Shown piece by piece: positions 1-58,350 of a stretch of 58,350 bases of DNA. Position numbers and translations under genes: made by a program. The first letter of the stretch is position 1. Each line of letters opens with the position of its first letter. Source of the DNA: Lysobacter sp. ISL-50 (GTDB taxonomy: Bacteria > Pseudomonadota > Gammaproteobacteria > Xanthomonadales > Xanthomonadaceae); NCBI RefSeq assembly GCF_018612875.1, contig NZ_JAGGRI010000028.1:1-58350 (forward strand), given 5' to 3'. The notes beneath the pieces are model-generated. The model ran no database searches and was not told where the DNA came from. It saw only the letters and a program-made list of their open reading frames with translations.

Positions 1-298
1 GCGGGAGAGGGGCCAACTCCGCGCTTCAGAGAGTCCATCGCGACAGGCTACTGCGTGAGAGCGGATTGCGCACAGTGACGAGGCTCATGCGACCACCGGA
101 CGGCGAGGCGGCACGAGCTGACAAAATCGCTCCTCTCCCTCTCCCGCAGGCGGGAGAGGGGCCAACTCGGCGCTTCAGAGAGTCCATCGCGACAGGCTAC
201 TGCGTGAGAGCGGATTGCGCACAGTGGTGGGACTCATGCGACCGCCGGACGGCGAGGCGGCACGAGCTGACAAAATCGCTCCTCTCCCTCTCCCGCTT
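1..298. repeat. Two tandem copies of a 149-bp repeat
   Basis: Positions 1-149 and 150-298 are nearly identical, differing at a few bases only. Each copy starts with GCGGGAGAGGGG and ends with the complementary CTCTCCCTCTCCCGC, so the junction between copies is an inverted repeat able to form a hairpin. The small open frames here are repeat-derived and look non-coding. The pattern fits the short interspersed repeats common between genes in Lysobacter and Xanthomonas. The left edge of the window cuts the array, so more copies may lie upstream. Confidence 0.8.
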
Positions 299-430
299 GC
301 GGGAGAGGGCCGGGGTGAGGGGATGAGCGCCATAGGCGCGAATGCTCTTGCTCGAAGCCTCACCGCTACTCGCGCGCCCTCACCCCAACCCCTCTCCCGC
401 AGGCGGGAGAGGGGCTAACTCCGCGCTTCC
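299..430. repeat. Degenerate part copy of the same interspersed repeat
   Basis: A third, partial unit follows the tandem pair. GCGGGAGAGGGCCGGGGTGA lies near 299-318, and a mirrored CACCCCAACCCCTCTCCCGC followed by GCGGGAGAGGGG lies near 382-415. The middle, about 320-380, does not match the 149-bp unit. The two arms face each other like the ends of a REP-type element. The stretch from 430 to 632 upstream of metN holds no gene that I can support. Confidence 0.55.
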
Positions 431-632
431 GTCACTTAGACGGCATCGCCAGCGGTTCTAAGCAAATAACCGGCCCGCAACACCCGCCCCGGCGCCCCGC
501 CTTACAATGCCGTCCGCCCCCGATTGCGCCGAATGCTAGGCTGGCGGCGCAACACTCCGCCCCGGACCGACGTCGCGCCACCGCCTGCACGGCGCTGTCC
601 TTCCACGCACCGCACTGCCTTCGCGACGGTCC

Positions 633-1640
633 ATGATCGAATTCCAGCAGGTCCACAAATCGTTCCGCGTCGGCGGCCGCGAGGTCGCGGCCTTGCAACC
701 GCTCGACCTGCAGATCGTCGAAGGCGAAGTGTTCGGCATCATCGGTCACTCCGGCGCCGGCAAATCCACCCTGATCCGCCTGATCAACGGCCTGGAACGC
801 CCCAGCGGCGGGCGCGTGCTGGTCGATGGCGAAGACCCCGGCACGCTCGACGCCGCCGGGCTGCGCGCGCTGCGCCGGCGCATCGGCATGATCTTCCAGC
901 ATTTCAATCTGCTGTCCTCGCGCACGGTCGCGGCCAACGTGGCGTTTCCGCTCGAACTGGCCGGCACGCCGCAGGCCGAGATCGCCAGCCGCGTCGCCGA
1001 ACTGCTGGCGCGCGTGGGCCTGAACGAACACGCGAACAAATACCCCGCGCAGCTGTCCGGCGGGCAGAAGCAGAGAGTCGGCATCGCCCGCGCCCTGGCC
1101 TGCCGGCCGCGCATCCTGCTGTGCGACGAAGCCACCAGCGCGCTCGATCCACAGACCACCGCCTCGGTGCTGGCGCTGCTGGCGCAGATCAACCGCGAGT
1201 TGGGCCTGACCGTGGTGCTGATCACCCACGAGATGGAAGTCATCCGCCGCGTCTGCGACCGCGTGGCCGTGCTCGACGCCGGCCATCTGGTCGAAAGCGG
1301 CCAGGTCGCGGACGTGTTCCTGCACCCGCGCCATGCCACCACGCGCCGCTTCGTCTCCGAAGCCGAGCACGTCAACGAAGGCGCCCTGCACAGCGATTTC
1401 GCCGCGGTCTCCGGCCGCCTGCTGCGGCTGACCTTCCTCGGCCAGCACACCTACGAGCCGCTGCTCGGGCGCATCGCGCGCGAGACCGGCGTGGACTACA
1501 ACATCCTCGCCGGCCGCATCGACCGGATCAAAGACCTGCCTTACGGCCAGCTCACCATCGCCCTGGTCGGAGGCGACAGCGATGCCGCGATCGCGGCCCT
1601 GGGCGCGGCCGGCGTGCATGTCGAGGAGATCGCGCGATGA
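633..1640 (+). CDS. metN: Methionine ABC transporter, ATP-binding subunit MetN
   Basis: This is the cytoplasmic ATPase that powers uptake of D- and L-methionine. The 335-residue protein has a Walker A motif (GHSGAGKST, residues about 38-46), a signature LSGGQKQR near residue 144, and a Walker B leading to [11 protein letters not shown]. The C-terminal 80 or so residues match the NIL domain found in MetN, which senses methionine and inhibits the transporter. Length is typical for the family. Its stop overlaps the metI start as ATGA, indicating translational coupling. No riboswitch or MetJ-type box was recognised upstream. Confidence 0.95.
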
Positions 1641-2320
1641 CCGTCAACGCAGGCTGGTTCGCCCACCTGGACGCGGGCAAATGGACCGAGATCGGCCAGG
1701 CCACGCTCGACACCCTGCTGATGCTGGCCGGCGCGCTGCCGCTGACCTTGCTGATCGGACTGCCGCTGGGCATCGCGCTGTTCCTGACCGCGCCGCGGCA
1801 GTTGCGCGCGCAGCCGCGCCTGTACGCCGCGCTGTCGCTGGTGATCAACATCCTGCGCTCGGTGCCCTTCATCATCCTGATGATCGTGATGATTCCGCTG
1901 ACGCTGTCGATCATGGGCACCTCGCTCGGCGTGCGCGGCGCGATCCTGCCGCTGGTCATCGGCGCGGCGCCGTTCTACGCGCGCCTGGTCGAGACCGCGC
2001 TGCGCGAAGTCGATCGCGGCATCATCGAAGCCTGCCAGGCGATGGGCGCGACCACGCGCCAGATCGTGCTGCGCGCGCTGCTGCCCGAGGCGCTGCCGGG
2101 CCTGATCGCCGGCGCCACCGTCACCACCGTCGCCCTGATCGGCTACACCGCCATGGGCGGCGCGATCGGCTCGGGCGGTCTCGGCGATCTGGCCTACCGC
2201 GACGGCTATCTGCGCTCGCACACCGACGTGGCGTTCGTGACGGTGCTGCTTTTGCTGCTGCTGGTGCAGGCGTTGCAGACTCTGGGCGACCGCTTGGTCG
2301 CGCGCTTCAGCCGACGCTGA
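1637..2320 (+). CDS. metI: Methionine ABC transporter, permease subunit MetI
   Basis: Inner-membrane channel subunit of the methionine importer, 227 residues. The start is the ATG that overlaps the metN stop. The sequence has about five hydrophobic segments. The central loop, containing [20 protein letters not shown], is the EAA-type coupling loop that contacts the MetN ATPase. Size and order agree with the MetNIQ family. It lies between metN and metQ with only 36 bases before the next start, so the three genes should form one transcript. Confidence 0.95.
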
Positions 2321-2356
2321 GCCGGCGCCTTCCATATTCGAAATGAGGATCACCCG

Positions 2357-3148
2357 ATGAAAAAAGTCCTTCTGCCGTTGCTGCTGGCCGTCGCCGGACT
2401 CAGCGGCTGCGGCGCGTCCGACACCGCATCGAAGAAGCTCACCGTCGCCGCCACCGCGGTGCCGCATGCGGAGATTCTGGAAGTGGTCAAGCCGCTGCTG
2501 GCCAAGGAAGGGGTGGAACTGGACGTGCGCGTGTTCAACGACTACGTGCAGCCCAACGATCAGGTCGCGCAGAAGCTCATCGACGTGAGCTACTTCGAGA
2601 CCGAGCCCTACCTCAACGCCTACAACAAGAGCCGCGGCACCCAGCTGACCACCATCGTCGGCGTGCACATCGAGCCGTTCGGCGCGTACTCGCGCAAGTT
2701 CAAGTCGCTGAAGGATGTGCCGGCGGGCGCCGACGTCGCCATTCCCAACGATCCGAGCAACAACAGCCGCGCGCTGATCCTGCTGCACAAGGCCGGCGTG
2801 ATCCAGTTGCGCGACCCGACCGATTCGCTGGCGACGCTGCGCGATATCACCTCGAACCCGAAGCAGCTCAAGTTCCGCGAACTCGATTCGGCGATGCTGC
2901 CGCGCGTGCTCGATCAGGTCGATCTGGCCCTGATCAACACCAACTACGCGCTCGACGCCGGCCTGGACCCGACCAAGGACGCGCTGGCGATCGAAGGCAG
3001 CGATTCGCCATACGTGAACTTCCTGGTCGGCCGTCCGGACAACCTCAAGGACCCGCGCGTGCTGAAGCTGGCGGCGGCGCTGACCAGCCCGCAGGTCAAG
3101 GACTTCATCACCAAGAAGTATCGCGGCGCGGTGTTGCCGGCGTTCTGA
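2357..3148 (+). CDS. metQ: Methionine-binding lipoprotein MetQ (NlpA family)
   Basis: Periplasmic substrate-binding lipoprotein that delivers methionine to MetI. The 263-residue protein begins with a charged n-region and a hydrophobic stretch ending in the lipobox LSGC, with the lipidated Cys at residue 18. The mature part is an NlpA-type binding protein, including the DVSYFETEPYL segment and the AIPNDPSNNSRALILL region characteristic of the family. It closes the metNIQ operon and is followed by a GC-rich hairpin. Confidence 0.94.
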   Translation: MKKVLLPLLLAVAGLSGCGASDTASKKLTVAATAVPHAEILEVVKPLLAKEGVELDVRVFNDYVQPNDQVAQKLIDVSYFETEPYLNAYNKSRGTQLTTIVGVHIEPFGAYSRKFKSLKDVPAGADVAIPNDPSNNSRALILLHKAGVIQLRDPTDSLATLRDITSNPKQLKFRELDSAMLPRVLDQVDLALINTNYALDAGLDPTKDALAIEGSDSPYVNFLVGRPDNLKDPRVLKLAAALTSPQVKDFITKKYRGAVLPAF

Positions 3149-3168
3149 CGGCGACCGCGACGGGCAAA

Positions 3169-3206
3169 GCGCCCGGCGTCGCAAGGCCCGGGCGCTCGCC
3201 GGGCGC
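3169..3206. terminator. GC-rich hairpin between convergent metQ and a VOC gene
   Basis: GCGCCCGGCG (3169-3178) and CGCCGGGCGC (3197-3206) form a perfect 10-bp stem with an 18-base loop, 20 bases after the metQ stop and just before the end of the convergent VOC gene. There is no T-run, so if it ends transcription it does so weakly or with Rho. Confidence 0.45.
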
Positions 3207-3215
3207 GGCGCCGGC

Positions 3216-3626
3216 CTAGGAGTGGTCGATGCCGCGACCGATGCGGAACACATGTCCGTCGGGATGACGGACATGCATCTCGCGCACGTCCCACGGCATG
3301 TTCTCCGGTCCCCAGCAGACTTCGATGCCCTGCTCGATACAGCGCCGATGGACGACATCGACATCGTCCACCCAGATCGACATCCACACGCCCGTCTCCG
3401 CGGCCGCGTTCGCATCGGGGCCGAAGCTCGGCCGACTCTCGCCGTCGCCGCGACCGCCCTGCCCGTTCACGCACAAAAAGATTTCGCACTCGCCCGAGCC
3501 GACGCTGCCGAACGTGGGCGGCGTGCCCCAGTCCCAGCATTTCTTCCAGCCGAGTTTTCCGAACCAATCGAAGCTACGCTGGATGTCGGAGACGTTCAGG
3601 ATGGGGGTGATGGCTTTTGCGTACAT
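3216..3626 (-). CDS. VOC (glyoxalase/bleomycin-resistance fold) protein
   Basis: A 136-residue cytoplasmic protein of the vicinal-oxygen-chelate superfamily. It shows the usual pattern: an N-terminal strand ITPILNVSDIQRSFDWF with GKLGWKK, and a C-terminal WVDDVDVVHRRCIEQGIEV followed by REMHVRHPDGHVFRIG, which supplies metal-binding His and Glu-like positions. The ATG at 3624-3626 is preceded by GCGAGG. The substrate cannot be told from sequence; members include antibiotic-resistance proteins and dioxygenases. A second, different VOC gene follows upstream on the same strand. Confidence 0.85.
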   Translation of the reverse strand: MYAKAITPILNVSDIQRSFDWFGKLGWKKCWDWGTPPTFGSVGSGECEIFLCVNGQGGRGDGESRPSFGPDANAAAETGVWMSIWVDDVDVVHRRCIEQGIEVCWGPENMPWDVREMHVRHPDGHVFRIGRGIDHS

Positions 3627-3709
3627 CTGCGGCCTCGCTTCGGAGTCTGACGTCGGGTCCACCGAGGTGGGGAGTCGTCGCGCGGCGCAAGCGCTGCCGC
3701 AAGTTCCGC

Positions 3710-4090
3710 TCAATCCCAGCAAGTGGCGTTCTTGGGAAAGCCGGGACGCTGAACCCGCACCACGCAGAACCGCTGGCCGGTCGGCGCCTGCATCACCACC
3801 CATCGTTCCAGGCGATCGACCACGGTCGCGCCCAGCGCTTCCAGGCGCGCGACTTCGGCGGGGATATCGTCGGTCTCGATATCGATGTGGACCCGGCTCT
3901 CGTGCTCGACGCGCTGGATCTGCACGATCGGCTCGTCCTCCTGCGTTTCCAGCATGCGGTAGTTGCCGCGCGTGCCGGGGTGGTCGAAATCCATCGGGCG
4001 GCCGAGCGCATCGGCCCAGAACCGGGCGGCCTGGTCGATGTCGGAGGTCTGGCAGTCGATCAACAGCGCGCAAAGACGGGAATGGTGCAT
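3710..4090 (-). CDS. VOC family protein (glyoxalase-like domain)
   Basis: A 126-residue protein with a single glyoxalase-like domain: LCALLIDCQTSDIDQAARFW, then ALGRPMDF, HIDIETDDIPAEVARLEALGA and MQAPTGQRFCVVR. This is the type commonly annotated as glyoxalase-like domain protein. A good ribosome site, GGAG, sits six bases before the ATG. It is transcribed in the same direction as the other VOC gene, 83 bases away. The two sequences are clearly different, so they are neighbours rather than recent duplicates. Confidence 0.85.
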   Translation of the reverse strand: MHHSRLCALLIDCQTSDIDQAARFWADALGRPMDFDHPGTRGNYRMLETQEDEPIVQIQRVEHESRVHIDIETDDIPAEVARLEALGATVVDRLERWVVMQAPTGQRFCVVRVQRPGFPKNATCWD

Positions 4091-4207
4091 GGCGGTCTCC
4101 TCGATTGGTCAAGTCGCTGCGGCGAGCTTAAACCCGTGGGAGCGTCGATGCAGTGTCGGCGGATGCAGGGCGTGCAGACTGTCGATGCACGGCGCGCGCC
4201 GTCCCGC

Positions 4208-5506
4208 TCACTTCGCCGCGGACTTGCCCAGGATGAAGTCGCGCATCCGCGGGAAGTAGTCCCGCGGTTGCCGGGTCGATATGCGCTCGCCGTCCTTGCG
4301 CGTCTCGAACTCGTACAGGCCATGGTCGGCATCGGGGAAAACGACGTAGTCGATGGGCCGGCCGGACTGTTTCAGCGCATCCAGGCGGCGCACGGTTTCG
4401 CCCGGCGGCGCGTCGCGATCCTGGCCGCCCAGCAGCCACAGCTGCGGCACCGCCAGATTGTTCAACACCGGCATCGGGTCGTATCGCACCTCGATGCCCG
4501 CCACCAGCGCCGGCGCCTGCGTGCGCAGGTCCTGCGCCGAGACGCCCAGCATGAAGCCGCTGTAGTTGCCGCGAATCGCGGAAAACCACGGCTGCGCGGC
4601 GTACTTGCGCTTGACCTCGTCGAGCCGTTCGAAGCCTTCGCGAAAATCGCTTTCGACGATGGCCGCGGTCGCATCGGCGACTTCTAGCGCTTTCGCCGTC
4701 TCCGCGCCGCCGAAGCCGGCGCGCGCCAGGTCCGCGGCGATGGCCTCGCGGTCTTCCTCGCGCGGCGACACCGCCAGGCCGAAACTGACGATGACGAAGT
4801 CCACCGGTTCGATGCGCGCGGCCAGCGGCGCGACCCACCCGCCCTGGCTGCCGCCCTGGTAGCCCATGCGTCCGGCCCGCGTGCCGGCGAGGCGGCGGGC
4901 CTCGCGCGCGGCCTGGACCGCGTCGGTCGCCAGCAGCAGATAGTTCTGGGTATAGCGGCCGCCCGATACGCCGGTGCCGCGTTTGTCGTAGGCGAACACG
5001 CCGATGCCGGCGCTGGCGAACTGACGCTGCAGCGAATAGTCCTCCAGCGCGGAGGAATGCTCGGCGCCGTGGATCAACACCACGATCGGCACCCGCGCCC
5101 GGCCCGGCGGCAGGGTCAAGCGCCCGGCCAATTCGACGCCGTTGCTTTCGAAGCGCGTATCGCGCTGGATCAGGGCTTCGCGCCGGCCGGCAGTATCGTC
5201 GAAGCGAATGCCGCCGCGGCCGCAGTCGATGATCGTCAGCGCGTGTCCGTCGGGACGCTCGGTCCAGCCGTAGGTGCTGGTCCAGCGGTCCTTGCCCGCG
5301 CGAGTCAACGCGCCGGTAAGCCCGTCGGTGCGCCGCCAGCGCAGTTGCCCCGGCGCGCCCGGACCGACGTCGAGCGCGCTGCCGTCGGCCAGGCGATAGC
5401 TGCCGATTTCGCAGGCCGGCGCGGCGGCGGCTTCGGCCGCGAACGCCGGCGCCGCGCCCGCGAGCGCCAGCAGCAATGCCGTTGCGGCGAGTGTCATACG
5501 CGTCAT
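4208..5506 (-). CDS. Exported alpha/beta hydrolase
   Basis: A secreted or periplasmic serine hydrolase of about 432 residues. The N-terminus MTRMTLAATALLLALAGAAPAFA is a signal peptide. A short beta-rich domain follows, then the alpha/beta-hydrolase core. IVVLIHGAEHSS carries the oxyanion HG motif. The nucleophile elbow is GGSQGG, the acid is in GGQDRDAP, and the catalytic His is in DADHGLYEF. It resembles the S9-like dienelactone hydrolase or acyl-hydrolase group. The exact start is uncertain: ATGs at 5515, 5506 and 5497 are all in frame. Substrate unknown. Confidence 0.85.
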   Translation of the reverse strand: MTRMTLAATALLLALAGAAPAFAAEAAAAPACEIGSYRLADGSALDVGPGAPGQLRWRRTDGLTGALTRAGKDRWTSTYGWTERPDGHALTIIDCGRGGIRFDDTAGRREALIQRDTRFESNGVELAGRLTLPPGRARVPIVVLIHGAEHSSALEDYSLQRQFASAGIGVFAYDKRGTGVSGGRYTQNYLLLATDAVQAAREARRLAGTRAGRMGYQGGSQGGWVAPLAARIEPVDFVIVSFGLAVSPREEDREAIAADLARAGFGGAETAKALEVADATAAIVESDFREGFERLDEVKRKYAAQPWFSAIRGNYSGFMLGVSAQDLRTQAPALVAGIEVRYDPMPVLNNLAVPQLWLLGGQDRDAPPGETVRRLDALKQSGRPIDYVVFPDADHGLYEFETRKDGERISTRQPRDYFPRMRDFILGKSAAK

Positions 5507-5645
5507 GACGATCATCCCGGGCTCGCAGGTTTCGATTCGCGCCAAACTGCGCTGTACGCCAGGGCCGGTCAATGCGGATGCGACGGAACCGCGGAAATGG
5601 GGGCTGAAGCGGGGCCTGACGGCGCGAACGGCCGCCGGCGATCGC

Positions 5646-6143
5646 TTATTTCACCCGTCGCAGCCGCCGGTAGAAATGACCGTCGTCGGTATCGCCTTCG
5701 ATGATCAGCTCATCGCCGATCAGCTTGATCGGCCGCGGCTGGTCGGTACCGGTGTAGCTCGGCATCAGGCTGCCCTGCACCTGATGGATCACCTGGCCCC
5801 GCGCTTCATCGACGCGGTACGTGCCGAAGTAGGCGATGTAACCGTCGTAAGCGCCGCGCACTTCGCGATCGCTGCCCTTCTGATCGCCGTCGGCGAACGG
5901 CGGCGTCGCCGGCGTGCGCATGACTTGCACGTGCAGATGCCCGGTGGCGTCGTAGACGATGTAGCCGAGCGGATGTTCGCCATAAGGACGCACGGCCTTG
6001 CCGGCGCGATCGGTGTCCACCAGCTCCATGACTTGCCAAGTGCCCACCAGGCGCGATCCGAGCGAGCCGCTCTTCGCCCCCGGCGCGGTCGCGCAGCCGA
6101 CCAACAGGCTCGCGATGACTGAAACGACGATACCGGCTTTCAC
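5646..6143 (-). CDS. Lipocalin-like domain lipoprotein
   Basis: A small predicted lipoprotein of about 165 residues. I prefer the GTG at 6141-6143 because GGAGGA lies four bases before it; the ATG at 6153-6155 sits on top of that ribosome site. A hydrophobic stretch ends in the lipobox LVGC. The mature part reads LVGTWQVMELVD, GYIVYDATGHLHVQVMR, YFGTYRVDEARGQVIHQVQ and FYRRLRRVK. This is the pattern of the lipocalin-like family (LIGTW at the first strand). Ligand unknown. Confidence 0.8.
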   Translation of the reverse strand: MKAGIVVSVIASLLVGCATAPGAKSGSLGSRLVGTWQVMELVDTDRAGKAVRPYGEHPLGYIVYDATGHLHVQVMRTPATPPFADGDQKGSDREVRGAYDGYIAYFGTYRVDEARGQVIHQVQGSLMPSYTGTDQPRPIKLIGDELIIEGDTDDGHFYRRLRRVK

Positions 6144-6272
6144 ATAGTCCTCCATACGACCGAAGCGGAACGCCCGCGCAGCTTACGCGTGCGGCTTGCC
6201 GCCGGTGAAGGCCACGGTCGCGCCGGTTCGCTAAGATGGCCACGCACGCACACTCTCGATCAAGGAACGGAC

Positions 6273-6632
6273 ATGGCGCACAAATGGATTGCGGCGGTAG
6301 CGGCGCTGGCGATGGCCGCGATCGCATGTTGGCTCGCCGGCGCGACCGGCCTGGGCCTGACCGTCGTGTCGATCGTCCCGGCGCTGGTGGTGGGCTCGGC
6401 GTTCGCGGGCTTGATCTGGAAAAGCGGGGCGAAGGCGCTGCTGATCCCGGCGGTGGGATTCGCGCTGGGGCTCGCCGGCACGTTCGCGCTGCAGTTGCTG
6501 GCCGGCGGCGGGACCTTCGACGGAATCTACTATCTGTTCGCCGCGGTCATGACGATGTGCGTGCTGACCTTATTCGTATCGCTCGTGCTGCTGGCGGCGC
6601 CGAAACTCCGGCGGCGCCTGCTCGGCGCGTGA
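6273..6632 (+). CDS. Small four-helix membrane protein, unknown function
   Basis: A 119-residue, very hydrophobic protein with about four transmembrane segments (roughly residues 5-22, 27-48, 55-75 and 84-108) and a basic C-terminus APKLRRRLLGA, suggesting a cytoplasmic tail. AAGGAACGG precedes the ATG. No family was recognised. It stops three bases before the convergent DUF2894 gene, so the two share a terminator region with no space for a hairpin. Confidence 0.7.
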   Translation: MAHKWIAAVAALAMAAIACWLAGATGLGLTVVSIVPALVVGSAFAGLIWKSGAKALLIPAVGFALGLAGTFALQLLAGGGTFDGIYYLFAAVMTMCVLTLFVSLVLLAAPKLRRRLLGA

Positions 6633-6635
6633 GGC

Positions 6636-7295
6636 TTATTCGCGGCGCTTGCGCGGCTTGTCGCGGCCGCGCTTGGCGACGCTGCCGGTGCGCAGCGCAT
6701 CGTCGAGTTCCATGACACCGTCGCCGCTCATCTGTTCGATCCAGGTCAAGGCATCGACATAGGCCAGGAACTGCTGCAGATAGCCGGGCGACAGCTCGCG
6801 CATCAGGGTGAGCGAGCGATGCACGAGCCGGCCGGAGTTGAGCGGGCCGGCATCGCCGGGCGCCTGCCGCAGGGATTGCCGCAACTGACTTTCGGCGCGG
6901 AGCCGCGACCAAACGGCGCGAAAATCTTCCAGCGCGGCAAGCTGCGGAAACGCCACACCCTCGCCCACGCCGAAGGCGCTGTCGCGCGCCGCCGTCTGCT
7001 GCGCGAGGTAATCGATCAGCCCGCCCATCGCGCTGCCGCGGGCATCGCCCGCCGCCGTGTTTTTCCGCGCAGCGCGCTTGAGATCGCCGGCATACGCCTG
7101 GATCAGCTGCGCCAAACGCGCATCCGCAAGCCGCCGCGCTTCGCCGTCACGGCCGGCGGCGCGGCGCTCCAGCGCGTCGATACGATGAAAACGCACGCGG
7201 TCCAGGCGATCGGCGCCCTGCTCGCGCCAGGCATCGATCTGCGCCCGTGCATCGGGCTGGACGCGTTTGCGCGCCAGGGTCGGATTACGGCTCAC
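6636..7295 (-). CDS. DUF2894 domain protein, last gene of a stator-like block
   Basis: A 219-residue soluble, Arg/Ala-rich protein. It begins with a helical region containing DARAQIDAWREQGADRLDRVRFHRIDALERRAA, and its C-terminus RGRDKPRKRRE is strongly basic. This matches the DUF2894 family, which is found next to DUF3348, DUF802 and OmpA genes in beta- and gammaproteobacteria. The start is a GTG six bases after the OmpA-like stop; no in-frame ATG fits there. The role is unknown. The fixed neighbourhood implies it works with the membrane pair upstream. Confidence 0.8.
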   Translation of the reverse strand: MSRNPTLARKRVQPDARAQIDAWREQGADRLDRVRFHRIDALERRAAGRDGEARRLADARLAQLIQAYAGDLKRAARKNTAAGDARGSAMGGLIDYLAQQTAARDSAFGVGEGVAFPQLAALEDFRAVWSRLRAESQLRQSLRQAPGDAGPLNSGRLVHRSLTLMRELSPGYLQQFLAYVDALTWIEQMSGDGVMELDDALRTGSVAKRGRDKPRKRRE

Positions 7296-7301
7296 GACGC
7301 A

Positions 7302-7934
7302 TCATCCCGACTTGGACGGCTTCGGGATCGGCGCGATTTCCACGCGCCGGTTGCGCGCCCGGCCTTCTTCGTCGGCGTTGGAACTCACCGGCTGCTCGGA
7401 GCCGAATGCGGCCGCGAACACCGACGAGGAATGCACGCCCGCGGCGACCAGGGCGCGGGTCACGGTCAGGGCGCGCCGCGCCGACAACTCCCAGTTGTCG
7501 GCGAATTGCGAATTGCCGTCGCGCACCTGGCGATCGTCGGTGAAGCCGCTGACCATCAGGATTTCATCGCGCGCCTGCAGATAATCCGACAGCGGCCCGG
7601 CCAGGCTCTTGAGCAGCTCGCGGCCTTCGGGCTGCAGCTGATCGGAGTTCAACGCGAACAACACGCTGCCGCGAATGCCGATACGGCCGTCGACCAGGGT
7701 CACCCGTCCGCTCGCCAGCGGCACCGCCAGCGCCTGCTCCAGCGACTTGCGCCGCTGCGCTTCGAGGCGGCGCTGCTTGACCTCCTGGTCGAGCCGATTC
7801 GACAACTGCATCTGCACACCGAGCACGCCGACCAGGATCAGCACGAACACGCCCAGCAGCACCGACATCAGGTCGCCGAAGGCGGCCCACACCGGTGTCG
7901 CCGACTCGGCGTCGCCGTCGATGTCCATGCTCAT
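7302..7934 (-). CDS. MotB/OmpA-like peptidoglycan-binding stator partner
   Basis: A 210-residue inner-membrane protein. Residues about 16-40 (WAAFGDLMSVLLGVF and onward) form one transmembrane helix with Asp21 at its start, the position of the proton-binding Asp in MotB and ZorB. A short helical linker follows (residues 42-70). The OmpA/MotB domain includes FALNSDQLQPEGRELL, VSGFTDDR, LSARRALTVTRAL and GRARNRRVEI. It should anchor to peptidoglycan. Its start overlaps the DUF802 stop by four bases (ATGA), as expected for a two-subunit complex made in fixed ratio. Confidence 0.88.
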   Translation of the reverse strand: MSMDIDGDAESATPVWAAFGDLMSVLLGVFVLILVGVLGVQMQLSNRLDQEVKQRRLEAQRRKSLEQALAVPLASGRVTLVDGRIGIRGSVLFALNSDQLQPEGRELLKSLAGPLSDYLQARDEILMVSGFTDDRQVRDGNSQFADNWELSARRALTVTRALVAAGVHSSSVFAAAFGSEQPVSSNADEEGRARNRRVEIAPIPKPSKSG

Positions 7935-10123
7935 GCCGCCTGCGCTCCGGCCGCGGCCGGCGGCTGCGCCAACTGCTGGATGTCCTGAATGATCTGCTTC
8001 TGCGAGAGCATGCTCAGGTCGATGACTTCCTTCGCCTGCGCCACGTAGTACGCCAGTTGCTCGTCGCTGCGCGCGAGCGACTTGTCCAGCGCGGTCTCGA
8101 CCCCTTGCAGGCGCGCGGTCAGCAATTCGTTCGACTCGCCGAACTGTTGCACGGCCGCGGCGAAGGCATCGCTGAGGCTGGCCACCTCGATCGCGCCGAC
8201 GCTGATCTGCGCGGCGGCGGTGCCGAGCTTGCCGGTCTCGGCCTCGATGTGATCGGTGAAGCGGGTGCCGACGCGATCGAGCAGATCGGCCGAGGTGACG
8301 ACCAGCGCATCGACCGCGACGCGCTGTTCGGTGGAGGCGTGATTGACCGCGCCGAGCAGGGTTTCCAGCGTCGCCAGCAGGCGGTTGCGTTCGTCCAGCA
8401 TGGCGGTGTCGCGGACCATGCTGTCGGACAGCTTCTGGCGCAGTTCGGCGACGACTTCGGCCGCGGCCTTGGGCGCTTGCGAAGCCGCGTCCAGCAGGCG
8501 CGAAATCTCCGCGATCGTGTCCTGGGCCTGCGCCTGCGACTGCGCGGTGATTTCCTGCGCGGTGCGCGCGAGCGTGTCGCAGATCTCGCGCTGGGTCTGC
8601 GCGGCCTGCTCGCCGCTGTGCTCCCAGCGCTCGCCCAGGCTCGCCGCCATCGAATCGAAGGCGCCGGTCCACGCGGCCAGGCGTTGTTCGTCGCGCGATT
8701 CCAGCGTCGCCTGCAACTGCGCATGCGATTGCTCGGACGTGCGGATGAGCGAGGCGGCATGGGATTCGAATGTCGCCGCCGCCGCGGCCAGCGCCTGTTG
8801 ATTGCGCGCGGCCATGGCTTCGTTGGCGCTCAGTTGCTGCGACAGCGCCTCGTTCCACGCCTGCGCCGCCGCCAGCTGCGCCTGCTGATTCTCCGCCGCC
8901 ATGTCCTGGTGCGCGCTCAACTGTCGCGACAGCGCGCTATCCCACGCCTCCACCGCATGGCCGGCGGTGGTGTCGAAACGCGCCGACACCGTGTCCAGCA
9001 AACCGGCGGCGCCTTGATCGAAGCGCGCGGTGAATCCGTCCAGGGTCTTGCCCAGGTCCTGCGCCAGCGCTTCGTTGCAGCGGCGCTGATCGACCAGCGC
9101 CTCGCTCCAGATTTCGGCGACGCGGGTGGTGGTGGTGGCGAAACCGGCCGACAGGCCGTCCATCTGTTGCTGCACCGCGCCGCTGACCGTGGCCTGCAGC
9201 GAACGCGTTTCGTCCGCGATCGCCGCCATCGTGGTCTGCATGATCGGCTGCAACGCCGCGCCGGCCACGCGCGCGCTTTCGCCGATGCTGTCCTGCAACG
9301 ATCGCTGCACCGACGCGGCCAACTGGGCGAACACCGCTTCGGTCTTGTCGTGGAATGCGTCCTGGCGCGCCGTCTGCCGCTCGTGCGCGAGCAGGTTCTG
9401 GCGCTCCATCGCCGCGGTCATCTCCTGCAGCCGATCGACCAGCGCCGGCATCATGTCGGCCTGCCGTTGCAACAGCTTGAAGGCTTCTTCGCGCCGATGC
9501 GTCTGCGAGTGAGCGCGCAGCGTGGTCGCGATGGCGACATCCAGCCGTTGCGCCGCCTGCCCGCGTTCGCGCCGGCTCAGCGCCGACAGCAGGCCGAGCA
9601 TCGCCGAGGCGGCGACGCCAGCGATGGACGTGCCGAAGGCGAAGCCGAGTCCGGCCACCGGCGCGGCGATGGATTCGCGGATCGCCTGCAGGTCGGCGGC
9701 GCTTTCCAGCGCCAGCCCGGTGCCGCGCAGCGTGGTCATCATGCCCAACAGGGTGCCGAGCATGCCCAGCAGCACCAGCAGGCCGACCAGATACGGCGTC
9801 AACGCCGGCGCCGGCAGCGCCACGCGCTCGCCTTCGATGCGCAGGCGCGCGGCATTGCGCAGCGAGGGATGCAGGCGGCCGAGCCACTCGCTCAGATCCG
9901 CCGGCGGCGCCGACAACCCGGCCAGCGCGCGTTCCAGCGTGGCGGTGGCCTGCCGATAGCGATGCAGTTCGAGCCCGCCCGCGCAATAACAGGCGCCGAT
10001 CAACAGCGCGACCGACAGCGCCAGCGTGTTGGTGCCGACATAACCCGCGCCGACCCAGCACACGGCGATCAAACCTACGACAAAGACCGCGGGATAAAGC
10101 AGATTTCTGAACATGTTATCCAT
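7931..10123 (-). CDS. DUF802 protein: MotA/TolQ/ExbB-like with a long helical tail
   Basis: A 730-residue protein. Transmembrane helices fall at about residues 10-29, 31-50, 108-130 and 153-183. The last two carry the MotA/TolQ/ExbB-like sequence GLLVLLGMLGTLLGMM and VAGLGFAFGTSIAGVAASAMLG. Residues 184-730 are a very long, Ala/Gln/Glu-rich helical region with repeated patterns such as AWNEALSQQLSA, predicted to be a coiled coil projecting from the membrane. It matches DUF802. With the MotB-like neighbour it should form an ion-driven complex. The ATG at 10121-10123 overlaps the DUF3348 end; another ATG lies at 10114. Confidence 0.85.
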   Translation of the reverse strand: MDNMFRNLLYPAVFVVGLIAVCWVGAGYVGTNTLALSVALLIGACYCAGGLELHRYRQATATLERALAGLSAPPADLSEWLGRLHPSLRNAARLRIEGERVALPAPALTPYLVGLLVLLGMLGTLLGMMTTLRGTGLALESAADLQAIRESIAAPVAGLGFAFGTSIAGVAASAMLGLLSALSRRERGQAAQRLDVAIATTLRAHSQTHRREEAFKLLQRQADMMPALVDRLQEMTAAMERQNLLAHERQTARQDAFHDKTEAVFAQLAASVQRSLQDSIGESARVAGAALQPIMQTTMAAIADETRSLQATVSGAVQQQMDGLSAGFATTTTRVAEIWSEALVDQRRCNEALAQDLGKTLDGFTARFDQGAAGLLDTVSARFDTTAGHAVEAWDSALSRQLSAHQDMAAENQQAQLAAAQAWNEALSQQLSANEAMAARNQQALAAAAATFESHAASLIRTSEQSHAQLQATLESRDEQRLAAWTGAFDSMAASLGERWEHSGEQAAQTQREICDTLARTAQEITAQSQAQAQDTIAEISRLLDAASQAPKAAAEVVAELRQKLSDSMVRDTAMLDERNRLLATLETLLGAVNHASTEQRVAVDALVVTSADLLDRVGTRFTDHIEAETGKLGTAAAQISVGAIEVASLSDAFAAAVQQFGESNELLTARLQGVETALDKSLARSDEQLAYYVAQAKEVIDLSMLSQKQIIQDIQQLAQPPAAAGAQAA

Positions 10124-10853
10124 GTGGATTGGTGGCGAGGGCGGCAAGCAGGCCCTGCGCCGGTTGAAGGCGAACATCCAGTTCGGCGAGCAATACGTCT
10201 TGCATGTCCTTGCGAAACACATCCGGCCAGGCGTCGCCGGCCGCGGCCGGCGCCTCGCCCGGCACGCGCGCGTCGTCGCTGCCGTCGCGCGCGCTCTGAC
10301 GCAAGAATTCGAAGCGTTCCGCGAGCAGCACCGGCGCCACCGACAGCAGGCTGCGCTCGCGCCGGCTCAGCGCCCGTTCCATCACCGCGTCCACGGCGGC
10401 GAGGCGGGCCAGATCGGCCGACTGCGCGCTCAGCTTCTGCCGCAGGCGCTCGCGCAAGCGGCCGACGCCGGCTTCCATCGTCTGTTGCAGGAACAGATAG
10501 CGCTGGCGAAAGAACGCGTAATCCAGGCCGTCGTCGGCGTCGGTTGTCGAGGAAGCCGGCGCGCGCGGCGGCGCGGCGAACGCCGCATCGCCGACGATCG
10601 CGCCGGTCAGCGCAGCGCGCACGCGCGCGCATTCGTCCGCTTCCGCGGCGCTGTCGATGCCTTCGTCGTCGAGTGCCGCCGCCGGCCTGTCCAGCACGGT
10701 GGACAGCGCAACGGCATGAGTCCAATCGATCCAGTGACTCAGCTGATCCGACAACGATCGCGTGGGCTGGGGCAGGTCTGCGGCCGTCAGGCGAGCGAGC
10801 GTGCGGATGAACGTCGGGCCGCGAACCGTGGCCCGTCGAGGTGCTTGCATCAT
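10116..10853 (-). CDS. DUF3348 protein, first gene of the stator-like block
   Basis: A 245-residue soluble protein. Its N-terminus reads TFIRTLARLTAADLPQPTRSLSDQLSHWIDWTHAVALSTVL, and it contains DYAFFRQRYLFLQQTMEAGVGRLRERLRQKL, typical of DUF3348. It is the promoter-proximal gene of the four-gene minus-strand block, and its end overlaps the DUF802 start by eight bases. There is no clear ribosome site before the paired ATGs at 10853 and 10850. Function unknown. The 370 bases between it and lanM hold no gene I can support. Confidence 0.8.
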   Translation of the reverse strand: MMQAPRRATVRGPTFIRTLARLTAADLPQPTRSLSDQLSHWIDWTHAVALSTVLDRPAAALDDEGIDSAAEADECARVRAALTGAIVGDAAFAAPPRAPASSTTDADDGLDYAFFRQRYLFLQQTMEAGVGRLRERLRQKLSAQSADLARLAAVDAVMERALSRRERSLLSVAPVLLAERFEFLRQSARDGSDDARVPGEAPAAAGDAWPDVFRKDMQDVLLAELDVRLQPAQGLLAALATNPHG

Positions 10854-11222
10854 TACTACTGGCTAAAAGATCGCCATTTTACACGTGCGGCCGCCGCCTG
10901 CCGCTTGCCGGGCATCGCGGCGGGCTCGGCGGCGGCTGGACATTCACGAATCTAAGCTGATTCAGCTGCTTCACAGTCGCGCAAACCCTTGCGGGCGCGG
11001 GCTATCGTGCCTGCGGCGGCGGCCGGCTTGCGACGGGTTCGTCAGGCGAAACCGGCCTGCAAAGGCGTCCGCGGGCGGCGAATTTCGCAGCCCTTGCCAA
11101 ACGCCATCGATTTGTGCGGGCTCCCGCTTATGACGACCCGGCCGCCACGATCGCGCGGATCGCGACGGCCGGACCCTCCCCTATCGGTCACGATGATTCG
11201 ATCGCGCCGCGAGCCGCCGACG

Positions 11223-13994
11223 CTAACTCAGCGTCAGCGGACAGAACCCTCGCGATGCGCCGCCAGCGGCCGGCCGCGCCGGCAAATGCGCCAGGCCCGC
11301 GCCGGCCAGACCGACCATCAAGCCCAGATTGCCGCCGTCGTGCGTCCAGCCCGCCCGATATTCATCGACGGCGAACGCGGGCGCATCCATGTCGAAATCG
11401 AAGCCCAGCGCGGCGGCGACCTTGGCCAGCGCCAGATGCACGCCGGCGCTGCCGTGACACAGCGAATCGTCCTTCAGCCGTCCGAACCATTCCACGCTGC
11501 GCGCGAACGCGGCGCGCACGCAGTCGCGCTGCCACGGCTCCAGCGCGTCCCAGGCCTGCGCGCGCGCGAGCAGGAAACCGGCGGCGCCGTTGCACCAGCC
11601 CAGCGAGTACTGCGGCTGCGCCTCGCGCGTGTCCGGCCACAAGCCGATATCGGCGTCGAACAATCGGTCTTCGCGGCGCAGCGCGTGCAAGGCCAGTTCG
11701 TTCATGGCGGTGTCGCCGAGCGCTTGCGCCAGTTGCATCAAGGCGAAGGCGATGCCGCTGCCGCCGTGGGCGAAGCCGGTCACGCAACGATCGACGCCGT
11801 GCAGCCACCACTCCGGGCCGTCGTCGCCGGGCCGCGACGCGGCGATCAGACGTTCGCCGAGACGCCGCGCGACGGCCAGCAGGCGCGTGTCGCCATCGAG
11901 ACGATGCAAGGCCAGCGCGACCAAGGCGATGCCCGCGGCGCCGTCGATGATGTCGAAGCGATCCGCGCTCCATTGCGGCTCGCGCGCCAGGAAGGCTTCG
12001 ATCGACAACCGCCGCAGTTCCTCGTCGCCGCGTTCGACCGCGGCTTCGGCCAAGACCAGGATCAATCCTTCCATGCCCGAATACGCGCCGCTGCCGAGCA
12101 TCGCGCTGCGCTCGACCAGGATGCGCCGGCCGGTCGCGATCAGGCGTTCGGTCAAGGCGTCCACGCCGGCATCGGCGCTTGGCGGATGCCGGCGCGACAG
12201 GAAGGCGAGGATGCCACCGAGTCCGGTGTACAGGTCCGGTCCCATCGGCATGATCGCGAAATCGCCGCCGGGCGTGCCGGCCGGAGGGCTGTACGTCCAC
12301 AGCACGCTGCCGTCGCCCTCGCCGCTCACCGAGCCCTCGTCCAGCGCCGCGGCCACCGATGCGGCGAGATCGCCGTGCGCATGCCCGGCGCAGCCGGCGC
12401 CACCGTGGCATCCCAGCGCCACCGCGACGTAGCTCAGTTGCCGCGTGATCCACGAAGCATCGGCGAAACGATCCAGGCGCTCGCGCACCAGTTGCAGGGC
12501 CGAGCGCTGGAAGAAACCATTGATCGTGCCGGACGGACTGTGCAGATCGCAACCGTCCAGCCGCGCTTCGAAATAGGGAATGTCGAACTGCAGTAGCTGC
12601 AGGCGCTCGCTGTCGTAGAGATGGCGCAGGAACGGCTTGCTCGCTTCCTCGCGGCGCAACTTGAGCAGCAGCGCATCGGTCGCGGCCGGTTCGGCCAGGG
12701 CCGGATGGGTGGTTTCGGCCAGGAACAGCCCGTACAGATAGGTGTGGCGCATGATCTGCCGCGAACGCAGCGAGGCGGCATCATCCAGCAGCGCGGCGAC
12801 CTCCCGCGCCTGCGCCGTCAACGCCGCAGCAGCGGAGCGGTAACCTTCTGCGAACGCATCGAAGTAGGCCGCGAACGCCGCCGGTTCGCCGTCCACACGC
12901 GGCACCGGGCTGTCGATGCGGATCGCATCGTGCACCCGCGACAGGCGCATGCTCGCGGTCTTGGCGTCCACCGCGACCTCGCGCGACACCGGCGCGGCCA
13001 CGCGGTCGCCCTGCGCCGCGCCGGAGAACACGCCCTCGCGCGTGCGCCGCAACGACACCACGCCGACGCCGAGCACCGATTCGCCCAGGCGCCGGTCCAG
13101 CTCGTGCTCGGCGTCCATGATCGTCACCGCCGAGGCCGCCTGCCGGTCGATGCGCGCGGTGTTGGTGAACAAGGCCTCGACATCGACGAAGAACGGCCGG
13201 CCCTGCGCATCGGTGACGATGTTCTCGAAGTGGATGTCGGTGCCGCACAGCAGGTGCGCCACCGCGGTGCAGGTGCCGAGCGAACGATAGAAGCGCGTGG
13301 CCGCCGGCTCGCCCTGCGCGCCGCCGCCGCGCACGCCGAGCTGCCAGCCGTAGTGTTCGCGATCGATCGATTGCAGCACGGCGATATCGGCATCGGCCAT
13401 GCGCTGCAGGCGCGCGTACAGCAAATCCAGGCCCAGTCCGCGCGGTTTGTAGTACAGATCGAAGGCGTCGAAGCGGTAACGGATGGTCGCCCGCGCGCCG
13501 CGATGCGGATCACCCTGGCCGAACTCGACGCGCAGCGGCGCCAGATCGGGCCGCAGGCCGAACGCCTGCAACGCCTGCGCATCGGCCGCCAGATGGCTCA
13601 GGTGATCGCGAAGGAATTCGACGAAACCATCGCAGAAGCGCTGCGCGCGTTGATACAGGACGGCGTAGCGCTGGCGCAGATCGCGCGCGCGCTCGCCCTC
13701 GGCGATGGCCTGGACGAAGGCGACGAACACCGGATCGCCGACCGCGGTGGCCGGCTTGGCCTGCGGCCCGGGCGCGGCGCCGGCATAGCGATTGAGCTCG
13801 AACACGAACACTTTCTGGAACATCCAGCACAGCCGTTGCAACAGGTACTCGCCGGCGCCGTCGATCAACGCCGGATGCAGGCCGGCCGGCACCGCGCTGG
13901 CGGCGACGCGTTCGACGATCACGCCGCGCAAGGCCTCGGCTTCCTCGCGGCAGATCGCGGCGATGTAGTAACGATCGAAATCCAGACTGCTCAT
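11223..13994 (-). CDS. lanM: Class II lanthipeptide synthetase LanM
   Basis: A 923-residue bifunctional enzyme that dehydrates Ser/Thr and then adds Cys thiols to form lanthionine rings. The N-terminal half is the kinase-like dehydratase (DUF4135): FDLYYKPRGLGLDLLYARL at 179-197, GTDIHFENIV at 251-260 and DVEALF at 271-276. The C-terminal half is a LanC cyclase with repeated GxxG-type helices. All three zinc ligands are visible: Cys801 in WCNG, and Cys846-His847 in LCHG. Both activities therefore look intact. It is the last gene of the operon, two bases from the DsbA-like gene and about 7.4 kb from the precursor. Confidence 0.93.
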   Translation of the reverse strand: MSSLDFDRYYIAAICREEAEALRGVIVERVAASAVPAGLHPALIDGAGEYLLQRLCWMFQKVFVFELNRYAGAAPGPQAKPATAVGDPVFVAFVQAIAEGERARDLRQRYAVLYQRAQRFCDGFVEFLRDHLSHLAADAQALQAFGLRPDLAPLRVEFGQGDPHRGARATIRYRFDAFDLYYKPRGLGLDLLYARLQRMADADIAVLQSIDREHYGWQLGVRGGGAQGEPAATRFYRSLGTCTAVAHLLCGTDIHFENIVTDAQGRPFFVDVEALFTNTARIDRQAASAVTIMDAEHELDRRLGESVLGVGVVSLRRTREGVFSGAAQGDRVAAPVSREVAVDAKTASMRLSRVHDAIRIDSPVPRVDGEPAAFAAYFDAFAEGYRSAAAALTAQAREVAALLDDAASLRSRQIMRHTYLYGLFLAETTHPALAEPAATDALLLKLRREEASKPFLRHLYDSERLQLLQFDIPYFEARLDGCDLHSPSGTINGFFQRSALQLVRERLDRFADASWITRQLSYVAVALGCHGGAGCAGHAHGDLAASVAAALDEGSVSGEGDGSVLWTYSPPAGTPGGDFAIMPMGPDLYTGLGGILAFLSRRHPPSADAGVDALTERLIATGRRILVERSAMLGSGAYSGMEGLILVLAEAAVERGDEELRRLSIEAFLAREPQWSADRFDIIDGAAGIALVALALHRLDGDTRLLAVARRLGERLIAASRPGDDGPEWWLHGVDRCVTGFAHGGSGIAFALMQLAQALGDTAMNELALHALRREDRLFDADIGLWPDTREAQPQYSLGWCNGAAGFLLARAQAWDALEPWQRDCVRAAFARSVEWFGRLKDDSLCHGSAGVHLALAKVAAALGFDFDMDAPAFAVDEYRAGWTHDGGNLGLMVGLAGAGLAHLPARPAAGGASRGFCPLTLS

Positions 13995-13995
13995 G

Positions 13996-14640
13996 TCATC
14001 GCGCTTCCGTCTTGGGTGCGTTCAAGGCTGCTTCGTAGCGGCCGAAGGTCCACGGCTCGGGCATCAGCACGCGATCGACGACCACGGTCGGGACCGAGGA
14101 AATGCCGTGCACGATCGCGCGGTAACGCTGGCGTTCGACCCGTTGCGCGATGTCGGGTCGCTGCATGCACGCGCTCAGTTGCGCCGCGCCGAAACCGTCC
14201 GCGGGCGCGCCCGGAATCAAGCGCCGCGCCAGCTCCGGGGCGGCGAGGCCGACCAGATCCTGGCCGTAGACACGGTCGTACAAGGCCTTGGTGTCAACGC
14301 CCGGGCGTTCCTGCAAACAGGTCACCGCATGCGCCAGTTCGGTCGAACCGTCGCGGATCGGAAACGCCAGCACGCGGATCTTCGCCTGCCCGCCATCGAC
14401 GAAACGCGCCATCAACTTGGGCAGCATCTCGGCATGGAAACGCTTGCAGGCCGGACATCCGTAGTCGGTGACCAGGACGATTTCGTGCGCCGCATCCATG
14501 CGGCCCAGCACCGGCAAGTCGTCGATCTGCATCGTCTGCAAAGGCTCCGAGCGCCCGGCCGCCATCAACACGAAACCCAGCGATACCGCCAGCAACACCA
14601 CCAACGCCGACGCCCCGATCCAGATCCACGGTCCTTTCAT
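13996..14640 (-). CDS. Membrane-anchored DsbA-family thiol oxidoreductase
   Basis: A 214-residue thioredoxin-fold protein. Residues 5-27 form one N-terminal anchor, leaving the rest in the periplasm. The active site GCPACKRFH has Cys62 and Cys65, and the cis-proline loop is SSVPTVVVD (Pro184). Extra Cys are at 108 and 158. The overall form fits DsbA/DsbC/DsbG-like oxidoreductases that make or reshuffle disulfides. GAGGTG precedes the ATG. Its place between the exporter permeases and lanM suggests it acts on the Cys-rich peptide or keeps its thiols usable; that role is inferred. Confidence 0.88.
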   Translation of the reverse strand: MKGPWIWIGASALVVLLAVSLGFVLMAAGRSEPLQTMQIDDLPVLGRMDAAHEIVLVTDYGCPACKRFHAEMLPKLMARFVDGGQAKIRVLAFPIRDGSTELAHAVTCLQERPGVDTKALYDRVYGQDLVGLAAPELARRLIPGAPADGFGAAQLSACMQRPDIAQRVERQRYRAIVHGISSVPTVVVDRVLMPEPWTFGRYEAALNAPKTEAR

Positions 14641-14649
14641 GTTTTCACC

Positions 14650-15975
14650 TCAGTGATGATGCAAACCGGCCACGGGGTCCAATCGCGCCGCGCGCGCCGC
14701 CGGCCACACGCCGGTCAGCAGGCCGACCAGCAGCGCCGTGACAATCCCGATCAGGCAACCCGAACCGGATACGGTCGGTTCGCCGAAGTAACTCGACGTG
14801 GCGGTGATCGCCCATGCCGCCGCCGCGCCCAGCATCACGCCGAGCACGCCGCCGAAGCCGGTGAGGATCACCGCCTCGGCCAGGAATTCGAGGAAGATGC
14901 CGCCGCGCGAGGCGCCGATCGCGCGCTTGACGGCGATCTCGCGGCGGCGCGCATTGACGCCGGACAACATCACGTTGCCGATGCCCAGCGCCGCCACCGC
15001 GAACACCACCGCCATCAACAGGAACAACCCGGCGCGCACGCTGGCCAGGGTGGTGTCGAGGTAGCTGCGCAGGCGTTGCGCGGTGACCACGATGAAGTCG
15101 TCCTCGCCGCGCGCGCTGTGGCGGTGCTTGCGCAACTCGGCGCTGAGGCGGCGGCCGATCGCGTCGATGTCGTCCTGCCCGGCGAAGCCCGCGTGCAGTT
15201 CCAGATCGCTGCGGCTGCCGTCGCTGTCCATCGCCCGTACCAGGCCGATCGGCGCGATCACCAGGCGTTCGAAGTCGAATCCCAACGCGCTGCCGGCGCC
15301 CTTGACCACGCCGCTGACGCGGCAGCTGCGCCCGGGCAAGACCAGATCGCGGCCGATCAGCGCCGACGCGCCGCCGAGCTCCGCCGCCAGACTGCGTCCG
15401 GCCAGGCATTGCCGGCCGCCGCCGCCGCGCCAGTCCTCGCGCGAGGGCCAGGCGCCGGCGACCAGTTCGATTTCGCCCAGCGCGAAGTAGTCCAGGGTGG
15501 TGCCGTACACCGCCGCGGTGCTTTTGCGCGAGCCCAGCGCGATCGGGTTGTTGAACGCGCCGTAGCGCAGGAACGGCGCCACCGGCCGCTGCGGGAAGGC
15601 GCGCGAGACCGTGCGCAGGTCCTGCTCGGACAAGCGGTTGGCGGTGCCCAGCAGCAAGGATTCGTACGACGGATCGGCGCGCACGATCACCACTTGCCGG
15701 CCCATCGATTCGAACGAGCGCACCAGGGTGCGCGACAAGCCTTCCGACAGCGAGGCGACCGACACGATGCCGGCCACGCCCAGGGCCACGCTCAGCATCG
15801 CCACCGCCGTGCGCACCGGAAAACTGCGCAACTGGCGCAGCGCGGCGTGGAAGGCTTCGCCGAGCACGAACCACGCGCCCGGCGCGGACGCGGGCAGGAT
15901 CGATGCGCCATCGGCGCGTGCCTGCGCGGCGGCGATCGCGGTGTCGTCATGGCCGGGGCGCGCGCCTGCGGTCAT
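14650..15975 (-). CDS. MacB/FtsX-type ABC permease (second subunit)
   Basis: A 441-residue permease with the MacB arrangement: one N-terminal transmembrane helix (in FPVRTAVAMLSVALGVAGIVSVASL), a large periplasmic domain, then three C-terminal helices of the FtsX domain. The FtsX region includes GNVMLSGVNARRREIAVKRAIGASRGGIFLEFLAEA. The start is the ATG overlapping the stop of the preceding permease (ATGA). A cytoplasmic extension of about 40 residues precedes the first helix. It should pair with the adjoining permease as a heterodimer energised by the ATPase gene. Confidence 0.88.
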   Translation of the reverse strand: MTAGARPGHDDTAIAAAQARADGASILPASAPGAWFVLGEAFHAALRQLRSFPVRTAVAMLSVALGVAGIVSVASLSEGLSRTLVRSFESMGRQVVIVRADPSYESLLLGTANRLSEQDLRTVSRAFPQRPVAPFLRYGAFNNPIALGSRKSTAAVYGTTLDYFALGEIELVAGAWPSREDWRGGGGRQCLAGRSLAAELGGASALIGRDLVLPGRSCRVSGVVKGAGSALGFDFERLVIAPIGLVRAMDSDGSRSDLELHAGFAGQDDIDAIGRRLSAELRKHRHSARGEDDFIVVTAQRLRSYLDTTLASVRAGLFLLMAVVFAVAALGIGNVMLSGVNARRREIAVKRAIGASRGGIFLEFLAEAVILTGFGGVLGVMLGAAAAWAITATSSYFGEPTVSGSGCLIGIVTALLVGLLTGVWPAARAARLDPVAGLHHH

Positions 15976-17183
15976 TGGCTGCGCAACACGTTTTTCGGAT
16001 CTTTGCGCGCCGCCTGCCAGGCCGGCGCCAGCGAGAACGCCAGCACCAGCGCGGTGGTCGCCATCGCCACCAGCGCGCAGGCTTGCCAGCCCAGCACCGG
16101 CGCCGAATCCAGGCGCAAGACGTTCTTGAGCGCGCCGGCGGCGATGCGGCCGAGCAACAGGCCCAACGGGATCGAGATCAGACACAGCAGCAGCGCTTCG
16201 CACACGAACATCCACGCGATGTCGGCGCGGGTCGCGCCGATCGCGCGACGCAGGCCGATTTCGCCCGAACGCTCGTCGGCGCTGAGGAACATCATGTTCA
16301 TCACGCCCAGCGCGGCGACCAGCGAGGCCAGCAGCGAGATCCACGCCACGGTGCGACCCTGGCTCTGGGTCGCGCCGCGCGCGCTGTCCAGCAGCGCCTG
16401 CTTGGCCTCGATGCGGAAATCGTCCGCATCAAAGCGGCCGCCGTACTTGCGCAGCAACAGCGCGGACAATTTCGCGCGCAGGCGCTCCATGTCGGCGCCG
16501 GCGGCGGCCTTGACCACCAGCCGGCCGCCGTCGTCGCCGGGCTTGACCAGCGCGCCGGCGCCGGCCAGCGGCAGGAACACCGCGTCGTCGTTGGACACGA
16601 ACTTGCCCGGCTCGTCGGTCGCCGCCAGCACGCCGCCGACCACGTACCACTGCCCGCCCACGCGCAGGAATTTTCCCACCGGCGCGCGCCCGGGAAACAG
16701 GGCCGCGGCGATGCGCGCGCCGAGCAGGCAGCGCTTGCCCGATCCGGCGCCGCGGCCGAGCCCGCGGCCCTGCCCGACCTGGATGCGATCGATATCGAAG
16801 TAGTCCTCGCTCACCGCCAGCACCTGCGTCACCTGGCGCGTGCCCGGCCCTTCCAGCAAGGTCGCCGCGCCGGACAGCTCCTGCACCAATGCCGCGCGCG
16901 CCACCCATTGCGGCATCCGTTGCAGGTCCGACAGATCGCTCAGCGACGGCACGAAGCCGCCGCTGGCGGTGGACTGGCCGCGGATCACCAGGGTGTCGTT
17001 GCCCAAGGTCTCGAAGCGCCGGCCGAGCACCTGCGCCATGCCCTCGGCGATGCTGGCCACGGTCGAATACGCCATCACCGCCAGCACGATCGCGCTGGCG
17101 CACAGCACGGTCGGACGCGGACTGCGCGCCAGCGAGCGCGCGGCGTCGGCCACACCCGCCAGCCAGCGGCGCAAGCCGTCCAT
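15972..17183 (-). CDS. MacB/FtsX-type ABC permease (first subunit)
   Basis: A 403-residue permease of the MacB/FtsX family. One helix lies near residues 27-50 (TVLCASAIVLAVMAYSTVA), followed by a periplasmic domain of about 220 residues and three helices from about residue 280 to the end. The conserved GVMNMMFLSADERSGEIGLRRAIGATRADIAWMFVCEA motif spans the first of these. It begins five bases after the ATPase stop and overlaps the second permease by four bases. Unlike E. coli MacB, the ATPase and permease are separate polypeptides. Confidence 0.88.
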   Translation of the reverse strand: MDGLRRWLAGVADAARSLARSPRPTVLCASAIVLAVMAYSTVASIAEGMAQVLGRRFETLGNDTLVIRGQSTASGGFVPSLSDLSDLQRMPQWVARAALVQELSGAATLLEGPGTRQVTQVLAVSEDYFDIDRIQVGQGRGLGRGAGSGKRCLLGARIAAALFPGRAPVGKFLRVGGQWYVVGGVLAATDEPGKFVSNDDAVFLPLAGAGALVKPGDDGGRLVVKAAAGADMERLRAKLSALLLRKYGGRFDADDFRIEAKQALLDSARGATQSQGRTVAWISLLASLVAALGVMNMMFLSADERSGEIGLRRAIGATRADIAWMFVCEALLLCLISIPLGLLLGRIAAGALKNVLRLDSAPVLGWQACALVAMATTALVLAFSLAPAWQAARKDPKNVLRSQ

Positions 17184-17187
17184 GCGC

Positions 17188-17877
17188 TCAGGCGGTCGCA
17201 GGCGCAGCGGCGTCGAGCACGCGGCCGTCGGACACCCGGATCGTGCGCTGGCAGCGCTCGGCCACGTGCGGCGCGTGGGTCACCACGATCAGCGTGCGGC
17301 CGTTGGCGTGGATGCGCGCGAATACGTCCAGGACTTCGTCGGAGGTCTTCGAATCCAGATTGCCGGTGGGCTCGTCGGCCAGGATGATGTCCGGCTCGCC
17401 GACGATGGCGCGGGCGATCGCCACGCGCTGGCGCTCGCCACCGGACAATTCGTCCGGACGGTGCGCGGCGCGGCGCTCCATGCCCACTTCGGCCAGCGCG
17501 GCGGATGCGCGCGTGCGCGCCGCGGCGCGCGCCAGCCCGCGATAGCGCAAGGGCAGCATCACGTTCTCCAGCGCCGAGCAATTGCCCAGCAGATGGAAAC
17601 TCTGGAACACGAAACCGATCGTGCGATTGCGAAAGCCCGACAGCGCCGCGTCGTCCTGGCGCTGCACCGGCCGGCCGTGGATGCGGATTTCGCCGGCATC
17701 GGGGGTGTCGAGAAAACCGATGATGTTGAGCAGGGTCGATTTGCCCGAACCCGATGCGCCCATCACCGCGACATATTCGTGCTGCGCCACCTGCAGATCG
17801 ACGCCGCGCAACACCGTCACCTCGGTCGCGCCGAGGCGATAGCTCTTGCGGATGCCACTGAGCTCAACCGCGTTCAT
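17188..17877 (-). CDS. ABC transporter ATPase of the MacB/LolD type
   Basis: A 229-residue ATPase. Walker A is MGASGSGKST near residues 38-47, the Q-loop is VFQSFHLL, the signature is LSGGERQR and Walker B is IILADEPTGNLDS. LADEPTGNLD is characteristic of the MacB/LolD/FtsE branch that drives FtsX-type permeases by mechanotransmission. Its start overlaps the adaptor-protein stop by 14 bases. It should power the two permeases downstream in the same operon. Confidence 0.92.
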   Translation of the reverse strand: MNAVELSGIRKSYRLGATEVTVLRGVDLQVAQHEYVAVMGASGSGKSTLLNIIGFLDTPDAGEIRIHGRPVQRQDDAALSGFRNRTIGFVFQSFHLLGNCSALENVMLPLRYRGLARAAARTRASAALAEVGMERRAAHRPDELSGGERQRVAIARAIVGEPDIILADEPTGNLDSKTSDEVLDVFARIHANGRTLIVVTHAPHVAERCQRTIRVSDGRVLDAAAPATA

Positions 17878-19102
17878 ACGAGATCACGCGCACGCGGGTG
17901 CCCGGCTGCAGCGAGGGTTGGCCCGACGCGGGCACGACGATCAGATCCTCGGCGCTGAGGCCGCGGCGGATTTCCTGGCGGCTGTCGTTGGCCTCGCCCA
18001 ATTGCACCTCGCGCAGGCTGGCGATGCCGTCGCGCACGACCAGCACGGTGCCGGTGTTGCCCTTGCCCGCCGCCGCCGTCGCGTCGCCGTCTTCGCGCAG
18101 GGCCGCGATCGGCACGGTCAGCACCGGCGCGGCCTTGCGGCTGGGAAACTCGACCCGGCAGGTCATGCCGGTGCGCAGGCTGGCGCGGCGGGTGTTGCGG
18201 ATGTCGATCAGCACCTCGTAGCTCGCCGCGCCGGTCGCGGCGGCGCCGTTGCCGCTGCCGGCGGCCGCGCGCGTGGGCGCCATCGACACCGACCGCACCG
18301 TGCCCTGCAACGGCGTTTCGTCGAACGCCGGCACCACCACGTTGGCGATCGCGCCGGGCCGGATCTTCCACACGTCGTATTCGCCGAGCTTGGCGGTGGC
18401 CACCAGCACGCTGGTGTCGGCGATGCGGGCCACGGTCGAGCCGCTGAAACTCAGCGCGCTGGGGACCGCGGTTTCGCCCGCCGACACGTCGATCGACAGC
18501 ACCGTGCCGTCGATCGGCGAACGCAGCAGCGACTTGTGCAGGCTGTCCTGCACTTCGTCCACCAGTGCGCGCTGATTCTGGATGCGGGTGCCGCCCTGGC
18601 GGTATTCGGCGTCGGCCTGGCGATAGGCCGCGCGCGCTTCGTCCAGGTCGGCCTCGCTGACCAACTGTTGCTTGCGCAGCTCGGTGAACCTGCGCAGTTT
18701 GGAGGCGGCCAACTCGCGCGCGGCGCGATTGACTTCGAGCGAAGCGACCTCGCCGTCGCGCCCGGCTTCGCGCTGGGCCAACTGCGCCTCGTACTGCTGC
18801 GAGCGCAGCTTCATCAGCGGCTGGCCGCGCTTGACCTCGTCGCCCTGGCGCACGTAGATCTCCTCCACAGCGCCCAGCACCTCGGCGGTCATCGCCAGTT
18901 CGTTGCGGTACGACAGCGTGCCGTCGGCGAAGATCACCGTCGGCAGCGCGTCGAGTTTCGGATTGACCACCGCCACCGGCGCCACCGATGCGACGGTGTT
19001 GCGCGTCGCCAGCAAGCCCAGCGCCAACACGCACAGCGCCAGCGCGCCGGCGGCGATCGCCAGACGCCGCGGGCGGCGCTCAGGCGTAGACGGGGAGTTC
19101 AT
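17864..19102 (-). CDS. Periplasmic adaptor (HlyD/MacA family)
   Basis: A 412-residue membrane-fusion protein. A basic N-terminus and one helix (residues about 14-33) anchor it. A barrel-sandwich/biotinyl-lipoyl-like region (AEVLGAVEEIYVRQGDEVKRGQPLMKL) flanks a long helical hairpin (AQLAQREAGRDGEVASLEVN through VQDSLHKSL), followed by LLRSPIDGTVLSIDVSAGE and beta-barrel domains. This is the MacA-type order. AAGGAG precedes the ATG, and the start overlaps the lanT end by 23 bases. It would link the inner-membrane transporter to a TolC-like channel, which is not encoded here. Confidence 0.9.
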   Translation of the reverse strand: MNSPSTPERRPRRLAIAAGALALCVLALGLLATRNTVASVAPVAVVNPKLDALPTVIFADGTLSYRNELAMTAEVLGAVEEIYVRQGDEVKRGQPLMKLRSQQYEAQLAQREAGRDGEVASLEVNRAARELAASKLRRFTELRKQQLVSEADLDEARAAYRQADAEYRQGGTRIQNQRALVDEVQDSLHKSLLRSPIDGTVLSIDVSAGETAVPSALSFSGSTVARIADTSVLVATAKLGEYDVWKIRPGAIANVVVPAFDETPLQGTVRSVSMAPTRAAAGSGNGAAATGAASYEVLIDIRNTRRASLRTGMTCRVEFPSRKAAPVLTVPIAALREDGDATAAAGKGNTGTVLVVRDGIASLREVQLGEANDSRQEIRRGLSAEDLIVVPASGQPSLQPGTRVRVISYERG

Positions 19103-21203
19103 GGCGCGATTCTCCTTGCGCGATCCGGCCCAGTTCGTGCACGTGATCGCCCGATTGGATCCATTGGGTGCGGTGGGTCACGATGATCTTCATCCCCGGC
19201 CACTGGCGTAGATGACGCAGGATCGCGCCTTCGGTGGCGGCGTCGATATCGCTGGTGAATTCGTCCAGCAGCATGATCGGCGCGTGGCTGTAGAGCAGGC
19301 GCGCCAGGGCGATGCGCTGGCATTGCCCGGCCGACAGACTCTGGCCGACCGCGACCACCTGGGTCTGATAACCCAGCGGCCAGGCCGCGACTTCATCGTG
19401 AATGCAGGCCGCGCGCGCGCAGCGTTCGATGCGCTCGACATCGGCCTGCGGATCGAACATGGCGATGTTCTGCGCGACGCTGCCGGCGAACAACGCCGGA
19501 TGTTGATTGAGATACGCCACCGCGGCCGCGCCGGCGGCGCCTTCGCGCTCGCCCTTGATGCGGATCTGCACGCTGCCGGCGTCGGGCAGCAACAGGCCGC
19601 CGATGAGTTTCAGCAACGTGCTCTTGCCGCAACCCGAGGGCCCGACGATCACGTTCAGGCCGCGGTCGTCGAAACGCGCGTTCAAATGCTCCAGCACCGG
19701 CGTTCCGGTGCCCAGGTAGGAGAAGCCCAGATCGCGCACCGTCACCTGGCTGGGCTCGTCCCACACCGGCGCCTGGGCGTCGGCCGGCGGCGTCGCGTCG
19801 TCCAGGCTCATCAGGCCCTGGATCGACTCGATGCGGTCGGCGTTGATCCGCACCACCACCAGCTGCATGAAAAACATCTGGATCGCGCGCACCGACGGGC
19901 CGGTCCAGCCGAGCAGGAAGTAGCAATAGAACGCGGTCTGATCCGACAGGTCGATCGACGGAAACGCGACGAACAGCAGCAACAGCGCCGCGATCGGCAC
20001 CACCTTGTCCTGATAGGCGTACAAGGCCTCGAAGATCGCATTGAGCTTGCCGCGCGCCTCCAGCCACTTCTGATGTTCGCCGAAGCGTTCCATCAGGCGG
20101 TCGGCGAAGACTTTCTCTTTTCGGTTGACCTTGACGTCCACCGCCATGGTCAGGGTTTCGGCCAGAGTGCTGTAGTAACCCGAATAGGCCAGCACTTCGC
20201 CGCCGGTCAGGCGCAGCAGGCGCTTCCAGCACAGCACCAGAACCACGGTGGACAGCAAGGTCAAAGCCAGAAACAGCAGCGCGACCTGTGCGCTCTGGAA
20301 TGCCAGCACCGCCAAGGTCGCCACCAGCACGCCCGAATCCAGGATCAGGCCGGTGATGCGCGCGGACAGGAAGTCGCGCACGCCGGAGACCGAATTGACC
20401 CGCGCGATCAGATCGCCGGCGGGCAGCAGCGAGAAGATCCGCAGCGGCAGCCGCAGCAGGCGGTCGACGAAGCGGGTGATCAAGGTTCGATCCAGGCGCA
20501 GCTGGATCAGCAGCGACACTCGCGCGCGCATCCAGTGCGCGGCGACGAACGCCAGCGACAGCACCAGCAATCCCACGCCCAGCCCGGTCGCGCTGCCCTG
20601 GCCGCCGTAGGCCAGGAACGTCACCGCGCGGCTGAGCAACCACGGGAAGGAAATCGTCGTCGCCACGGTCAGCGCGATCACACTGAGCAGGAACAGCCAC
20701 AGCGACCAGTTCTCGCCGAGAAATTCCTTGAACAACTGGCCCAGCGGCGAAGTCTTGGCACCCGCGGGCATGGACGGGTCGCGCTCGGCGCCGATGAACA
20801 CGCCGCTCCACTGCGACTGGAATTCGGCGTGGGCGACGCGGCTTTCGCCGGTGGCCGGGTCCAGCACCGTGACCTCGCCCTCGTCGATGCTGCTGACCAC
20901 GACGAAATGCTCGCGGCGCAGATGCACGATGACCGGCAACGCCACGTGCTTCAGCGCTTCCACGCCGCCGTCGCTGGCCCGCAGTGCGCGCGGACGCACG
21001 CCGCACATGCGCAGGACATCGAGCATTTCCTTGGCCGACATGCCGCGCTGGCTGACCGGGTAGCGCGCCGCCAGCGCGAGCATGGGCATGCGCAACCCGA
21101 GCCCGGACAACAGCATCGAGATACAGGCGTGGCCGCAGTCGGCGGCCGAGGTCTGACTGACGAACTTGGTCCGGGCCGCGCCGCGCCGCGTTGAAGGATT
21201 CAC
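19080..21203 (-). CDS. lanT: Bifunctional lanthipeptide peptidase/exporter LanT
   Basis: A 707-residue peptidase-containing ABC transporter that cuts a double-glycine leader and exports the peptide. The N-terminal C39 peptidase domain has its triad intact: Cys23 in ADCGHAC, His99 in REHFVVV and Asp115 in VLDPATG. A six-helix membrane domain follows (about residues 165-440). The ATPase has Walker A GPSGCGKST near 530, signature LSAGQ and Walker B PIMLLDEFTSDID. The start is a GTG; an in-frame stop lies two codons before it, so no longer form exists. It follows the precursor gene. Confidence 0.93.
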   Translation of the reverse strand: MNPSTRRGAARTKFVSQTSAADCGHACISMLLSGLGLRMPMLALAARYPVSQRGMSAKEMLDVLRMCGVRPRALRASDGGVEALKHVALPVIVHLRREHFVVVSSIDEGEVTVLDPATGESRVAHAEFQSQWSGVFIGAERDPSMPAGAKTSPLGQLFKEFLGENWSLWLFLLSVIALTVATTISFPWLLSRAVTFLAYGGQGSATGLGVGLLVLSLAFVAAHWMRARVSLLIQLRLDRTLITRFVDRLLRLPLRIFSLLPAGDLIARVNSVSGVRDFLSARITGLILDSGVLVATLAVLAFQSAQVALLFLALTLLSTVVLVLCWKRLLRLTGGEVLAYSGYYSTLAETLTMAVDVKVNRKEKVFADRLMERFGEHQKWLEARGKLNAIFEALYAYQDKVVPIAALLLLFVAFPSIDLSDQTAFYCYFLLGWTGPSVRAIQMFFMQLVVVRINADRIESIQGLMSLDDATPPADAQAPVWDEPSQVTVRDLGFSYLGTGTPVLEHLNARFDDRGLNVIVGPSGCGKSTLLKLIGGLLLPDAGSVQIRIKGEREGAAGAAAVAYLNQHPALFAGSVAQNIAMFDPQADVERIERCARAACIHDEVAAWPLGYQTQVVAVGQSLSAGQCQRIALARLLYSHAPIMLLDEFTSDIDAATEGAILRHLRQWPGMKIIVTHRTQWIQSGDHVHELGRIAQGESRHELPVYA

Positions 21204-21403
21204 GTGCTATTCGTCCAGGCAGGAGCCCGCGAGGGGCGCGCAAGCGACCCCGTCCGATCCGCGCCGCGATGGCCGGAAGAATCGGCACGACGACCGCCGC
21301 GCGGGCCGCGCGAATGCGCGTCGCGCTTTCGCGACAGGCATCCGGCGCCGCGCGACGCGTCGGGCATCGCAGCGTGGATCAGGGCTGGGGTCGCAGTCTC
21401 GAA

Positions 21404-21433
21404 GGAGCCGCCCGCTTGCGGCCAGGCGGCTCC
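21404..21433 (-). terminator. Stem-loop between lanA and lanT
   Basis: GGAGCCGCC (21404-21412) and GGCGGCTCC (21425-21433) form a perfect 9-bp stem with a 12-base loop, starting ten bases after the precursor stop codon. There is no clean T-run. In many lanthipeptide operons a partial terminator here keeps precursor mRNA abundant and lets some transcripts read into the processing genes. I infer that role from position and structure. Confidence 0.6.
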
Positions 21434-21443
21434 GGGAAGCCGA

Positions 21444-21635
21444 TCAGCAGTGACCGACACACACCGAGTGGCCGTTGGAACAGCCGCACTCGCCGGTGAA
21501 GGAACAAAGCCAACCGCAACCGCAGACCACCGGCTTACCGCCGAACAACGCTTCGAGATTTTCGTCCGAGAGTTCCTCGGCGAACGGGACCGCTGTCGTG
21601 CTTGGATCCTGGACGAGATCGTGTTGCTGCAACAT
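21444..21635 (-). CDS. lanA: Class II lanthipeptide precursor with Cys-rich core
   Basis: A 63-residue precursor. The ATG at 21633-21635 has AGGA eight bases before it. Residues 1-33 are an acidic leader containing EELSDENLEALFGG, the ELxxL-type recognition element plus the double-glycine cleavage site (Gly32-Gly33) used by C39 peptidases. The core, residues 34-63, has seven Cys (38, 40, 44, 50, 52, 59, 63), three Ser (45, 53, 57), one Thr (47) and six Gly. Ring-forming residues and Cys support a LanM substrate. Cys38, 40 and 44 lie before any Ser/Thr. An upstream in-frame ATG at 21719 lacks support. Confidence 0.88.
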   Translation of the reverse strand: MLQQHDLVQDPSTTAVPFAEELSDENLEALFGGKPVVCGCGWLCSFTGECGCSNGHSVCVGHC

Positions 21636-21715
21636 GGGGAAGTCCTCAGTTTTGACCACGAGCTGATGCGCTGCGTGGGTCGATGCCCCCCTGACTTTCG
21701 ACGTTGCACTTGTTA

Positions 21716-21814
21716 TCACGATGACGTGCGCGGTTCCGAGGCCGTCGTCATAGATCGTTTCGTCATGAGCTTATGACGCTTTTTCGACAGCACTACGTCG
21801 CAGAAAAATCTGCG
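21716..21814 (-). promoter_or_regulatory. Cluster of dyad-symmetric sites upstream of lanA
   Basis: ATGACG or its complement CGTCAT occurs four times in 58 bases: 21721-21726, 21746-21751, 21761-21766 and 21773-21778. These form two inverted pairs; the second is CGTCAT-6-ATGACG. A separate dyad, CGCAGA-AAAA-TCTGCG, lies at 21799-21814. The stretch is AT-richer than its surroundings and sits 80-180 bases before the precursor start, in the 475-base gap shared with a divergent gene. A regulator binding site is likely but no regulator gene is in the cluster. Confidence 0.4.
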
Positions 21815-22110
21815 GAATTTTTACATGAGGGCATCATCGTCTCACTCGTGTGCGCATGCAGCGGACATCGCTGCCGTTGTCTTGCATGCAGATCACTGTG
21901 AGCTTGATGCGCAGATCGCCGCGTGGCCATGGCGTTGCCGGCGCGATCGCGCCCGCGATGCCGCAAATCCAAGTGGCATCGATCCGATCCGTTAAATGGC
22001 CGTTGTCTCACCCAGGCGCGACCGGCATCGTGATCGCACGTCGAAGCCCGCATTCAGCGATTTGACTCGCGCCCCGTCGCATTCAACCTCCACCCTCCGC
22101 GGAGTCCGCC

Positions 22111-22527
22111 GTGAAACTCGCCGTCATTCTCGCCCTGATTACCACGCCGGCCGTTGCGACTGAATTGCCGCCGGACCTCGCCAAAGCGATCAGCGACTAC
22201 GATCGGGCGCAAGTCGGCAACGACACGCGGACGCTCGCGCGGCTGGTCGATGACGACTACATATTGGTGAATTCCGACGCGTCGGTGGAAAACAAGCAGC
22301 AATTCCTGGCCGATTTCCACCTGCCGGGATTCAAGATCGATCCGTATGCGCTGCAGGAGCGGATACAAAAGGTCTGGGGCGACGGCGCGGTGATCGGCGG
22401 CCTGCTCCATCTGAGTTGGACGCAGGACGGCCGCCATCAGACGCGCACGCTGCGGGTGTCTTATGTCTGGGCGAAGCGCGACGGCCGCTGGCGCGCCACC
22501 TACGGGCAGGTGACGCGCGTGCCTTGA
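22111..22527 (+). CDS. Exported NTF2-like (DUF4440/SnoaL type) protein
   Basis: A 138-residue protein starting at a GTG with GGAG seven bases upstream. Residues 1-16 (KLAVILALITTPAVA) look like a signal peptide. The rest has the NTF2-like pattern: LAKAISDYDRAQVGNDTRTLARLVDDDYILVNSDAS, then a middle helix and the paired strands VSYVWAKRDGRWRATYGQVTRVP. Such proteins are small ligand-binding or enzymatic scaffolds; the role here is unknown. It is divergent from lanA and ends three bases before a convergent hydrolase gene. Confidence 0.78.
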   Translation: MKLAVILALITTPAVATELPPDLAKAISDYDRAQVGNDTRTLARLVDDDYILVNSDASVENKQQFLADFHLPGFKIDPYALQERIQKVWGDGAVIGGLLHLSWTQDGRHQTRTLRVSYVWAKRDGRWRATYGQVTRVP

Positions 22528-22530
22528 GGG

Positions 22531-23403
22531 TTATACGCCCATCGCGATTTCCAGCAGAACCCGCCAGGCGTTCATCGGCAACCATTCCTCATAGCCGTCC
22601 CACTTCTCGTACTTCGGCAGTTTCACCGTGTTCGGAATCTTCATGAAGGGCGTGCCCTTCTTCAGCTCGGCGAGAATCGCCGCCCGCAGGTCGCGAAGAT
22701 AATCGAGTTGCTCCGCCACGCTCGACCGGGGCCCGACCGCCGCGTTGTGCGCATACATCACTTGATCGAAATCGAGCTTGTCCATTTCGGCGAGGGTTCT
22801 TTCCCACTCTCGCGGCGCGAAATCGGGCATGTAGGTGAAGCCCACGCGCTTGGGCACGACCAGATCGACGGTGTAGATCGCATGCTCGTTCGGAAACTGG
22901 AAGACGGTCATGCCTTCGCCGTGATTCGGGCCGAAGTAAAGCAGATTGACCGCGCCGCGGCCCAGCTTGAGTTCGTATTTCGACCCGGACCAGGTTTTGT
23001 CCGGCATGACGACATCGGGACTGGGATGGCTTTTCAGCCAGTTCATGGTCGCCTCGTGGCTCAGGACCGTCGCCCCTTGCGCCTTGAAGACTTCGCCGCC
23101 GCTGATGTGATCGTAGTGGTTGTGCGAATACAGCAGATACCGGATCGGCTTGTCGGTCAATCCGCGTATGGCCTGCAGCGAGGCCTCGGCGAATTCCTTG
23201 TCGAAGCTGTCCATGACGATCACGCCGTCGTCGGTGATCATGAAAGCGTTGAAGGCCATTCCGGCGCCGAAACTGTACAGCCCGGGAGCGACCTGGGTGG
23301 TCTGGTAGGCGGGATGCGCCTGCGCGGCGGGGCTGATCGCGCCGAACCCCAAGACCATCGCGGCGAACATCAGCAGCCGGCTCAACGGATTATCGCAGCG
23401 CAT
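22531..23403 (-). CDS. Exported metallo-beta-lactamase-fold hydrolase
   Basis: A 290-residue protein with a signal peptide ending near AQAHPAYQ. The metal motif YSHNHYDHISGG supplies His94, His96, Asp98 and His99. Further ligands come from later His/Asp, including FGPNHGEGMTVFQFPNEHAIYTVDLV and YAHNAAVG. The ATG at 23401-23403 has GAGG upstream and gives a clean signal peptide; the earlier in-frame ATG does not. The sequence falls in the broad MBL-fold group that includes alkyl sulfatases and quinoprotein-relay-like hydrolases. Substrate unknown; a beta-lactamase function is not supported. Confidence 0.85.
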   Translation of the reverse strand: MRCDNPLSRLLMFAAMVLGFGAISPAAQAHPAYQTTQVAPGLYSFGAGMAFNAFMITDDGVIVMDSFDKEFAEASLQAIRGLTDKPIRYLLYSHNHYDHISGGEVFKAQGATVLSHEATMNWLKSHPSPDVVMPDKTWSGSKYELKLGRGAVNLLYFGPNHGEGMTVFQFPNEHAIYTVDLVVPKRVGFTYMPDFAPREWERTLAEMDKLDFDQVMYAHNAAVGPRSSVAEQLDYLRDLRAAILAELKKGTPFMKIPNTVKLPKYEKWDGYEEWLPMNAWRVLLEIAMGV

Positions 23404-23599
23404 CGTTCTCAGCCTCGGATCACCTGCGGCCAGTATGGTCAGGCCCTGTATTCGGACCAGAGCCATTCACGCGACAAATCGAATGCCACTGCGTTATTCG
23501 GTACAGCCGAATTGTTACGCGACGTCCGCGTCCTTCTCACCGGGAGATAACGCCGCAGCGCTTATCCATGGGCGCTCCCATCCTGAAAGGCGCGATGCC

Positions 23600-23992
23600 A
23601 TGAACAGGTCCAATCAGAAAGGCGAGATCGAGCGGCTGGAGAAATCGTTTTGGCAGTCGATGCTGGACGGCGCGCCCGAAGTGGCCACCCGCATGTTAAC
23701 CGAACCCGCGGTCATGGTCAGCGCGCACGGCACGAACAAGTTCGACCATGCCGCTTACCTCAAGATGGCGAACGACGACAAATTCAAGTTGACCGACTAC
23801 GAAATATCCGGGATGGACGTTATTTTCCCGACCGACGATGTCGCCGTCGCCAGCTACCACGTCAACCAGAAGATGCAGATGAACGGCAAACCCCTGGAGA
23901 TGGAGGTGTACGACACGTCCACCTGGGTCAAGGTGGACGATCGCTGGCTGTGCGTGATGCACACCGAGAGCCCTGTCGCCTCGAAACATTGA
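23600..23992 (+). CDS. Cytoplasmic NTF2-like (DUF4440) protein
   Basis: A 130-residue protein without a signal peptide. It reads IERLEKSFWQSMLDGAPEVATRMLTEPAVMVSAHG, DYEISGMDVIFPTDDVAVASYHVNQ and YDTSTWVKVDDRWLCVMHTESP, the cone-shaped NTF2-like fold usually listed as DUF4440 or nuclear transport factor 2 family. I chose the ATG at 23600 because the N-terminal extension from 23435 has no protein-like character. It stands alone between a divergent hydrolase and a thioesterase. Confidence 0.8.
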   Translation: MNRSNQKGEIERLEKSFWQSMLDGAPEVATRMLTEPAVMVSAHGTNKFDHAAYLKMANDDKFKLTDYEISGMDVIFPTDDVAVASYHVNQKMQMNGKPLEMEVYDTSTWVKVDDRWLCVMHTESPVASKH

Positions 23993-24185
23993 CCGCGCCG
24001 CCGCGCCCTTGAATTGATCCGGGACGCGGCGCTGGGGCAAACGAACATTCTCCGCGCGCCTGCCCGGCCGGCGCGCCGGTCGTTGCCAAGAATCGATCCG
24101 GTGAGCGAGCATCCCTTCACGTCCGGGATGCTCGCGAACTACTTGTCGAGCTTCGCCCGGCGAAGCCGACAGGAGAGGATCGAAA

Positions 24186-24989
24186 ATGCAGCAACCTTCA
24201 GGGCCTCGGTCGCCGGCCGCCTATTTCGAGCGGATCGATACGAAGCGCTTTCGCGCCACCGAGCAGGTCGGCGGCGGCTGGAATCCCGCCGAACAGCACG
24301 TCGCCCCCGCCTTCGGCCTGCTCGCGCACACGGTCGAGGCCGATCGCGATGCGCGCCGCAGCGACGGCTTGCGCCTCGCGCGCCTGTCCTACGACATTCT
24401 CGGCATCATTCCGATCGACGTCGTCGACATCGAGGTCGCCGTGCTCAGGCCCGGCCGCACCATCGAACTGGTCGAAGCGCGCCTGAGCCACGCCGGCCGC
24501 GTCGCCCTGATCCTGCGCGCCTGGCTCATGCAGGAATACGACACCGCGGCCCACGCCGGCACCGCGCTGCCGCGCATCGCCCCGCCGGACCAGATGGAGC
24601 CGTGGGAACCGGGCTCGTTATGGCCGGGCGGATTCGTCCGCAGCGTGGACGTGCGCCGCGCCCAGATCGAACCCGGACGGGCGTTGTACTGGCTGCGCAC
24701 CGCGGTGGCCATGATCGACGGCGAGCAGGTCAGCGCCACCGCGCGGGCGCTGGGCATGCTCGACATCTCCAACGGCATCACGCCGCGGGCGACGCCGGAA
24801 GCGATCGCGTTTCCGAATCTCGATCTCACCGCGCACTGGTTCGCGCCGCCCCGCGGCGAATGGCTGGGGCTAGACACCACGGTCAGCTTCGGCGCGGGCG
24901 GTTTCGGCCTCACCCACAGCATCATTCACGACAGCGGCGGCCCTATCGGCGCGGTGTCGCAGTGCCTTACCGTCCGGCCTCGCCTGTGA
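24186..24989 (+). CDS. Thioesterase-superfamily (acyl-CoA thioesterase-like) protein
   Basis: A 267-residue protein with the double hotdog arrangement of TesB-like acyl-CoA thioesterases. The first half contains GGWNPAEQHVAPAFGLLAHTVEADRDARRSDGLRLARLSYDILGIIPIDVVDIEVAVLRPGRTIELVEARL. The second half contains NLDLTAHWFAPPRGEWLGLDTTVSFGAGGFGLTHSIIHDSGGPIGAVSQ. The family normally hydrolyses acyl-CoA in the cytoplasm; the natural substrate is not evident. A strong GGAGAGG ribosome site lies seven bases before the ATG. A hairpin follows the stop. Confidence 0.83.
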   Translation: MQQPSGPRSPAAYFERIDTKRFRATEQVGGGWNPAEQHVAPAFGLLAHTVEADRDARRSDGLRLARLSYDILGIIPIDVVDIEVAVLRPGRTIELVEARLSHAGRVALILRAWLMQEYDTAAHAGTALPRIAPPDQMEPWEPGSLWPGGFVRSVDVRRAQIEPGRALYWLRTAVAMIDGEQVSATARALGMLDISNGITPRATPEAIAFPNLDLTAHWFAPPRGEWLGLDTTVSFGAGGFGLTHSIIHDSGGPIGAVSQCLTVRPRL

Positions 24990-24995
24990 TCGACG

Positions 24996-25015
24996 GGCCC
25001 GCCCTGCGGCGGGCC
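24996..25015 (+). terminator. Hairpin after the thioesterase gene
   Basis: GGCCCGCC (24996-25003) and GGCGGGCC (25008-25015) form an 8-bp stem with a CTGC loop, seven bases after the thioesterase stop. There is no T-run. Confidence 0.5.
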
Positions 25016-25035
25016 TATCGCGGAGAGTAACCGAC

Positions 25036-25146
25036 TTACTTGGGCGAGCCTTCCGCCGCCGTGGTCAGGATGTCGTCGTCCTTCGTCCACGCCGGCGTGG
25101 TGATGGCGTAGCACTCCAGCGCCTCGATTTTCCTCGCGTCGCCCGC
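25036..25146 (-). pseudogene. Possible C-terminal gene remnant
   Basis: In the gap between the thioesterase and peptidase genes, the minus strand encodes 36 codons ending in KIEALECYAITTPAWTKDDD and a Lys stop context. They read like the tail of a real protein. The frame is closed upstream by TAA at 25147-25149 and has no start, and no continuation was found in other frames. I do not recognise the family. The rest of 25016-25434 holds nothing else I can support. Confidence 0.25.
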
Positions 25147-25434
25147 TTAATCCCGCCGCGCCACGACCACGCCCCAACCGTGTTCAGCAACGCCACAACC
25201 CGCCGATGGGCCGCCGGCTTTTCCGATACGGGCGGCAGCACGGTTTACCGATATTCGCGCCCTTCCACGCCGCCGACCGGCTGACGCACAATGGGGCGCA
25301 ATTCGAAGGCCGCTCGCTGTCATCCATCGCGGGTGACAGTTCGCCGATCACCCGTCGCAACCCATTGCTCGGACGCGGTGGCCAAGGCCCGGGTGAACGA
25401 ACGGCCGCCCTATGCTCCGCTTCGGAAAACCACG

Positions 25435-27561
25435 ATGCCCTACCGACTGAATGCTCTGTCTCTCGGCCTGACCCTGGTGCTGGCCGGCAGCCTCGCCGCG
25501 TGCAAACCCGCCACGAACGAAACCGCGTCCGCGCCCGCGCAACCAGCGGCCCCCGCCGCCGCGCCGGTGTCCGGCATCGATCTGACCGGCCTGGACAAGA
25601 CGGTGAAGCCCGGCGACGACTTCGACGCGTTCGCCAACGGCGGCTGGCGCAAGACTTTCGAAATCCCCGCCGACCGCTCCAACTACGGTGCGTTCACCCA
25701 GTTGCTTGAGACCGCGGAGAAACGCAACGCCGAGCTGATCGCGGAACTGTCCGCCGGCAAGCCCGCGGCCGGCACTGACGCGCGCCGCATCGCCGATTTC
25801 CACACCGCCTACATGGACGAAGCCGGCACCGAGAAGCGCGGCCTGCAGTCGCTGCAACCGCGGCTGGACGCGATCGGCGCGATCGCTTCGCGCGGCGATC
25901 TTTCGCGCGTGTTCGGCGCCGGCATTCGCGCCGACACCGATCCGCTCAACTCGACCAACTTCCACACCGACAACCTGTTCGGCGTGTTCGTCGCCAAGGA
26001 TCTGCAAGAGCCGGCGTATGTCGCCACGCTGATGCAGGGCGGCCTGGGCATGCCCGATCGCGAGTACTACCTGTCGTCCGACAAGGAGATGGTGGAAACG
26101 CGCAAGAAGTACGAAACCTATGTGATCGCGCTGCTCAAGCAGGCCGGCATCGCCGATGCCGACAGCAAGGCGAAGGCGATCATCGCCCTGGAAACCAAGA
26201 TCGCCCAGGCGCACGCGCCGCTGCTCGATTCGCAGAACGTGCACAAGGCCAACAACCCCTGGGACACCGCCGCCTTCGCCCAGCGCGCTCCGGGCATCGA
26301 ATGGGCGACGTTCTTCGATGCGGCCGGACTGGCGGCGCAGAAGAAGATCGTCGCATGGCAACCCGGCGCGATCGCCGGCATCGCCCGTCTGGTCGGCAGC
26401 GAGCCGTTGCCGGTGTGGAAGGATTACCTCGCCTTCCACGCCCTGGATCACGCCGCCTGGAACGAGGCCCTGCGCGGCCCCGGCGAATTGCCCAAGGCCT
26501 ACACCGACCTCGCCTTCGGCTTCCACGGCACCGCGCTCGCGGGCACGCCGCAGGCGCGCGAACGCGGCAAGCGCGCGCTCGACGCGACCAGCTCGGCGCT
26601 CGGCGACGCGCTGGGCAAGCTCTATGCGGCGAAGTACTTCCCGGCGGCGTCGAAGGCCAAGGTCGAGGAGATGGTCGGCAACATCCTCGCCGCTTTCGAC
26701 GAGCGCGTGGATTCGCTGACCTGGATGACGCCGCAGACCAAGGCCAAGGCGCGCGAAAAGGCCAAGTCGATGCGCGTGAGCGTCGGCTATCCCGAACGCT
26801 GGCGCGACTACGCCTCGCTCGACATCCGTCCCGACGACGCGCTCGGCAACCGCCTGCGCGCGGAACTGCACGAGTACCGCTACCAGCTCGGCAAACTCGG
26901 CCAGCCGGTCGATAACGGCGAATGGTGGATGACGCCGCAGACGGTCAACGCCGTGCAACTGCCGCTGCAGAACGCGATGAACTTCCCGGCGGCGATCCTG
27001 GACAAGCCGTTCTTCGATCCCAACGCCGATGCGGCCGCGAACTACGGATCGATCGGCGCGGTGATCGGCCACGAAATCAGCCATGGCTTCGACGACACCG
27101 GCGCGGAGTTCGACGGCCAGGGCCGCCTGGCCAACTGGTGGACGCCGGCGGACACGCAACATTTCCAGGAAGCGACGAAGAAACTCGCCGACCAGTACAG
27201 CGCCTACGAGCCGTTGCCGGGCCTGCACGTCAACGGCAAGCAGACCTCGGGCGAGAACATCGCCGATGTGTCGGGCCTGACCATCGCCTACATGGCCTAT
27301 CGCAAATCGCTCGGCGGCAAGCAGGCGCCGGTGATCGACGGCCTCAGCGGCGACCAGCGCTTCTTCCTCGCCTACGCCGAAACCTGGCGCAGCAAGATCC
27401 GCGACGCCGCCTTGCGCCAGCGCATCCTCACCGACGGCCACGCGCCGGCCGCGCAGCGCGCGCAGACCGTGCGCAACATCGACGCGTGGTACGACGCCTG
27501 GGGCGCGAAGCCGGGCGAGAAGCTGTATCTGGCGCCGGCCGATCGCATCAGGATCTGGTAA
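25435..27561 (+). CDS. M13 (neprilysin/PepO-like) zinc metallopeptidase, lipoprotein
   Basis: A 708-residue peptidase. The N-terminus has a signal ending in lipobox SLAAC, followed by a Pro/Ala-rich linker, so it is probably tethered to a membrane facing the periplasm. The M13 N-terminal domain begins GDDFDAFANGGWRKTFEIPAD. The zinc site is HEISH at residues 546-550, with the third ligand Glu607 in GENIADVSGL. The conserved M13 substrate motif NAVQLPLQNAMNFPAAIL and a C-terminal KPGEKLYLAPADRIRIW complete the family hallmarks. It cleaves oligopeptides. Start chosen for the signal peptide. Confidence 0.93.
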   Translation: MPYRLNALSLGLTLVLAGSLAACKPATNETASAPAQPAAPAAAPVSGIDLTGLDKTVKPGDDFDAFANGGWRKTFEIPADRSNYGAFTQLLETAEKRNAELIAELSAGKPAAGTDARRIADFHTAYMDEAGTEKRGLQSLQPRLDAIGAIASRGDLSRVFGAGIRADTDPLNSTNFHTDNLFGVFVAKDLQEPAYVATLMQGGLGMPDREYYLSSDKEMVETRKKYETYVIALLKQAGIADADSKAKAIIALETKIAQAHAPLLDSQNVHKANNPWDTAAFAQRAPGIEWATFFDAAGLAAQKKIVAWQPGAIAGIARLVGSEPLPVWKDYLAFHALDHAAWNEALRGPGELPKAYTDLAFGFHGTALAGTPQARERGKRALDATSSALGDALGKLYAAKYFPAASKAKVEEMVGNILAAFDERVDSLTWMTPQTKAKAREKAKSMRVSVGYPERWRDYASLDIRPDDALGNRLRAELHEYRYQLGKLGQPVDNGEWWMTPQTVNAVQLPLQNAMNFPAAILDKPFFDPNADAAANYGSIGAVIGHEISHGFDDTGAEFDGQGRLANWWTPADTQHFQEATKKLADQYSAYEPLPGLHVNGKQTSGENIADVSGLTIAYMAYRKSLGGKQAPVIDGLSGDQRFFLAYAETWRSKIRDAALRQRILTDGHAPAAQRAQTVRNIDAWYDAWGAKPGEKLYLAPADRIRIW

Positions 27562-27585
27562 CGGGCATCGCCGGAAGAAACCGTT

Positions 27586-27609
27586 GTCCCGGCCGCCATC
27601 GGCCGGGAC
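27586..27609 (+). terminator. Hairpin after the M13 peptidase gene
   Basis: GTCCCGGCC (27586-27594) and GGCCGGGAC (27601-27609) form a perfect 9-bp stem with a six-base loop, 24 bases after the peptidase stop. GACTTCGTATTT follows, a weak T-rich tail. Confidence 0.6.
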
Positions 27610-27669
27610 GACTTCGTATTTGCGCGTAGTCTTCTCTACAGGCGTTCAATCCACTACCGGAGGCACACC

Positions 27670-28059
27670 GTGACGAATTCGGCACTCGCGACCTGGCATC
27701 GGATGGTCGAGACCCGCGACCCCTCGGGTCTGTACGCGCTGCTCGCCGAGGACGCCACCTTCCATTCGCCGGTCGTGCATACCCCGCAACACGGCCGCAA
27801 GCTGACGGCGTGGTATCTCAACGCGGCGTTCCAGGTGTTCTTCAACGACAGCTTCCGCTACGTGCGCGAGATCGTCGGCGACAGCGACGCGATGCTCGAA
27901 TTCGAAACGCAGATCGACGGGATCATCGTCAACGGCGTCGACATCATCACCTGGAACGCGGCCGGGCAGATCACTCAGTTCAAGGTCATGCTGCGGCCGT
28001 TGAAGGCGATCAATCTGATCCATCAGCGCATGAGCGCATCGCTGCAAGCCAGCCAGTGA
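27670..28059 (+). CDS. NTF2-like family protein
   Basis: A 129-residue cytoplasmic protein beginning at GTG, with GGAGG about eight bases before it. It reads TWHRMVETRDPSGLYALLAEDATFHSPVVHTPQHGR, then VFFNDSFRYVREIVGDSDAMLEFETQIDGIIVNGVDIITWNAAGQITQFKVMLRPLKAI. This is the SnoaL/NTF2-like group in which the polar cavity binds small molecules. Substrate unknown. It is followed closely by an antiporter-tail fragment. Confidence 0.83.
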   Translation: MTNSALATWHRMVETRDPSGLYALLAEDATFHSPVVHTPQHGRKLTAWYLNAAFQVFFNDSFRYVREIVGDSDAMLEFETQIDGIIVNGVDIITWNAAGQITQFKVMLRPLKAINLIHQRMSASLQASQ

Positions 28060-28141
28060 ATACGCGGGCCGCCGCGGACGCACCTTCTGTTTCCGGCGCT
28101 GCCCTGGGCCGCCTGCGCCGTGCTCGGAGGCCGAAGCGGCC

Positions 28142-28453
28142 ATGGCCCAGGTGCAATTCGCCGTCGTGCAGACCCTGGCCCACGACAGCGAAGGCAACCT
28201 CATCCATCCCAAGCTGCTGGAAAAGTATCAGCGCAAGTCGGTGGCGATCGTCGATTACGCCGAGCGCACCGAGCACTACACGTCGCTGATCCACGCCCAC
28301 TTCGATGTCGTCCTGGAAGCCGTCGCCTGCGGACGCCACGAGCTCATCCGTCTGCATCGCGCCGGCGATATCGACGACGAGACGCTGCACGAACTGGACC
28401 GCGACCTCGACCTCGACCTCGAAGAGCTGAGCGCGATTTCCGCCAAGGCCTGA
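28142..28453 (+). pseudogene. Fragment resembling the cytoplasmic tail of a Na+/H+ antiporter
   Basis: An open frame of 103 codons with its own ATG. The segment GRHELIRLHRAGDIDDETLHELDRDLDLDLEEL matches the acidic C-terminal tail of CPA1 sodium/proton antiporters (the ELIRL-GxIxDE-ERDLDLEE pattern). The antiporter transmembrane domain is absent; only 82 bases separate it from the preceding stop, and they do not code for a transmembrane helix. It may be a remnant, or a free-standing regulatory tail. A terminator follows, and the frame itself is undamaged. Confidence 0.5.
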
Positions 28454-28481
28454 GGGCGCGGCAAGTTCCCGCGGCGAACGA

Positions 28482-28509
28482 CAGCGCCCCGGGCTTAGCC
28501 GGGGCGCTG
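28482..28509. terminator. Bidirectional hairpin between convergent genes
   Basis: CAGCGCCCCGG (28482-28492) and CCGGGGCGCTG (28499-28509) form a perfect 11-bp stem with a six-base loop. It sits between the antiporter-tail fragment ending at 28453 and the convergent DUF3472 gene ending at 28524. Confidence 0.65.
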
Positions 28510-28523
28510 CATGATCGTACGGC

Positions 28524-29798
28524 TCAGCGCGCCGGTTCCGGCAGCGCCCGCAAATCCACGCGCGGCTTGAACCACGACGCGGTGCGGTTGAACGTGGTGC
28601 CCGGCGTCGCCGACTTATCGAAGAAGCCGGCATTGCGCAGATAGAACGCCGGAGCGACGGCGCCGCCGGTAACGTCCAGGCGCTGGCGATTCTGCGCGGT
28701 CGCATCGACCGACAAGCGCGCCGATTTCACTTCCGTCCATGCGCCGTCGCTGCCGACCGCCCACTGGTTTCCGTACAGCGCCATGCGGTCGAGGTAGCCC
28801 AGATCAGGATTGAAGGATTCGATGAACGAGTACACGCCCTTGTGGTAGGTGGACAGGCCTTCGTACTTCCAGCTGGCGATGAACTTCCACTGGCAATCGC
28901 CATAGCCGAGCAGGCACGGCGTGCCGAACCAGGCCGAGTACACAGTGTTGCCCTGTCCGTCCGGACGGGCCCGGGTGATGAAGCGATAGGTATGACCGGG
29001 TTTCCAGTCGTATCGCAGGAAGCTCTGGCCGCCGGTGCCCTCGCCGCCGAAGTCCTGCGCGATCACGTCCTTGCCCTTCTTCAGCAGCGTCGTCTTGCCG
29101 TTGGGCGCGTCCCAGACCGAGAACAGCACGCGACGCTCGGTCGCTGAATTGACCTGGATACCGAAATAGCCCTGAGCGAAGCCGTTGGCCATGAAGTACG
29201 AGCCGATCGGATCGTACTTAACCGGTACGGTGAGCTCGCTGTAGAAATACTCCGTGTTCTCCGGGACGGCGAAGCCCAGATGGCCCGAAGGCCCGCGGCG
29301 CGACCAGTAGAAGTTGGCCGGGTCGTCGGCGAAGACCAGGCCCGCGGCGGTGGCGCTGCCGCCGATTTCCAGGCCGGAGATATCGCCGTAGTAGCTGCCG
29401 TCGGTGCTGACGCCGCGCAGATCGACCTTGACGTAGCCCGGATGGCCGATGGTGAAGGTACCGGCGTGGAACGAGGCCGTGTCCGTGCCCGACAGCGACG
29501 CGAGCCGGCGCTGGCCGTCGATGGACACCTCGACGGTGCTCCGGTTGGCGCCGTTCAAGGCGCCCACCAGCGAGACCTCGAGCTTCCCGGCCTGCTTGAC
29601 GTAGACATACACGCTGGCGACGGCCTGGTCCGAGTTCCAGTTGTGCAGGCCGGTGTTGTCGACCAGTTCTTCGCCGTTCGCGGCCGGACGGGTGATGAAG
29701 GCGTTGCCTCCCAATGGAACGACGGTTTTCGTTTGCGCGAACGAGGAGCCGGGCAGGAGCGCCAGGGATAACAGGAACCAGAAAGCGAGGTGTCGCAT
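28524..29798 (-). CDS. Secreted DUF5077/DUF3472 protein
   Basis: A 424-residue exported protein. The start at 29796-29798 has GGAGA seven bases upstream and gives the signal peptide MRHLAFWFLLSLALLPGSSFA. An N-terminal jelly-roll-like region (VPLGGNAFITRPAANGEE to GLEIGG) matches the DUF5077 type. DUF3472 follows, including YFYSELTVPVKYDPIGSYFMANGFAQGYFGIQVNS, SVWDAPNGK and YHKGVYSFIESFNPDLG. The arrangement resembles carbohydrate-associated surface proteins, so glycan binding is a guess. Function unproven. Confidence 0.85.
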   Translation of the reverse strand: MRHLAFWFLLSLALLPGSSFAQTKTVVPLGGNAFITRPAANGEELVDNTGLHNWNSDQAVASVYVYVKQAGKLEVSLVGALNGANRSTVEVSIDGQRRLASLSGTDTASFHAGTFTIGHPGYVKVDLRGVSTDGSYYGDISGLEIGGSATAAGLVFADDPANFYWSRRGPSGHLGFAVPENTEYFYSELTVPVKYDPIGSYFMANGFAQGYFGIQVNSATERRVLFSVWDAPNGKTTLLKKGKDVIAQDFGGEGTGGQSFLRYDWKPGHTYRFITRARPDGQGNTVYSAWFGTPCLLGYGDCQWKFIASWKYEGLSTYHKGVYSFIESFNPDLGYLDRMALYGNQWAVGSDGAWTEVKSARLSVDATAQNRQRLDVTGGAVAPAFYLRNAGFFDKSATPGTTFNRTASWFKPRVDLRALPEPAR

Positions 29799-30549
29799 GG
29801 TCGTTCTCCGTATGCGAAGTGCGGGCGGTGCGTCGGGGAAACCGCCGGCGATGAGGCGCTGCGCGTTCGAATTGCCGTTTCGCATTGCGTGTACCCCCAT
29901 GGGTCGGAACAGGCGCAATCGCGCGATGGCCAGTGAGGCCGGCAAGGAAATCGCAGGCGCCGCATCGCAAGCGGCGTGCGTGTCGCCACGTTGGGGGCAG
30001 GCGAGGTGGCGGCGATTACGTCACAGCCTTTCGAACAACGTCAATGGAGCGCGAGGCGTGTAATTCCGCGATCACGCCACGACGCGGCTTTGCGAGGATT
30101 AACAGGCGCTCATGAAATTTTTCCGCGGCCTTCGCGCGGGACGCGACGGCGCGAAACGCGCCGACGGCGGCATCCGGGGCGGCCGCTTTCGAGCCGTTCG
30201 GCGGCTCGCCGCTTGCCTGGAAATTTAGAACGTCCGGTTTCGATACCATCACCGAAAAACAAGGCATGCATAACGGAAAGCAGCGCCGAATACCGGTTGC
30301 CGTTTCATCTCGACATCCGCGTCACTTCCGCGCAACGCCTTCGGGGCGTGCCAGACGGCACTTTCATAACATCAGATTGAATTAACAGGCCCGTGTGACG
30401 CGATCGAGCGCGCATTCGAAAGCGATGACGGATCGAGCCCGCGCGATCCTTCTCGCTGCGTTAACGATCGGCTATGGATAACTTACGTCCGCAGCCCAGC
30501 GCAGCATCACCGCCACCATCGATGTCAGTCGTTTAATGGAGAACAGATC
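29799..30549. other. Gene-free stretch of about 750 bases
   Basis: No open frame here has protein-like composition or a supported start. The region lies between the divergent DUF3472 and small secreted protein genes, so both promoters should be within it. The part from about 30090 to 30500 is less GC-rich than its neighbours. I found no clear dyad or RNA gene. Confidence 0.5.
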
Positions 30550-30831
30550 ATGAGGAAGTTGTACCTGACCGCCCTGATGGGGTTCGCTTTCGGAATGAGC
30601 CAGAACGCGTTCGCGGAAATCGTCAACGTGACCAACAGCGCCGACGGCGCGACCCGGGACAGCGCGATTGCCGCGGTCAAGGAAAAACTGACCGCCGCCT
30701 GCAAGGATCGCGGCGGCACGCCCGACGCGAAATCCTTCGAACTCGACGGCGAGCAGAAAAGCTCGAACCCCGATGTTCCCAAGCCGTTTCACGTCGATGC
30801 ACGAATGAAATGCGACCTGCCGCAATCATGA
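30550..30831 (+). CDS. Small secreted protein, unknown function
   Basis: A 93-residue protein. Residues 1-22 (MRKLYLTALMGFAFGMSQNAFA) form a signal peptide; GGAGA lies seven bases before the ATG. The mature part of about 70 residues has two Cys (in TAACKDRGG and MKCDLPQS) that could form a disulfide, and an early NVTNSADGATRDSAIAAVKEKL helix. The family is not recognised. A strong terminator follows 50 bases after the stop, so it is probably a single-gene transcript. Confidence 0.75.
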   Translation: MRKLYLTALMGFAFGMSQNAFAEIVNVTNSADGATRDSAIAAVKEKLTAACKDRGGTPDAKSFELDGEQKSSNPDVPKPFHVDARMKCDLPQS

Positions 30832-30877
30832 CCCAGGCCCCGTCTAGCCCTGTGGGTTAGCCCGGGCACCATCGAGT

Positions 30878-30905
30878 AAAGCCCCGCTGCGGCGGGGCTT
30901 TTGCG
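30878..30905. terminator. Bidirectional Rho-independent terminator
   Basis: AAAGCCCCGC (30878-30887), a TGC loop and GCGGGGCTTTT form a symmetric hairpin. T-runs are present on the plus strand and, as AAA, on the minus strand. It serves the small secreted protein gene and the convergent repeat-protein operon ending at 30957. Confidence 0.85.
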
Positions 30906-30956
30906 TTGGGCCAGGCGCCGATGGCGGCCGCATCGGCGGGGTCGAACCTGGATCGC

Positions 30957-31973
30957 TTACTGCGGCCGGATCGGCCTGGCTTCGTAGTAAGTCTTGAAAA
31001 TGCTGCGGCCCTGCGCCTCCGCCGCGTCCCACTGCTGCGAGGTCAAATCTTTGCCGAAACGAGTCGGGCCGCTGGCCCATAGCGCGTCGAATTCGGAACC
31101 GCGCCGGCCCCGGACCAGATCGCGCGCGTAGCGATACGCCATTTCCTGCACCCGGTCGCGGGGCAGCAATCCACCCTGACCGGAATACGCTTCGATGTAC
31201 TGGTCCAATGCGCTCGAATCCCCCGCGGCCAAGCCCTGCTGGAGCCATTCGCGCGCCAGCGTTCGCTGCGCGGCCACGCGCTCGATATCGGCGATCAGTT
31301 CGTTGCGGCCGCGCTGCGCCTGCTGTGTCCAGGCATAGACATAGGAGAGTCTGGCGCCCTTGACCTCGCCCCGGCCGGCGCGTTCCAGCCACGACATGGA
31401 CTCGTCCAGGGTCGCACGGTCCAGGCTGGCGCAGGCGTCGTAGGTCGCCAGATCCTCGCTGAATCTGTTGCCCAGGTTCTCCATGCGGCCTTGCGATGCG
31501 GGCGCCGAACCTGCGAACTCCATTTCCTGATCAAGTTCCGCCAGCAATTTCTGCGGCGCGTAGTCTTCCAACGCCTTGCTGCATTGTCCATAGCGTGTTC
31601 CCAAGGCATACGCGGCCTTGAGATCGCCGCGTTCCGCCGCGGCGCGGATTTCGCCGTGGATCTCGTCGATCGGCAGGAGCCACCATCGCGCGTTCGGGCT
31701 CCTTTTCTCCATGTCGGCCAGAACGATCGCCTTTGTTGCGGCACGCTGCTTCGCCGAGCTTTGCGGAAGCTTGGACAAACGCTGGCGAAGTACATCGGCG
31801 GAATTCTGCGCGCCCGGCGCCGGGCGACCCTGCGGTCCGGTCGCCGCCGCCTCCACGATTGCGATGTCCGGCGACGGCACGCTGCGCACCGGCGTCAGCC
31901 GCGTCAGATAAAACCACACCGCCAGCGCGACGAGCGCCAACGACAGTCCACCCCATCCCAGCCAGCGTTTCAT
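30957..31973 (-). CDS. Membrane-anchored helical repeat protein, second of a tandem pair
   Basis: A 338-residue protein with one N-terminal helix (GGLSLALVALAVWFYL) and an otherwise helical periplasmic region. It contains IRAAAERGDLKAAYALGTRYGQC, MSWLERAGRGEVKGARLSYVYAWTQ and AREWLQQGLAAGDSSALDQYIEAYS, which look like loose Sel1/TPR-type repeats. Several Cys are present. Its start overlaps the upstream paralog's stop by ATGA, so the two are cotranscribed and coupled. The function is unknown. Confidence 0.75.
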   Translation of the reverse strand: MKRWLGWGGLSLALVALAVWFYLTRLTPVRSVPSPDIAIVEAAATGPQGRPAPGAQNSADVLRQRLSKLPQSSAKQRAATKAIVLADMEKRSPNARWWLLPIDEIHGEIRAAAERGDLKAAYALGTRYGQCSKALEDYAPQKLLAELDQEMEFAGSAPASQGRMENLGNRFSEDLATYDACASLDRATLDESMSWLERAGRGEVKGARLSYVYAWTQQAQRGRNELIADIERVAAQRTLAREWLQQGLAAGDSSALDQYIEAYSGQGGLLPRDRVQEMAYRYARDLVRGRRGSEFDALWASGPTRFGKDLTSQQWDAAEAQGRSIFKTYYEARPIRPQ

Positions 31974-32893
31974 CGCGGCGCCCTGTGTTGTTGGAAGGCC
32001 TGCACGATTTCGGCCGATCGCCGCTCGGAATCGCGCACTTGCTGAGGCGTGGACGCCGCCAGCAATTGCTCCTCCATCATGTTCACGACGCCCTCCGGCA
32101 ACTTGCGCCCCTCGGCGGTGCGACGATAAGCCTTCCAGTAAGCCAGAGACTGCGTCGTATCGCGGCCCAGAAACGGCATGTTCCCGTGCGCGGCCGCCAA
32201 CGCCAGCAGCGACTCCGGCTCGCCCGATTCGAACGCGCGGCGCAGGTAGCCGCGCGCCCGTTCGCGCCGCGCGACCACCTCGTCCGCCTTGTCCAGCAGA
32301 TCGGCATCGGAGGCGAGATCGTCGAACGCGAAACGTCCGTAGTCGGTCATCGCTTTCGTATGGCCCTGCTGCGCCGCCAATTCGAACCACGCGCGCGCGT
32401 CGCCCTTGCGCACCGACGCCGGCAGGTCTCCCACGCCGCCGCAGATCGCATCGGCTTCGTTCTTGGCGTACAGCATCATGTCCAGCAGATCCGGATCGTC
32501 CAGTTTGCGGCTGCCCATGCGTATGGAGGCGCCGGCGTGCGCGACCACGCCCGCCAGCATCTCGGTAAACTCGCCGCCGGGTATCGGCTTGTACTCGCGG
32601 CAGCGGCTGATGATCTGGCCCAGGCGATAAGCCGCCCGCGCATCGCCCGCGCGCGCGCGGACTTCGAGTTCTTTGTGGATGTCCTGGAACGTCCCCGTGG
32701 GCAGCGGCGCCGCGGCCGGGCCGGAACCCGACACGCGTGTACCGGTATCCGCCGCCACCGAAGCCGACGCCTGCCCGTCGCTGGCCCGACGATCGCGATT
32801 CAACCCCCACCAACCGCCCAGGCCGAGCGCGAGCACCGCCAATCCCGTTATCGAGGCCCCGACTATCCAGCGGCCTCTTGTGCGCCTTTCCAT
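31970..32893 (-). CDS. Membrane-anchored helical repeat protein, first of a tandem pair
   Basis: A 307-residue protein with a basic N-terminus and one helix (GRWIVGASITGLAVLALGLG). The rest is helical and Ala-rich, with LEVRARAGDARAAYRLGQIISRC, AWFELAAQQGHTKAMTDYGRFAF and YLRRAFESGEPESLLALAAAHG. The AAxxGHxxAM pattern is Sel1-like. The arrangement parallels the downstream gene, indicating an old duplication. The ATG at 32891-32893 was preferred over the one at 32941 because the longer form adds a non-protein-like leader. Function unknown. Confidence 0.75.
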   Translation of the reverse strand: MERRTRGRWIVGASITGLAVLALGLGGWWGLNRDRRASDGQASASVAADTGTRVSGSGPAAAPLPTGTFQDIHKELEVRARAGDARAAYRLGQIISRCREYKPIPGGEFTEMLAGVVAHAGASIRMGSRKLDDPDLLDMMLYAKNEADAICGGVGDLPASVRKGDARAWFELAAQQGHTKAMTDYGRFAFDDLASDADLLDKADEVVARRERARGYLRRAFESGEPESLLALAAAHGNMPFLGRDTTQSLAYWKAYRRTAEGRKLPEGVVNMMEEQLLAASTPQQVRDSERRSAEIVQAFQQHRAPR

Positions 32894-32918
32894 ACCCACG
32901 CTTGCCTCCTGCGATCCA

Positions 32919-33181
32919 TGACGCCAGCCATGCGGCCCCACCGTAGTCCGCCGGCCTTGCGGCTGTCATCGGCAGGGCGGGCGCTGCGAGCGGCTGAGTT
33001 TCGCATACCTGCAACCGGCGTTCCGGAAAACCTGATGGACACCTGCGTCCAGTATCCGCTGAGCAGCGACGACGCCCCGGGCCGCCGCGCCGGCGACCCC
33101 GGCCGCGGCGAGACCTCGATCGCGCGTATCGGCTTCGACCACATGGGCGGCGGCGACGTGGATTGCGAGGGCGACAAATAA
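32919..33181 (+). CDS. Possible small protein or remnant (87 codons)
   Basis: An open frame divergent from the repeat-protein operon. Its C-terminal half is protein-like: FRIPATGVPENLMDTCVQYP, then GETSIARIGFDHMGGGDVDC before the stop. The N-terminal part is Arg/Ala-rich and less convincing, and a later ATG at 33035 would give 48 residues. No family or ribosome site is evident. It could be a remnant of a longer gene. Confidence 0.3.
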
Positions 33182-33289
33182 GCATCGCGTATTGAATAAC
33201 CCGGTCAGTTCCTTTCGCGATCCGGGTACATCGCCGCGCATGCGCGTTGGATAACGTTCGGTCTCCAGCCACTTCAGCAAGGACCGAAC

Positions 33290-33766
33290 ATGAAGAGTCG
33301 CACCTCGATGGCCGCTGCGGGCATGACGCTCGCGTTGTCCGGCCTGATCCCGCTCACGGCGATGGCGCAAGACCCGATGGCGGCGCAGCATCGTCATTGC
33401 GAACGCGAATTCGAGCGCGTTTCCGAAGCGCTCGGCGATGCCTTCGCCCGCCGCGACCTCAATCGATTCATGGCCGGCTTCGCCGACGATGCGATCCAGG
33501 TCAACAGCCTCGGCCAGGTGCTCAACGGCAAACCGGCGATCACCGCGTTCTATCGCGCGGTGATGGCCAACGAGTACGTGTTCAAGCGCACCTTGCTGGC
33601 GCAGACGATCAGCCAGTGTTCGAGCGCCGTGGTCGTCGACCGCATCGAGTTCACCATTCCGTCCGCCGGCATCACCCTGCACGCGATCGATGTCGCCAAC
33701 TGGGCGAAGGTGCGCGGTCAATGGCGGTTGAGCGCGGATACGACCACGCCGATCGCCAACCCGTAG
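33290..33766 (+). CDS. Exported NTF2-like (SnoaL/DUF4440) protein
   Basis: A 158-residue protein with a signal peptide ending in LTAMAQD. The mature part begins ERVSEALGDAFARRDLNRFMAGFADDAIQVNSLGQVLNGKPAITAFYRAVM. It continues with paired strands TISQCSSAVVVDRIEFTIP and DVANWAKVRGQWRLSADTTTPIANP, the NTF2-like pattern. AAGGA is placed well before the ATG. It is the fourth NTF2-like gene in this window, and the second with a signal peptide. Ligand unknown. Confidence 0.82.
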   Translation: MKSRTSMAAAGMTLALSGLIPLTAMAQDPMAAQHRHCEREFERVSEALGDAFARRDLNRFMAGFADDAIQVNSLGQVLNGKPAITAFYRAVMANEYVFKRTLLAQTISQCSSAVVVDRIEFTIPSAGITLHAIDVANWAKVRGQWRLSADTTTPIANP

Positions 33767-33969
33767 CCCGGGCCGGCGACGCTCAGGTTGCGTGTGTGGC
33801 GCAATGACGTTCCGCGCATCGCGACACGGCCAGGCATGGCGCGCCATGCTTGGCCGAACGCGTTTTCGCTAGATGCATCCACCGGCACTCAGCCGGCGAA
33901 GTAGGACGATTGATCGGTGTCGGCCAACAGGCTCGAGGTCCGATCGGTGCACGCCGGACTGGCAGCGAC

Positions 33970-34626
33970 TTACGGCAGTCGCATCGAAAGCTCGACATCG
34001 TCGGCGAAGGGAATCGACATATAGCCCGATGCCGGCGAACGCACATGCGCCAGATAGTCCGGGCTGTAGTCGGCGTTGTCCGCGACGATGAATGCGCCGG
34101 GCCGCAGGCGGGCTTCCACCAGCGCCAGCACTTCCGGGTAAAGCGACTTGGCGCCATCGAGCAGGAGCAAGTCGATCGAATCGGGCAGGTCCGAGGCCAG
34201 GGTCTGCAACGCGTCTCCCGCGCGAACCTCCACCAGATCGAGCAATCCGCCCTCGGCGAAGTGTTGCCTGGCGCGCGCGACCTTGGCCGGCTCGAACTCC
34301 GTGGTGATGATCCGGCCGCCGCCGTTGTCGCGAACGGCCGCGGCCAGATGCAGCGTCGAGATTCCGAAAGAGGTGCCGAATTCGACGACACTGCGGGCGT
34401 TGGATGCGCGCGCCAGCATGTAGAGCAGATGACCGGTTTCGCGCGAGACCGGAAGCCAGAGATCCTTCATCCGTTCGTAGAAATCCAGGTACTCGGTTTT
34501 GCTCGTCATCAGGCGCAAACGCTCGTCGCGCGACATCTCGGCGACCGCCGGGCTGGTCGCCGCATCGGCCTCCTTGAAGAGCCGTTCGAGCAAGGGCGCG
34601 AGGGGTGACACTGCAAGGGTGTTCAT
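33970..34626 (-). CDS. SAM-dependent O-methyltransferase-like protein
   Basis: A 218-residue class I methyltransferase. The SAM-binding motif I is SVVEFGTSFGISTLHLAAAV, followed by RIITTEFEPAKVARARQHF (motif II acidic residue) and DLLLLDGAKSLYPEVLALVEARLRPGAFIVADNADYSPDY. It resembles the catechol-type O-methyltransferase group that uses a metal ion. The ATG at 34624-34626 is preferred over 34671, which would lie inside an inverted repeat that looks like an operator. It is divergent from a TetR regulator 350 bases away, so that regulator probably controls it. Confidence 0.85.
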   Translation of the reverse strand: MNTLAVSPLAPLLERLFKEADAATSPAVAEMSRDERLRLMTSKTEYLDFYERMKDLWLPVSRETGHLLYMLARASNARSVVEFGTSFGISTLHLAAAVRDNGGGRIITTEFEPAKVARARQHFAEGGLLDLVEVRAGDALQTLASDLPDSIDLLLLDGAKSLYPEVLALVEARLRPGAFIVADNADYSPDYLAHVRSPASGYMSIPFADDVELSMRLP

Positions 34627-34669
34627 AGCGATATCTGCCTTGATTGGGGGAAATCCGGTGTCGACACAC

Positions 34670-34699
34670 AATACGAATAAACCGTCGTATTTTGTATTC
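34670..34699. promoter_or_regulatory. Inverted repeat, likely operator before the methyltransferase
   Basis: AATACGA (34670-34676) and TCGTATT (34685-34691) form a perfect inverted repeat with an eight-base spacer, and CGAATA/TATTCG (34674-34679, 34694-34699) overlaps it. It lies 44 bases upstream of the methyltransferase start in locally AT-rich DNA, as expected for a TetR-family operator. The divergent tetR-type gene is the obvious candidate; no binding is shown. Confidence 0.45.
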
Positions 34700-34978
34700 G
34701 CATTAGATTTCGTCCGATTCCAGCCAAGGCGAATCGCCTGTTTTTACCTGTTATTTCGATGACAGACGGCTTTCCTGACCGAGCGTATTTAGGTCATCTG
34801 CGCATCGCTGTTCGCATTTCAGGGCCGCAAGTCGATCGACCCTGCGCAAACACAAAGCCAGCCGTCTCGCGTTGACCGACGCAAACGCTCGCGGCCGCAG
34901 CCGCGGCGCGCCGATTTTCCCGACTGGGCCTATGATGCGGTCAGCACCTCATCTCGAATCCGCATCGACAGGCCGGCC

Positions 34979-35680
34979 ATGACCGCTCGCAAAGCGCCCA
35001 GAATTTCTTCGCGAAAGCAGCCGAAACAGGCCAGATCGAACCAGCTCGTCACCGCGATCCTGCAGGCGGCCGCGCAGGTTCTGGCGGTGGAAGGCGCGCA
35101 GCGGTTCACCACCGCACGGGTGGCCGAGCGAGCCGGCGTCAGCGTCGGATCGCTGTATCAGTACTTTCCCAACAAGGCCGCGATTCTGTTCCGGCTGCAG
35201 AGCGACGAATGGCAGCAGACGACCGATCTGCTGAGCGCCATCCTGAAAGATGCCGCGAAACCGCCACATGAGCGCCTGCGGGCGCTGGTCCATGCCTTCA
35301 TCCGCTCCGAATGCGACGAAGCGCAGATGCGGGTGGCGCTCAATGATGCCGCCCCGCTCTACCGCGACGCGCCTGAGACGAAGAAAGCCCGCGCCCGGGG
35401 CGAGCGCACGCTGCAGGCCTTCATGCGCGAGATCCTGCCGAACACGCCCAGCGCCGCGCGCCTGCGCGCGGGCGACCTGATCGGCACGACGCTCAGCACC
35501 GTGGGCAAACAGTTCTCGGAAACTCCGCGCACCGCGGCGCAGATCAAGGCCTACTCGCAGGCCATGTCGGACATGTTCCTGGCCTATATCGAACGCATCG
35601 GTTCGACCCAGGCGTCCGCTTCATCGAAGGCGCATGGACGCAAAGCGCGGATGCGCCTCGACGGCGCGCTTACTGGATGA
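34979..35680 (+). CDS. TetR/AcrR family transcriptional regulator
   Basis: A 233-residue regulator. The N-terminal DNA-binding domain contains AILQAAAQVLAVEGAQRFTTARVAERAGVSVGSLYQYFPNKAAIL, the classical TetR helix-turn-helix with the YQYFPNK signature. Its helical ligand domain follows, and the tail SSKAHGRKARMRLDGALTG is unusually basic. It is divergent from the methyltransferase gene and likely represses it. Its end overlaps the convergent DUF4019 gene by 11 bases. The inducer is unknown. Confidence 0.9.
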   Translation: MTARKAPRISSRKQPKQARSNQLVTAILQAAAQVLAVEGAQRFTTARVAERAGVSVGSLYQYFPNKAAILFRLQSDEWQQTTDLLSAILKDAAKPPHERLRALVHAFIRSECDEAQMRVALNDAAPLYRDAPETKKARARGERTLQAFMREILPNTPSAARLRAGDLIGTTLSTVGKQFSETPRTAAQIKAYSQAMSDMFLAYIERIGSTQASASSKAHGRKARMRLDGALTG

Positions 35681-36152
35681 CGTAGCCCGAGAACCGCCAC
35701 ATCCCGTCTTCGTCCCGACGCAGGGACACCAGTTCCGTCGCCGCGCGCTTGCCCTGGAACTGGCTGGAGAATTCGACGCTGGCGTACAGGCCCGGAGGAA
35801 GCTTGGCGCCGTTGCCCACCATTTCGCGCCGCACCGCGATCCAGTTGCGCGAACTGGCCGCGCCCAGCGGCTTGCGGCTCTTGCCGACATAGCCGACGAA
35901 GTCTTCACGCTTGGCGCTGCGCTTGGTCACGTTCGACGAGTTGTCCCACAACGCGCCGGCCTGATCGCGATCGATCGCCTGCAGCAACTGCAACGCGGAG
36001 TTCGCCAGGGTATTGGGGTCGATGTCGCGCGCGGCGGCCGACTGGGTCGCCGCGGCCGGTCGCGCCGCCTGACCCTGGCTCTGCCCCTGGGCGATCGCCG
36101 ATGCGGACACGACGCACAACGCCGCCGCCATCGCGGTTACGAAAAATTTCAT
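35670..36152 (-). CDS. Exported DUF4019 protein
   Basis: A 160-residue protein with a signal peptide ending in ASAIAQ, then a Gln/Ala-rich linker (GQSQGQAARPAAATQSAAA) and a DUF4019 domain. The domain includes LANSALQLLQAIDRDQAGALWDNSSNVTKRSAKREDFVGYVGKSRKPLG and ASVEFSSQFQGKRAATELVSLRRDEDGMWRFSGYVIQ. The ATG at 36150-36152 was chosen for the signal peptide. It follows the OmpA-type lipoprotein gene by 46 bases on the same strand, so the two may be cotranscribed. The role of DUF4019 is unknown. Confidence 0.85.
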   Translation of the reverse strand: MKFFVTAMAAALCVVSASAIAQGQSQGQAARPAAATQSAAARDIDPNTLANSALQLLQAIDRDQAGALWDNSSNVTKRSAKREDFVGYVGKSRKPLGAASSRNWIAVRREMVGNGAKLPPGLYASVEFSSQFQGKRAATELVSLRRDEDGMWRFSGYVIQ

Positions 36153-36198
36153 GGCCCTACCTCGGTTGTTGCTTGATGGATGAAAACGACGCGGCGAT

Positions 36199-37032
36199 TC
36201 ACTCTTCCACATCGGCCTTGATCTCGACGCGGCGATTGGGCTGCAGGCAGGCGATCAAGTCGCTGCGCTGCATCGAGGACTCGCAATTTCCGACGACCGG
36301 CTCCGTCTCGCCGCGGCCTTCGGCGGAGATCAGCCGCGCCGGCACGCCTTCGTCGATCAAGAGCTGACGCACGGTTTCGGCGCGCTGGCGCGACAGCGCC
36401 TGATTGGCTTGTTCGCTGCCGATCAGGTCGGTGTGTCCGATCACCCGCACCGAGCGCAAGGTCTTGGCATTGCGCAGTTCGCCAGCGATGCGCGCGACCT
36501 CAGCCCGGCCGCCCGCCTGCAGATCGCCGGCGCCGGAGCGGCCGAACGCGAACAAGGCATCGGCGGACACGGAGAAGTTACGCGTGGTGGCCGCCGCAGG
36601 CGCCGCCGGCATGGCCGCGACGGGCTCGCGCAGCAGTTCGCCGCAGGTTTGCGGTTGCCAGTAGAAACTGCGCGCCAGATAGTTCTGGTCGAAAATCACC
36701 TTGTACTGGCAGGTGGTCACGCTGCCGTCGCGGCGGAAATGGAAGAGGTAGTCCCATTCGCGAACGCCGGCGTAGCCTTCGCGGAAGTGCGGGCGTCCCA
36801 GCAGGTGATAAAGCTGCTCCTTGCCGACGCCGGGCGCGACCAGGCGCAGGTTGTCGAGGTTGGGAAAGGTTCCGTCTTTCAGCACCGCGCGCTCGGGCGC
36901 CGGAAACACCACTTCGCCCGGCACGCCGTCGGCGGAAATATCGCGACTGACATGTCGGGTACCGCAAGCGGACAGCAGTCCCATCGCGACCGTGCACGCG
37001 ATCGCTATGCCAGCGAATCGTTTGGCTTCCAT
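36199..37032 (-). CDS. OmpA-family lipoprotein with a BamE/SmpA-like N-terminal domain
   Basis: A 277-residue outer-membrane lipoprotein. The lipobox is LLSAC. Residues about 55-140 read LRLVAPGVGKEQLYHLLGRPHFREGYAGVREWDYLFHF and VIFDQNYLARSFYW, which fits the SmpA/OmlA (BamE-like) fold. The C-terminal OmpA domain includes DALFAFGRSG, VRVIGHTDLIGSEQANQALSRQRAETVRQLL and QPNRRVEI, and should bind peptidoglycan. GAGGA precedes the ATG. It lies 141 bases after the giant adhesin stop on the same strand; a role in adhesin assembly is plausible but unproven. Confidence 0.9.
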   Translation of the reverse strand: MEAKRFAGIAIACTVAMGLLSACGTRHVSRDISADGVPGEVVFPAPERAVLKDGTFPNLDNLRLVAPGVGKEQLYHLLGRPHFREGYAGVREWDYLFHFRRDGSVTTCQYKVIFDQNYLARSFYWQPQTCGELLREPVAAMPAAPAAATTRNFSVSADALFAFGRSGAGDLQAGGRAEVARIAGELRNAKTLRSVRVIGHTDLIGSEQANQALSRQRAETVRQLLIDEGVPARLISAEGRGETEPVVGNCESSMQRSDLIACLQPNRRVEIKADVEE

Positions 37033-37173
37033 TGGATGTTCCTCGCTTTGACTGGTGACCATCGGTCGGCGCACATGACGCGCGCCGCCGGACAGAGTTC
37101 TGATTCGTTCGGGTTCCGCGACCAAGACCTCATCGGATTGCGCGCGGCGCCCTTCGGCGCCGCGCGCATCGCT

Positions 37174-40100
37174 TCACCACTGGATACCCGCGCCGACCGA
37201 GAAGCCCCAGTCGCGCGCGGTGTTTCCGCTGGCCTGGGCCTTGTAGACCCAGCGGCCGTTCTCGGTGATGCCCGACAGGCCCACCGCCATGCCGTATTCG
37301 CCCTGATAGCCGCCGGCCGCGATCGCGAGCATGCTCTTGCCCGGCAGATACGCCTGCGGCAAGCCCGCCATCGCCATCGCCGAGGACGTGCCGGCGCGGA
37401 AGTCCTTGCGCAGGTTCCACACGTCGTAGTCGAACTTCTGGAAGCGCGCGTCGGTGTAGGCCTTCGATTGATCGACGGCGGAACTCACCCCGGCGTTGAG
37501 CTGGCTGACGTTGACCGCGTCGGTACCGGCGATGCCGGGCGCCACGCCGGTGATGGTGCGGCCGCCGACGTTGACCTCGCCGGTGGAGGTGCTGTTGCCG
37601 ACGTAAGCGGCGTTGTATCCGCTCTGCGCGCCGACCGTGGTGGCCGATCCGGACCCCAGCGCCACGCTGTTGGCGTGGCTGGCCGTCGCGCCGGTGCCCA
37701 GCGCGGTGCTGGCATTGCCGCTGGCCGTACTCTGGTTGCCCACCGCCAAGGCGTTGTTGCCGCTGGCCACCGCGCCGTTGCCGCCCGCCGACGAATTGGT
37801 GCCGGTCGGCTGCGGCTTGGCGATGTTGCCTTCCTGGCTGACCTGGAACATGCCGTCGGAACCGTTCTGCACATTGGTGATGCGGCCGTCGAAGCCGTTG
37901 ACGGTGTTCGACAGATTGGCGACGTTGCCTTCGACCTGGGTGATGCGGCCGTCGAAGCCGTTGACCGTGGTGCTCAGGTCGGCGATGTCGCCCTCGACGT
38001 TGGTCACGCGTCCGTCCAGCGCATTGACCGCCTGATTGGTCGCGTGCAACTGCGAGCCGTTGACCGCGTCGGTCGAAGTCTCCGACAAGCGACCGGCGGC
38101 GACGTTGGTGAGGGTGCGTTCGGCGCCCGCGCTGCCCACGCTCACCGTTCCCACCGGCGCGGCACCGGCGAAGTTGTACGTGGTGCCGGCGATGGTGGCG
38201 CTGGCGGTGCCCACCGCGGCGGCGGTGGAGGAGCCCGCGCCCAGCGCCACGCTGTTGGCGGTGCCGGCGGTGGCGCCGGTGCCGATCGCCACCGCATCGC
38301 CGGCGGTGGCGCTGGCGTTCACGCCCGAAGCGATCGCGCCGGTCGCGGTGGCGCCGTTGTTGGCGTAGTTGCCGCCCTGCACGCCGCCGTCGTTGACGCT
38401 GTAGTAATGCGCGGTGCCGGAGGAAACCGCCTGGTTCAACTGATCCAGGTTCACCGCGTCGGTGCCGTTGGCGCCGGCGCCCACGTTGGTGATGGTCGTG
38501 CCGCCGGCGTTGATGCCGACGTTGGTGATGCTGGGGCCGCCGGCGATGGTCAGGCCGTTGGTGGTGATCGTGGTATTGCCGACCACCACGCTGTTGAAGC
38601 TCGGGTCCGGCACCACGCCGACCGTCAAGGTGCCGGAGGCGTCGTCGTAGGCGACCGTGGCGTTGCTGCCGGCGGCCACGGTCAGGGTTTCGTTGGGCGC
38701 GATATTGCCGCTGTTGGCGCCGGCGGCGATGTTCCAGCCGGCGCTGGCGTTGTTGTTCACCTGGGTCAGCGCGTCCTGCACGTTGGTGTAGTTGTTGCCG
38801 CCGACCGCCAGGCCCGCCGTCACCGTGTGCGTGGCCGGGTTGTAGACCGAGGTGCCGCCGAGCGAGGCCGCGGTGCTGTTGCCCAGCTGATCCAGGTTGA
38901 CGCCCAGCGCGCCCACCGCCTGATTGGTCGCGAACAACTGCGAGCCGTTGATCGCATCGGTGGAAGCGCCCGACACCCGGCCCGCGGCGACGTTGGTGAG
39001 GGTGCGCTCGGCGCCGACCGCGCCGACGCTGACCGTGCTGGTCGGCGCGATGCCGGCGTAGTTGTAGGCCACCCCGTCGATGGTGTCGCTGCTCGTCGCC
39101 ACCACCGTAGCGGTGACCGAACCCGAACCCAGCGCCACATCGCCGGCCTGCGTGCCGGCGACCGCGCCGTTGCCCACGGCCGTGCCGCCGGCCACCGTGG
39201 CGCTCGCACCCACGCCCGCGGCCAGCGCGTTGACGCCGCTCGCGCCGTCGTTGTTGTAGTTGCCGCCGGCGACGCCGTTGTCGTTGACGCTGTAGTAATG
39301 CGTGGTCGCCGCCCGCGCCGCCGCGGTCAACTGCGCCACGTTCACCGCATCGGTGTCCCGCGCGCCGGCCGCCACGCCGGTGATCTGGCGCGTGTCGGTC
39401 CCATTGCCCACGCTCACCGCGCCCAAGGTGCTGCGCCAGGTCGGCGAGGTATCGGTGGAAGGCAGACCGCTGACCGGGTCGTAACCGGCCACGCCGGCGG
39501 CGGTGTTGGCCACCGAGCCGCGGCCCAGGGCCACGCCATCGACGGCGGTCACCGAGGTGTTGGTGCCCAACGCGGTGGCGCCGGATACATCCGCGATGGC
39601 GTTGCGGCCCAGCGCCGCGCCGGCTACCAGCGCCGGATCGATCACGCCGCCGTTGTAGGTCGCATTGGCGCCGTCGCCGAACGCCGCGCCGCCGTTGCCG
39701 GCGCGCGCCGAGGCGCCCATCGCGACCGAACCCGTGGCGATCGCGTCGGTGCCGATCGCGATGGCGTTGACTCCGCTGGACGCCGCGTTCAGACCCATGG
39801 CGATCGCGCCGGTGGCGCTGGCGTTGGCGGTGTTGCCGATGGCGAGGGCGCTTTCCGCCGACGCCGAACTCGACCGGCCCAAGGCCGTGGAATACAGACC
39901 CGTCGCGTTGGCGTCGTAACCCGCGGCCAGGGCCGAGGTCGCGGTCGCATCGGCGAAATGGCCGATCGCCACCGCCTGGCTCGCGGTGGCCGTCGACACC
40001 ATGCCCAGCGCGACCGCGTAGGCATCGGTCGCGCGCGATGCGTCGCCGATCGCCACCGCGCCGTTGCCGCCGGACAGGGACGCCCCGCCGATGGCGATAC

Positions 40101-43100
40101 CGAGGCGGACATTGGCCGTGGCGCCGACGCCGATCGCGATCGTGTTCTGGGCCGAGGACAAGCTGTTGATGCCGAGCGCCACCACGCCGCCGGTGATGGC
40201 CTGCGCGTTGGTGCCGATGGCGACGCCGTTGTCCTGGCTCGCCGTCGCGCCGAAGCCCGCGGCATACGACCCCACACCGGTCGCGCTGGCGTTCACGCCG
40301 GAAGCGATCGCGTTGACGCCGCTCGCGCCGTCGTTGTTGTAGTTGCCGCCCACGACGCCGTTGTCGTTGACGCTGTAATAGTGCGTGCGCACCGCGGTGG
40401 TCGCGTCGGTCAACTGGCTGACATTGACCGCATCCGTGCCGGCCACGCCGGGCGCGACGTTGTTGATGACCAACCCACCGGCATTGATGCCGGAAGTGGT
40501 AACACTGGGCCCACCGGTGATGGTCAGGCCGTTATTGTTCAACACGGTGTTGCCGGCGGTGACGCTGTTGACGGTGATGTCGTCGGCCAGATCGAAGCTG
40601 ACGTTATCGCTGGCCGCGGTCTTGCTGACCACGATATTGCCGTCGGTGTTGTTCAGATCGACCGCTTCGCCCGGCGCCACGTTGCTGGCATTGGCGCCCT
40701 GCGCGCTGACGTTCCAGCCCGCATTGGCGGTGGTGGCGACCTGTTCGATCGCCTGATTGGTCGCGAACAACTGCGAACCGTTGATCGCATCGGTCGAGCC
40801 ACCCGACACCCGGCCGGCGGCGACGTTGGTGATCGTCCGCTCCGCGCCGGCCGTACCCACGCTGACCGTGCTGGTCGGCGTGATGCCGGCGTAGTTGTAC
40901 GCGGTCCCGGCGATGGTGTCGCCAGCCGTCGCCACGACGGTGCCGGTGACCGAACCCGAACCCAGCGCCACGTCGCCGGCCTGGGTCGCGGCGGTCGCAC
41001 CGAAGCCCACCGCGGTCGCGCCGGCGGTGGTCGCGGTCGCGCCCACACCCGCGGCCAACGCGTTGACGCCGCTCGCGCCGTCATTGTTGTAGTTGCCGCC
41101 CACGACGCCGTTGTCGTTGACACTGTAGTAATGCGTGCGCACCGCGGTGGTCGCGTCGGTCAACTGGCTGACATTGACCGCATCCGTGCCGGCCACGCCG
41201 GGCGCGACGTTGTTGATGACCAGGCCGCCGGCATTGATGCCGGAAGTGGTGACACTCGGTCCGCCGGTGATGGTCAAGCCGTTGTTGTTCAACACGGTGT
41301 TGCCGGCGGTGACGCTGTTGACGGTGATGTCATCGGCCAGATCGAAGCTGACGTTGTCGCTGGCCGCGGTCTTGCTGACGACGATGTTGCCGTCGGTGTT
41401 GTTCAGATCGACCGCTTCGCCCGGCGCCACGTTGCTGGCATTGGCGCCCTGCGCGCTGACGTTCCAGCCCGCATTGGCGGTGGTGGCGACCTGTTCGATC
41501 GCCTGATTGGTCGCGAACAACTGCGAACCGTTGATCGCATCGGTCGAGCCACCCGACACCCGGCCGGCGGCGACGTTGGTGATCGTCCGCTCCGCGCCGG
41601 CCGTACCCACGCTGACCGTGCTGGTCGGCGTGATGCCGGCGTAGTTGTACGCGGTCCCGGCGATGGTGTCGCCGGCCGTCGCCACAACCGTACCGGTGAC
41701 CGAACCCGAACCCAGGGCCACGTCGCCGGCCTGGGTCGCGGCGGTCGCGCCGAAGCCCACCGCGGTCGCGCCGGCGGTGGTCGCGGTCGCGCCCACGCCC
41801 GCGGCCAACGCATTGACGCCGCTCGCGCCGTCGTTGTTGTAGTTGCCGCCCACGACGCCGTTGTCGTTGACGCTGTAGTAGTGCGTGCGCACCGCCGTGG
41901 TCGCATCGGTCAACTGACTGACGTTGACCGCATCCGTGCCGGCCACGCCGGGCGCGACGTTGTTGATGACCAACCCACCGGCATTGATGCCGGAAGTGGT
42001 AACACTGGGCCCACCGGTGATGGTCAGGCCGTTATTGTTCAACACGGTGTTGCCGGCGGTGACGCTGTTGACGGTGATGTCGTCGGCCAGATCGAAGCTG
42101 ACGTTATCGCTGGCCGCGGTCTTGCTGACCACGATATTGCCGTCGGTATTGTTCAGATCGACCGCTTCGCCCGGCGCCACGTTGCTGGCGTTGGCGCCCT
42201 GCGCGCTGACGTTCCAGCCCGCGTTGGCGGTGGTGGCGACCTGTTCGATCGCCTGGTTGGTCGCGAACAACTGCGAACCGTTGATCGCGTCGGTCGAGGC
42301 ACCCGATACCCGGCCGGCGGCGACGTTGGTGATCGTCCGCTCCGCGCCGACCGTACCGACGCTAACCGTGCTGGTCGGCGCGACGCCGGCGAAGTTGTAG
42401 CTCGTGCCGTTGATCGTCGTGCTGGGCGTCGCCATCGCTGCCGCGGTGACCGAACCCGAGCCCAGCGCGACCGCGCCGGCCTGGGCGGCGGCGCTGTTGG
42501 CGCCGAGCGCGATGGCGTTGTCCGCGCTGGCCGCCGCGGTGCTGCCGAAGGCGAGCGCGCTGGCGCCGGCGGCGTTGGCGGTGTTGCCCAGCGCCACGGC
42601 CCCGAGGCCGTTGGCGATGTTGGCGTTGCCGAGCGCCACCGCGCCGTTGCCGGTGGCGGTGTTGTTCGCGCCCACGCCCACCGCGCCGGTGCCGCTGACG
42701 GTGTTCGGATCGCCGATCGCCACGGCGCCGTCGCCGTTGACGCTCTGGCTCTCACCGATCGCCACCGCGCCGGTACCGCCGAGCACCTGCGAGTTGCGGC
42801 CGATCGCGACCGAGCCCGGGCCGGCCGTCGCCGCCACTGTGTTGGTATCGCCCAATGCCACGGTCGAAGCCGCCAACGCCTGCGTGGACGCGCCGATCGC
42901 GGTGGCGCGCGCCGCCGTGGCGCTCGCGCCGGGGCCGATCGCGGAGGCGAACTCGCCCGATGCGCTGGCGAACTCGCCGAGCGCCAGGCTGTTGGTGGCG
43001 CTGGCATTGGCGAAGGCGCCCACCGCGGTGGAGCCGCTGACGCCCGATGCCTGGGCGTCGACGCCGATCGCGACACTGCTGACCGCCGAGGCCGCGGTGC

Positions 43101-45999
43101 CGGTGCCGAGCGCGACCGCGTCGCCGCCCGATGCGCTGGCCTGATAGCCCTGCGCCACGGCCTGATCGCCCGACGCCGTGGCGGCGATGCCGGCGGCCAT
43201 CGAATTGGCCCCGGTCGCGCCGTCGTTGAGGTAGTTCGCCCCGTGCGTGCCGCCGTCGTTGACGCTGTAGTAGTGCAGCGGCGTGCTGGCCGCGATGGCT
43301 TCGATCGCCTGGTTGGTGGCGAACAGCTGGCTGCCGTTGATCGCATCGGTCGAACCGCCCGAGATGCGCCCCGCCGCCACGTTGGTGATGGTCCGCTCGG
43401 TGCCGGCGTTGCCGACGCTGACGGTGCTGGTCGGCGCGATGCCGGCGAAGTTGTAAGTCGTGCCGCCGATGGTGCCGCTGGGCGTCGCCACCGCTGCCGC
43501 GGTCACCGAACCCGAGCCCAGCGCCACGTCGCGCGCATTGTTGGCCACCGCGGTGTCGCCGAACGCGACCGCGCCCGCCGCCAGCGCGCGGCTGGTGCTG
43601 CCGATGGCGACGCTGCCCTGGCCGACCACGGCGTTCTGGAAGCCGATGCCAACCGCGCCCTGCGCCGGCGTGCCGGCCACGCCGACCGCCTGACCGCCGC
43701 CGCCGACCATGTTGGTGTTGCCGATGCCGATCGAGCCGTTGCCGGTCGCGGTGTTGTCCAGGCCCTGCGCCACCGCGCCATTGCCGCTGGCGGTGTTCGG
43801 GTCGCCGATCGCCACGGCGCCGTTGCCGCTGGCGAAGTTGCCCGAACCGATAGCGACGGCGCGGCCGCCGGTGGCGGTGGAGCCGCGGCCGATGGCGACC
43901 GCGTCATCGGCATCGGCGACGGATTCGCCGCCGATGGCGATGGCGTTGGCGCCCGAGGCGAGCGCGCCCAGCGTGGAATTGCCGCCGACGGCGACCGAAC
44001 CGATGCCGGTGGCGCGCACTGCTGTTGCCGCGCTGTTGCCGCCCGAGCCGAGCGCTGTCGCGAAGTCGGCCGCCGCGTTCGTCCGGGTGCCGACCGCCAG
44101 CGCGTCCACGCCGGTTGCCCGGCTCCCGACACCCAGTGCGACGGCGCGATCCTGCGACGCGGTCACGTCCGTGCCGATGGCGATGGCACCCGCCGACAGC
44201 GCGCCCGATCCGGCCAACGTGCGCGCGCCGAGATTGATGGAGTTGATCGCGGACGCGATCGACTGGAAGCCGATGGCGATGGCGTTGCGGCCGCCCGCGT
44301 TGGCGCTGCTGCCTTGCGCGATGGCATCCAGTGCGGATGCGTTGGCCTGGGTGCCGACGGCGATCGCGTTGCCCACGCTGGCATTCGCGTTCAGGCCGAT
44401 CGACGTCGTCGCGTTGTCCGCCACACCGATGCCCGCGTTGGTGCCGATGGCGATATTGTCGTTGCCGCTTACCAGGCTGCCGGCCGCGGCACTCAAGGTG
44501 GCATCGTAGGCGACCGTGCCGTCGCCCGTGCCGAAGGCGAGATTGCGCGTTCCGGTGACGCCCGAACCGGCGCCGCGCATCGCGCTGGCGACGCCGCCGC
44601 CCACGGCGGCGTTCCGCGCGCCGCTGACCAGCGTGCCGGCGGCGACGCCCAGTGCGGCCGAACCGGTATTGGCGGTGGTCGAACCCGCGCCGGCGCCCTG
44701 GCCGACCGCGACGGTGCTGGCCCCGAACGCGATCGCTTGCGCTCCCAGCGCAAGCGAACTATTGCCTTCCGCCCGAGCGGCGTTGCCCAGGGCGGTGGCG
44801 GCGGCGCTGGTCGCCGTCGCCAAACGGCCGCCGGCGAACGTATTGACGCCGCTGGCATTGGCGCCAGAACCGATCGCAGTGGAAAACCCGCCGCTGGCGT
44901 TGGCGAAAGAACCCAAGGCGCTGGCGGCGGCTCCGGTGGCCTCGGCGGCCGCGCCGACCGCGGCCGCATTGGTGGCGCTCGCGTTCGTCTGGGCGCCCAA
45001 TGCGGTCGCGTTGATCCCAGTGGCGGCAGCCGTGTTACCCATCGCAGCGCTACCTTGCGCGGCCGCATTGGCGGCAGTGCCGAGTGCGACGCCGAAACCC
45101 CCGGTAGAGCGCGAATTAACGCCGATGGCGATGTCGTTCGGCGTGGCGGGCGTACCGACAACGCCCGCGAGTGCGTTCAATCCCAGTGCGATCGACTGAT
45201 TGCCCACTGCCTTGGATTGAATGCCGATGGCGACGGTTCTGGTAGAACTGGCCTCCACGTCCGTGCCGATGGCGATGGCGCTTTCGGCCAGCGCGCCTGT
45301 TCCGGCGGCGGTGCGAGAGCCCAGATAAATGGAGTTCAATGCCGAGGCGCGCGCCTGCGCGCCGATGGCGACGGAATTCTGGCCGGACGCGACGCTCCCC
45401 CAGCTTCCCGCGAACGACGTCGCGCCGCTGGCCAGGGAACTGACACCCACCGCGGTGGAATTTCCTCCGGACGAAACCGAGAACGTGCCCAACGCGCTGG
45501 CGCCGGCCGCGGTGGCGCTGGCGTTGACGCCCATCGCGATCGTATTGACGTTGTTCGAGACCGTGCTGCCGCCTATGGCGATCGCGCCTCCCGGCCCCGT
45601 GGCCGAGGCCAGCCGACCGACAGCCACCGTGTACTGTCCCGATGCCACGGCCTGGAAACCCACGGCCGTCGCCCAGTTGAGGGAGGCCACCGCCTGATAC
45701 CCGAGCGCGGTGGCGCCGGGCGCGGTCGCCCTGGCTTGCCAGCCCATGCATGAGGCGGAGTCGTTGTACTGGTTGTACGGCGCTGCGGTGCAGTCCACCG
45801 ATTGCGCCTGCGCCAATGGCACCCATCCCGTCCCGCCCATCGCCAGCAGCGCGGTCATGACCCCCGCGCTCAAGCTCGCCGCCGGGCGCGGGCCCTTGCG
45901 ACGGTCGCGCGAGGCCTTGCCGCCGCCTCCGGCCAATTCGGACGTGACCACCAGCTGATTGAGCGAGCGGCTCCAGACAACGCTGTAGATTTTATTCAT
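37174..45999 (-). CDS. Giant YadA-like trimeric autotransporter adhesin
   Basis: A 2941-residue surface adhesin. The N-terminus NKIYSVVWSRSLNQLVVTSE is an extended signal peptide region. The passenger holds many YadA head heptads of the AxAxGxxxxA type (such as GNAVAIG-like units) separated by neck and stalk motifs (VSVGxxGAERTITNVAAGRVS, DAINGSQLFATNQAIE, DAVNVSQL). The last 90 residues are the YadA anchor: coiled coil AVDQSKAYTDARFQKF followed by beta strands ending in GAGIQW with a terminal Trp. Three near-identical 250-residue blocks lie in the middle. It forms a trimer that passes through its own 12-strand pore. The start has GGGGAAG upstream. Confidence 0.93.
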   Translation of the reverse strand: MNKIYSVVWSRSLNQLVVTSELAGGGGKASRDRRKGPRPAASLSAGVMTALLAMGGTGWVPLAQAQSVDCTAAPYNQYNDSASCMGWQARATAPGATALGYQAVASLNWATAVGFQAVASGQYTVAVGRLASATGPGGAIAIGGSTVSNNVNTIAMGVNASATAAGASALGTFSVSSGGNSTAVGVSSLASGATSFAGSWGSVASGQNSVAIGAQARASALNSIYLGSRTAAGTGALAESAIAIGTDVEASSTRTVAIGIQSKAVGNQSIALGLNALAGVVGTPATPNDIAIGVNSRSTGGFGVALGTAANAAAQGSAAMGNTAAATGINATALGAQTNASATNAAAVGAAAEATGAAASALGSFANASGGFSTAIGSGANASGVNTFAGGRLATATSAAATALGNAARAEGNSSLALGAQAIAFGASTVAVGQGAGAGSTTANTGSAALGVAAGTLVSGARNAAVGGGVASAMRGAGSGVTGTRNLAFGTGDGTVAYDATLSAAAGSLVSGNDNIAIGTNAGIGVADNATTSIGLNANASVGNAIAVGTQANASALDAIAQGSSANAGGRNAIAIGFQSIASAINSINLGARTLAGSGALSAGAIAIGTDVTASQDRAVALGVGSRATGVDALAVGTRTNAAADFATALGSGGNSAATAVRATGIGSVAVGGNSTLGALASGANAIAIGGESVADADDAVAIGRGSTATGGRAVAIGSGNFASGNGAVAIGDPNTASGNGAVAQGLDNTATGNGSIGIGNTNMVGGGGQAVGVAGTPAQGAVGIGFQNAVVGQGSVAIGSTSRALAAGAVAFGDTAVANNARDVALGSGSVTAAAVATPSGTIGGTTYNFAGIAPTSTVSVGNAGTERTITNVAAGRISGGSTDAINGSQLFATNQAIEAIAASTPLHYYSVNDGGTHGANYLNDGATGANSMAAGIAATASGDQAVAQGYQASASGGDAVALGTGTAASAVSSVAIGVDAQASGVSGSTAVGAFANASATNSLALGEFASASGEFASAIGPGASATAARATAIGASTQALAASTVALGDTNTVAATAGPGSVAIGRNSQVLGGTGAVAIGESQSVNGDGAVAIGDPNTVSGTGAVGVGANNTATGNGAVALGNANIANGLGAVALGNTANAAGASALAFGSTAAASADNAIALGANSAAAQAGAVALGSGSVTAAAMATPSTTINGTSYNFAGVAPTSTVSVGTVGAERTITNVAAGRVSGASTDAINGSQLFATNQAIEQVATTANAGWNVSAQGANASNVAPGEAVDLNNTDGNIVVSKTAASDNVSFDLADDITVNSVTAGNTVLNNNGLTITGGPSVTTSGINAGGLVINNVAPGVAGTDAVNVSQLTDATTAVRTHYYSVNDNGVVGGNYNNDGASGVNALAAGVGATATTAGATAVGFGATAATQAGDVALGSGSVTGTVVATAGDTIAGTAYNYAGITPTSTVSVGTAGAERTITNVAAGRVSGGSTDAINGSQLFATNQAIEQVATTANAGWNVSAQGANASNVAPGEAVDLNNTDGNIVVSKTAASDNVSFDLADDITVNSVTAGNTVLNNNGLTITGGPSVTTSGINAGGLVINNVAPGVAGTDAVNVSQLTDATTAVRTHYYSVNDNGVVGGNYNNDGASGVNALAAGVGATATTAGATAVGFGATAATQAGDVALGSGSVTGTVVATAGDTIAGTAYNYAGITPTSTVSVGTAGAERTITNVAAGRVSGGSTDAINGSQLFATNQAIEQVATTANAGWNVSAQGANASNVAPGEAVDLNNTDGNIVVSKTAASDNVSFDLADDITVNSVTAGNTVLNNNGLTITGGPSVTTSGINAGGLVINNVAPGVAGTDAVNVSQLTDATTAVRTHYYSVNDNGVVGGNYNNDGASGVNAIASGVNASATGVGSYAAGFGATASQDNGVAIGTNAQAITGGVVALGINSLSSAQNTIAIGVGATANVRLGIAIGGASLSGGNGAVAIGDASRATDAYAVALGMVSTATASQAVAIGHFADATATSALAAGYDANATGLYSTALGRSSSASAESALAIGNTANASATGAIAMGLNAASSGVNAIAIGTDAIATGSVAMGASARAGNGGAAFGDGANATYNGGVIDPALVAGAALGRNAIADVSGATALGTNTSVTAVDGVALGRGSVANTAAGVAGYDPVSGLPSTDTSPTWRSTLGAVSVGNGTDTRQITGVAAGARDTDAVNVAQLTAAARAATTHYYSVNDNGVAGGNYNNDGASGVNALAAGVGASATVAGGTAVGNGAVAGTQAGDVALGSGSVTATVVATSSDTIDGVAYNYAGIAPTSTVSVGAVGAERTLTNVAAGRVSGASTDAINGSQLFATNQAVGALGVNLDQLGNSTAASLGGTSVYNPATHTVTAGLAVGGNNYTNVQDALTQVNNNASAGWNIAAGANSGNIAPNETLTVAAGSNATVAYDDASGTLTVGVVPDPSFNSVVVGNTTITTNGLTIAGGPSITNVGINAGGTTITNVGAGANGTDAVNLDQLNQAVSSGTAHYYSVNDGGVQGGNYANNGATATGAIASGVNASATAGDAVAIGTGATAGTANSVALGAGSSTAAAVGTASATIAGTTYNFAGAAPVGTVSVGSAGAERTLTNVAAGRLSETSTDAVNGSQLHATNQAVNALDGRVTNVEGDIADLSTTVNGFDGRITQVEGNVANLSNTVNGFDGRITNVQNGSDGMFQVSQEGNIAKPQPTGTNSSAGGNGAVASGNNALAVGNQSTASGNASTALGTGATASHANSVALGSGSATTVGAQSGYNAAYVGNSTSTGEVNVGGRTITGVAPGIAGTDAVNVSQLNAGVSSAVDQSKAYTDARFQKFDYDVWNLRKDFRAGTSSAMAMAGLPQAYLPGKSMLAIAAGGYQGEYGMAVGLSGITENGRWVYKAQASGNTARDWGFSVGAGIQW
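40310..42380 (-). repeat. Three tandem 750-bp repeats inside the adhesin gene
   Basis: Blocks starting near 40310, 41060 and 41810 share a 750-base period; for example the segment at 40382 recurs at 41132 and 41882. The third block diverges after about 42300. Each encodes a head, neck and stalk set that begins YYSVNDNG and ends at the DATTAVRT stalk segment. The protein copies are essentially identical; nucleotide differences are mostly synonymous. Copies 1 and 3 share some variants that copy 2 lacks. Confidence 0.88.
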
Positions 46000-47174
46000 T
46001 GGATGCTTCCCCAGTTACTAGCCGATCCGATGGGCTGTGGGATTGAGAGCGGCAGGATCAGGCCTGCCGGCTCTTTCGATGAAAGTCGTAGCGGCCGCGC
46101 GGCCCGGCCCGGCGCCGCGCGCGCAATGGGTGGGGTCGTCGCTGCCGGCGATGCGCCGGCCGGCCTCGCGCGAGGCGGCCTGGACGATGGCGTCGCCGGA
46201 ACGCGGACGGTTCGGATGGTGGCGATGCCGGCGCGGGCCGGACGTTCGCTTCGCGCCGAGGCACCATCACGCACGTCGAATTTCCGTTTCATGCGCCGCC
46301 CATCGTGAGGAGTGTTCGAAGCGCGCAATCCTTGTGATTTACGAATCGCGCACCGCTCATGCGCGTCGAACACTAGCGATCGACTTCCGCCATTACACGC
46401 ACAAGCCCTCACGAATAATTTCGGCGATCGGCATCGCATTCGTCGCTTTATCGAGACATGGGCCCGATCGGTTTTGTGCGATGACGATGAATATTTTTCG
46501 TCGGCGGCAAATGCGGCGCGAGCGCAATCGCTATCGCGCAACCGAGGAAGCGCCGATGGCTCGGCGACAAATCAAACCCGCGCGGCATCGGCGGTATCGA
46601 CCGGCGCGTTCGCATCCCGAGTCCTCGCCGAACGGTTGCCGCGCGGACAATGGGCGCGGCGCCGATCGAGCGCGCCGCTCGCGAGCGTGGCGTCCAGCGG
46701 GGACGTGGAGATCCTCACCCGCTCGCCAGAGGTGCCGCGCCCACGGCGCCGCCGGGGTCGTCGGCGGGTCTGCGCCATGCCGCCCGCGGATCAGCGGCTT
46801 ACCGTCGCCGGGCCCTTCGCGAAGCAGGTCGGCGCAGCGCGCCCCGGCGCGCCACCACCCAAGAAATTTCCCTTTCCTCACCGATGGTGAGAAATGCAAG
46901 CAAACCCGCACCGCCGATTCGCCCAATGGCGCCCCATAAAAGGTGACGCAGATCGCGATTCCTTCCCGGCACACCTATTCCAGCGTTACCGTGCCGAAAC
47001 GCGGTGCTAGTCTGACTACCGATGTCATTCAAGGCAGATCGCGTCTGCCACGGCGAGTCCGTCGATCGCGCGAGCGTCGCAGCGGGAAGGGGCGGATCGC
47101 TCCTGGGCCGCTCGTCCTCCCGCGGTACCGGCCGGCCCTTGGCCATCACCCCCTTGCTCGCATCGACCGCACCG
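46000..47174. other. Gene-free region upstream of the adhesin and kinase genes
   Basis: About 1.17 kb with no protein-like open frame. It separates the divergent adhesin and histidine kinase starts, so it should hold both promoters. GTGTTCGA (46312-46319) and TCGAACAC (46366-46373) form an inverted repeat with a 46-base spacer. The in-frame extension of the kinase gene from 47022 is listed with that gene. Confidence 0.5.
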
Positions 47175-48650
47175 ATGATCGCCCGCGTATCGCTCCTGTC
47201 CCTGTGGCACGGCTTCATCGGCTGGATGAACCGCGTGCCCATCCACGCCAGGCGCGACCGGCGCAACGCGCTGACCCTGCAGGCGATCCTCGCCGTCGCC
47301 ACGACCGCGACGCTGTTCATGGCGATCGCGTCGTGCGCGGCCGGCGCGGACCGGGGCGGCGGCGGCGAGAACGGCCTGATCCTGGTGATCAGCGCCTATA
47401 CCGGCCTGTGCTTCTGCCTGCTGCGCAACGGCTGGTTCCGGCTGGCGACCAGCCTCACTGTCGCCGGCGGCCTGCTCCTGATCGGCGCGAGCTATCAGGC
47501 CTACGGATTGCAGGCGCAATCCGGACTGCAGATCACCCTGCTGCTGCCGCTGCTGTTTTCCGGGTTGTTCCTGGGCCGCGGCGCGGTGTGGTGGACGGCG
47601 CTGGCCAACGCCGCGGTGCTGGGTATCGGCGCGCACACCGACCTGCGGCTGGCGACCGATTCCATGCAGGCCTCGCAGGTGCTGTCCAACCTGCTCCTGG
47701 CCGGGATGAATTTTCTCGTGCTGGTGATGATTCTCGACCGGCTGATCCTGTCGTCGCAGCGGGCGATCAATCGCAGCGAAGAACTCAACGCGCTCTGCCT
47801 GGAGCTCACTCGCCAGGTGGAGGAAAAGGAGCGCGCCTACGAACGCCTGCTGCAGACGCAGAAGATGGAAACCGTGGGCCGGTTGTCCACCGGCATCGCG
47901 CACGATTTCAACGCCATCCTCAGCGTGATCCTGGGGCACGCGACCTCGGTGGACAAGCGAGGCGGTTCCATCGACGCCGTGCTTCCGGGCATCCGCCAGG
48001 CCGCGCGCAGCGGCGCCACGCTGACCCGGCGCCTGCTCAGCTTCAGCCGCACGCACGTGCGCCAGGTGTCCACGTTCGATCTGGCCGAAGCCATCGACGA
48101 GGTGCGGCCTTTGATCCTGCCGATGTTCCCGCGCGGCATCCAGGCCTCGCTCGACACCTCCGCGTCCGGCCTGCTGGTCAGGGCCGATCGCGACGAACTG
48201 GTGCTGGCGCTGCTCAACATCGTCAGCAACGCCTGCGATGCGATGCCGCAAGGCGGCCGGTTCTTCTTGTCCGTCGAAGCCGACGGAACGCATGCCGCGC
48301 TCAAGCTGGAAGACACCGGCACCGGCATGACACCGCAGGTGCTGGCGCGCGTGTTCGAACCGTTCTTCACCACCAAGCCCAAGGACAAGGGCACCGGGAT
48401 CGGCATGACGACCGTGCAGCGCTTCGTGGCCGAACACGGCGGCGAGATCGATGTCGACAGCGCCCCGGGCCAGGGCACGCGCATGCGCATCCGCTTGCCG
48501 CTGGCGCAGGCCGGGAGCGAGATCGGGGACGGCGCCGACCTGGACATTCCGCCGGCGCCGGCGGTGGCCGGCGATTACGGCGGCGCTGCGTCCGCGATCG
48601 AACGCCGAACCGCCGGTGGCTATCGCGATATCGGCTCGGGAACGCGTTGA
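47175..48650 (+). CDS. Membrane sensor histidine kinase
   Basis: A 491-residue kinase (from the ATG at 47175). Five or six hydrophobic segments lie between residues 33 and 195, then a coiled coil (EELNALCLELTRQVEEKERAYERLLQTQK), then the H-box TVGRLSTGIAHDFNAILS with His243. The N-box is NIVSNACDAM, the G1 box DTGTGM, the F-box FEPFFTTK and the G2 box GTGIGM, so catalysis looks intact. No periplasmic sensor domain exists. Translation could start at 47022, but residues added there are Arg/Ser-rich and unlike a membrane N-terminus. It is convergent with the propeller gene, overlapping by 31 bases. Confidence 0.88.
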   Translation: MIARVSLLSLWHGFIGWMNRVPIHARRDRRNALTLQAILAVATTATLFMAIASCAAGADRGGGGENGLILVISAYTGLCFCLLRNGWFRLATSLTVAGGLLLIGASYQAYGLQAQSGLQITLLLPLLFSGLFLGRGAVWWTALANAAVLGIGAHTDLRLATDSMQASQVLSNLLLAGMNFLVLVMILDRLILSSQRAINRSEELNALCLELTRQVEEKERAYERLLQTQKMETVGRLSTGIAHDFNAILSVILGHATSVDKRGGSIDAVLPGIRQAARSGATLTRRLLSFSRTHVRQVSTFDLAEAIDEVRPLILPMFPRGIQASLDTSASGLLVRADRDELVLALLNIVSNACDAMPQGGRFFLSVEADGTHAALKLEDTGTGMTPQVLARVFEPFFTTKPKDKGTGIGMTTVQRFVAEHGGEIDVDSAPGQGTRMRIRLPLAQAGSEIGDGADLDIPPAPAVAGDYGGAASAIERRTAGGYRDIGSGTR

Positions 48651-51055
48651 CCGCGGCGATTGTTCGCCTGCGGCGGTTCGTCGCCGCCACTGCGCTCCTG
48701 GCCGGCGCCGAGCTGGGTGCCGATCACCAGCACCAGCAACCCTAACGAGGTCGCCAGGATCAAGATCCACGGCCGCAGATACCAAGGCTGCGGATTGAGG
48801 ATCTGCAATCGCGCCGGCACCGGCGACCATCGCCCGCCCTGGGTACGCGCCTGGACTTCGAACACGTGCTCTCCCCACGGAATCAGGGGATACAGAATGC
48901 TGCGGTTCTGCCCCGCCTCCACCCAGTCCGGATCGAAGCCCCGCAGGCGAAAGCGGAAGTACGTCTCCCGCGGCCGGCTCAGGTTGATGGCGGTGTAATG
49001 AATTTCCAGGCTGCGCGCGTTGGGCTCCAGGACCAGCGACGATCCAGCGATCTTCTGCACGCGCCCGGCGATCGCCACTTCTTCGATGCGCGGCCGCAGC
49101 GGCACCGACGCGACCGGCGCAACCTCGGCGGGATCGATCACGGCGAATCCTTCCACCAGCGAAAACCACAACCGCCCCCGCGTATCGCGATGACAGGCGG
49201 TGGAATGCCCGCCGTTGATTTCCGACGGAACCAGCCCGTCGTCCACGGCGTAGCCGACGGATTCGATGTCGGCCGCGGCCTGGCGCGGCTTCGGCAACAA
49301 GGTGACGCCGCGATTGCCTCCCAGCCACAACCGTCCGCGGCCGTCGGCCAGGATGCAGGAGACCGTATCGTCGAACAGGCCGTTGCGGGTGTCGTAGTGA
49401 TGCACCTGGCCGGCGTGTATCCGGTTCAAGCCGCCGCCGTAGGTTCCCACCCACAGCGTGGCGGTCTGCCTGTCTTCGAACAAGGCGCGGGCGAAACGGG
49501 AGGACAAACCCTCTTGCGGCGTCCATCGCTCGACGATGCGGTTATCGAGCAACCGCCACACGCCGCGGTCGCCGACGAACCATTCGCCGCCGTTCGCGGC
49601 GGGCACGACGTTGTTCACGCTCATGCCGCGCAGGGCGTCGATGCGGCGCTGCCCGGTGATGCGTCCTTCGCCGTCGATCCAGACCTCGAAGGTGAAGCGT
49701 CCGGCGCTGACCAGGAAACGGCCCTCGCCCCACCGCCAGACGTTGATCGCGCCCACGCCCGTCCACACGCCGACGGGCGTCGGCTTGCCGTTGGCGATGC
49801 GCACCAGGCGCCCTTCCGCGGTGCCGACCAGCAGCGCGTCGTCGCGATCCAGCGCCAGGCTGGTGACGCAATCGACATGCGGCCAGGTTTGCAGCGGCCG
49901 CCGCGCCATCGCGCCGTCGGCCTGCCAGTGGTACAGCCCGCCGCAAGCCGATCCGAACCACAAGCCGCCCTGCCCGTCCGCGACCACCGCGCGGCCGGCC
50001 ATGATCACTGCGTCCCGGAACACCGGAACTTGGCCGAACAACGGTTTGCGCACGCGCAACAGGCCCTTGCTGCCGCTGCCCAGCCACAGATTGCCTTCGT
50101 CGTCCCTGGCCAGGCTGGAAATGCCCATGCCGAACAATTCCGGGACGTCTTGCCATTCCCCGGAGCCGTTCTCGCGAACCACTCGTCCGGAGGCCGTGGC
50201 CACCCACCACCGGCCGTCCGCATCCTTGGCCGCGGCGGTGGGGACGGCGACACCGAGCCGGCGCCATCGCCCTGGATCGGGCTCATAGCGATACAGCGCG
50301 CGATCCGTGCCGACGAGCAAGGCGCCGCCGTCGGCGTGCAAGGTTTGCACCCATTGGTCGCCATCGGGCAGCGCGATGCGGCGAAGCCGCCGATCGTCCA
50401 GGACGAAAAAACCTTCGCCGCCGCCCACGTAGAGACGGCCCGTGGCGTCATACGCCATGGCCGCATGGCCGGTCCTCACCGGATCGACCCAGGTCGCTCG
50501 CTTGCGCACGGGGTCCAGATTGAACAAACCGACGTTGCTCGCGACCCACAGCCTGCGGTCGGGCGATTGCGCGATGGCGTTGATCTGGCAGGTACCGCCG
50601 CAAATCGACAAGTGATGAAACGTCCCCTGGCTGTAGACGCTCAGCCCCGCGTCCTGCGTGCCGATCCACAGCTGCTTGCGGTCGTCCTCATGGAGCGCCA
50701 GCACGCGATCGCTGGGCGGCCCGCCTTGCGCGCCGACCTTGGGCCCCGGCGTATCGAGCGAAGGTTTGCCGCGGAACACCGTGAAGGCCAGGCCGTCGAA
50801 ACGCGCCAGGCCGCCGAAGGTACCGATCCACAAATAACCGTCGCGCGTCTGCACCACGGAATTCACGCCCGCCTGCGGAAGCCCGTCGTCCGCGGTGAAC
50901 ACGTGCAAGCCGGCGCGGTAGCGAGGCTGGATCTTCGACGATGCCGAGGCGCTCGCGCCTATGACGAACAGACCGACCACCCACGCCATCGACCGCAGCC
51001 AGACTTCTATGGCTCTCACCCTGCCTCTTCCCCGCCGCCGGCATGGCGCCGGCAT
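48620..51055 (-). CDS. Two-component-regulator propeller/Y_Y_Y sensor lacking a kinase
   Basis: An 811-residue protein. After an N-terminal membrane segment (SMAWVVGLFVIGASASAS), repeated propeller motifs of the type DGYLWIGTFGGLARFDG and RLWVASNVGLFNL span about residues 50-680. The Y_Y_Y domain (IHYTAINLSRPRETYFRFRLRGFDPDWVEAG) lies near 695-755, followed by one transmembrane helix (PWILILATSLGLLVLVIGT). Only about 30 residues follow, so the histidine kinase usually fused here is missing. The gene begins six bases after the response-regulator stop. Confidence 0.87.
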   Translation of the reverse strand: MPAPCRRRGRGRVRAIEVWLRSMAWVVGLFVIGASASASSKIQPRYRAGLHVFTADDGLPQAGVNSVVQTRDGYLWIGTFGGLARFDGLAFTVFRGKPSLDTPGPKVGAQGGPPSDRVLALHEDDRKQLWIGTQDAGLSVYSQGTFHHLSICGGTCQINAIAQSPDRRLWVASNVGLFNLDPVRKRATWVDPVRTGHAAMAYDATGRLYVGGGEGFFVLDDRRLRRIALPDGDQWVQTLHADGGALLVGTDRALYRYEPDPGRWRRLGVAVPTAAAKDADGRWWVATASGRVVRENGSGEWQDVPELFGMGISSLARDDEGNLWLGSGSKGLLRVRKPLFGQVPVFRDAVIMAGRAVVADGQGGLWFGSACGGLYHWQADGAMARRPLQTWPHVDCVTSLALDRDDALLVGTAEGRLVRIANGKPTPVGVWTGVGAINVWRWGEGRFLVSAGRFTFEVWIDGEGRITGQRRIDALRGMSVNNVVPAANGGEWFVGDRGVWRLLDNRIVERWTPQEGLSSRFARALFEDRQTATLWVGTYGGGLNRIHAGQVHHYDTRNGLFDDTVSCILADGRGRLWLGGNRGVTLLPKPRQAAADIESVGYAVDDGLVPSEINGGHSTACHRDTRGRLWFSLVEGFAVIDPAEVAPVASVPLRPRIEEVAIAGRVQKIAGSSLVLEPNARSLEIHYTAINLSRPRETYFRFRLRGFDPDWVEAGQNRSILYPLIPWGEHVFEVQARTQGGRWSPVPARLQILNPQPWYLRPWILILATSLGLLVLVIGTQLGAGQERSGGDEPPQANNRRGQRVPEPISR

Positions 51056-51061
51056 GATCGA

Positions 51062-51778
51062 TTACCAGTTGAGCACGTATCCGATGCCGCGCACGGCGCG
51101 CAGAGGAAGCTCCTCTTCCGCCGCCTGCTGGCATTTCTTGCGCAGGCGGTGAACCAGCATTTCCAATCGGTGCGGATCGAAGTCGTACGCGTTCTTCACC
51201 AGGCTGGCGATCAAGGTCTCGCGTTGCACCGGAAGGCCGGCGGCCGCGGCCAGCATCGCCATGACTTGCCGCTCCGCCAGGTTCAATTCGATTTCGACGC
51301 CGCCGGGGGTCAATATGCACCAGCCGCGTTCGTCCAGTCGCCAATGGCTGGACGCCGGCGCGGCGCTCGCGTCCGGAATCACCCATCGCGCCAGATTGTG
51401 CAAGGTCGTCACGACCTCATCCATATCGACCGGCTTGGGCAGGTAGGCATCCGCGCCCGCGCGCAAGCCGCGCATCCGATCCTGCGCGGAGTCGTATCCG
51501 GTCAACATGACGATCCCGACCCGCGGAGACAGCCTGCGCAGATGCGCGGCGATGCTGAAGCCGTCTTCATCGGGCAGACCGACGTCCAGCAGGATCAGAT
51601 CGTAGGAGCGAAGCGTCATCGACCGGTACAGCTCCAGCGCCCCGTCCATGCCGACGACGCAGAACCCGGAATGGGACAGCACCGGCAACAGCACGTCTTC
51701 GCGGAACGTACGATCGTCGTCCACCACCGCAAGCACGGGCAGCCGCCGCGCGGCCTCTCGCAAGCGAGCGCTCATCAT
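51062..51778 (-). CDS. OmpR/PhoB-type response regulator
   Basis: A 238-residue regulator. Its receiver domain has acidic residues VVDDD, phosphoacceptor Asp65 in LLDVGLPDEDG, Thr93 in MLTGYDS and Lys115 in LPKPV. The C-terminal winged helix (IELNLAERQVMAMLAAAAGLPVQRETLI to RLEMLVHRLRKKCQQ, ending RAVRGIGYVLNW) is the OmpR DNA-binding type. Three ATGs run together at 51781, 51778 and 51775; GGGGGA lies just upstream, and I take the middle one. It should be the target of the nearby kinase. Its promoter lies near a 14-bp palindrome. Confidence 0.9.
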   Translation of the reverse strand: MMSARLREAARRLPVLAVVDDDRTFREDVLLPVLSHSGFCVVGMDGALELYRSMTLRSYDLILLDVGLPDEDGFSIAAHLRRLSPRVGIVMLTGYDSAQDRMRGLRAGADAYLPKPVDMDEVVTTLHNLARWVIPDASAAPASSHWRLDERGWCILTPGGVEIELNLAERQVMAMLAAAAGLPVQRETLIASLVKNAYDFDPHRLEMLVHRLRKKCQQAAEEELPLRAVRGIGYVLNW

Positions 51779-51898
51779 CATTTCCCCCGAAGGAAGCCTG
51801 TGCCGGCTTCCTGATATGCGCGGACACCCCAATGCAAATCCGCGTTCGAGTCAGCCTAGCATCGCGCTTTAAGGCGAATCGTTACGAAACCTGCTTTC

Positions 51899-51912
51899 GT
51901 GATAATTATCAC
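51899..51912. promoter_or_regulatory. Perfect 14-bp palindrome, Fur-like core
   Basis: GTGATAATTATCAC is a perfect palindrome in an otherwise GC-rich region, 121 bases upstream of the response-regulator start. The GATAATTATC centre resembles half of a Fur box, and the flanking GTGA/TCAC also fits other dimeric regulators. The controlled gene is likely the regulator/sensor pair. Identity of the binding protein is inferred only. Confidence 0.45.
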
Positions 51913-52083
51913 ATCGCCCGGGCGGCTGGAGGTTGGCCGAACTCAGCGGCATTCGACTAATGGATGAGTCGTCGGGAGTGACGCGTCTTCGAATCGGGGT
52001 AGCCTCGCGCTCGTTCGTCGACACCTCGCGGCCGCGCTCGCCTCGCGGCTTGAAGCAACGGCCGGGCGTCGAGCCCGCTTTCT

Positions 52084-52287
52084 CTACTCCCGCCCCTGGC
52101 ACCAGTGATCGATCGCCAGTTGATTCTGTCGTTCTTTCGCCAGCGCGCAGTTCTCGGCGCGCTCTCGTTTCGAGTCGGGCACAGGGACGGGCGGGTGTCT
52201 GGCAGGCCACGCGCACGCAGACAGGGAGGCGAGAAAGATCAGCCCCGAAAATCGGCGACGGAAACGGGGCGTCGTCGCGGCCGACAT
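52084..52287 (-). CDS. Small putative lipoprotein
   Basis: A 67-residue frame with a basic N-terminus (RFRRRFSG), a short hydrophobic stretch and lipobox SLSAC. The mature part has a Pro-rich segment (RHPPVPVPD) and two Cys in ERAENCALAKERQNQLAIDHWCQ, which could pair. No clear ribosome site precedes the ATG at 52285-52287. The family is not recognised. It lies between the response regulator and GlxA-type regulator genes. Confidence 0.45.
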   Translation of the reverse strand: MSAATTPRFRRRFSGLIFLASLSACAWPARHPPVPVPDSKRERAENCALAKERQNQLAIDHWCQGRE

Positions 52288-52449
52288 CCGGATTGAGCCG
52301 AGCCGCGGATTGGCCCGGGCCTGAGCGATGTCGCCGCGGCTGATTTGCGGGTGCATGCGAGTCCTTTGGAAGAATTCAGAGCCAGGCGGCCCTGCTCCCG
52401 CCGCATCAACGGACACAGGGAGCATCGCGCAAGCCTGCGGACACCGCCT

Positions 52450-53439
52450 TCAAACAGCCGCGCTCGGCTTGAAGCGCCTTCTGTATTCCACCGGCGCTAT
52501 GCCGAGTTGGCGGCGGAACAGCCGCCATAAGGTCGCTTCATCCCCGACCCCGGTTCTTACCGCGATGGTCTTGAGCGGCAACGAGGTGTGTTCGAGCATG
52601 CGCCGCGCTTGCTCCAGGCGCATTTGACGAACGACGGACGACGGCGTTTGCCCGAACTCCCGCTCGCATACCCGGGCGAGCGTGCGGGTGCTCATGCCGG
52701 CGAGTTTCGCCAGCTTGCCGATCGGCAAAGGCTTGGCCAGATGGCCCTGGATCAGCGCGGTCAATGCGTGGATTCTGCCGACCGGCCCGCGCTCGGGAAC
52801 GATGCTCTCGTCGAAGAACATCGCCTGTTGATAGGGGCGCCGCAAATACAGCACCAGGCTTTTGGCGACGGTCAGCGCCGCCTGATGGCCGTGATCTTCT
52901 TCGATGATCGCCAACATCAGATCGAGACCGGCGGTGATGCCGGCCGATGTCCAGATGCGTCCGTCGCGCAAGAACAGATCGTCGCTTTCCACGCGCGCGC
53001 GCGGGAACCGGTTGCGCAGCTCGTCGCGATAGACCCAATGCGTGGTGGCCGCGCGGCGATCGAGCAAACCCGCCTCGCCGAGTACGAACGCTCCCGTGCA
53101 AATGGACACGATCCGGGAGACGCGGCGCGAATTCGCGCGCAGCCACTGCGCCACGCGCATTTCGCCGGCGGAACGGCCGTTGGCCGGCGTGGCGCCGGCG
53201 ATCACCACCGTGCTCGGCGTGCCGTCGCGCGCGGCTTCGTCGATGGAACAGGCGCCGCCCAGCACGACGCCGTGACGCGTGGGCACGGCCCCGCTCGCGG
53301 GTGCGACGATCTTGGGCGCGTATGCGGGCCGGCCCAGCACTTCGTTCGCATATCCGAGCACCGACCAGGGCCCGCTGAGGTCGAGCAGCTCAGAGCCCGG
53401 GAACACCACGAACCATACTTCGCGAGTGCGATTGCGCAT
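52450..53439 (-). CDS. GlxA-type AraC family regulator with DJ-1/PfpI domain
   Basis: A 329-residue regulator. Residues 1-180 form a DJ-1/PfpI-like domain: FVVFPGSELLDLSGPWSVLGYANE at the start, the nucleophile-elbow region RIVSICTGAFVLGEAGLLDRRAATTHW, and WTSAGITAGLDLMLAIIEEDHG. The C-terminal AraC domain has two helix-turn-helix units (IGKLAKLAGMSTRTLARVCEREFGQTPSSVVRQMRLEQARRML and AVRTGVGDEATLWRLFRRQLGIAPVEYRRRF). The Cys in SICTG is the usual ligand-pocket residue. It is divergent from the TonB-dependent receptor gene, 120 bases away, and may control it. Confidence 0.9.
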   Translation of the reverse strand: MRNRTREVWFVVFPGSELLDLSGPWSVLGYANEVLGRPAYAPKIVAPASGAVPTRHGVVLGGACSIDEAARDGTPSTVVIAGATPANGRSAGEMRVAQWLRANSRRVSRIVSICTGAFVLGEAGLLDRRAATTHWVYRDELRNRFPRARVESDDLFLRDGRIWTSAGITAGLDLMLAIIEEDHGHQAALTVAKSLVLYLRRPYQQAMFFDESIVPERGPVGRIHALTALIQGHLAKPLPIGKLAKLAGMSTRTLARVCEREFGQTPSSVVRQMRLEQARRMLEHTSLPLKTIAVRTGVGDEATLWRLFRRQLGIAPVEYRRRFKPSAAV

Positions 53440-53559
53440 TCGCGCACATTACGCCAGGTGGCAAGAAATGCAATCTAATCAATCGTAATGGCGTCGCTCG
53501 GCGCTTTGCGTGGCCTGCAAGATTGCCCGGCCGATACGCGAAGGCACCGGGAGTAGTCG

Positions 53560-55470
53560 ATGAGCCACCACGTTCGACGCATTGCAGGTCTTGTCATCAT
53601 GTACGCCGCCGCGATGCGCGCGACGGCGCAGGACAACGCACTCACATCCGCGGTCGACGCCTTCGGCGAACGCGCGGGAATCGAACAATCCGGCCTGTAC
53701 AGCGAGAGCCAAGTCCGCGGTTTCGATCTCAACGACAGCGGCGCCTACCGCATCGACGACGCTTATTTCAGCCGCGCCGCGGCCCTGGACGACACGGTGC
53801 TGTCGAGCGCCAGCGTGCGCGTCGGCGTGAACGCCGCGCGTCTTGCCTATCCCGCGCCGTCGGGCGTGGTGAACTACCGGCTGCGCGAAGCGGGCCCGGC
53901 GAACGAGCTGCGGCTGGGCGCGGGCGTTCGCGATTTCGGCACCCAAGTCTTGCAGGGCGACGGCTCATACCGAAGCGGAGCCTTCAGCTTCGCGGGCGGA
54001 TTCCTGTGGCGTCCGCTGCACCGGCACCCGCAGGGATACGAAGGCGTCGCCTTCAATCTGGGCGGTGTGTTCGCCTGGGACATCGCGCCCGATCAGCGGC
54101 TGCGCGCGTTCGCATCGATGTACAAGCGCCACTACGACGGCGACTATGCGGTGGTCGCCAACGCGGGCGCGATGCCGCCGCCGTTGCGCAGGCTGCATCA
54201 GTACTCGCCGCGTTGGGCCGAGACGGCCGCCAACAGCACGAACATGGGCGTCCTCTACGATGCCCGCTTCGGCCGTTTCAGCGTCGATGCGTCGGCGTTT
54301 CGTTCGATCTTCGACATCGAGCAAAACGACTTCACCCTGATTTCGTCGGACGGCGCGGGGCGAGCGACGGCAACCACGCTGCGAAGCCCGGGGCGCACGA
54401 AGATCGCCGACTCGGTCGAAGCCCGGATCGGACGCCCGTTCGAAGCCGGCGCGCTCGACCAGCGCGTCACCCTGTCGCTGCGAGGCGGCCGCACAACCGC
54501 GGAATTCGGCTCGAACCTCGCCGTTCCCCTGGGCGCGTTCCAGCTCCCGGGCGATCCGCCCGAGGTGCCGGAAATCAAGTGGTCGGGCATGCGCGGCGAA
54601 GACCGGGTCGAACAGGTCACCGCGTCGGCGGGCTATACGCTTGCCTGGGACGACCGCCTTCAGCTTCGTCTTGGGATTCATCGCATCCGTTACGACAAAG
54701 CGGTACGTTCCATTTTGGGCACCCAGACCGGGCGCGTCAGCAAGAGCACGCACTACAACGCTTCGGCGGTGTTCAATCTGACCGACCGCACAGCGCTGTT
54801 CGGAAGCTGGGTGACGGGACTGGAAGAAAGCGGCGTGGCGCCGCTGTTCGCCAGCAACGGCGACGAAGTGCTCCCGCCTGGCGATGTCGAGCAATTCGAA
54901 CTGGGCGTGCGTCATGCGCTTTCGCCGCGGCTGACCTTCATCGGCGCGTTCTTCGATGTTTCCAAACCCAGCCAGGGTCTTCGCTCCGACGGCTCGTTCG
55001 GGCTGGTCGGAGAAGTCGACCATCGCGGCGTCGAAGCTTCGATCGCCGGTGAACTCAACGACCGGATCAAAATCGTCGTCGGCGCTGTCGCCTTCGATTC
55101 CGCGGTGACCGGTGCGCTGGTGGATGCGGGCATCGTCGGCTCGGAAGGCGTCGGCGTGTCGCAGCGCGCGGCCAGCGCCAGCATCGAGTATCAGCTTCGC
55201 GACGGATGGTCGCTCGACGCCAACCTCAACTATTCCGGCGAACGCTGGACCGACACCGCCAACACCTTGCGGGCGCCGGCGGTCACCACACTGGGCATCG
55301 GCCTGCGCCATAACTTCACACTCGCCGGTCGGCCCGCCGCATTGCGCATCGTGGCCTCGAACATTACCGGGGCGGATGGCTATCTGGCCGCGCGCTCGGG
55401 ACTGCTGTCGCCGATTGCGCCGCCGACGATCCGGGCCGTGCTTACGCTCACCTTCGGGCCGAGTGAGTGA
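53560..55470 (+). CDS. Short TonB-dependent receptor-like outer-membrane protein
   Basis: A 636-residue outer-membrane protein. A signal peptide ends near AMRATAQ. A shortened plug region follows (SESQVRGFDLNDSGAYRIDDAYF, then GVNAARLAYPAPSGVVNYRLREAGP), then a long series of alternating beta-strands such as LRAFASMYKRHYDGDYAVV and ALFGSWVTGLEESGVAP. It ends AVLTLTFGPSE, close to the C-terminal aromatic rule. It is shorter than most siderophore receptors (700-800 residues), and no TonB box is obvious. Substrate unknown. GlxA-type regulator lies divergently. Confidence 0.82.
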   Translation: MSHHVRRIAGLVIMYAAAMRATAQDNALTSAVDAFGERAGIEQSGLYSESQVRGFDLNDSGAYRIDDAYFSRAAALDDTVLSSASVRVGVNAARLAYPAPSGVVNYRLREAGPANELRLGAGVRDFGTQVLQGDGSYRSGAFSFAGGFLWRPLHRHPQGYEGVAFNLGGVFAWDIAPDQRLRAFASMYKRHYDGDYAVVANAGAMPPPLRRLHQYSPRWAETAANSTNMGVLYDARFGRFSVDASAFRSIFDIEQNDFTLISSDGAGRATATTLRSPGRTKIADSVEARIGRPFEAGALDQRVTLSLRGGRTTAEFGSNLAVPLGAFQLPGDPPEVPEIKWSGMRGEDRVEQVTASAGYTLAWDDRLQLRLGIHRIRYDKAVRSILGTQTGRVSKSTHYNASAVFNLTDRTALFGSWVTGLEESGVAPLFASNGDEVLPPGDVEQFELGVRHALSPRLTFIGAFFDVSKPSQGLRSDGSFGLVGEVDHRGVEASIAGELNDRIKIVVGAVAFDSAVTGALVDAGIVGSEGVGVSQRAASASIEYQLRDGWSLDANLNYSGERWTDTANTLRAPAVTTLGIGLRHNFTLAGRPAALRIVASNITGADGYLAARSGLLSPIAPPTIRAVLTLTFGPSE

Positions 55471-55563
55471 GCTGGTTCCGGCAGGGCTCACCATCGTCCT
55501 TCCATCGTTTGCGTTGGCGACCGATGCCCCCGGCCTGGACGCACCGAAAACGGGATCGAGAAC

Positions 55564-55595
55564 GCTGGCTTGAGCCGACCAAGGCTCAAGCCAGC
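55564..55595 (+). terminator. 13-bp perfect hairpin after the receptor gene
   Basis: GCTGGCTTGAGCC (55564-55576) and GGCTCAAGCCAGC (55583-55595) form a perfect 13-bp stem with a six-base loop, 94 bases after the receptor stop. No T-run follows. The remainder of 55471-55978 holds no gene I can support. Confidence 0.6.
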
Positions 55596-55978
55596 CGGGC
55601 GACGGATATTCAGAAGAAACACCGCGATCGCGGGGCTTTTCCATCCAGTCGCCTTGGCATCAGTACGCCCAGTTGGCCATTCTTGATGACGATGAACTTA
55701 CAGAGCCGGGCGATCGCCCTGTAGATCCGCGAACGGAATCATCGTGGTGCGCCGCGGGAATCAATCGAGGTTCGTCAAGCACCAACTCACTCCATCGTCG
55801 CGGACGCATCGGGCGCCTCGACGTTACCGGCGACCACCGGCGCGGACGACATGGCCGCGCAGTCCGAATCGGCGTCCCGGCGACAAACTCGCCGGCCGGG
55901 CCGCACACGACGTCCGGGCGGCGCAAACCGCCGGCCTCGTGCTACAAAGGCCCATCATTCGGCGCAAAAGACCCCGCC

Positions 55979-56437
55979 ATGGCCCGCTACCCAAGGATCG
56001 ACCAGCCCTGCCCGCTCGACACGCAGGCGCGCCTGCGCATCGACGGCCATTGCGGCCTGTGCGGCAAGACCGTGCACTGCCTGGACGGACGCAGCGACGC
56101 GGAGCGCGCGGCCTTGTTGCGGCAAGCCAGCGGCCCGATCTGCGTCTCGTATCGGTTGGCGCTGGGCACGGCCCTGGCCTTGTCGGTCGTCGCGCCGACG
56201 GCGGCCGGCCCGACGGACGCCGCCGCCCCGGCGACGCCATCGCAGACGGCGCCGCTGACCGCGCCCAACGCCGCGTCGCAGGCGCAGTCGCCGGTAGCGC
56301 CCGAGACCCTGGCCGACCCTGGCTTGGTATCCATCTTCGTCGGCGGCATCAGCCGGCCCGACGAAGCCGAATGGGTCGAGGACGATCGCGACCTGCCGGA
56401 ACTGCCGATGCGGCGCGAACCGCCGCCGCGCGAGTAA
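55979..56437 (+). CDS. Small membrane protein with an N-terminal zinc-ribbon-like motif
   Basis: A 152-residue protein. The N-terminus has PCPLDTQARLRIDGHCGLCGKTVHCLDG, a Cys/His-rich pattern that may bind a metal, followed by DAERAALLRQASGPICVSYR. One transmembrane helix (LALGTALALSVVAPTAAG) comes next, then a Pro/Ala/Thr-rich linker and an acidic tail (RPDEAEWVEDDRDLPELP). Related sequences occur in Xanthomonadaceae; the function is not known. It ends 14 bases from the convergent transglutaminase-like gene. Confidence 0.7.
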   Translation: MARYPRIDQPCPLDTQARLRIDGHCGLCGKTVHCLDGRSDAERAALLRQASGPICVSYRLALGTALALSVVAPTAAGPTDAAAPATPSQTAPLTAPNAASQAQSPVAPETLADPGLVSIFVGGISRPDEAEWVEDDRDLPELPMRREPPPRE

Positions 56438-56451
56438 GCGCTCGCGACGTC

Positions 56452-57288
56452 TCAGTTCGCGGCGCGGTCCTCGCCTAACACGCCGACCGCATCCTCGATG
56501 CGCAGCCCGGCGATCGCCTGCATCGCTCCGCGCACACTCTCCGGATTGCCGTCGCCGACCACCAACGCAAGGTGGCCGGCGTCGAATTCGCCCATGCCGG
56601 CGTCGTAACTGACCCAGCGCTCCCCGTTCCAGACCTGCACCCACATATGCGGCCCGAACGAATGCGCGCGGCCGACGAAGCGGCTGCCGTAGGCCAAGCC
56701 GGCGACCACCCGAGCCGGTATGCCGCGCGCCCGTGCGGCCGCGGCGAGCAACAGCGCGTACTCGGTGCAATCGCCTTCGTTCCCGGCCAGGGCCTCGCGC
56801 GCGCTGAGGTAATCCCGATAGACCACCGGCCCGGACAGGTGCGCCTGCACTGCCGCCACCAAGTGGCGCATGCGCGCGTCTGTGCTGCCGCGGCCGGCGG
56901 CACGGGCGAAGCGGGTCACCGCGCGATCGCCACTCTGCAGCCACGGCGTGGGCGCGAGGTAGCGCCGCAGCGCTTCCGCGTCGGGTGCGGTTTCGCGGCC
57001 GCAATCCCTGCAGACGGTCACTTCCAGCCCATCGGAGGAGCGCATCGCGTATTGCTCGCCGGTCTGCGGCCACGGCCAGCCCACCGCCGCGTCGCGCTCG
57101 CTCAGCCGGTAACGGATGGTGCCGTGGCGCGCCGCCGGCGACATCCGGTACGGCGACGGCACCAGCAGCGCCTGGATCTGCGCCTTGAGTTCGGCCTCGG
57201 AAGCGACGCTATCGGCGGCGCCGGCGACGCCAATCCAACCCGAAGACAGGACCAGCAACGTCCATAGCAGAAATTGCTTCGACTTCAT
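56452..57288 (-). CDS. Exported transglutaminase-like protein
   Basis: A 278-residue protein with a signal peptide ending in GVAGAAD. The transglutaminase-like catalytic core is in the C-terminal half: Cys in NEGDCTEYALLLAAAARARGIPARVVAG, His in GPHMWVQVWNGERW and Asp in SYDAGMGEFD. All three positions of the Cys-His-Asp triad are visible, and SFGPHMWV is the usual motif. A separate CRDCG motif occurs earlier. Such proteins act as proteases or crosslinking enzymes in the periplasm; the target is unknown. Confidence 0.85.
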   Translation of the reverse strand: MKSKQFLLWTLLVLSSGWIGVAGAADSVASEAELKAQIQALLVPSPYRMSPAARHGTIRYRLSERDAAVGWPWPQTGEQYAMRSSDGLEVTVCRDCGRETAPDAEALRRYLAPTPWLQSGDRAVTRFARAAGRGSTDARMRHLVAAVQAHLSGPVVYRDYLSAREALAGNEGDCTEYALLLAAAARARGIPARVVAGLAYGSRFVGRAHSFGPHMWVQVWNGERWVSYDAGMGEFDAGHLALVVGDGNPESVRGAMQAIAGLRIEDAVGVLGEDRAAN

Positions 57289-57462
57289 GCGCCAGCTTCC
57301 CGGGCTTCCTGACCGCTAATCGGTATCGACGCGGGTTGGTCCGGGGCCGCCGATTGCTTTTGCGGATCGATGAAGCCCCGGCCGTGCGTCCCACGCACCA
57401 TTAATTACAGATTCCTGTCGGCCGGCAATCTATCATCGCCCGTCCACTCACGAGAAATCGTC

Positions 57463-57930
57463 ATGTCCGATCGGCAACGCTGCGTCTTCGCCGCTGCACT
57501 GCTGTGGTGGTGCTTCGCCTGCGGTGAAGCGGCTGCCGCGGTTCCGGTCCTCGATGCGACGCCCGCTTGCGCTTACCGCAAGCTCGGCGCGGTGTCGGCG
57601 GAGGCCGGCGTCCGGATCAAGGGCGACAGCCTGGACAAATCGCCGGCGCCGGCGAGCTATCGACGGGCGTTCGATGGTTTGTCCGATGCCGCGCAAGCCC
57701 TGGCCGCCAACGCGGTGGTGTTGCGCGGCCATCGCGCGACCTACTTCACCCAGTTCGGCAAGCGCAGTCGCGAACCGGTGCATATCGACTTGTCCGGCGT
57801 GGCGATCGGCATCGAGGGCGATCTGGCGCGATGCAAATTGGTGGTAGCCGATCCAAGCGATTACCGCCGTTCCGACAAGACCCTCAAGACCGTCGAAACC
57901 ACGGCCGAAGAGGCCTATCGCACCGAGTGA
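57463..57930 (+). CDS. Small exported protein, RcsF/YbjQ-like pattern
   Basis: A 155-residue protein. The first 29 residues (RCVFAAALLWWCFACGEAAAA) form a signal sequence. The mature part contains ACAYRKLGAVSAEAGVRIKGDSL and GLSDAAQALAANAVVLRGHRATYF, with the GANAVV-like segment seen in RcsF and YbjQ families, and a late Cys. That resemblance is weak and gives no certain function. GAGAAA precedes the chosen ATG; an upstream ATG at 57370 would add an unlikely leader. Confidence 0.7.
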   Translation: MSDRQRCVFAAALLWWCFACGEAAAAVPVLDATPACAYRKLGAVSAEAGVRIKGDSLDKSPAPASYRRAFDGLSDAAQALAANAVVLRGHRATYFTQFGKRSREPVHIDLSGVAIGIEGDLARCKLVVADPSDYRRSDKTLKTVETTAEEAYRTE

Positions 57931-57959
57931 TCCGCCGCGCGCCAGGCACGATGACACTC

Positions 57960-58350
57960 CGACAGCGCACTGTTGAATCGCAGAATATTCGCCACCCGGT
58001 ATCACGTCGCCCTGCATGTTGGTTGCGCCGGCCGCCCGAAGCCCCACAACATACTCGGCGCCATCCGTCTCGCCCCCGGCTCCACGCAGATATAGCATCG
58101 GGACATCGATACGCTTAGGTGTCGAATTACTCTTCGCGTCCGCTTCAATGGCCCGGTACCCGTCGGACCCGGCCCGCAGGGCTTCGGGTCATGCATACGC
58201 CTCTACAGACGCACGACGAAGGTCAGCGCCCACCGCGCTCTAGTCACCCGCGAGCGCATTGATGAAATAGTCGAAGTATGTCTTTTCATTCCCATGTACC
58301 GGGATTTCAGGCAATGGGGGCAAGACGTGAAAAGCGAAGGGGCTGTCCTA
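57960..58350 (-). pseudogene. Alpha/beta hydrolase (epoxide-hydrolase-like) pseudogene, cut by window edge
   Basis: One unbroken minus-strand frame runs from the right edge to about 57960. It carries TAG at 58350-58348, TAG at 58242-58240 and TGA at 58191-58189. Between the stops it reads VLPPLPEIPVHGNEKTYFDYF, then VEAYA-stop-PEALRAGSDGYRAIEADA, then IDVPMLYLRGAGGE and YVVGLRAAGATNMQGDVIPG. That is the cap and C-terminal pattern of epoxide-hydrolase-type alpha/beta hydrolases. The reading frame is kept, so damage is by nonsense changes. The C-terminal His region near VIPGGEYSAIQQ is unlike the usual one. The start lies outside the window. Confidence 0.7.

Follow-up and report, generated by a model that had tools for sequence, protein, structure and literature searches.

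Among the known systems closest to the locus reported here are class II lanthipeptides of the mersacidin type, in which CTxTxEC or TxTxEC serves as the lipid II motif according to the available portions of PMC3857288 and PMC7268733. The accessible part of PMC4018250 states that, as of 2014, no disulfide-forming enzyme had yet been recognised in the gene clusters of lantibiotics, and that in bovicin HJ50 the disulfide forms spontaneously, the adjoining dsbA not being responsible; thiol oxidoreductases that serve other bacteriocins are known, as PedC does with pediocin (PMC4919988). For passage out of the periplasm, the available sections of PMC5985334 report a route through DsbA and then MacAB-TolC for the peptide STII, as well as export of the siderophore pyoverdine by MacB homologues (PvdRT-OpmQ). 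A genome-mining survey of Lysobacter (PMC11451712, in its available part) arrived at 72 clusters for class II lanthipeptides, with 27 unique precursors among them, and the present cluster may be among those 72, counted without description. Here we analysed 58,350 nucleotides of Lysobacter sp. ISL-50 (contig NZ_JAGGRI010000028.1, positions 1 to 58,350; hereafter the window), in which eight intact minus-strand genes between 11223 and 21635 make up a class II lanthipeptide pathway (Table 1).

Gene content of the operon

An earlier note on this DNA had called its class II lanthipeptide cluster complete and the gene set unusual, and our results agree: LanM scores above its NCBIfam subfamily cut-off, and the role proposed for each gene is backed by Pfam and NCBIfam, the precursor excepted. 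All eight genes are present as described, and the tight packing ascribed to them holds for seven, which overlap or are separated by at most 9 bases (the ATG of permease 2 overlaps the stop codon of permease 1, and macA, the sole adaptor gene in the operon, directly follows and overlaps lanT), but not for lanA, which lies 240 bases from lanT. None of the eight is a LanFEG-type gene, nor is any a regulator or receptor gene. The conserved stretch upstream of lanA is likely its promoter and mRNA leader, judging from the alignment, and the hairpin behind lanA is possibly a partial terminator or mRNA stabiliser; at the related locus L040 lanA is followed by a hairpin unlike that of the Lysobacter clusters. 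The note had not recognised the cluster as a characterised one, and we too found no close match to a characterised cluster with Pfam and NCBIfam family models and no description in the literature searched; judged by these sources, the operon is apparently undescribed.

Table 1. Features of the operon in the window
Feature	Position	Strand	Size and evidence
lanA precursor	21444..21635	-	63 aa
lanT, C39 peptidase-ABC exporter	19080..21203	-	707 aa; PF03412 88 bits, PF00664, PF00005
MacA-like periplasmic adaptor	17864..19102	-	412 aa; TIGR01730 148 bits vs cut-off 94.9
MacB/LolD-type ATPase	17188..17877	-	229 aa; PF00005 113 bits
FtsX/MacB-type permease 1	15972..17183	-	403 aa; PF12704, PF02687
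FtsX/MacB-type permease 2	14650..15975	-	441 aa; PF12704, PF02687 (scanned with the start set 12 bases downstream)
DsbA-like thiol oxidoreductase	13996..14640	-	214 aa; PF13462 66 bits
lanM, class II lanthionine synthetase	11223..13994	-	923 aa; TIGR03897 434 bits vs cut-off 304
Upstream stretch of lanA	21636..21762	-	conserved across four Lysobacter clusters (alignment)
Hairpin directly 3' of lanA stop codon	21404..21433	-	conserved in four Lysobacter clusters

LanM is a fused dehydratase and LanC-like cyclase (PF13575, PF05147). Aligned with LicM2 (6st5), it has its dehydratase motifs at 181 (YYKPR), 252 (TDIHFEN) and 269 (FVDVEALF), and those of the cyclase's zinc site at 740 (GFAHG), 799 (GWCNG) and 845 (LCHG). 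LanT consists of C39, membrane and ATPase domains (Pfam), has the bacteriocin transporter 4ry2 and ComA as full-length relatives, and shows in its translation the Cys of ADCG, the His of HFVVV and the Asp of VLDPATG that make up the C39 triad. The zinc ligands and dehydratase motifs claimed earlier for LanM, like the full triad claimed for LanT, can all be read in the sequences.

The DsbA-like protein has CPAC at 62-65, an invariant Pro 184 and further invariant residues Cys 108 and Cys 158 (alignment); it lies above the cut-off of PF13462 and below that of PF01323, and BdbD and DsbA are both its nearest solved sequences and its best folds, the structure model being only moderate (pLDDT 65.5) and sufficient for the fold class. 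Its hydrophobic N-terminus looks by eye like an anchor, which suggests a position outside the cytoplasm. The pump is assembled from separate genes for one ATPase and two permeases rather than as a single-chain MacB (NF007826, 230 vs 966 bits for the ATPase), and the equivalogs listed for it, namely MacB, LolD, LolC/E and DarD, are all below cut-off, as are LolD, MacB and DarD for the ATPase itself. The adaptor is over the cut-off of TIGR01730, below that of the MacA equivalog, and reaches 63.7 against a cut-off of 208.65 with the type I HlyD model. The strain's own genome also encodes DsbB and a TolC (one of eight TIGR01844 matches is over the cut-off).

The precursor and its conservation

The leader of LanA ends in ELSDENLEALFGG, with its double glycine, and is followed by the core KPVVCGCGWLCSFTGECGCSNGHSVCVGHC, which holds seven Cys (C5, C7, C11, C17, C19, C26 and C30), three Ser and one Thr (S12, T14, S20 and S24); unmodified, the core after GG has a mass of 3028.204 Da. 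CGC occurs twice in LanA, and its His 56 is invariant. Each of the four core Ser/Thr is invariant and has a Cys downstream; C5, C7 and C11 stand N-terminal to all of them, so ordinary thioether rings cannot use these three. Subject to the filters of HMMER, LanA matches no Pfam family even at an E-value of 10, and its one NCBIfam match, of leader type, is below cut-off (E 0.029); set apart by these models, it appears to represent a new precursor family. Assignment to DUF6229 or another known family was rejected on these grounds; PF19740, which gives the L011 precursor 61.5 bits as a positive control, does not match LanA. The lanA profile found no second precursor of a two-peptide system in the window (next-best E 0.88), a search that an unlike leader would escape.

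Within the core, the segment C-S-x-T-x-E-C-x-C is close to the lipid II motif of mersacidin. The strict form TxTxEC/CTxTxEC is absent from the core of the window, which like L040 has CSxTxEC, with Ser replacing the first Thr; L062 is an exact match (CTITCEC), and a relative in genome G067 carries the full CTxTxEC. The pattern GxxxxTx(S/T)x(D/E)C, as given in the available part of PMC3857288, is not found in LanA by eye, the first Thr being Ser and the Gly spacing different. Across the six-frame translation of 586,727 bases, C[ST]xTxECxC occurs only in six lanA-type genes, five orthologues among them. In mersacidin-type peptides the motif's first Cys forms a ring with an upstream Ser/Thr; a counterpoint to the likeness is that LanA has no Ser/Thr upstream of this Cys.

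The comparison of gene order with Lysobacter genomes that the earlier note proposed gave the identical eight-gene order in 4 of 20 (the strain's own, G009, G001 and G002, the last as locus L004 of Lysobacter antibioticus 13-6), and also in G826, a genome of another family. Its recurrence in four genomes besides the strain's own shows that the arrangement is not chance, and even in the other family the precursor keeps the exporter genes and the DsbA-like gene beside it. The enzymes of G826 are 32-51% identical to those of the window (LanM 37%, MacA 36%, permeases 33-35%, Dsb 32%), while the LanA core C38-C59, a stretch of our choosing, is identical at 20 of 22 positions and the last 22 residues at 17, with all seven Cys and four Ser/Thr kept in identical order. 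As a control, among 92 DUF6229-type pairs from Lysobacter's taxonomic order with LanM identity below 55%, none exceeds 41% over the last 22 residues. Among class II lanthipeptides it is unusual for a core to stay this constant beside a synthetase that has drifted to 37%, and this suggests that the target or ligand is fixed. Against both L010 and L004, lanA shows 14 synonymous changes to 1 non-synonymous, indicating purifying selection, and its synonymous divergence (0.336) is like that of neighbouring genes, on which ground we reject the idea that lanA arrived recently by itself.

In the genomes sampled, only two lineages have the family, and within Lysobacter the cluster is patchy, occupying at least two genomic sites. 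It is flanked by a DUF3348 gene and a metallo-beta-lactamase gene in the window and in G009; a simple empty site was not found, these two genes being far apart in G003, G004 and G014, the three single-contig cluster-free genomes that have both. No plasmid-borne precursor relatives were found, and none of the 97 plasmid records matching LanM covers 80% of it (the best-ranked is 25.9% identical). Marginal precursor hits in G768 (E 0.0075), G1184 (E 0.0086, with two internal stops) and G1305 (E 0.007) were set aside after inspection of about 1.5 kb around each, where the frames look like chance.

A proposed pathway and its alternatives

Taken together, these observations suggest a functional operon that makes and secretes a class II lanthipeptide, with a full route that includes a disulfide, a pump for both export and immunity, and a lipid II segment, a reading to which we give a probability of about one half. 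LanM would dehydrate S12, T14, S20 and S24 and close up to four thioether rings onto C17, C19, C26 and C30, and C11-S-F-T-G-E-C-G-C19 would form a pair of overlapping rings resembling those by which mersacidin binds lipid II, leaving C5, C7 and C11 as thiols. LanT would then cut the leader after GG and export the peptide into the periplasm, where the DsbA-like protein, the obvious predicted oxidant for three Cys barred from ordinary thioethers, would close a disulfide or form a dimer. Consistent with this, the related locus of G067, whose precursor has six Cys and nine Ser/Thr, gave no dsb match. The pump of MacA, ATPase and two permeases would, with TolC, move the product over the outer membrane and clear the producer's periplasm, combining export and immunity. 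The peptide would be small and ring-shaped and probably serve as an antibiotic. As counterpoints to this route, four rings taken from seven Cys leave an odd number, the dsbA beside the bovicin HJ50 genes is not what makes that peptide's disulfide, and the pump may be for immunity only. The most specific version, in which a dedicated DsbA-like enzyme oxidises the three N-terminal Cys of a thioether/disulfide lipid II binder whose core is under near-total constraint and which a MacAB-like pump kept with it expels from a Gram-negative producer, is put forward tentatively. The DsbA-like gene, kept across two families together with three Cys that have no canonical thioether fate, makes the question of a lantibiotic disulfide enzyme directly testable, and the operon would show how a Gram-negative bacterium makes, oxidises, exports and survives a peptide of lipid II type.

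Secretion could instead be a one-step type I process through LanT, TolC and either MacA or an adaptor of the host, with the pump purely for self-protection and the Dsb-like protein acting only on peptide that strays into the periplasm. The overlap of macA, the only adaptor gene, with the end of lanT is consistent with this, as are the HlyD-type adaptor and RND pump beside the related cluster of G067, which would be expected if the pump is replaceable; however, the adaptor scores as RND/MacA-type rather than HlyD, and pump and Dsb-like gene occur together in each of the five clusters examined, that of the window included, so we regard this explanation as rather unlikely. In another reading the product is a Cys-rich metallophore or metal buffer, with few LanM rings, binding Cu or Zn through CGC, ECGC and the invariant His, and exported as PvdRT-OpmQ exports pyoverdine. 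The seven Cys, the two CGC motifs and His 56 would suit such a role, the pyoverdine precedent offers a path, and a chemical ligand fits slow evolution, but the four Ser/Thr, each with its downstream Cys, are just as invariant, a DsbA-like oxidase would remove the thiols, and none of the 20 window ORFs scanned with Pfam outside the operon (some overlapping, and not all of them genes) matched a family of metal receptors, regulators or uptake proteins, which makes a metal binder distinctly improbable.

According to the available part of PMC11251773, mersacidin-type peptides evolve rapidly relative to their cyclase, and slow evolution is tied to class III, weakly antibacterial peptides; the slow evolution of the core here speaks, by that pattern, for a non-antibiotic role. 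A conserved peptide that acts on kin, as a signal or in morphogenesis, would account for a core frozen across two families whose enzymes have diverged, but is improbable given eight genes without regulator or receptor, a patchy distribution and a lipid II-like motif in the core.

Comparison with known systems

With the mersacidin type (mersacidin, actagardine, amylolysin) the locus shares LanM, a C39 LanT, a GG leader and C-[TS]-x-T-x-E-C-x-C with its conserved Glu (motif as in the available parts of PMC3857288 and PMC7268733). It differs in the Ser that replaces the first Thr, in three Cys without upstream Ser/Thr, in a precursor without Pfam match, in a set of eight genes that lacks LanFEG-type and regulator genes, and in its Gram-negative export module, DsbA-like gene and slowly evolving core. 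Bovicin HJ50-like peptides are likewise class II, with a putative lipid II motif and a spare Cys pair, but there the pair forms its disulfide spontaneously (PMC4018250, accessible part), and the portion of PMC5141572 that gives the cluster as bovAMTFEGKRI names no MacAB-type module. Rhodanocins and other DUF6229 lanthipeptides share a class II LanM within Lysobacter's taxonomic order and differ in precursor family; at E 1e-4, none of the 17 loci with DUF6229-like precursors matched macA, dsb, the present lanA or one of the two permeases. STII of E. coli, which is without lanthionines, enters the periplasm by Sec, whereas in the present pathway the peptide would already be enzymatically modified when LanT brings it there, and the pump consists of one ATPase with two permeases. 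Its export through Sec, DsbA and MacAB-TolC is comparable in working only, as a small Cys-rich peptide with a periplasmic disulfide that leaves by a MacAB-type pump (PMC5985334, available sections). Finally, with MacAB and LolCDE the operon shares the MacB periplasmic domain, the FtsX permease domain and a MacA-like adaptor, and like LolCDE it has one ATPase with two unlike permeases, but with an adaptor present.

Gene content, surroundings and published relatives

We file the cluster as a variant of class II lanthipeptide biosynthesis that is new as far as our literature search reaches. The earlier note had described a complete class II lanthipeptide cluster with an unusual gene set, a description borne out by Pfam and NCBIfam models backing each enzyme and transporter, and all eight minus-strand genes were found, from lanA to lanM. 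The tight packing it reported holds for seven genes, which overlap or lie at most 9 bases apart, but a gap of 240 bases separates lanA from lanT behind it. LanM retains the dehydratase and zinc motifs that had been claimed for it, with the LicM2 (6st5) alignment covering its residues 88-900, and the C39 exporters 4ry2 and ComA align with LanT over its length. A hairpin lies directly 3' of the lanA stop codon. The stretch upstream of lanA is alike in four Lysobacter clusters and in each contains GGAAC, which could hint at an ECF-type promoter.

Features of the window and their coordinates
Feature	Position	Strand	Remarks
lanA	21444-21635	-	precursor; no family assigned in Pfam or NCBIfam search
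lanM	11223-13994	-	Pfam and NCBIfam support
Stretch upstream of lanA	21636-21762	-	contains GGAAC
DsbA-like protein, Cys 108	14317-14319	-	second Cys pair
DsbA-like protein, Cys 158	14167-14169	-	second Cys pair
Genes downstream of cluster	7302-10853	-	DUF3348, DUF802 and OmpA-domain genes
Trimeric autotransporter adhesin	37174-45999	-	2941 aa; ESPR signal, YadA head, stalk repeats

The window, contig C21, belongs to a genome of 5.9 Mb, and here, as in the cluster-bearing Lysobacter genome G009, a DUF3348 gene lies on one side of the cluster and a metallo-beta-lactamase gene on the other. In G001 the cluster and the DUF3348 gene are 2.4 Mb apart, in L. antibioticus 13-6 (G002) the two are on different contigs, and the metallo-beta-lactamase gene found no match in either genome at E 1e-20; DUF3348 itself matched in 20/20 Lysobacter genomes searched. 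These differing surroundings imply two or more chromosomal locations for the cluster among Lysobacter genomes.

The putative export or protection module combines an adaptor with a single ATPase and two dissimilar permeases, each of which also matches the orthologues of the other at 28-30%. The genome encodes one TolC above the curated cut-off and one DsbB. MacB-type pumps are described in one review as drawing substrates from the periplasm, namely STII after DsbA and pyoverdine through the MacB-type PvdRT-OpmQ, and MacB-like lantibiotic resistance systems such as BceAB exist (PMC5985334). No published description of the eight-gene cluster was found in a literature search that misses most subscription journals. 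A survey of 24 Lysobacter genomes counted 72 class II clusters and among these 27 distinct precursors, of which 21 are DUF6229 (PMC11451712); if included in that set, the window precursor would fall among the remaining six. Other papers note that Lysobacter had yet to yield an isolated lanthipeptide (PMC10745450), propose rhodanocins (PMC9576775), list further unknown class II clusters (PMC9410377) and report proteobacterial clusters from myxobacteria (PMC3951391).

Distribution of relatives and conservation of the core

LanM matches at E 1e-60 or better occur in 4/20 genomes of the genus (its own counted), in 4/297 sampled family genomes (its own, G001, G002 and G067) and in 1/369 sampled class genomes, namely its own; at E 1e-30, 22 of 250 sampled genomes of the order match. 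The precursor search was likewise positive in 4/297 family genomes. A five-sequence precursor profile matched 2/233 genomes in the family of G826, a member of another family of the order, these being G826 and G768, and 3/349 sampled phylum genomes, its own and two others; the G768 match and those in the two other phylum genomes were judged to be chance.

The eight-gene order, which the earlier note proposed comparing with Lysobacter genomes, recurs outside the family. Among 25 LanM-bearing loci read (L040-L062, L011 and L012; tblastn, E 1e-4), one, L040 in G826, has all eight genes in identical order. The G067 locus (L062; related cluster at about 7100-11924) has a lanA-like gene, lanT and lanM, whereas macA, both permeases and dsb found no counterpart at this threshold (its contig begins little over 1 kb before lanM, so that a gene past the edge is possible); after lanA an HlyD-type adaptor and AcrB-type RND pump take the place of the MacAB-like module. 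The remaining 23 loci, some cut by contig ends, gave no match at E 1e-4 to lanA, macA, dsb or the two permeases; hits of the ATPase or LanT queries in some of them are of the sort expected between any ABC proteins. DUF6229-like precursors are carried by 17 of the 23, a count that takes in L011, which supplied the query peptide, and this argues that the eight-gene cluster differs in kind from the lanthipeptides that are common in the order. Two of these loci, L011 (contig C25) and L012 (C44), are further LanM genes of the same genome, the first with a DUF6229 precursor (61.5 bits) ending CPNGRCYCCI, the second with a possible precursor that has no family match.

Comparison of lanA with each of the Lysobacter orthologues L010 and L004 (LanM about 75%) gives 14 synonymous changes and a single non-synonymous one. 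At 0.336, the synonymous divergence of lanA falls among the values of the adjoining genes (0.30-0.47), so that the near-identity reflects selection rather than a lanA gene recently transferred by itself. In the comparison with L040, with synonymous changes close to saturated and 32-51% identity in the remaining proteins, 20/22 residues of C38-C59 are kept, the sole exchanges being Phe/Tyr and Val/Ile; we chose this stretch ourselves, and the last 22 and last 26 residues give 17/22 and 21/26. Among 136 DUF6229-type pairs, which are not independent and are set beside a precursor family known from two lineages only, none of the 92 with LanM identity <55% exceeds 41% over the last 22 residues, whereas 6/15 pairs at 65-80% and 8/10 at >80% reach at least 85%. 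DUF6229 cores are thus also conserved at close range, and the contrast with the window core is one of long range.

Cysteine topology and the DsbA-like protein

In both lineages the core holds seven Cys and four Ser/Thr in the order Cys, Cys, Cys, Ser, Thr, Cys, Cys, Ser, Ser, Cys, Cys. Lanthionine formation usually runs with Ser/Thr before Cys, with exceptions such as cinnamycin. Considering this usual direction, the four downstream Cys would pair one to one with the four Ser/Thr and the first three Cys would be partnerless, and it is here that a periplasmic DsbA-like enzyme would fit in; as seven is an odd number, a single thiol, a dimer or a partly formed set of rings has to be assumed. G067 combines a core of 6 Cys and 9 Ser/Thr with a locus in which no dsb match was found; the link between dsb and the unpartnered Cys is a correlation across three lineages and not proof. 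The precedent of bovicin would count against such a role by analogy, as its disulfide arises spontaneously and the dsbA gene beside bovI is not responsible (PMC4018250; on bovicin see also PMC5141572).

For the DsbA-like protein itself BdbD is the nearest sequence, and its predicted fold is nearest DsbA and BdbD (model pLDDT 65.5). Beyond CPAC it has a second Cys pair, Cys 108 and Cys 158, invariant in the alignment from the window through L040.

Comparison with mersacidin

The core segment C-S-F-T-G-E-C-G-C shares the mersacidin register, C-T-x-T-x-E-C-x-C, but has Ser for the first Thr. The strict motifs TxTxEC and CTxTxEC are absent from the window core for this reason; that of G067 has them (CTITCECGC); since Ser and Thr can both be dehydrated, a ring may form either way. 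The pattern C[ST]xTxECxC, defined after inspecting the peptides, occurs six times in six frames of 586,727 bases (29 loci), always in lanA-type genes, five of them orthologues; relaxing it to C[ST]x[ST]x[DE]C brings in three further matches, none of them in a lanA gene. In the literature, CTxTxEC is termed essential for lipid II interaction (PMC3857288), TxTxEC is given as mersacidin's lipid II motif and as confined to class II precursors (PMC7268733), and the parts that rings C and D and Glu17 play in mersacidin are described (PMC9863751). A mersacidin-type peptide from Proteobacteria is in itself no novelty: the phylum is listed within that subfamily (PMC11251773), and Gram-negative lanthipeptide producers are known, e.g. 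of pinensin (PMC12715929). The former source moreover describes mersacidin-type peptides as evolving fast when set against their cyclases, and finds slow evolution among class III peptides whose antibacterial action is weak (PMC11251773). Unlike the rapidly evolving mersacidin-type peptides, the window core is slow, which counts against a mersacidin-like antibacterial role.
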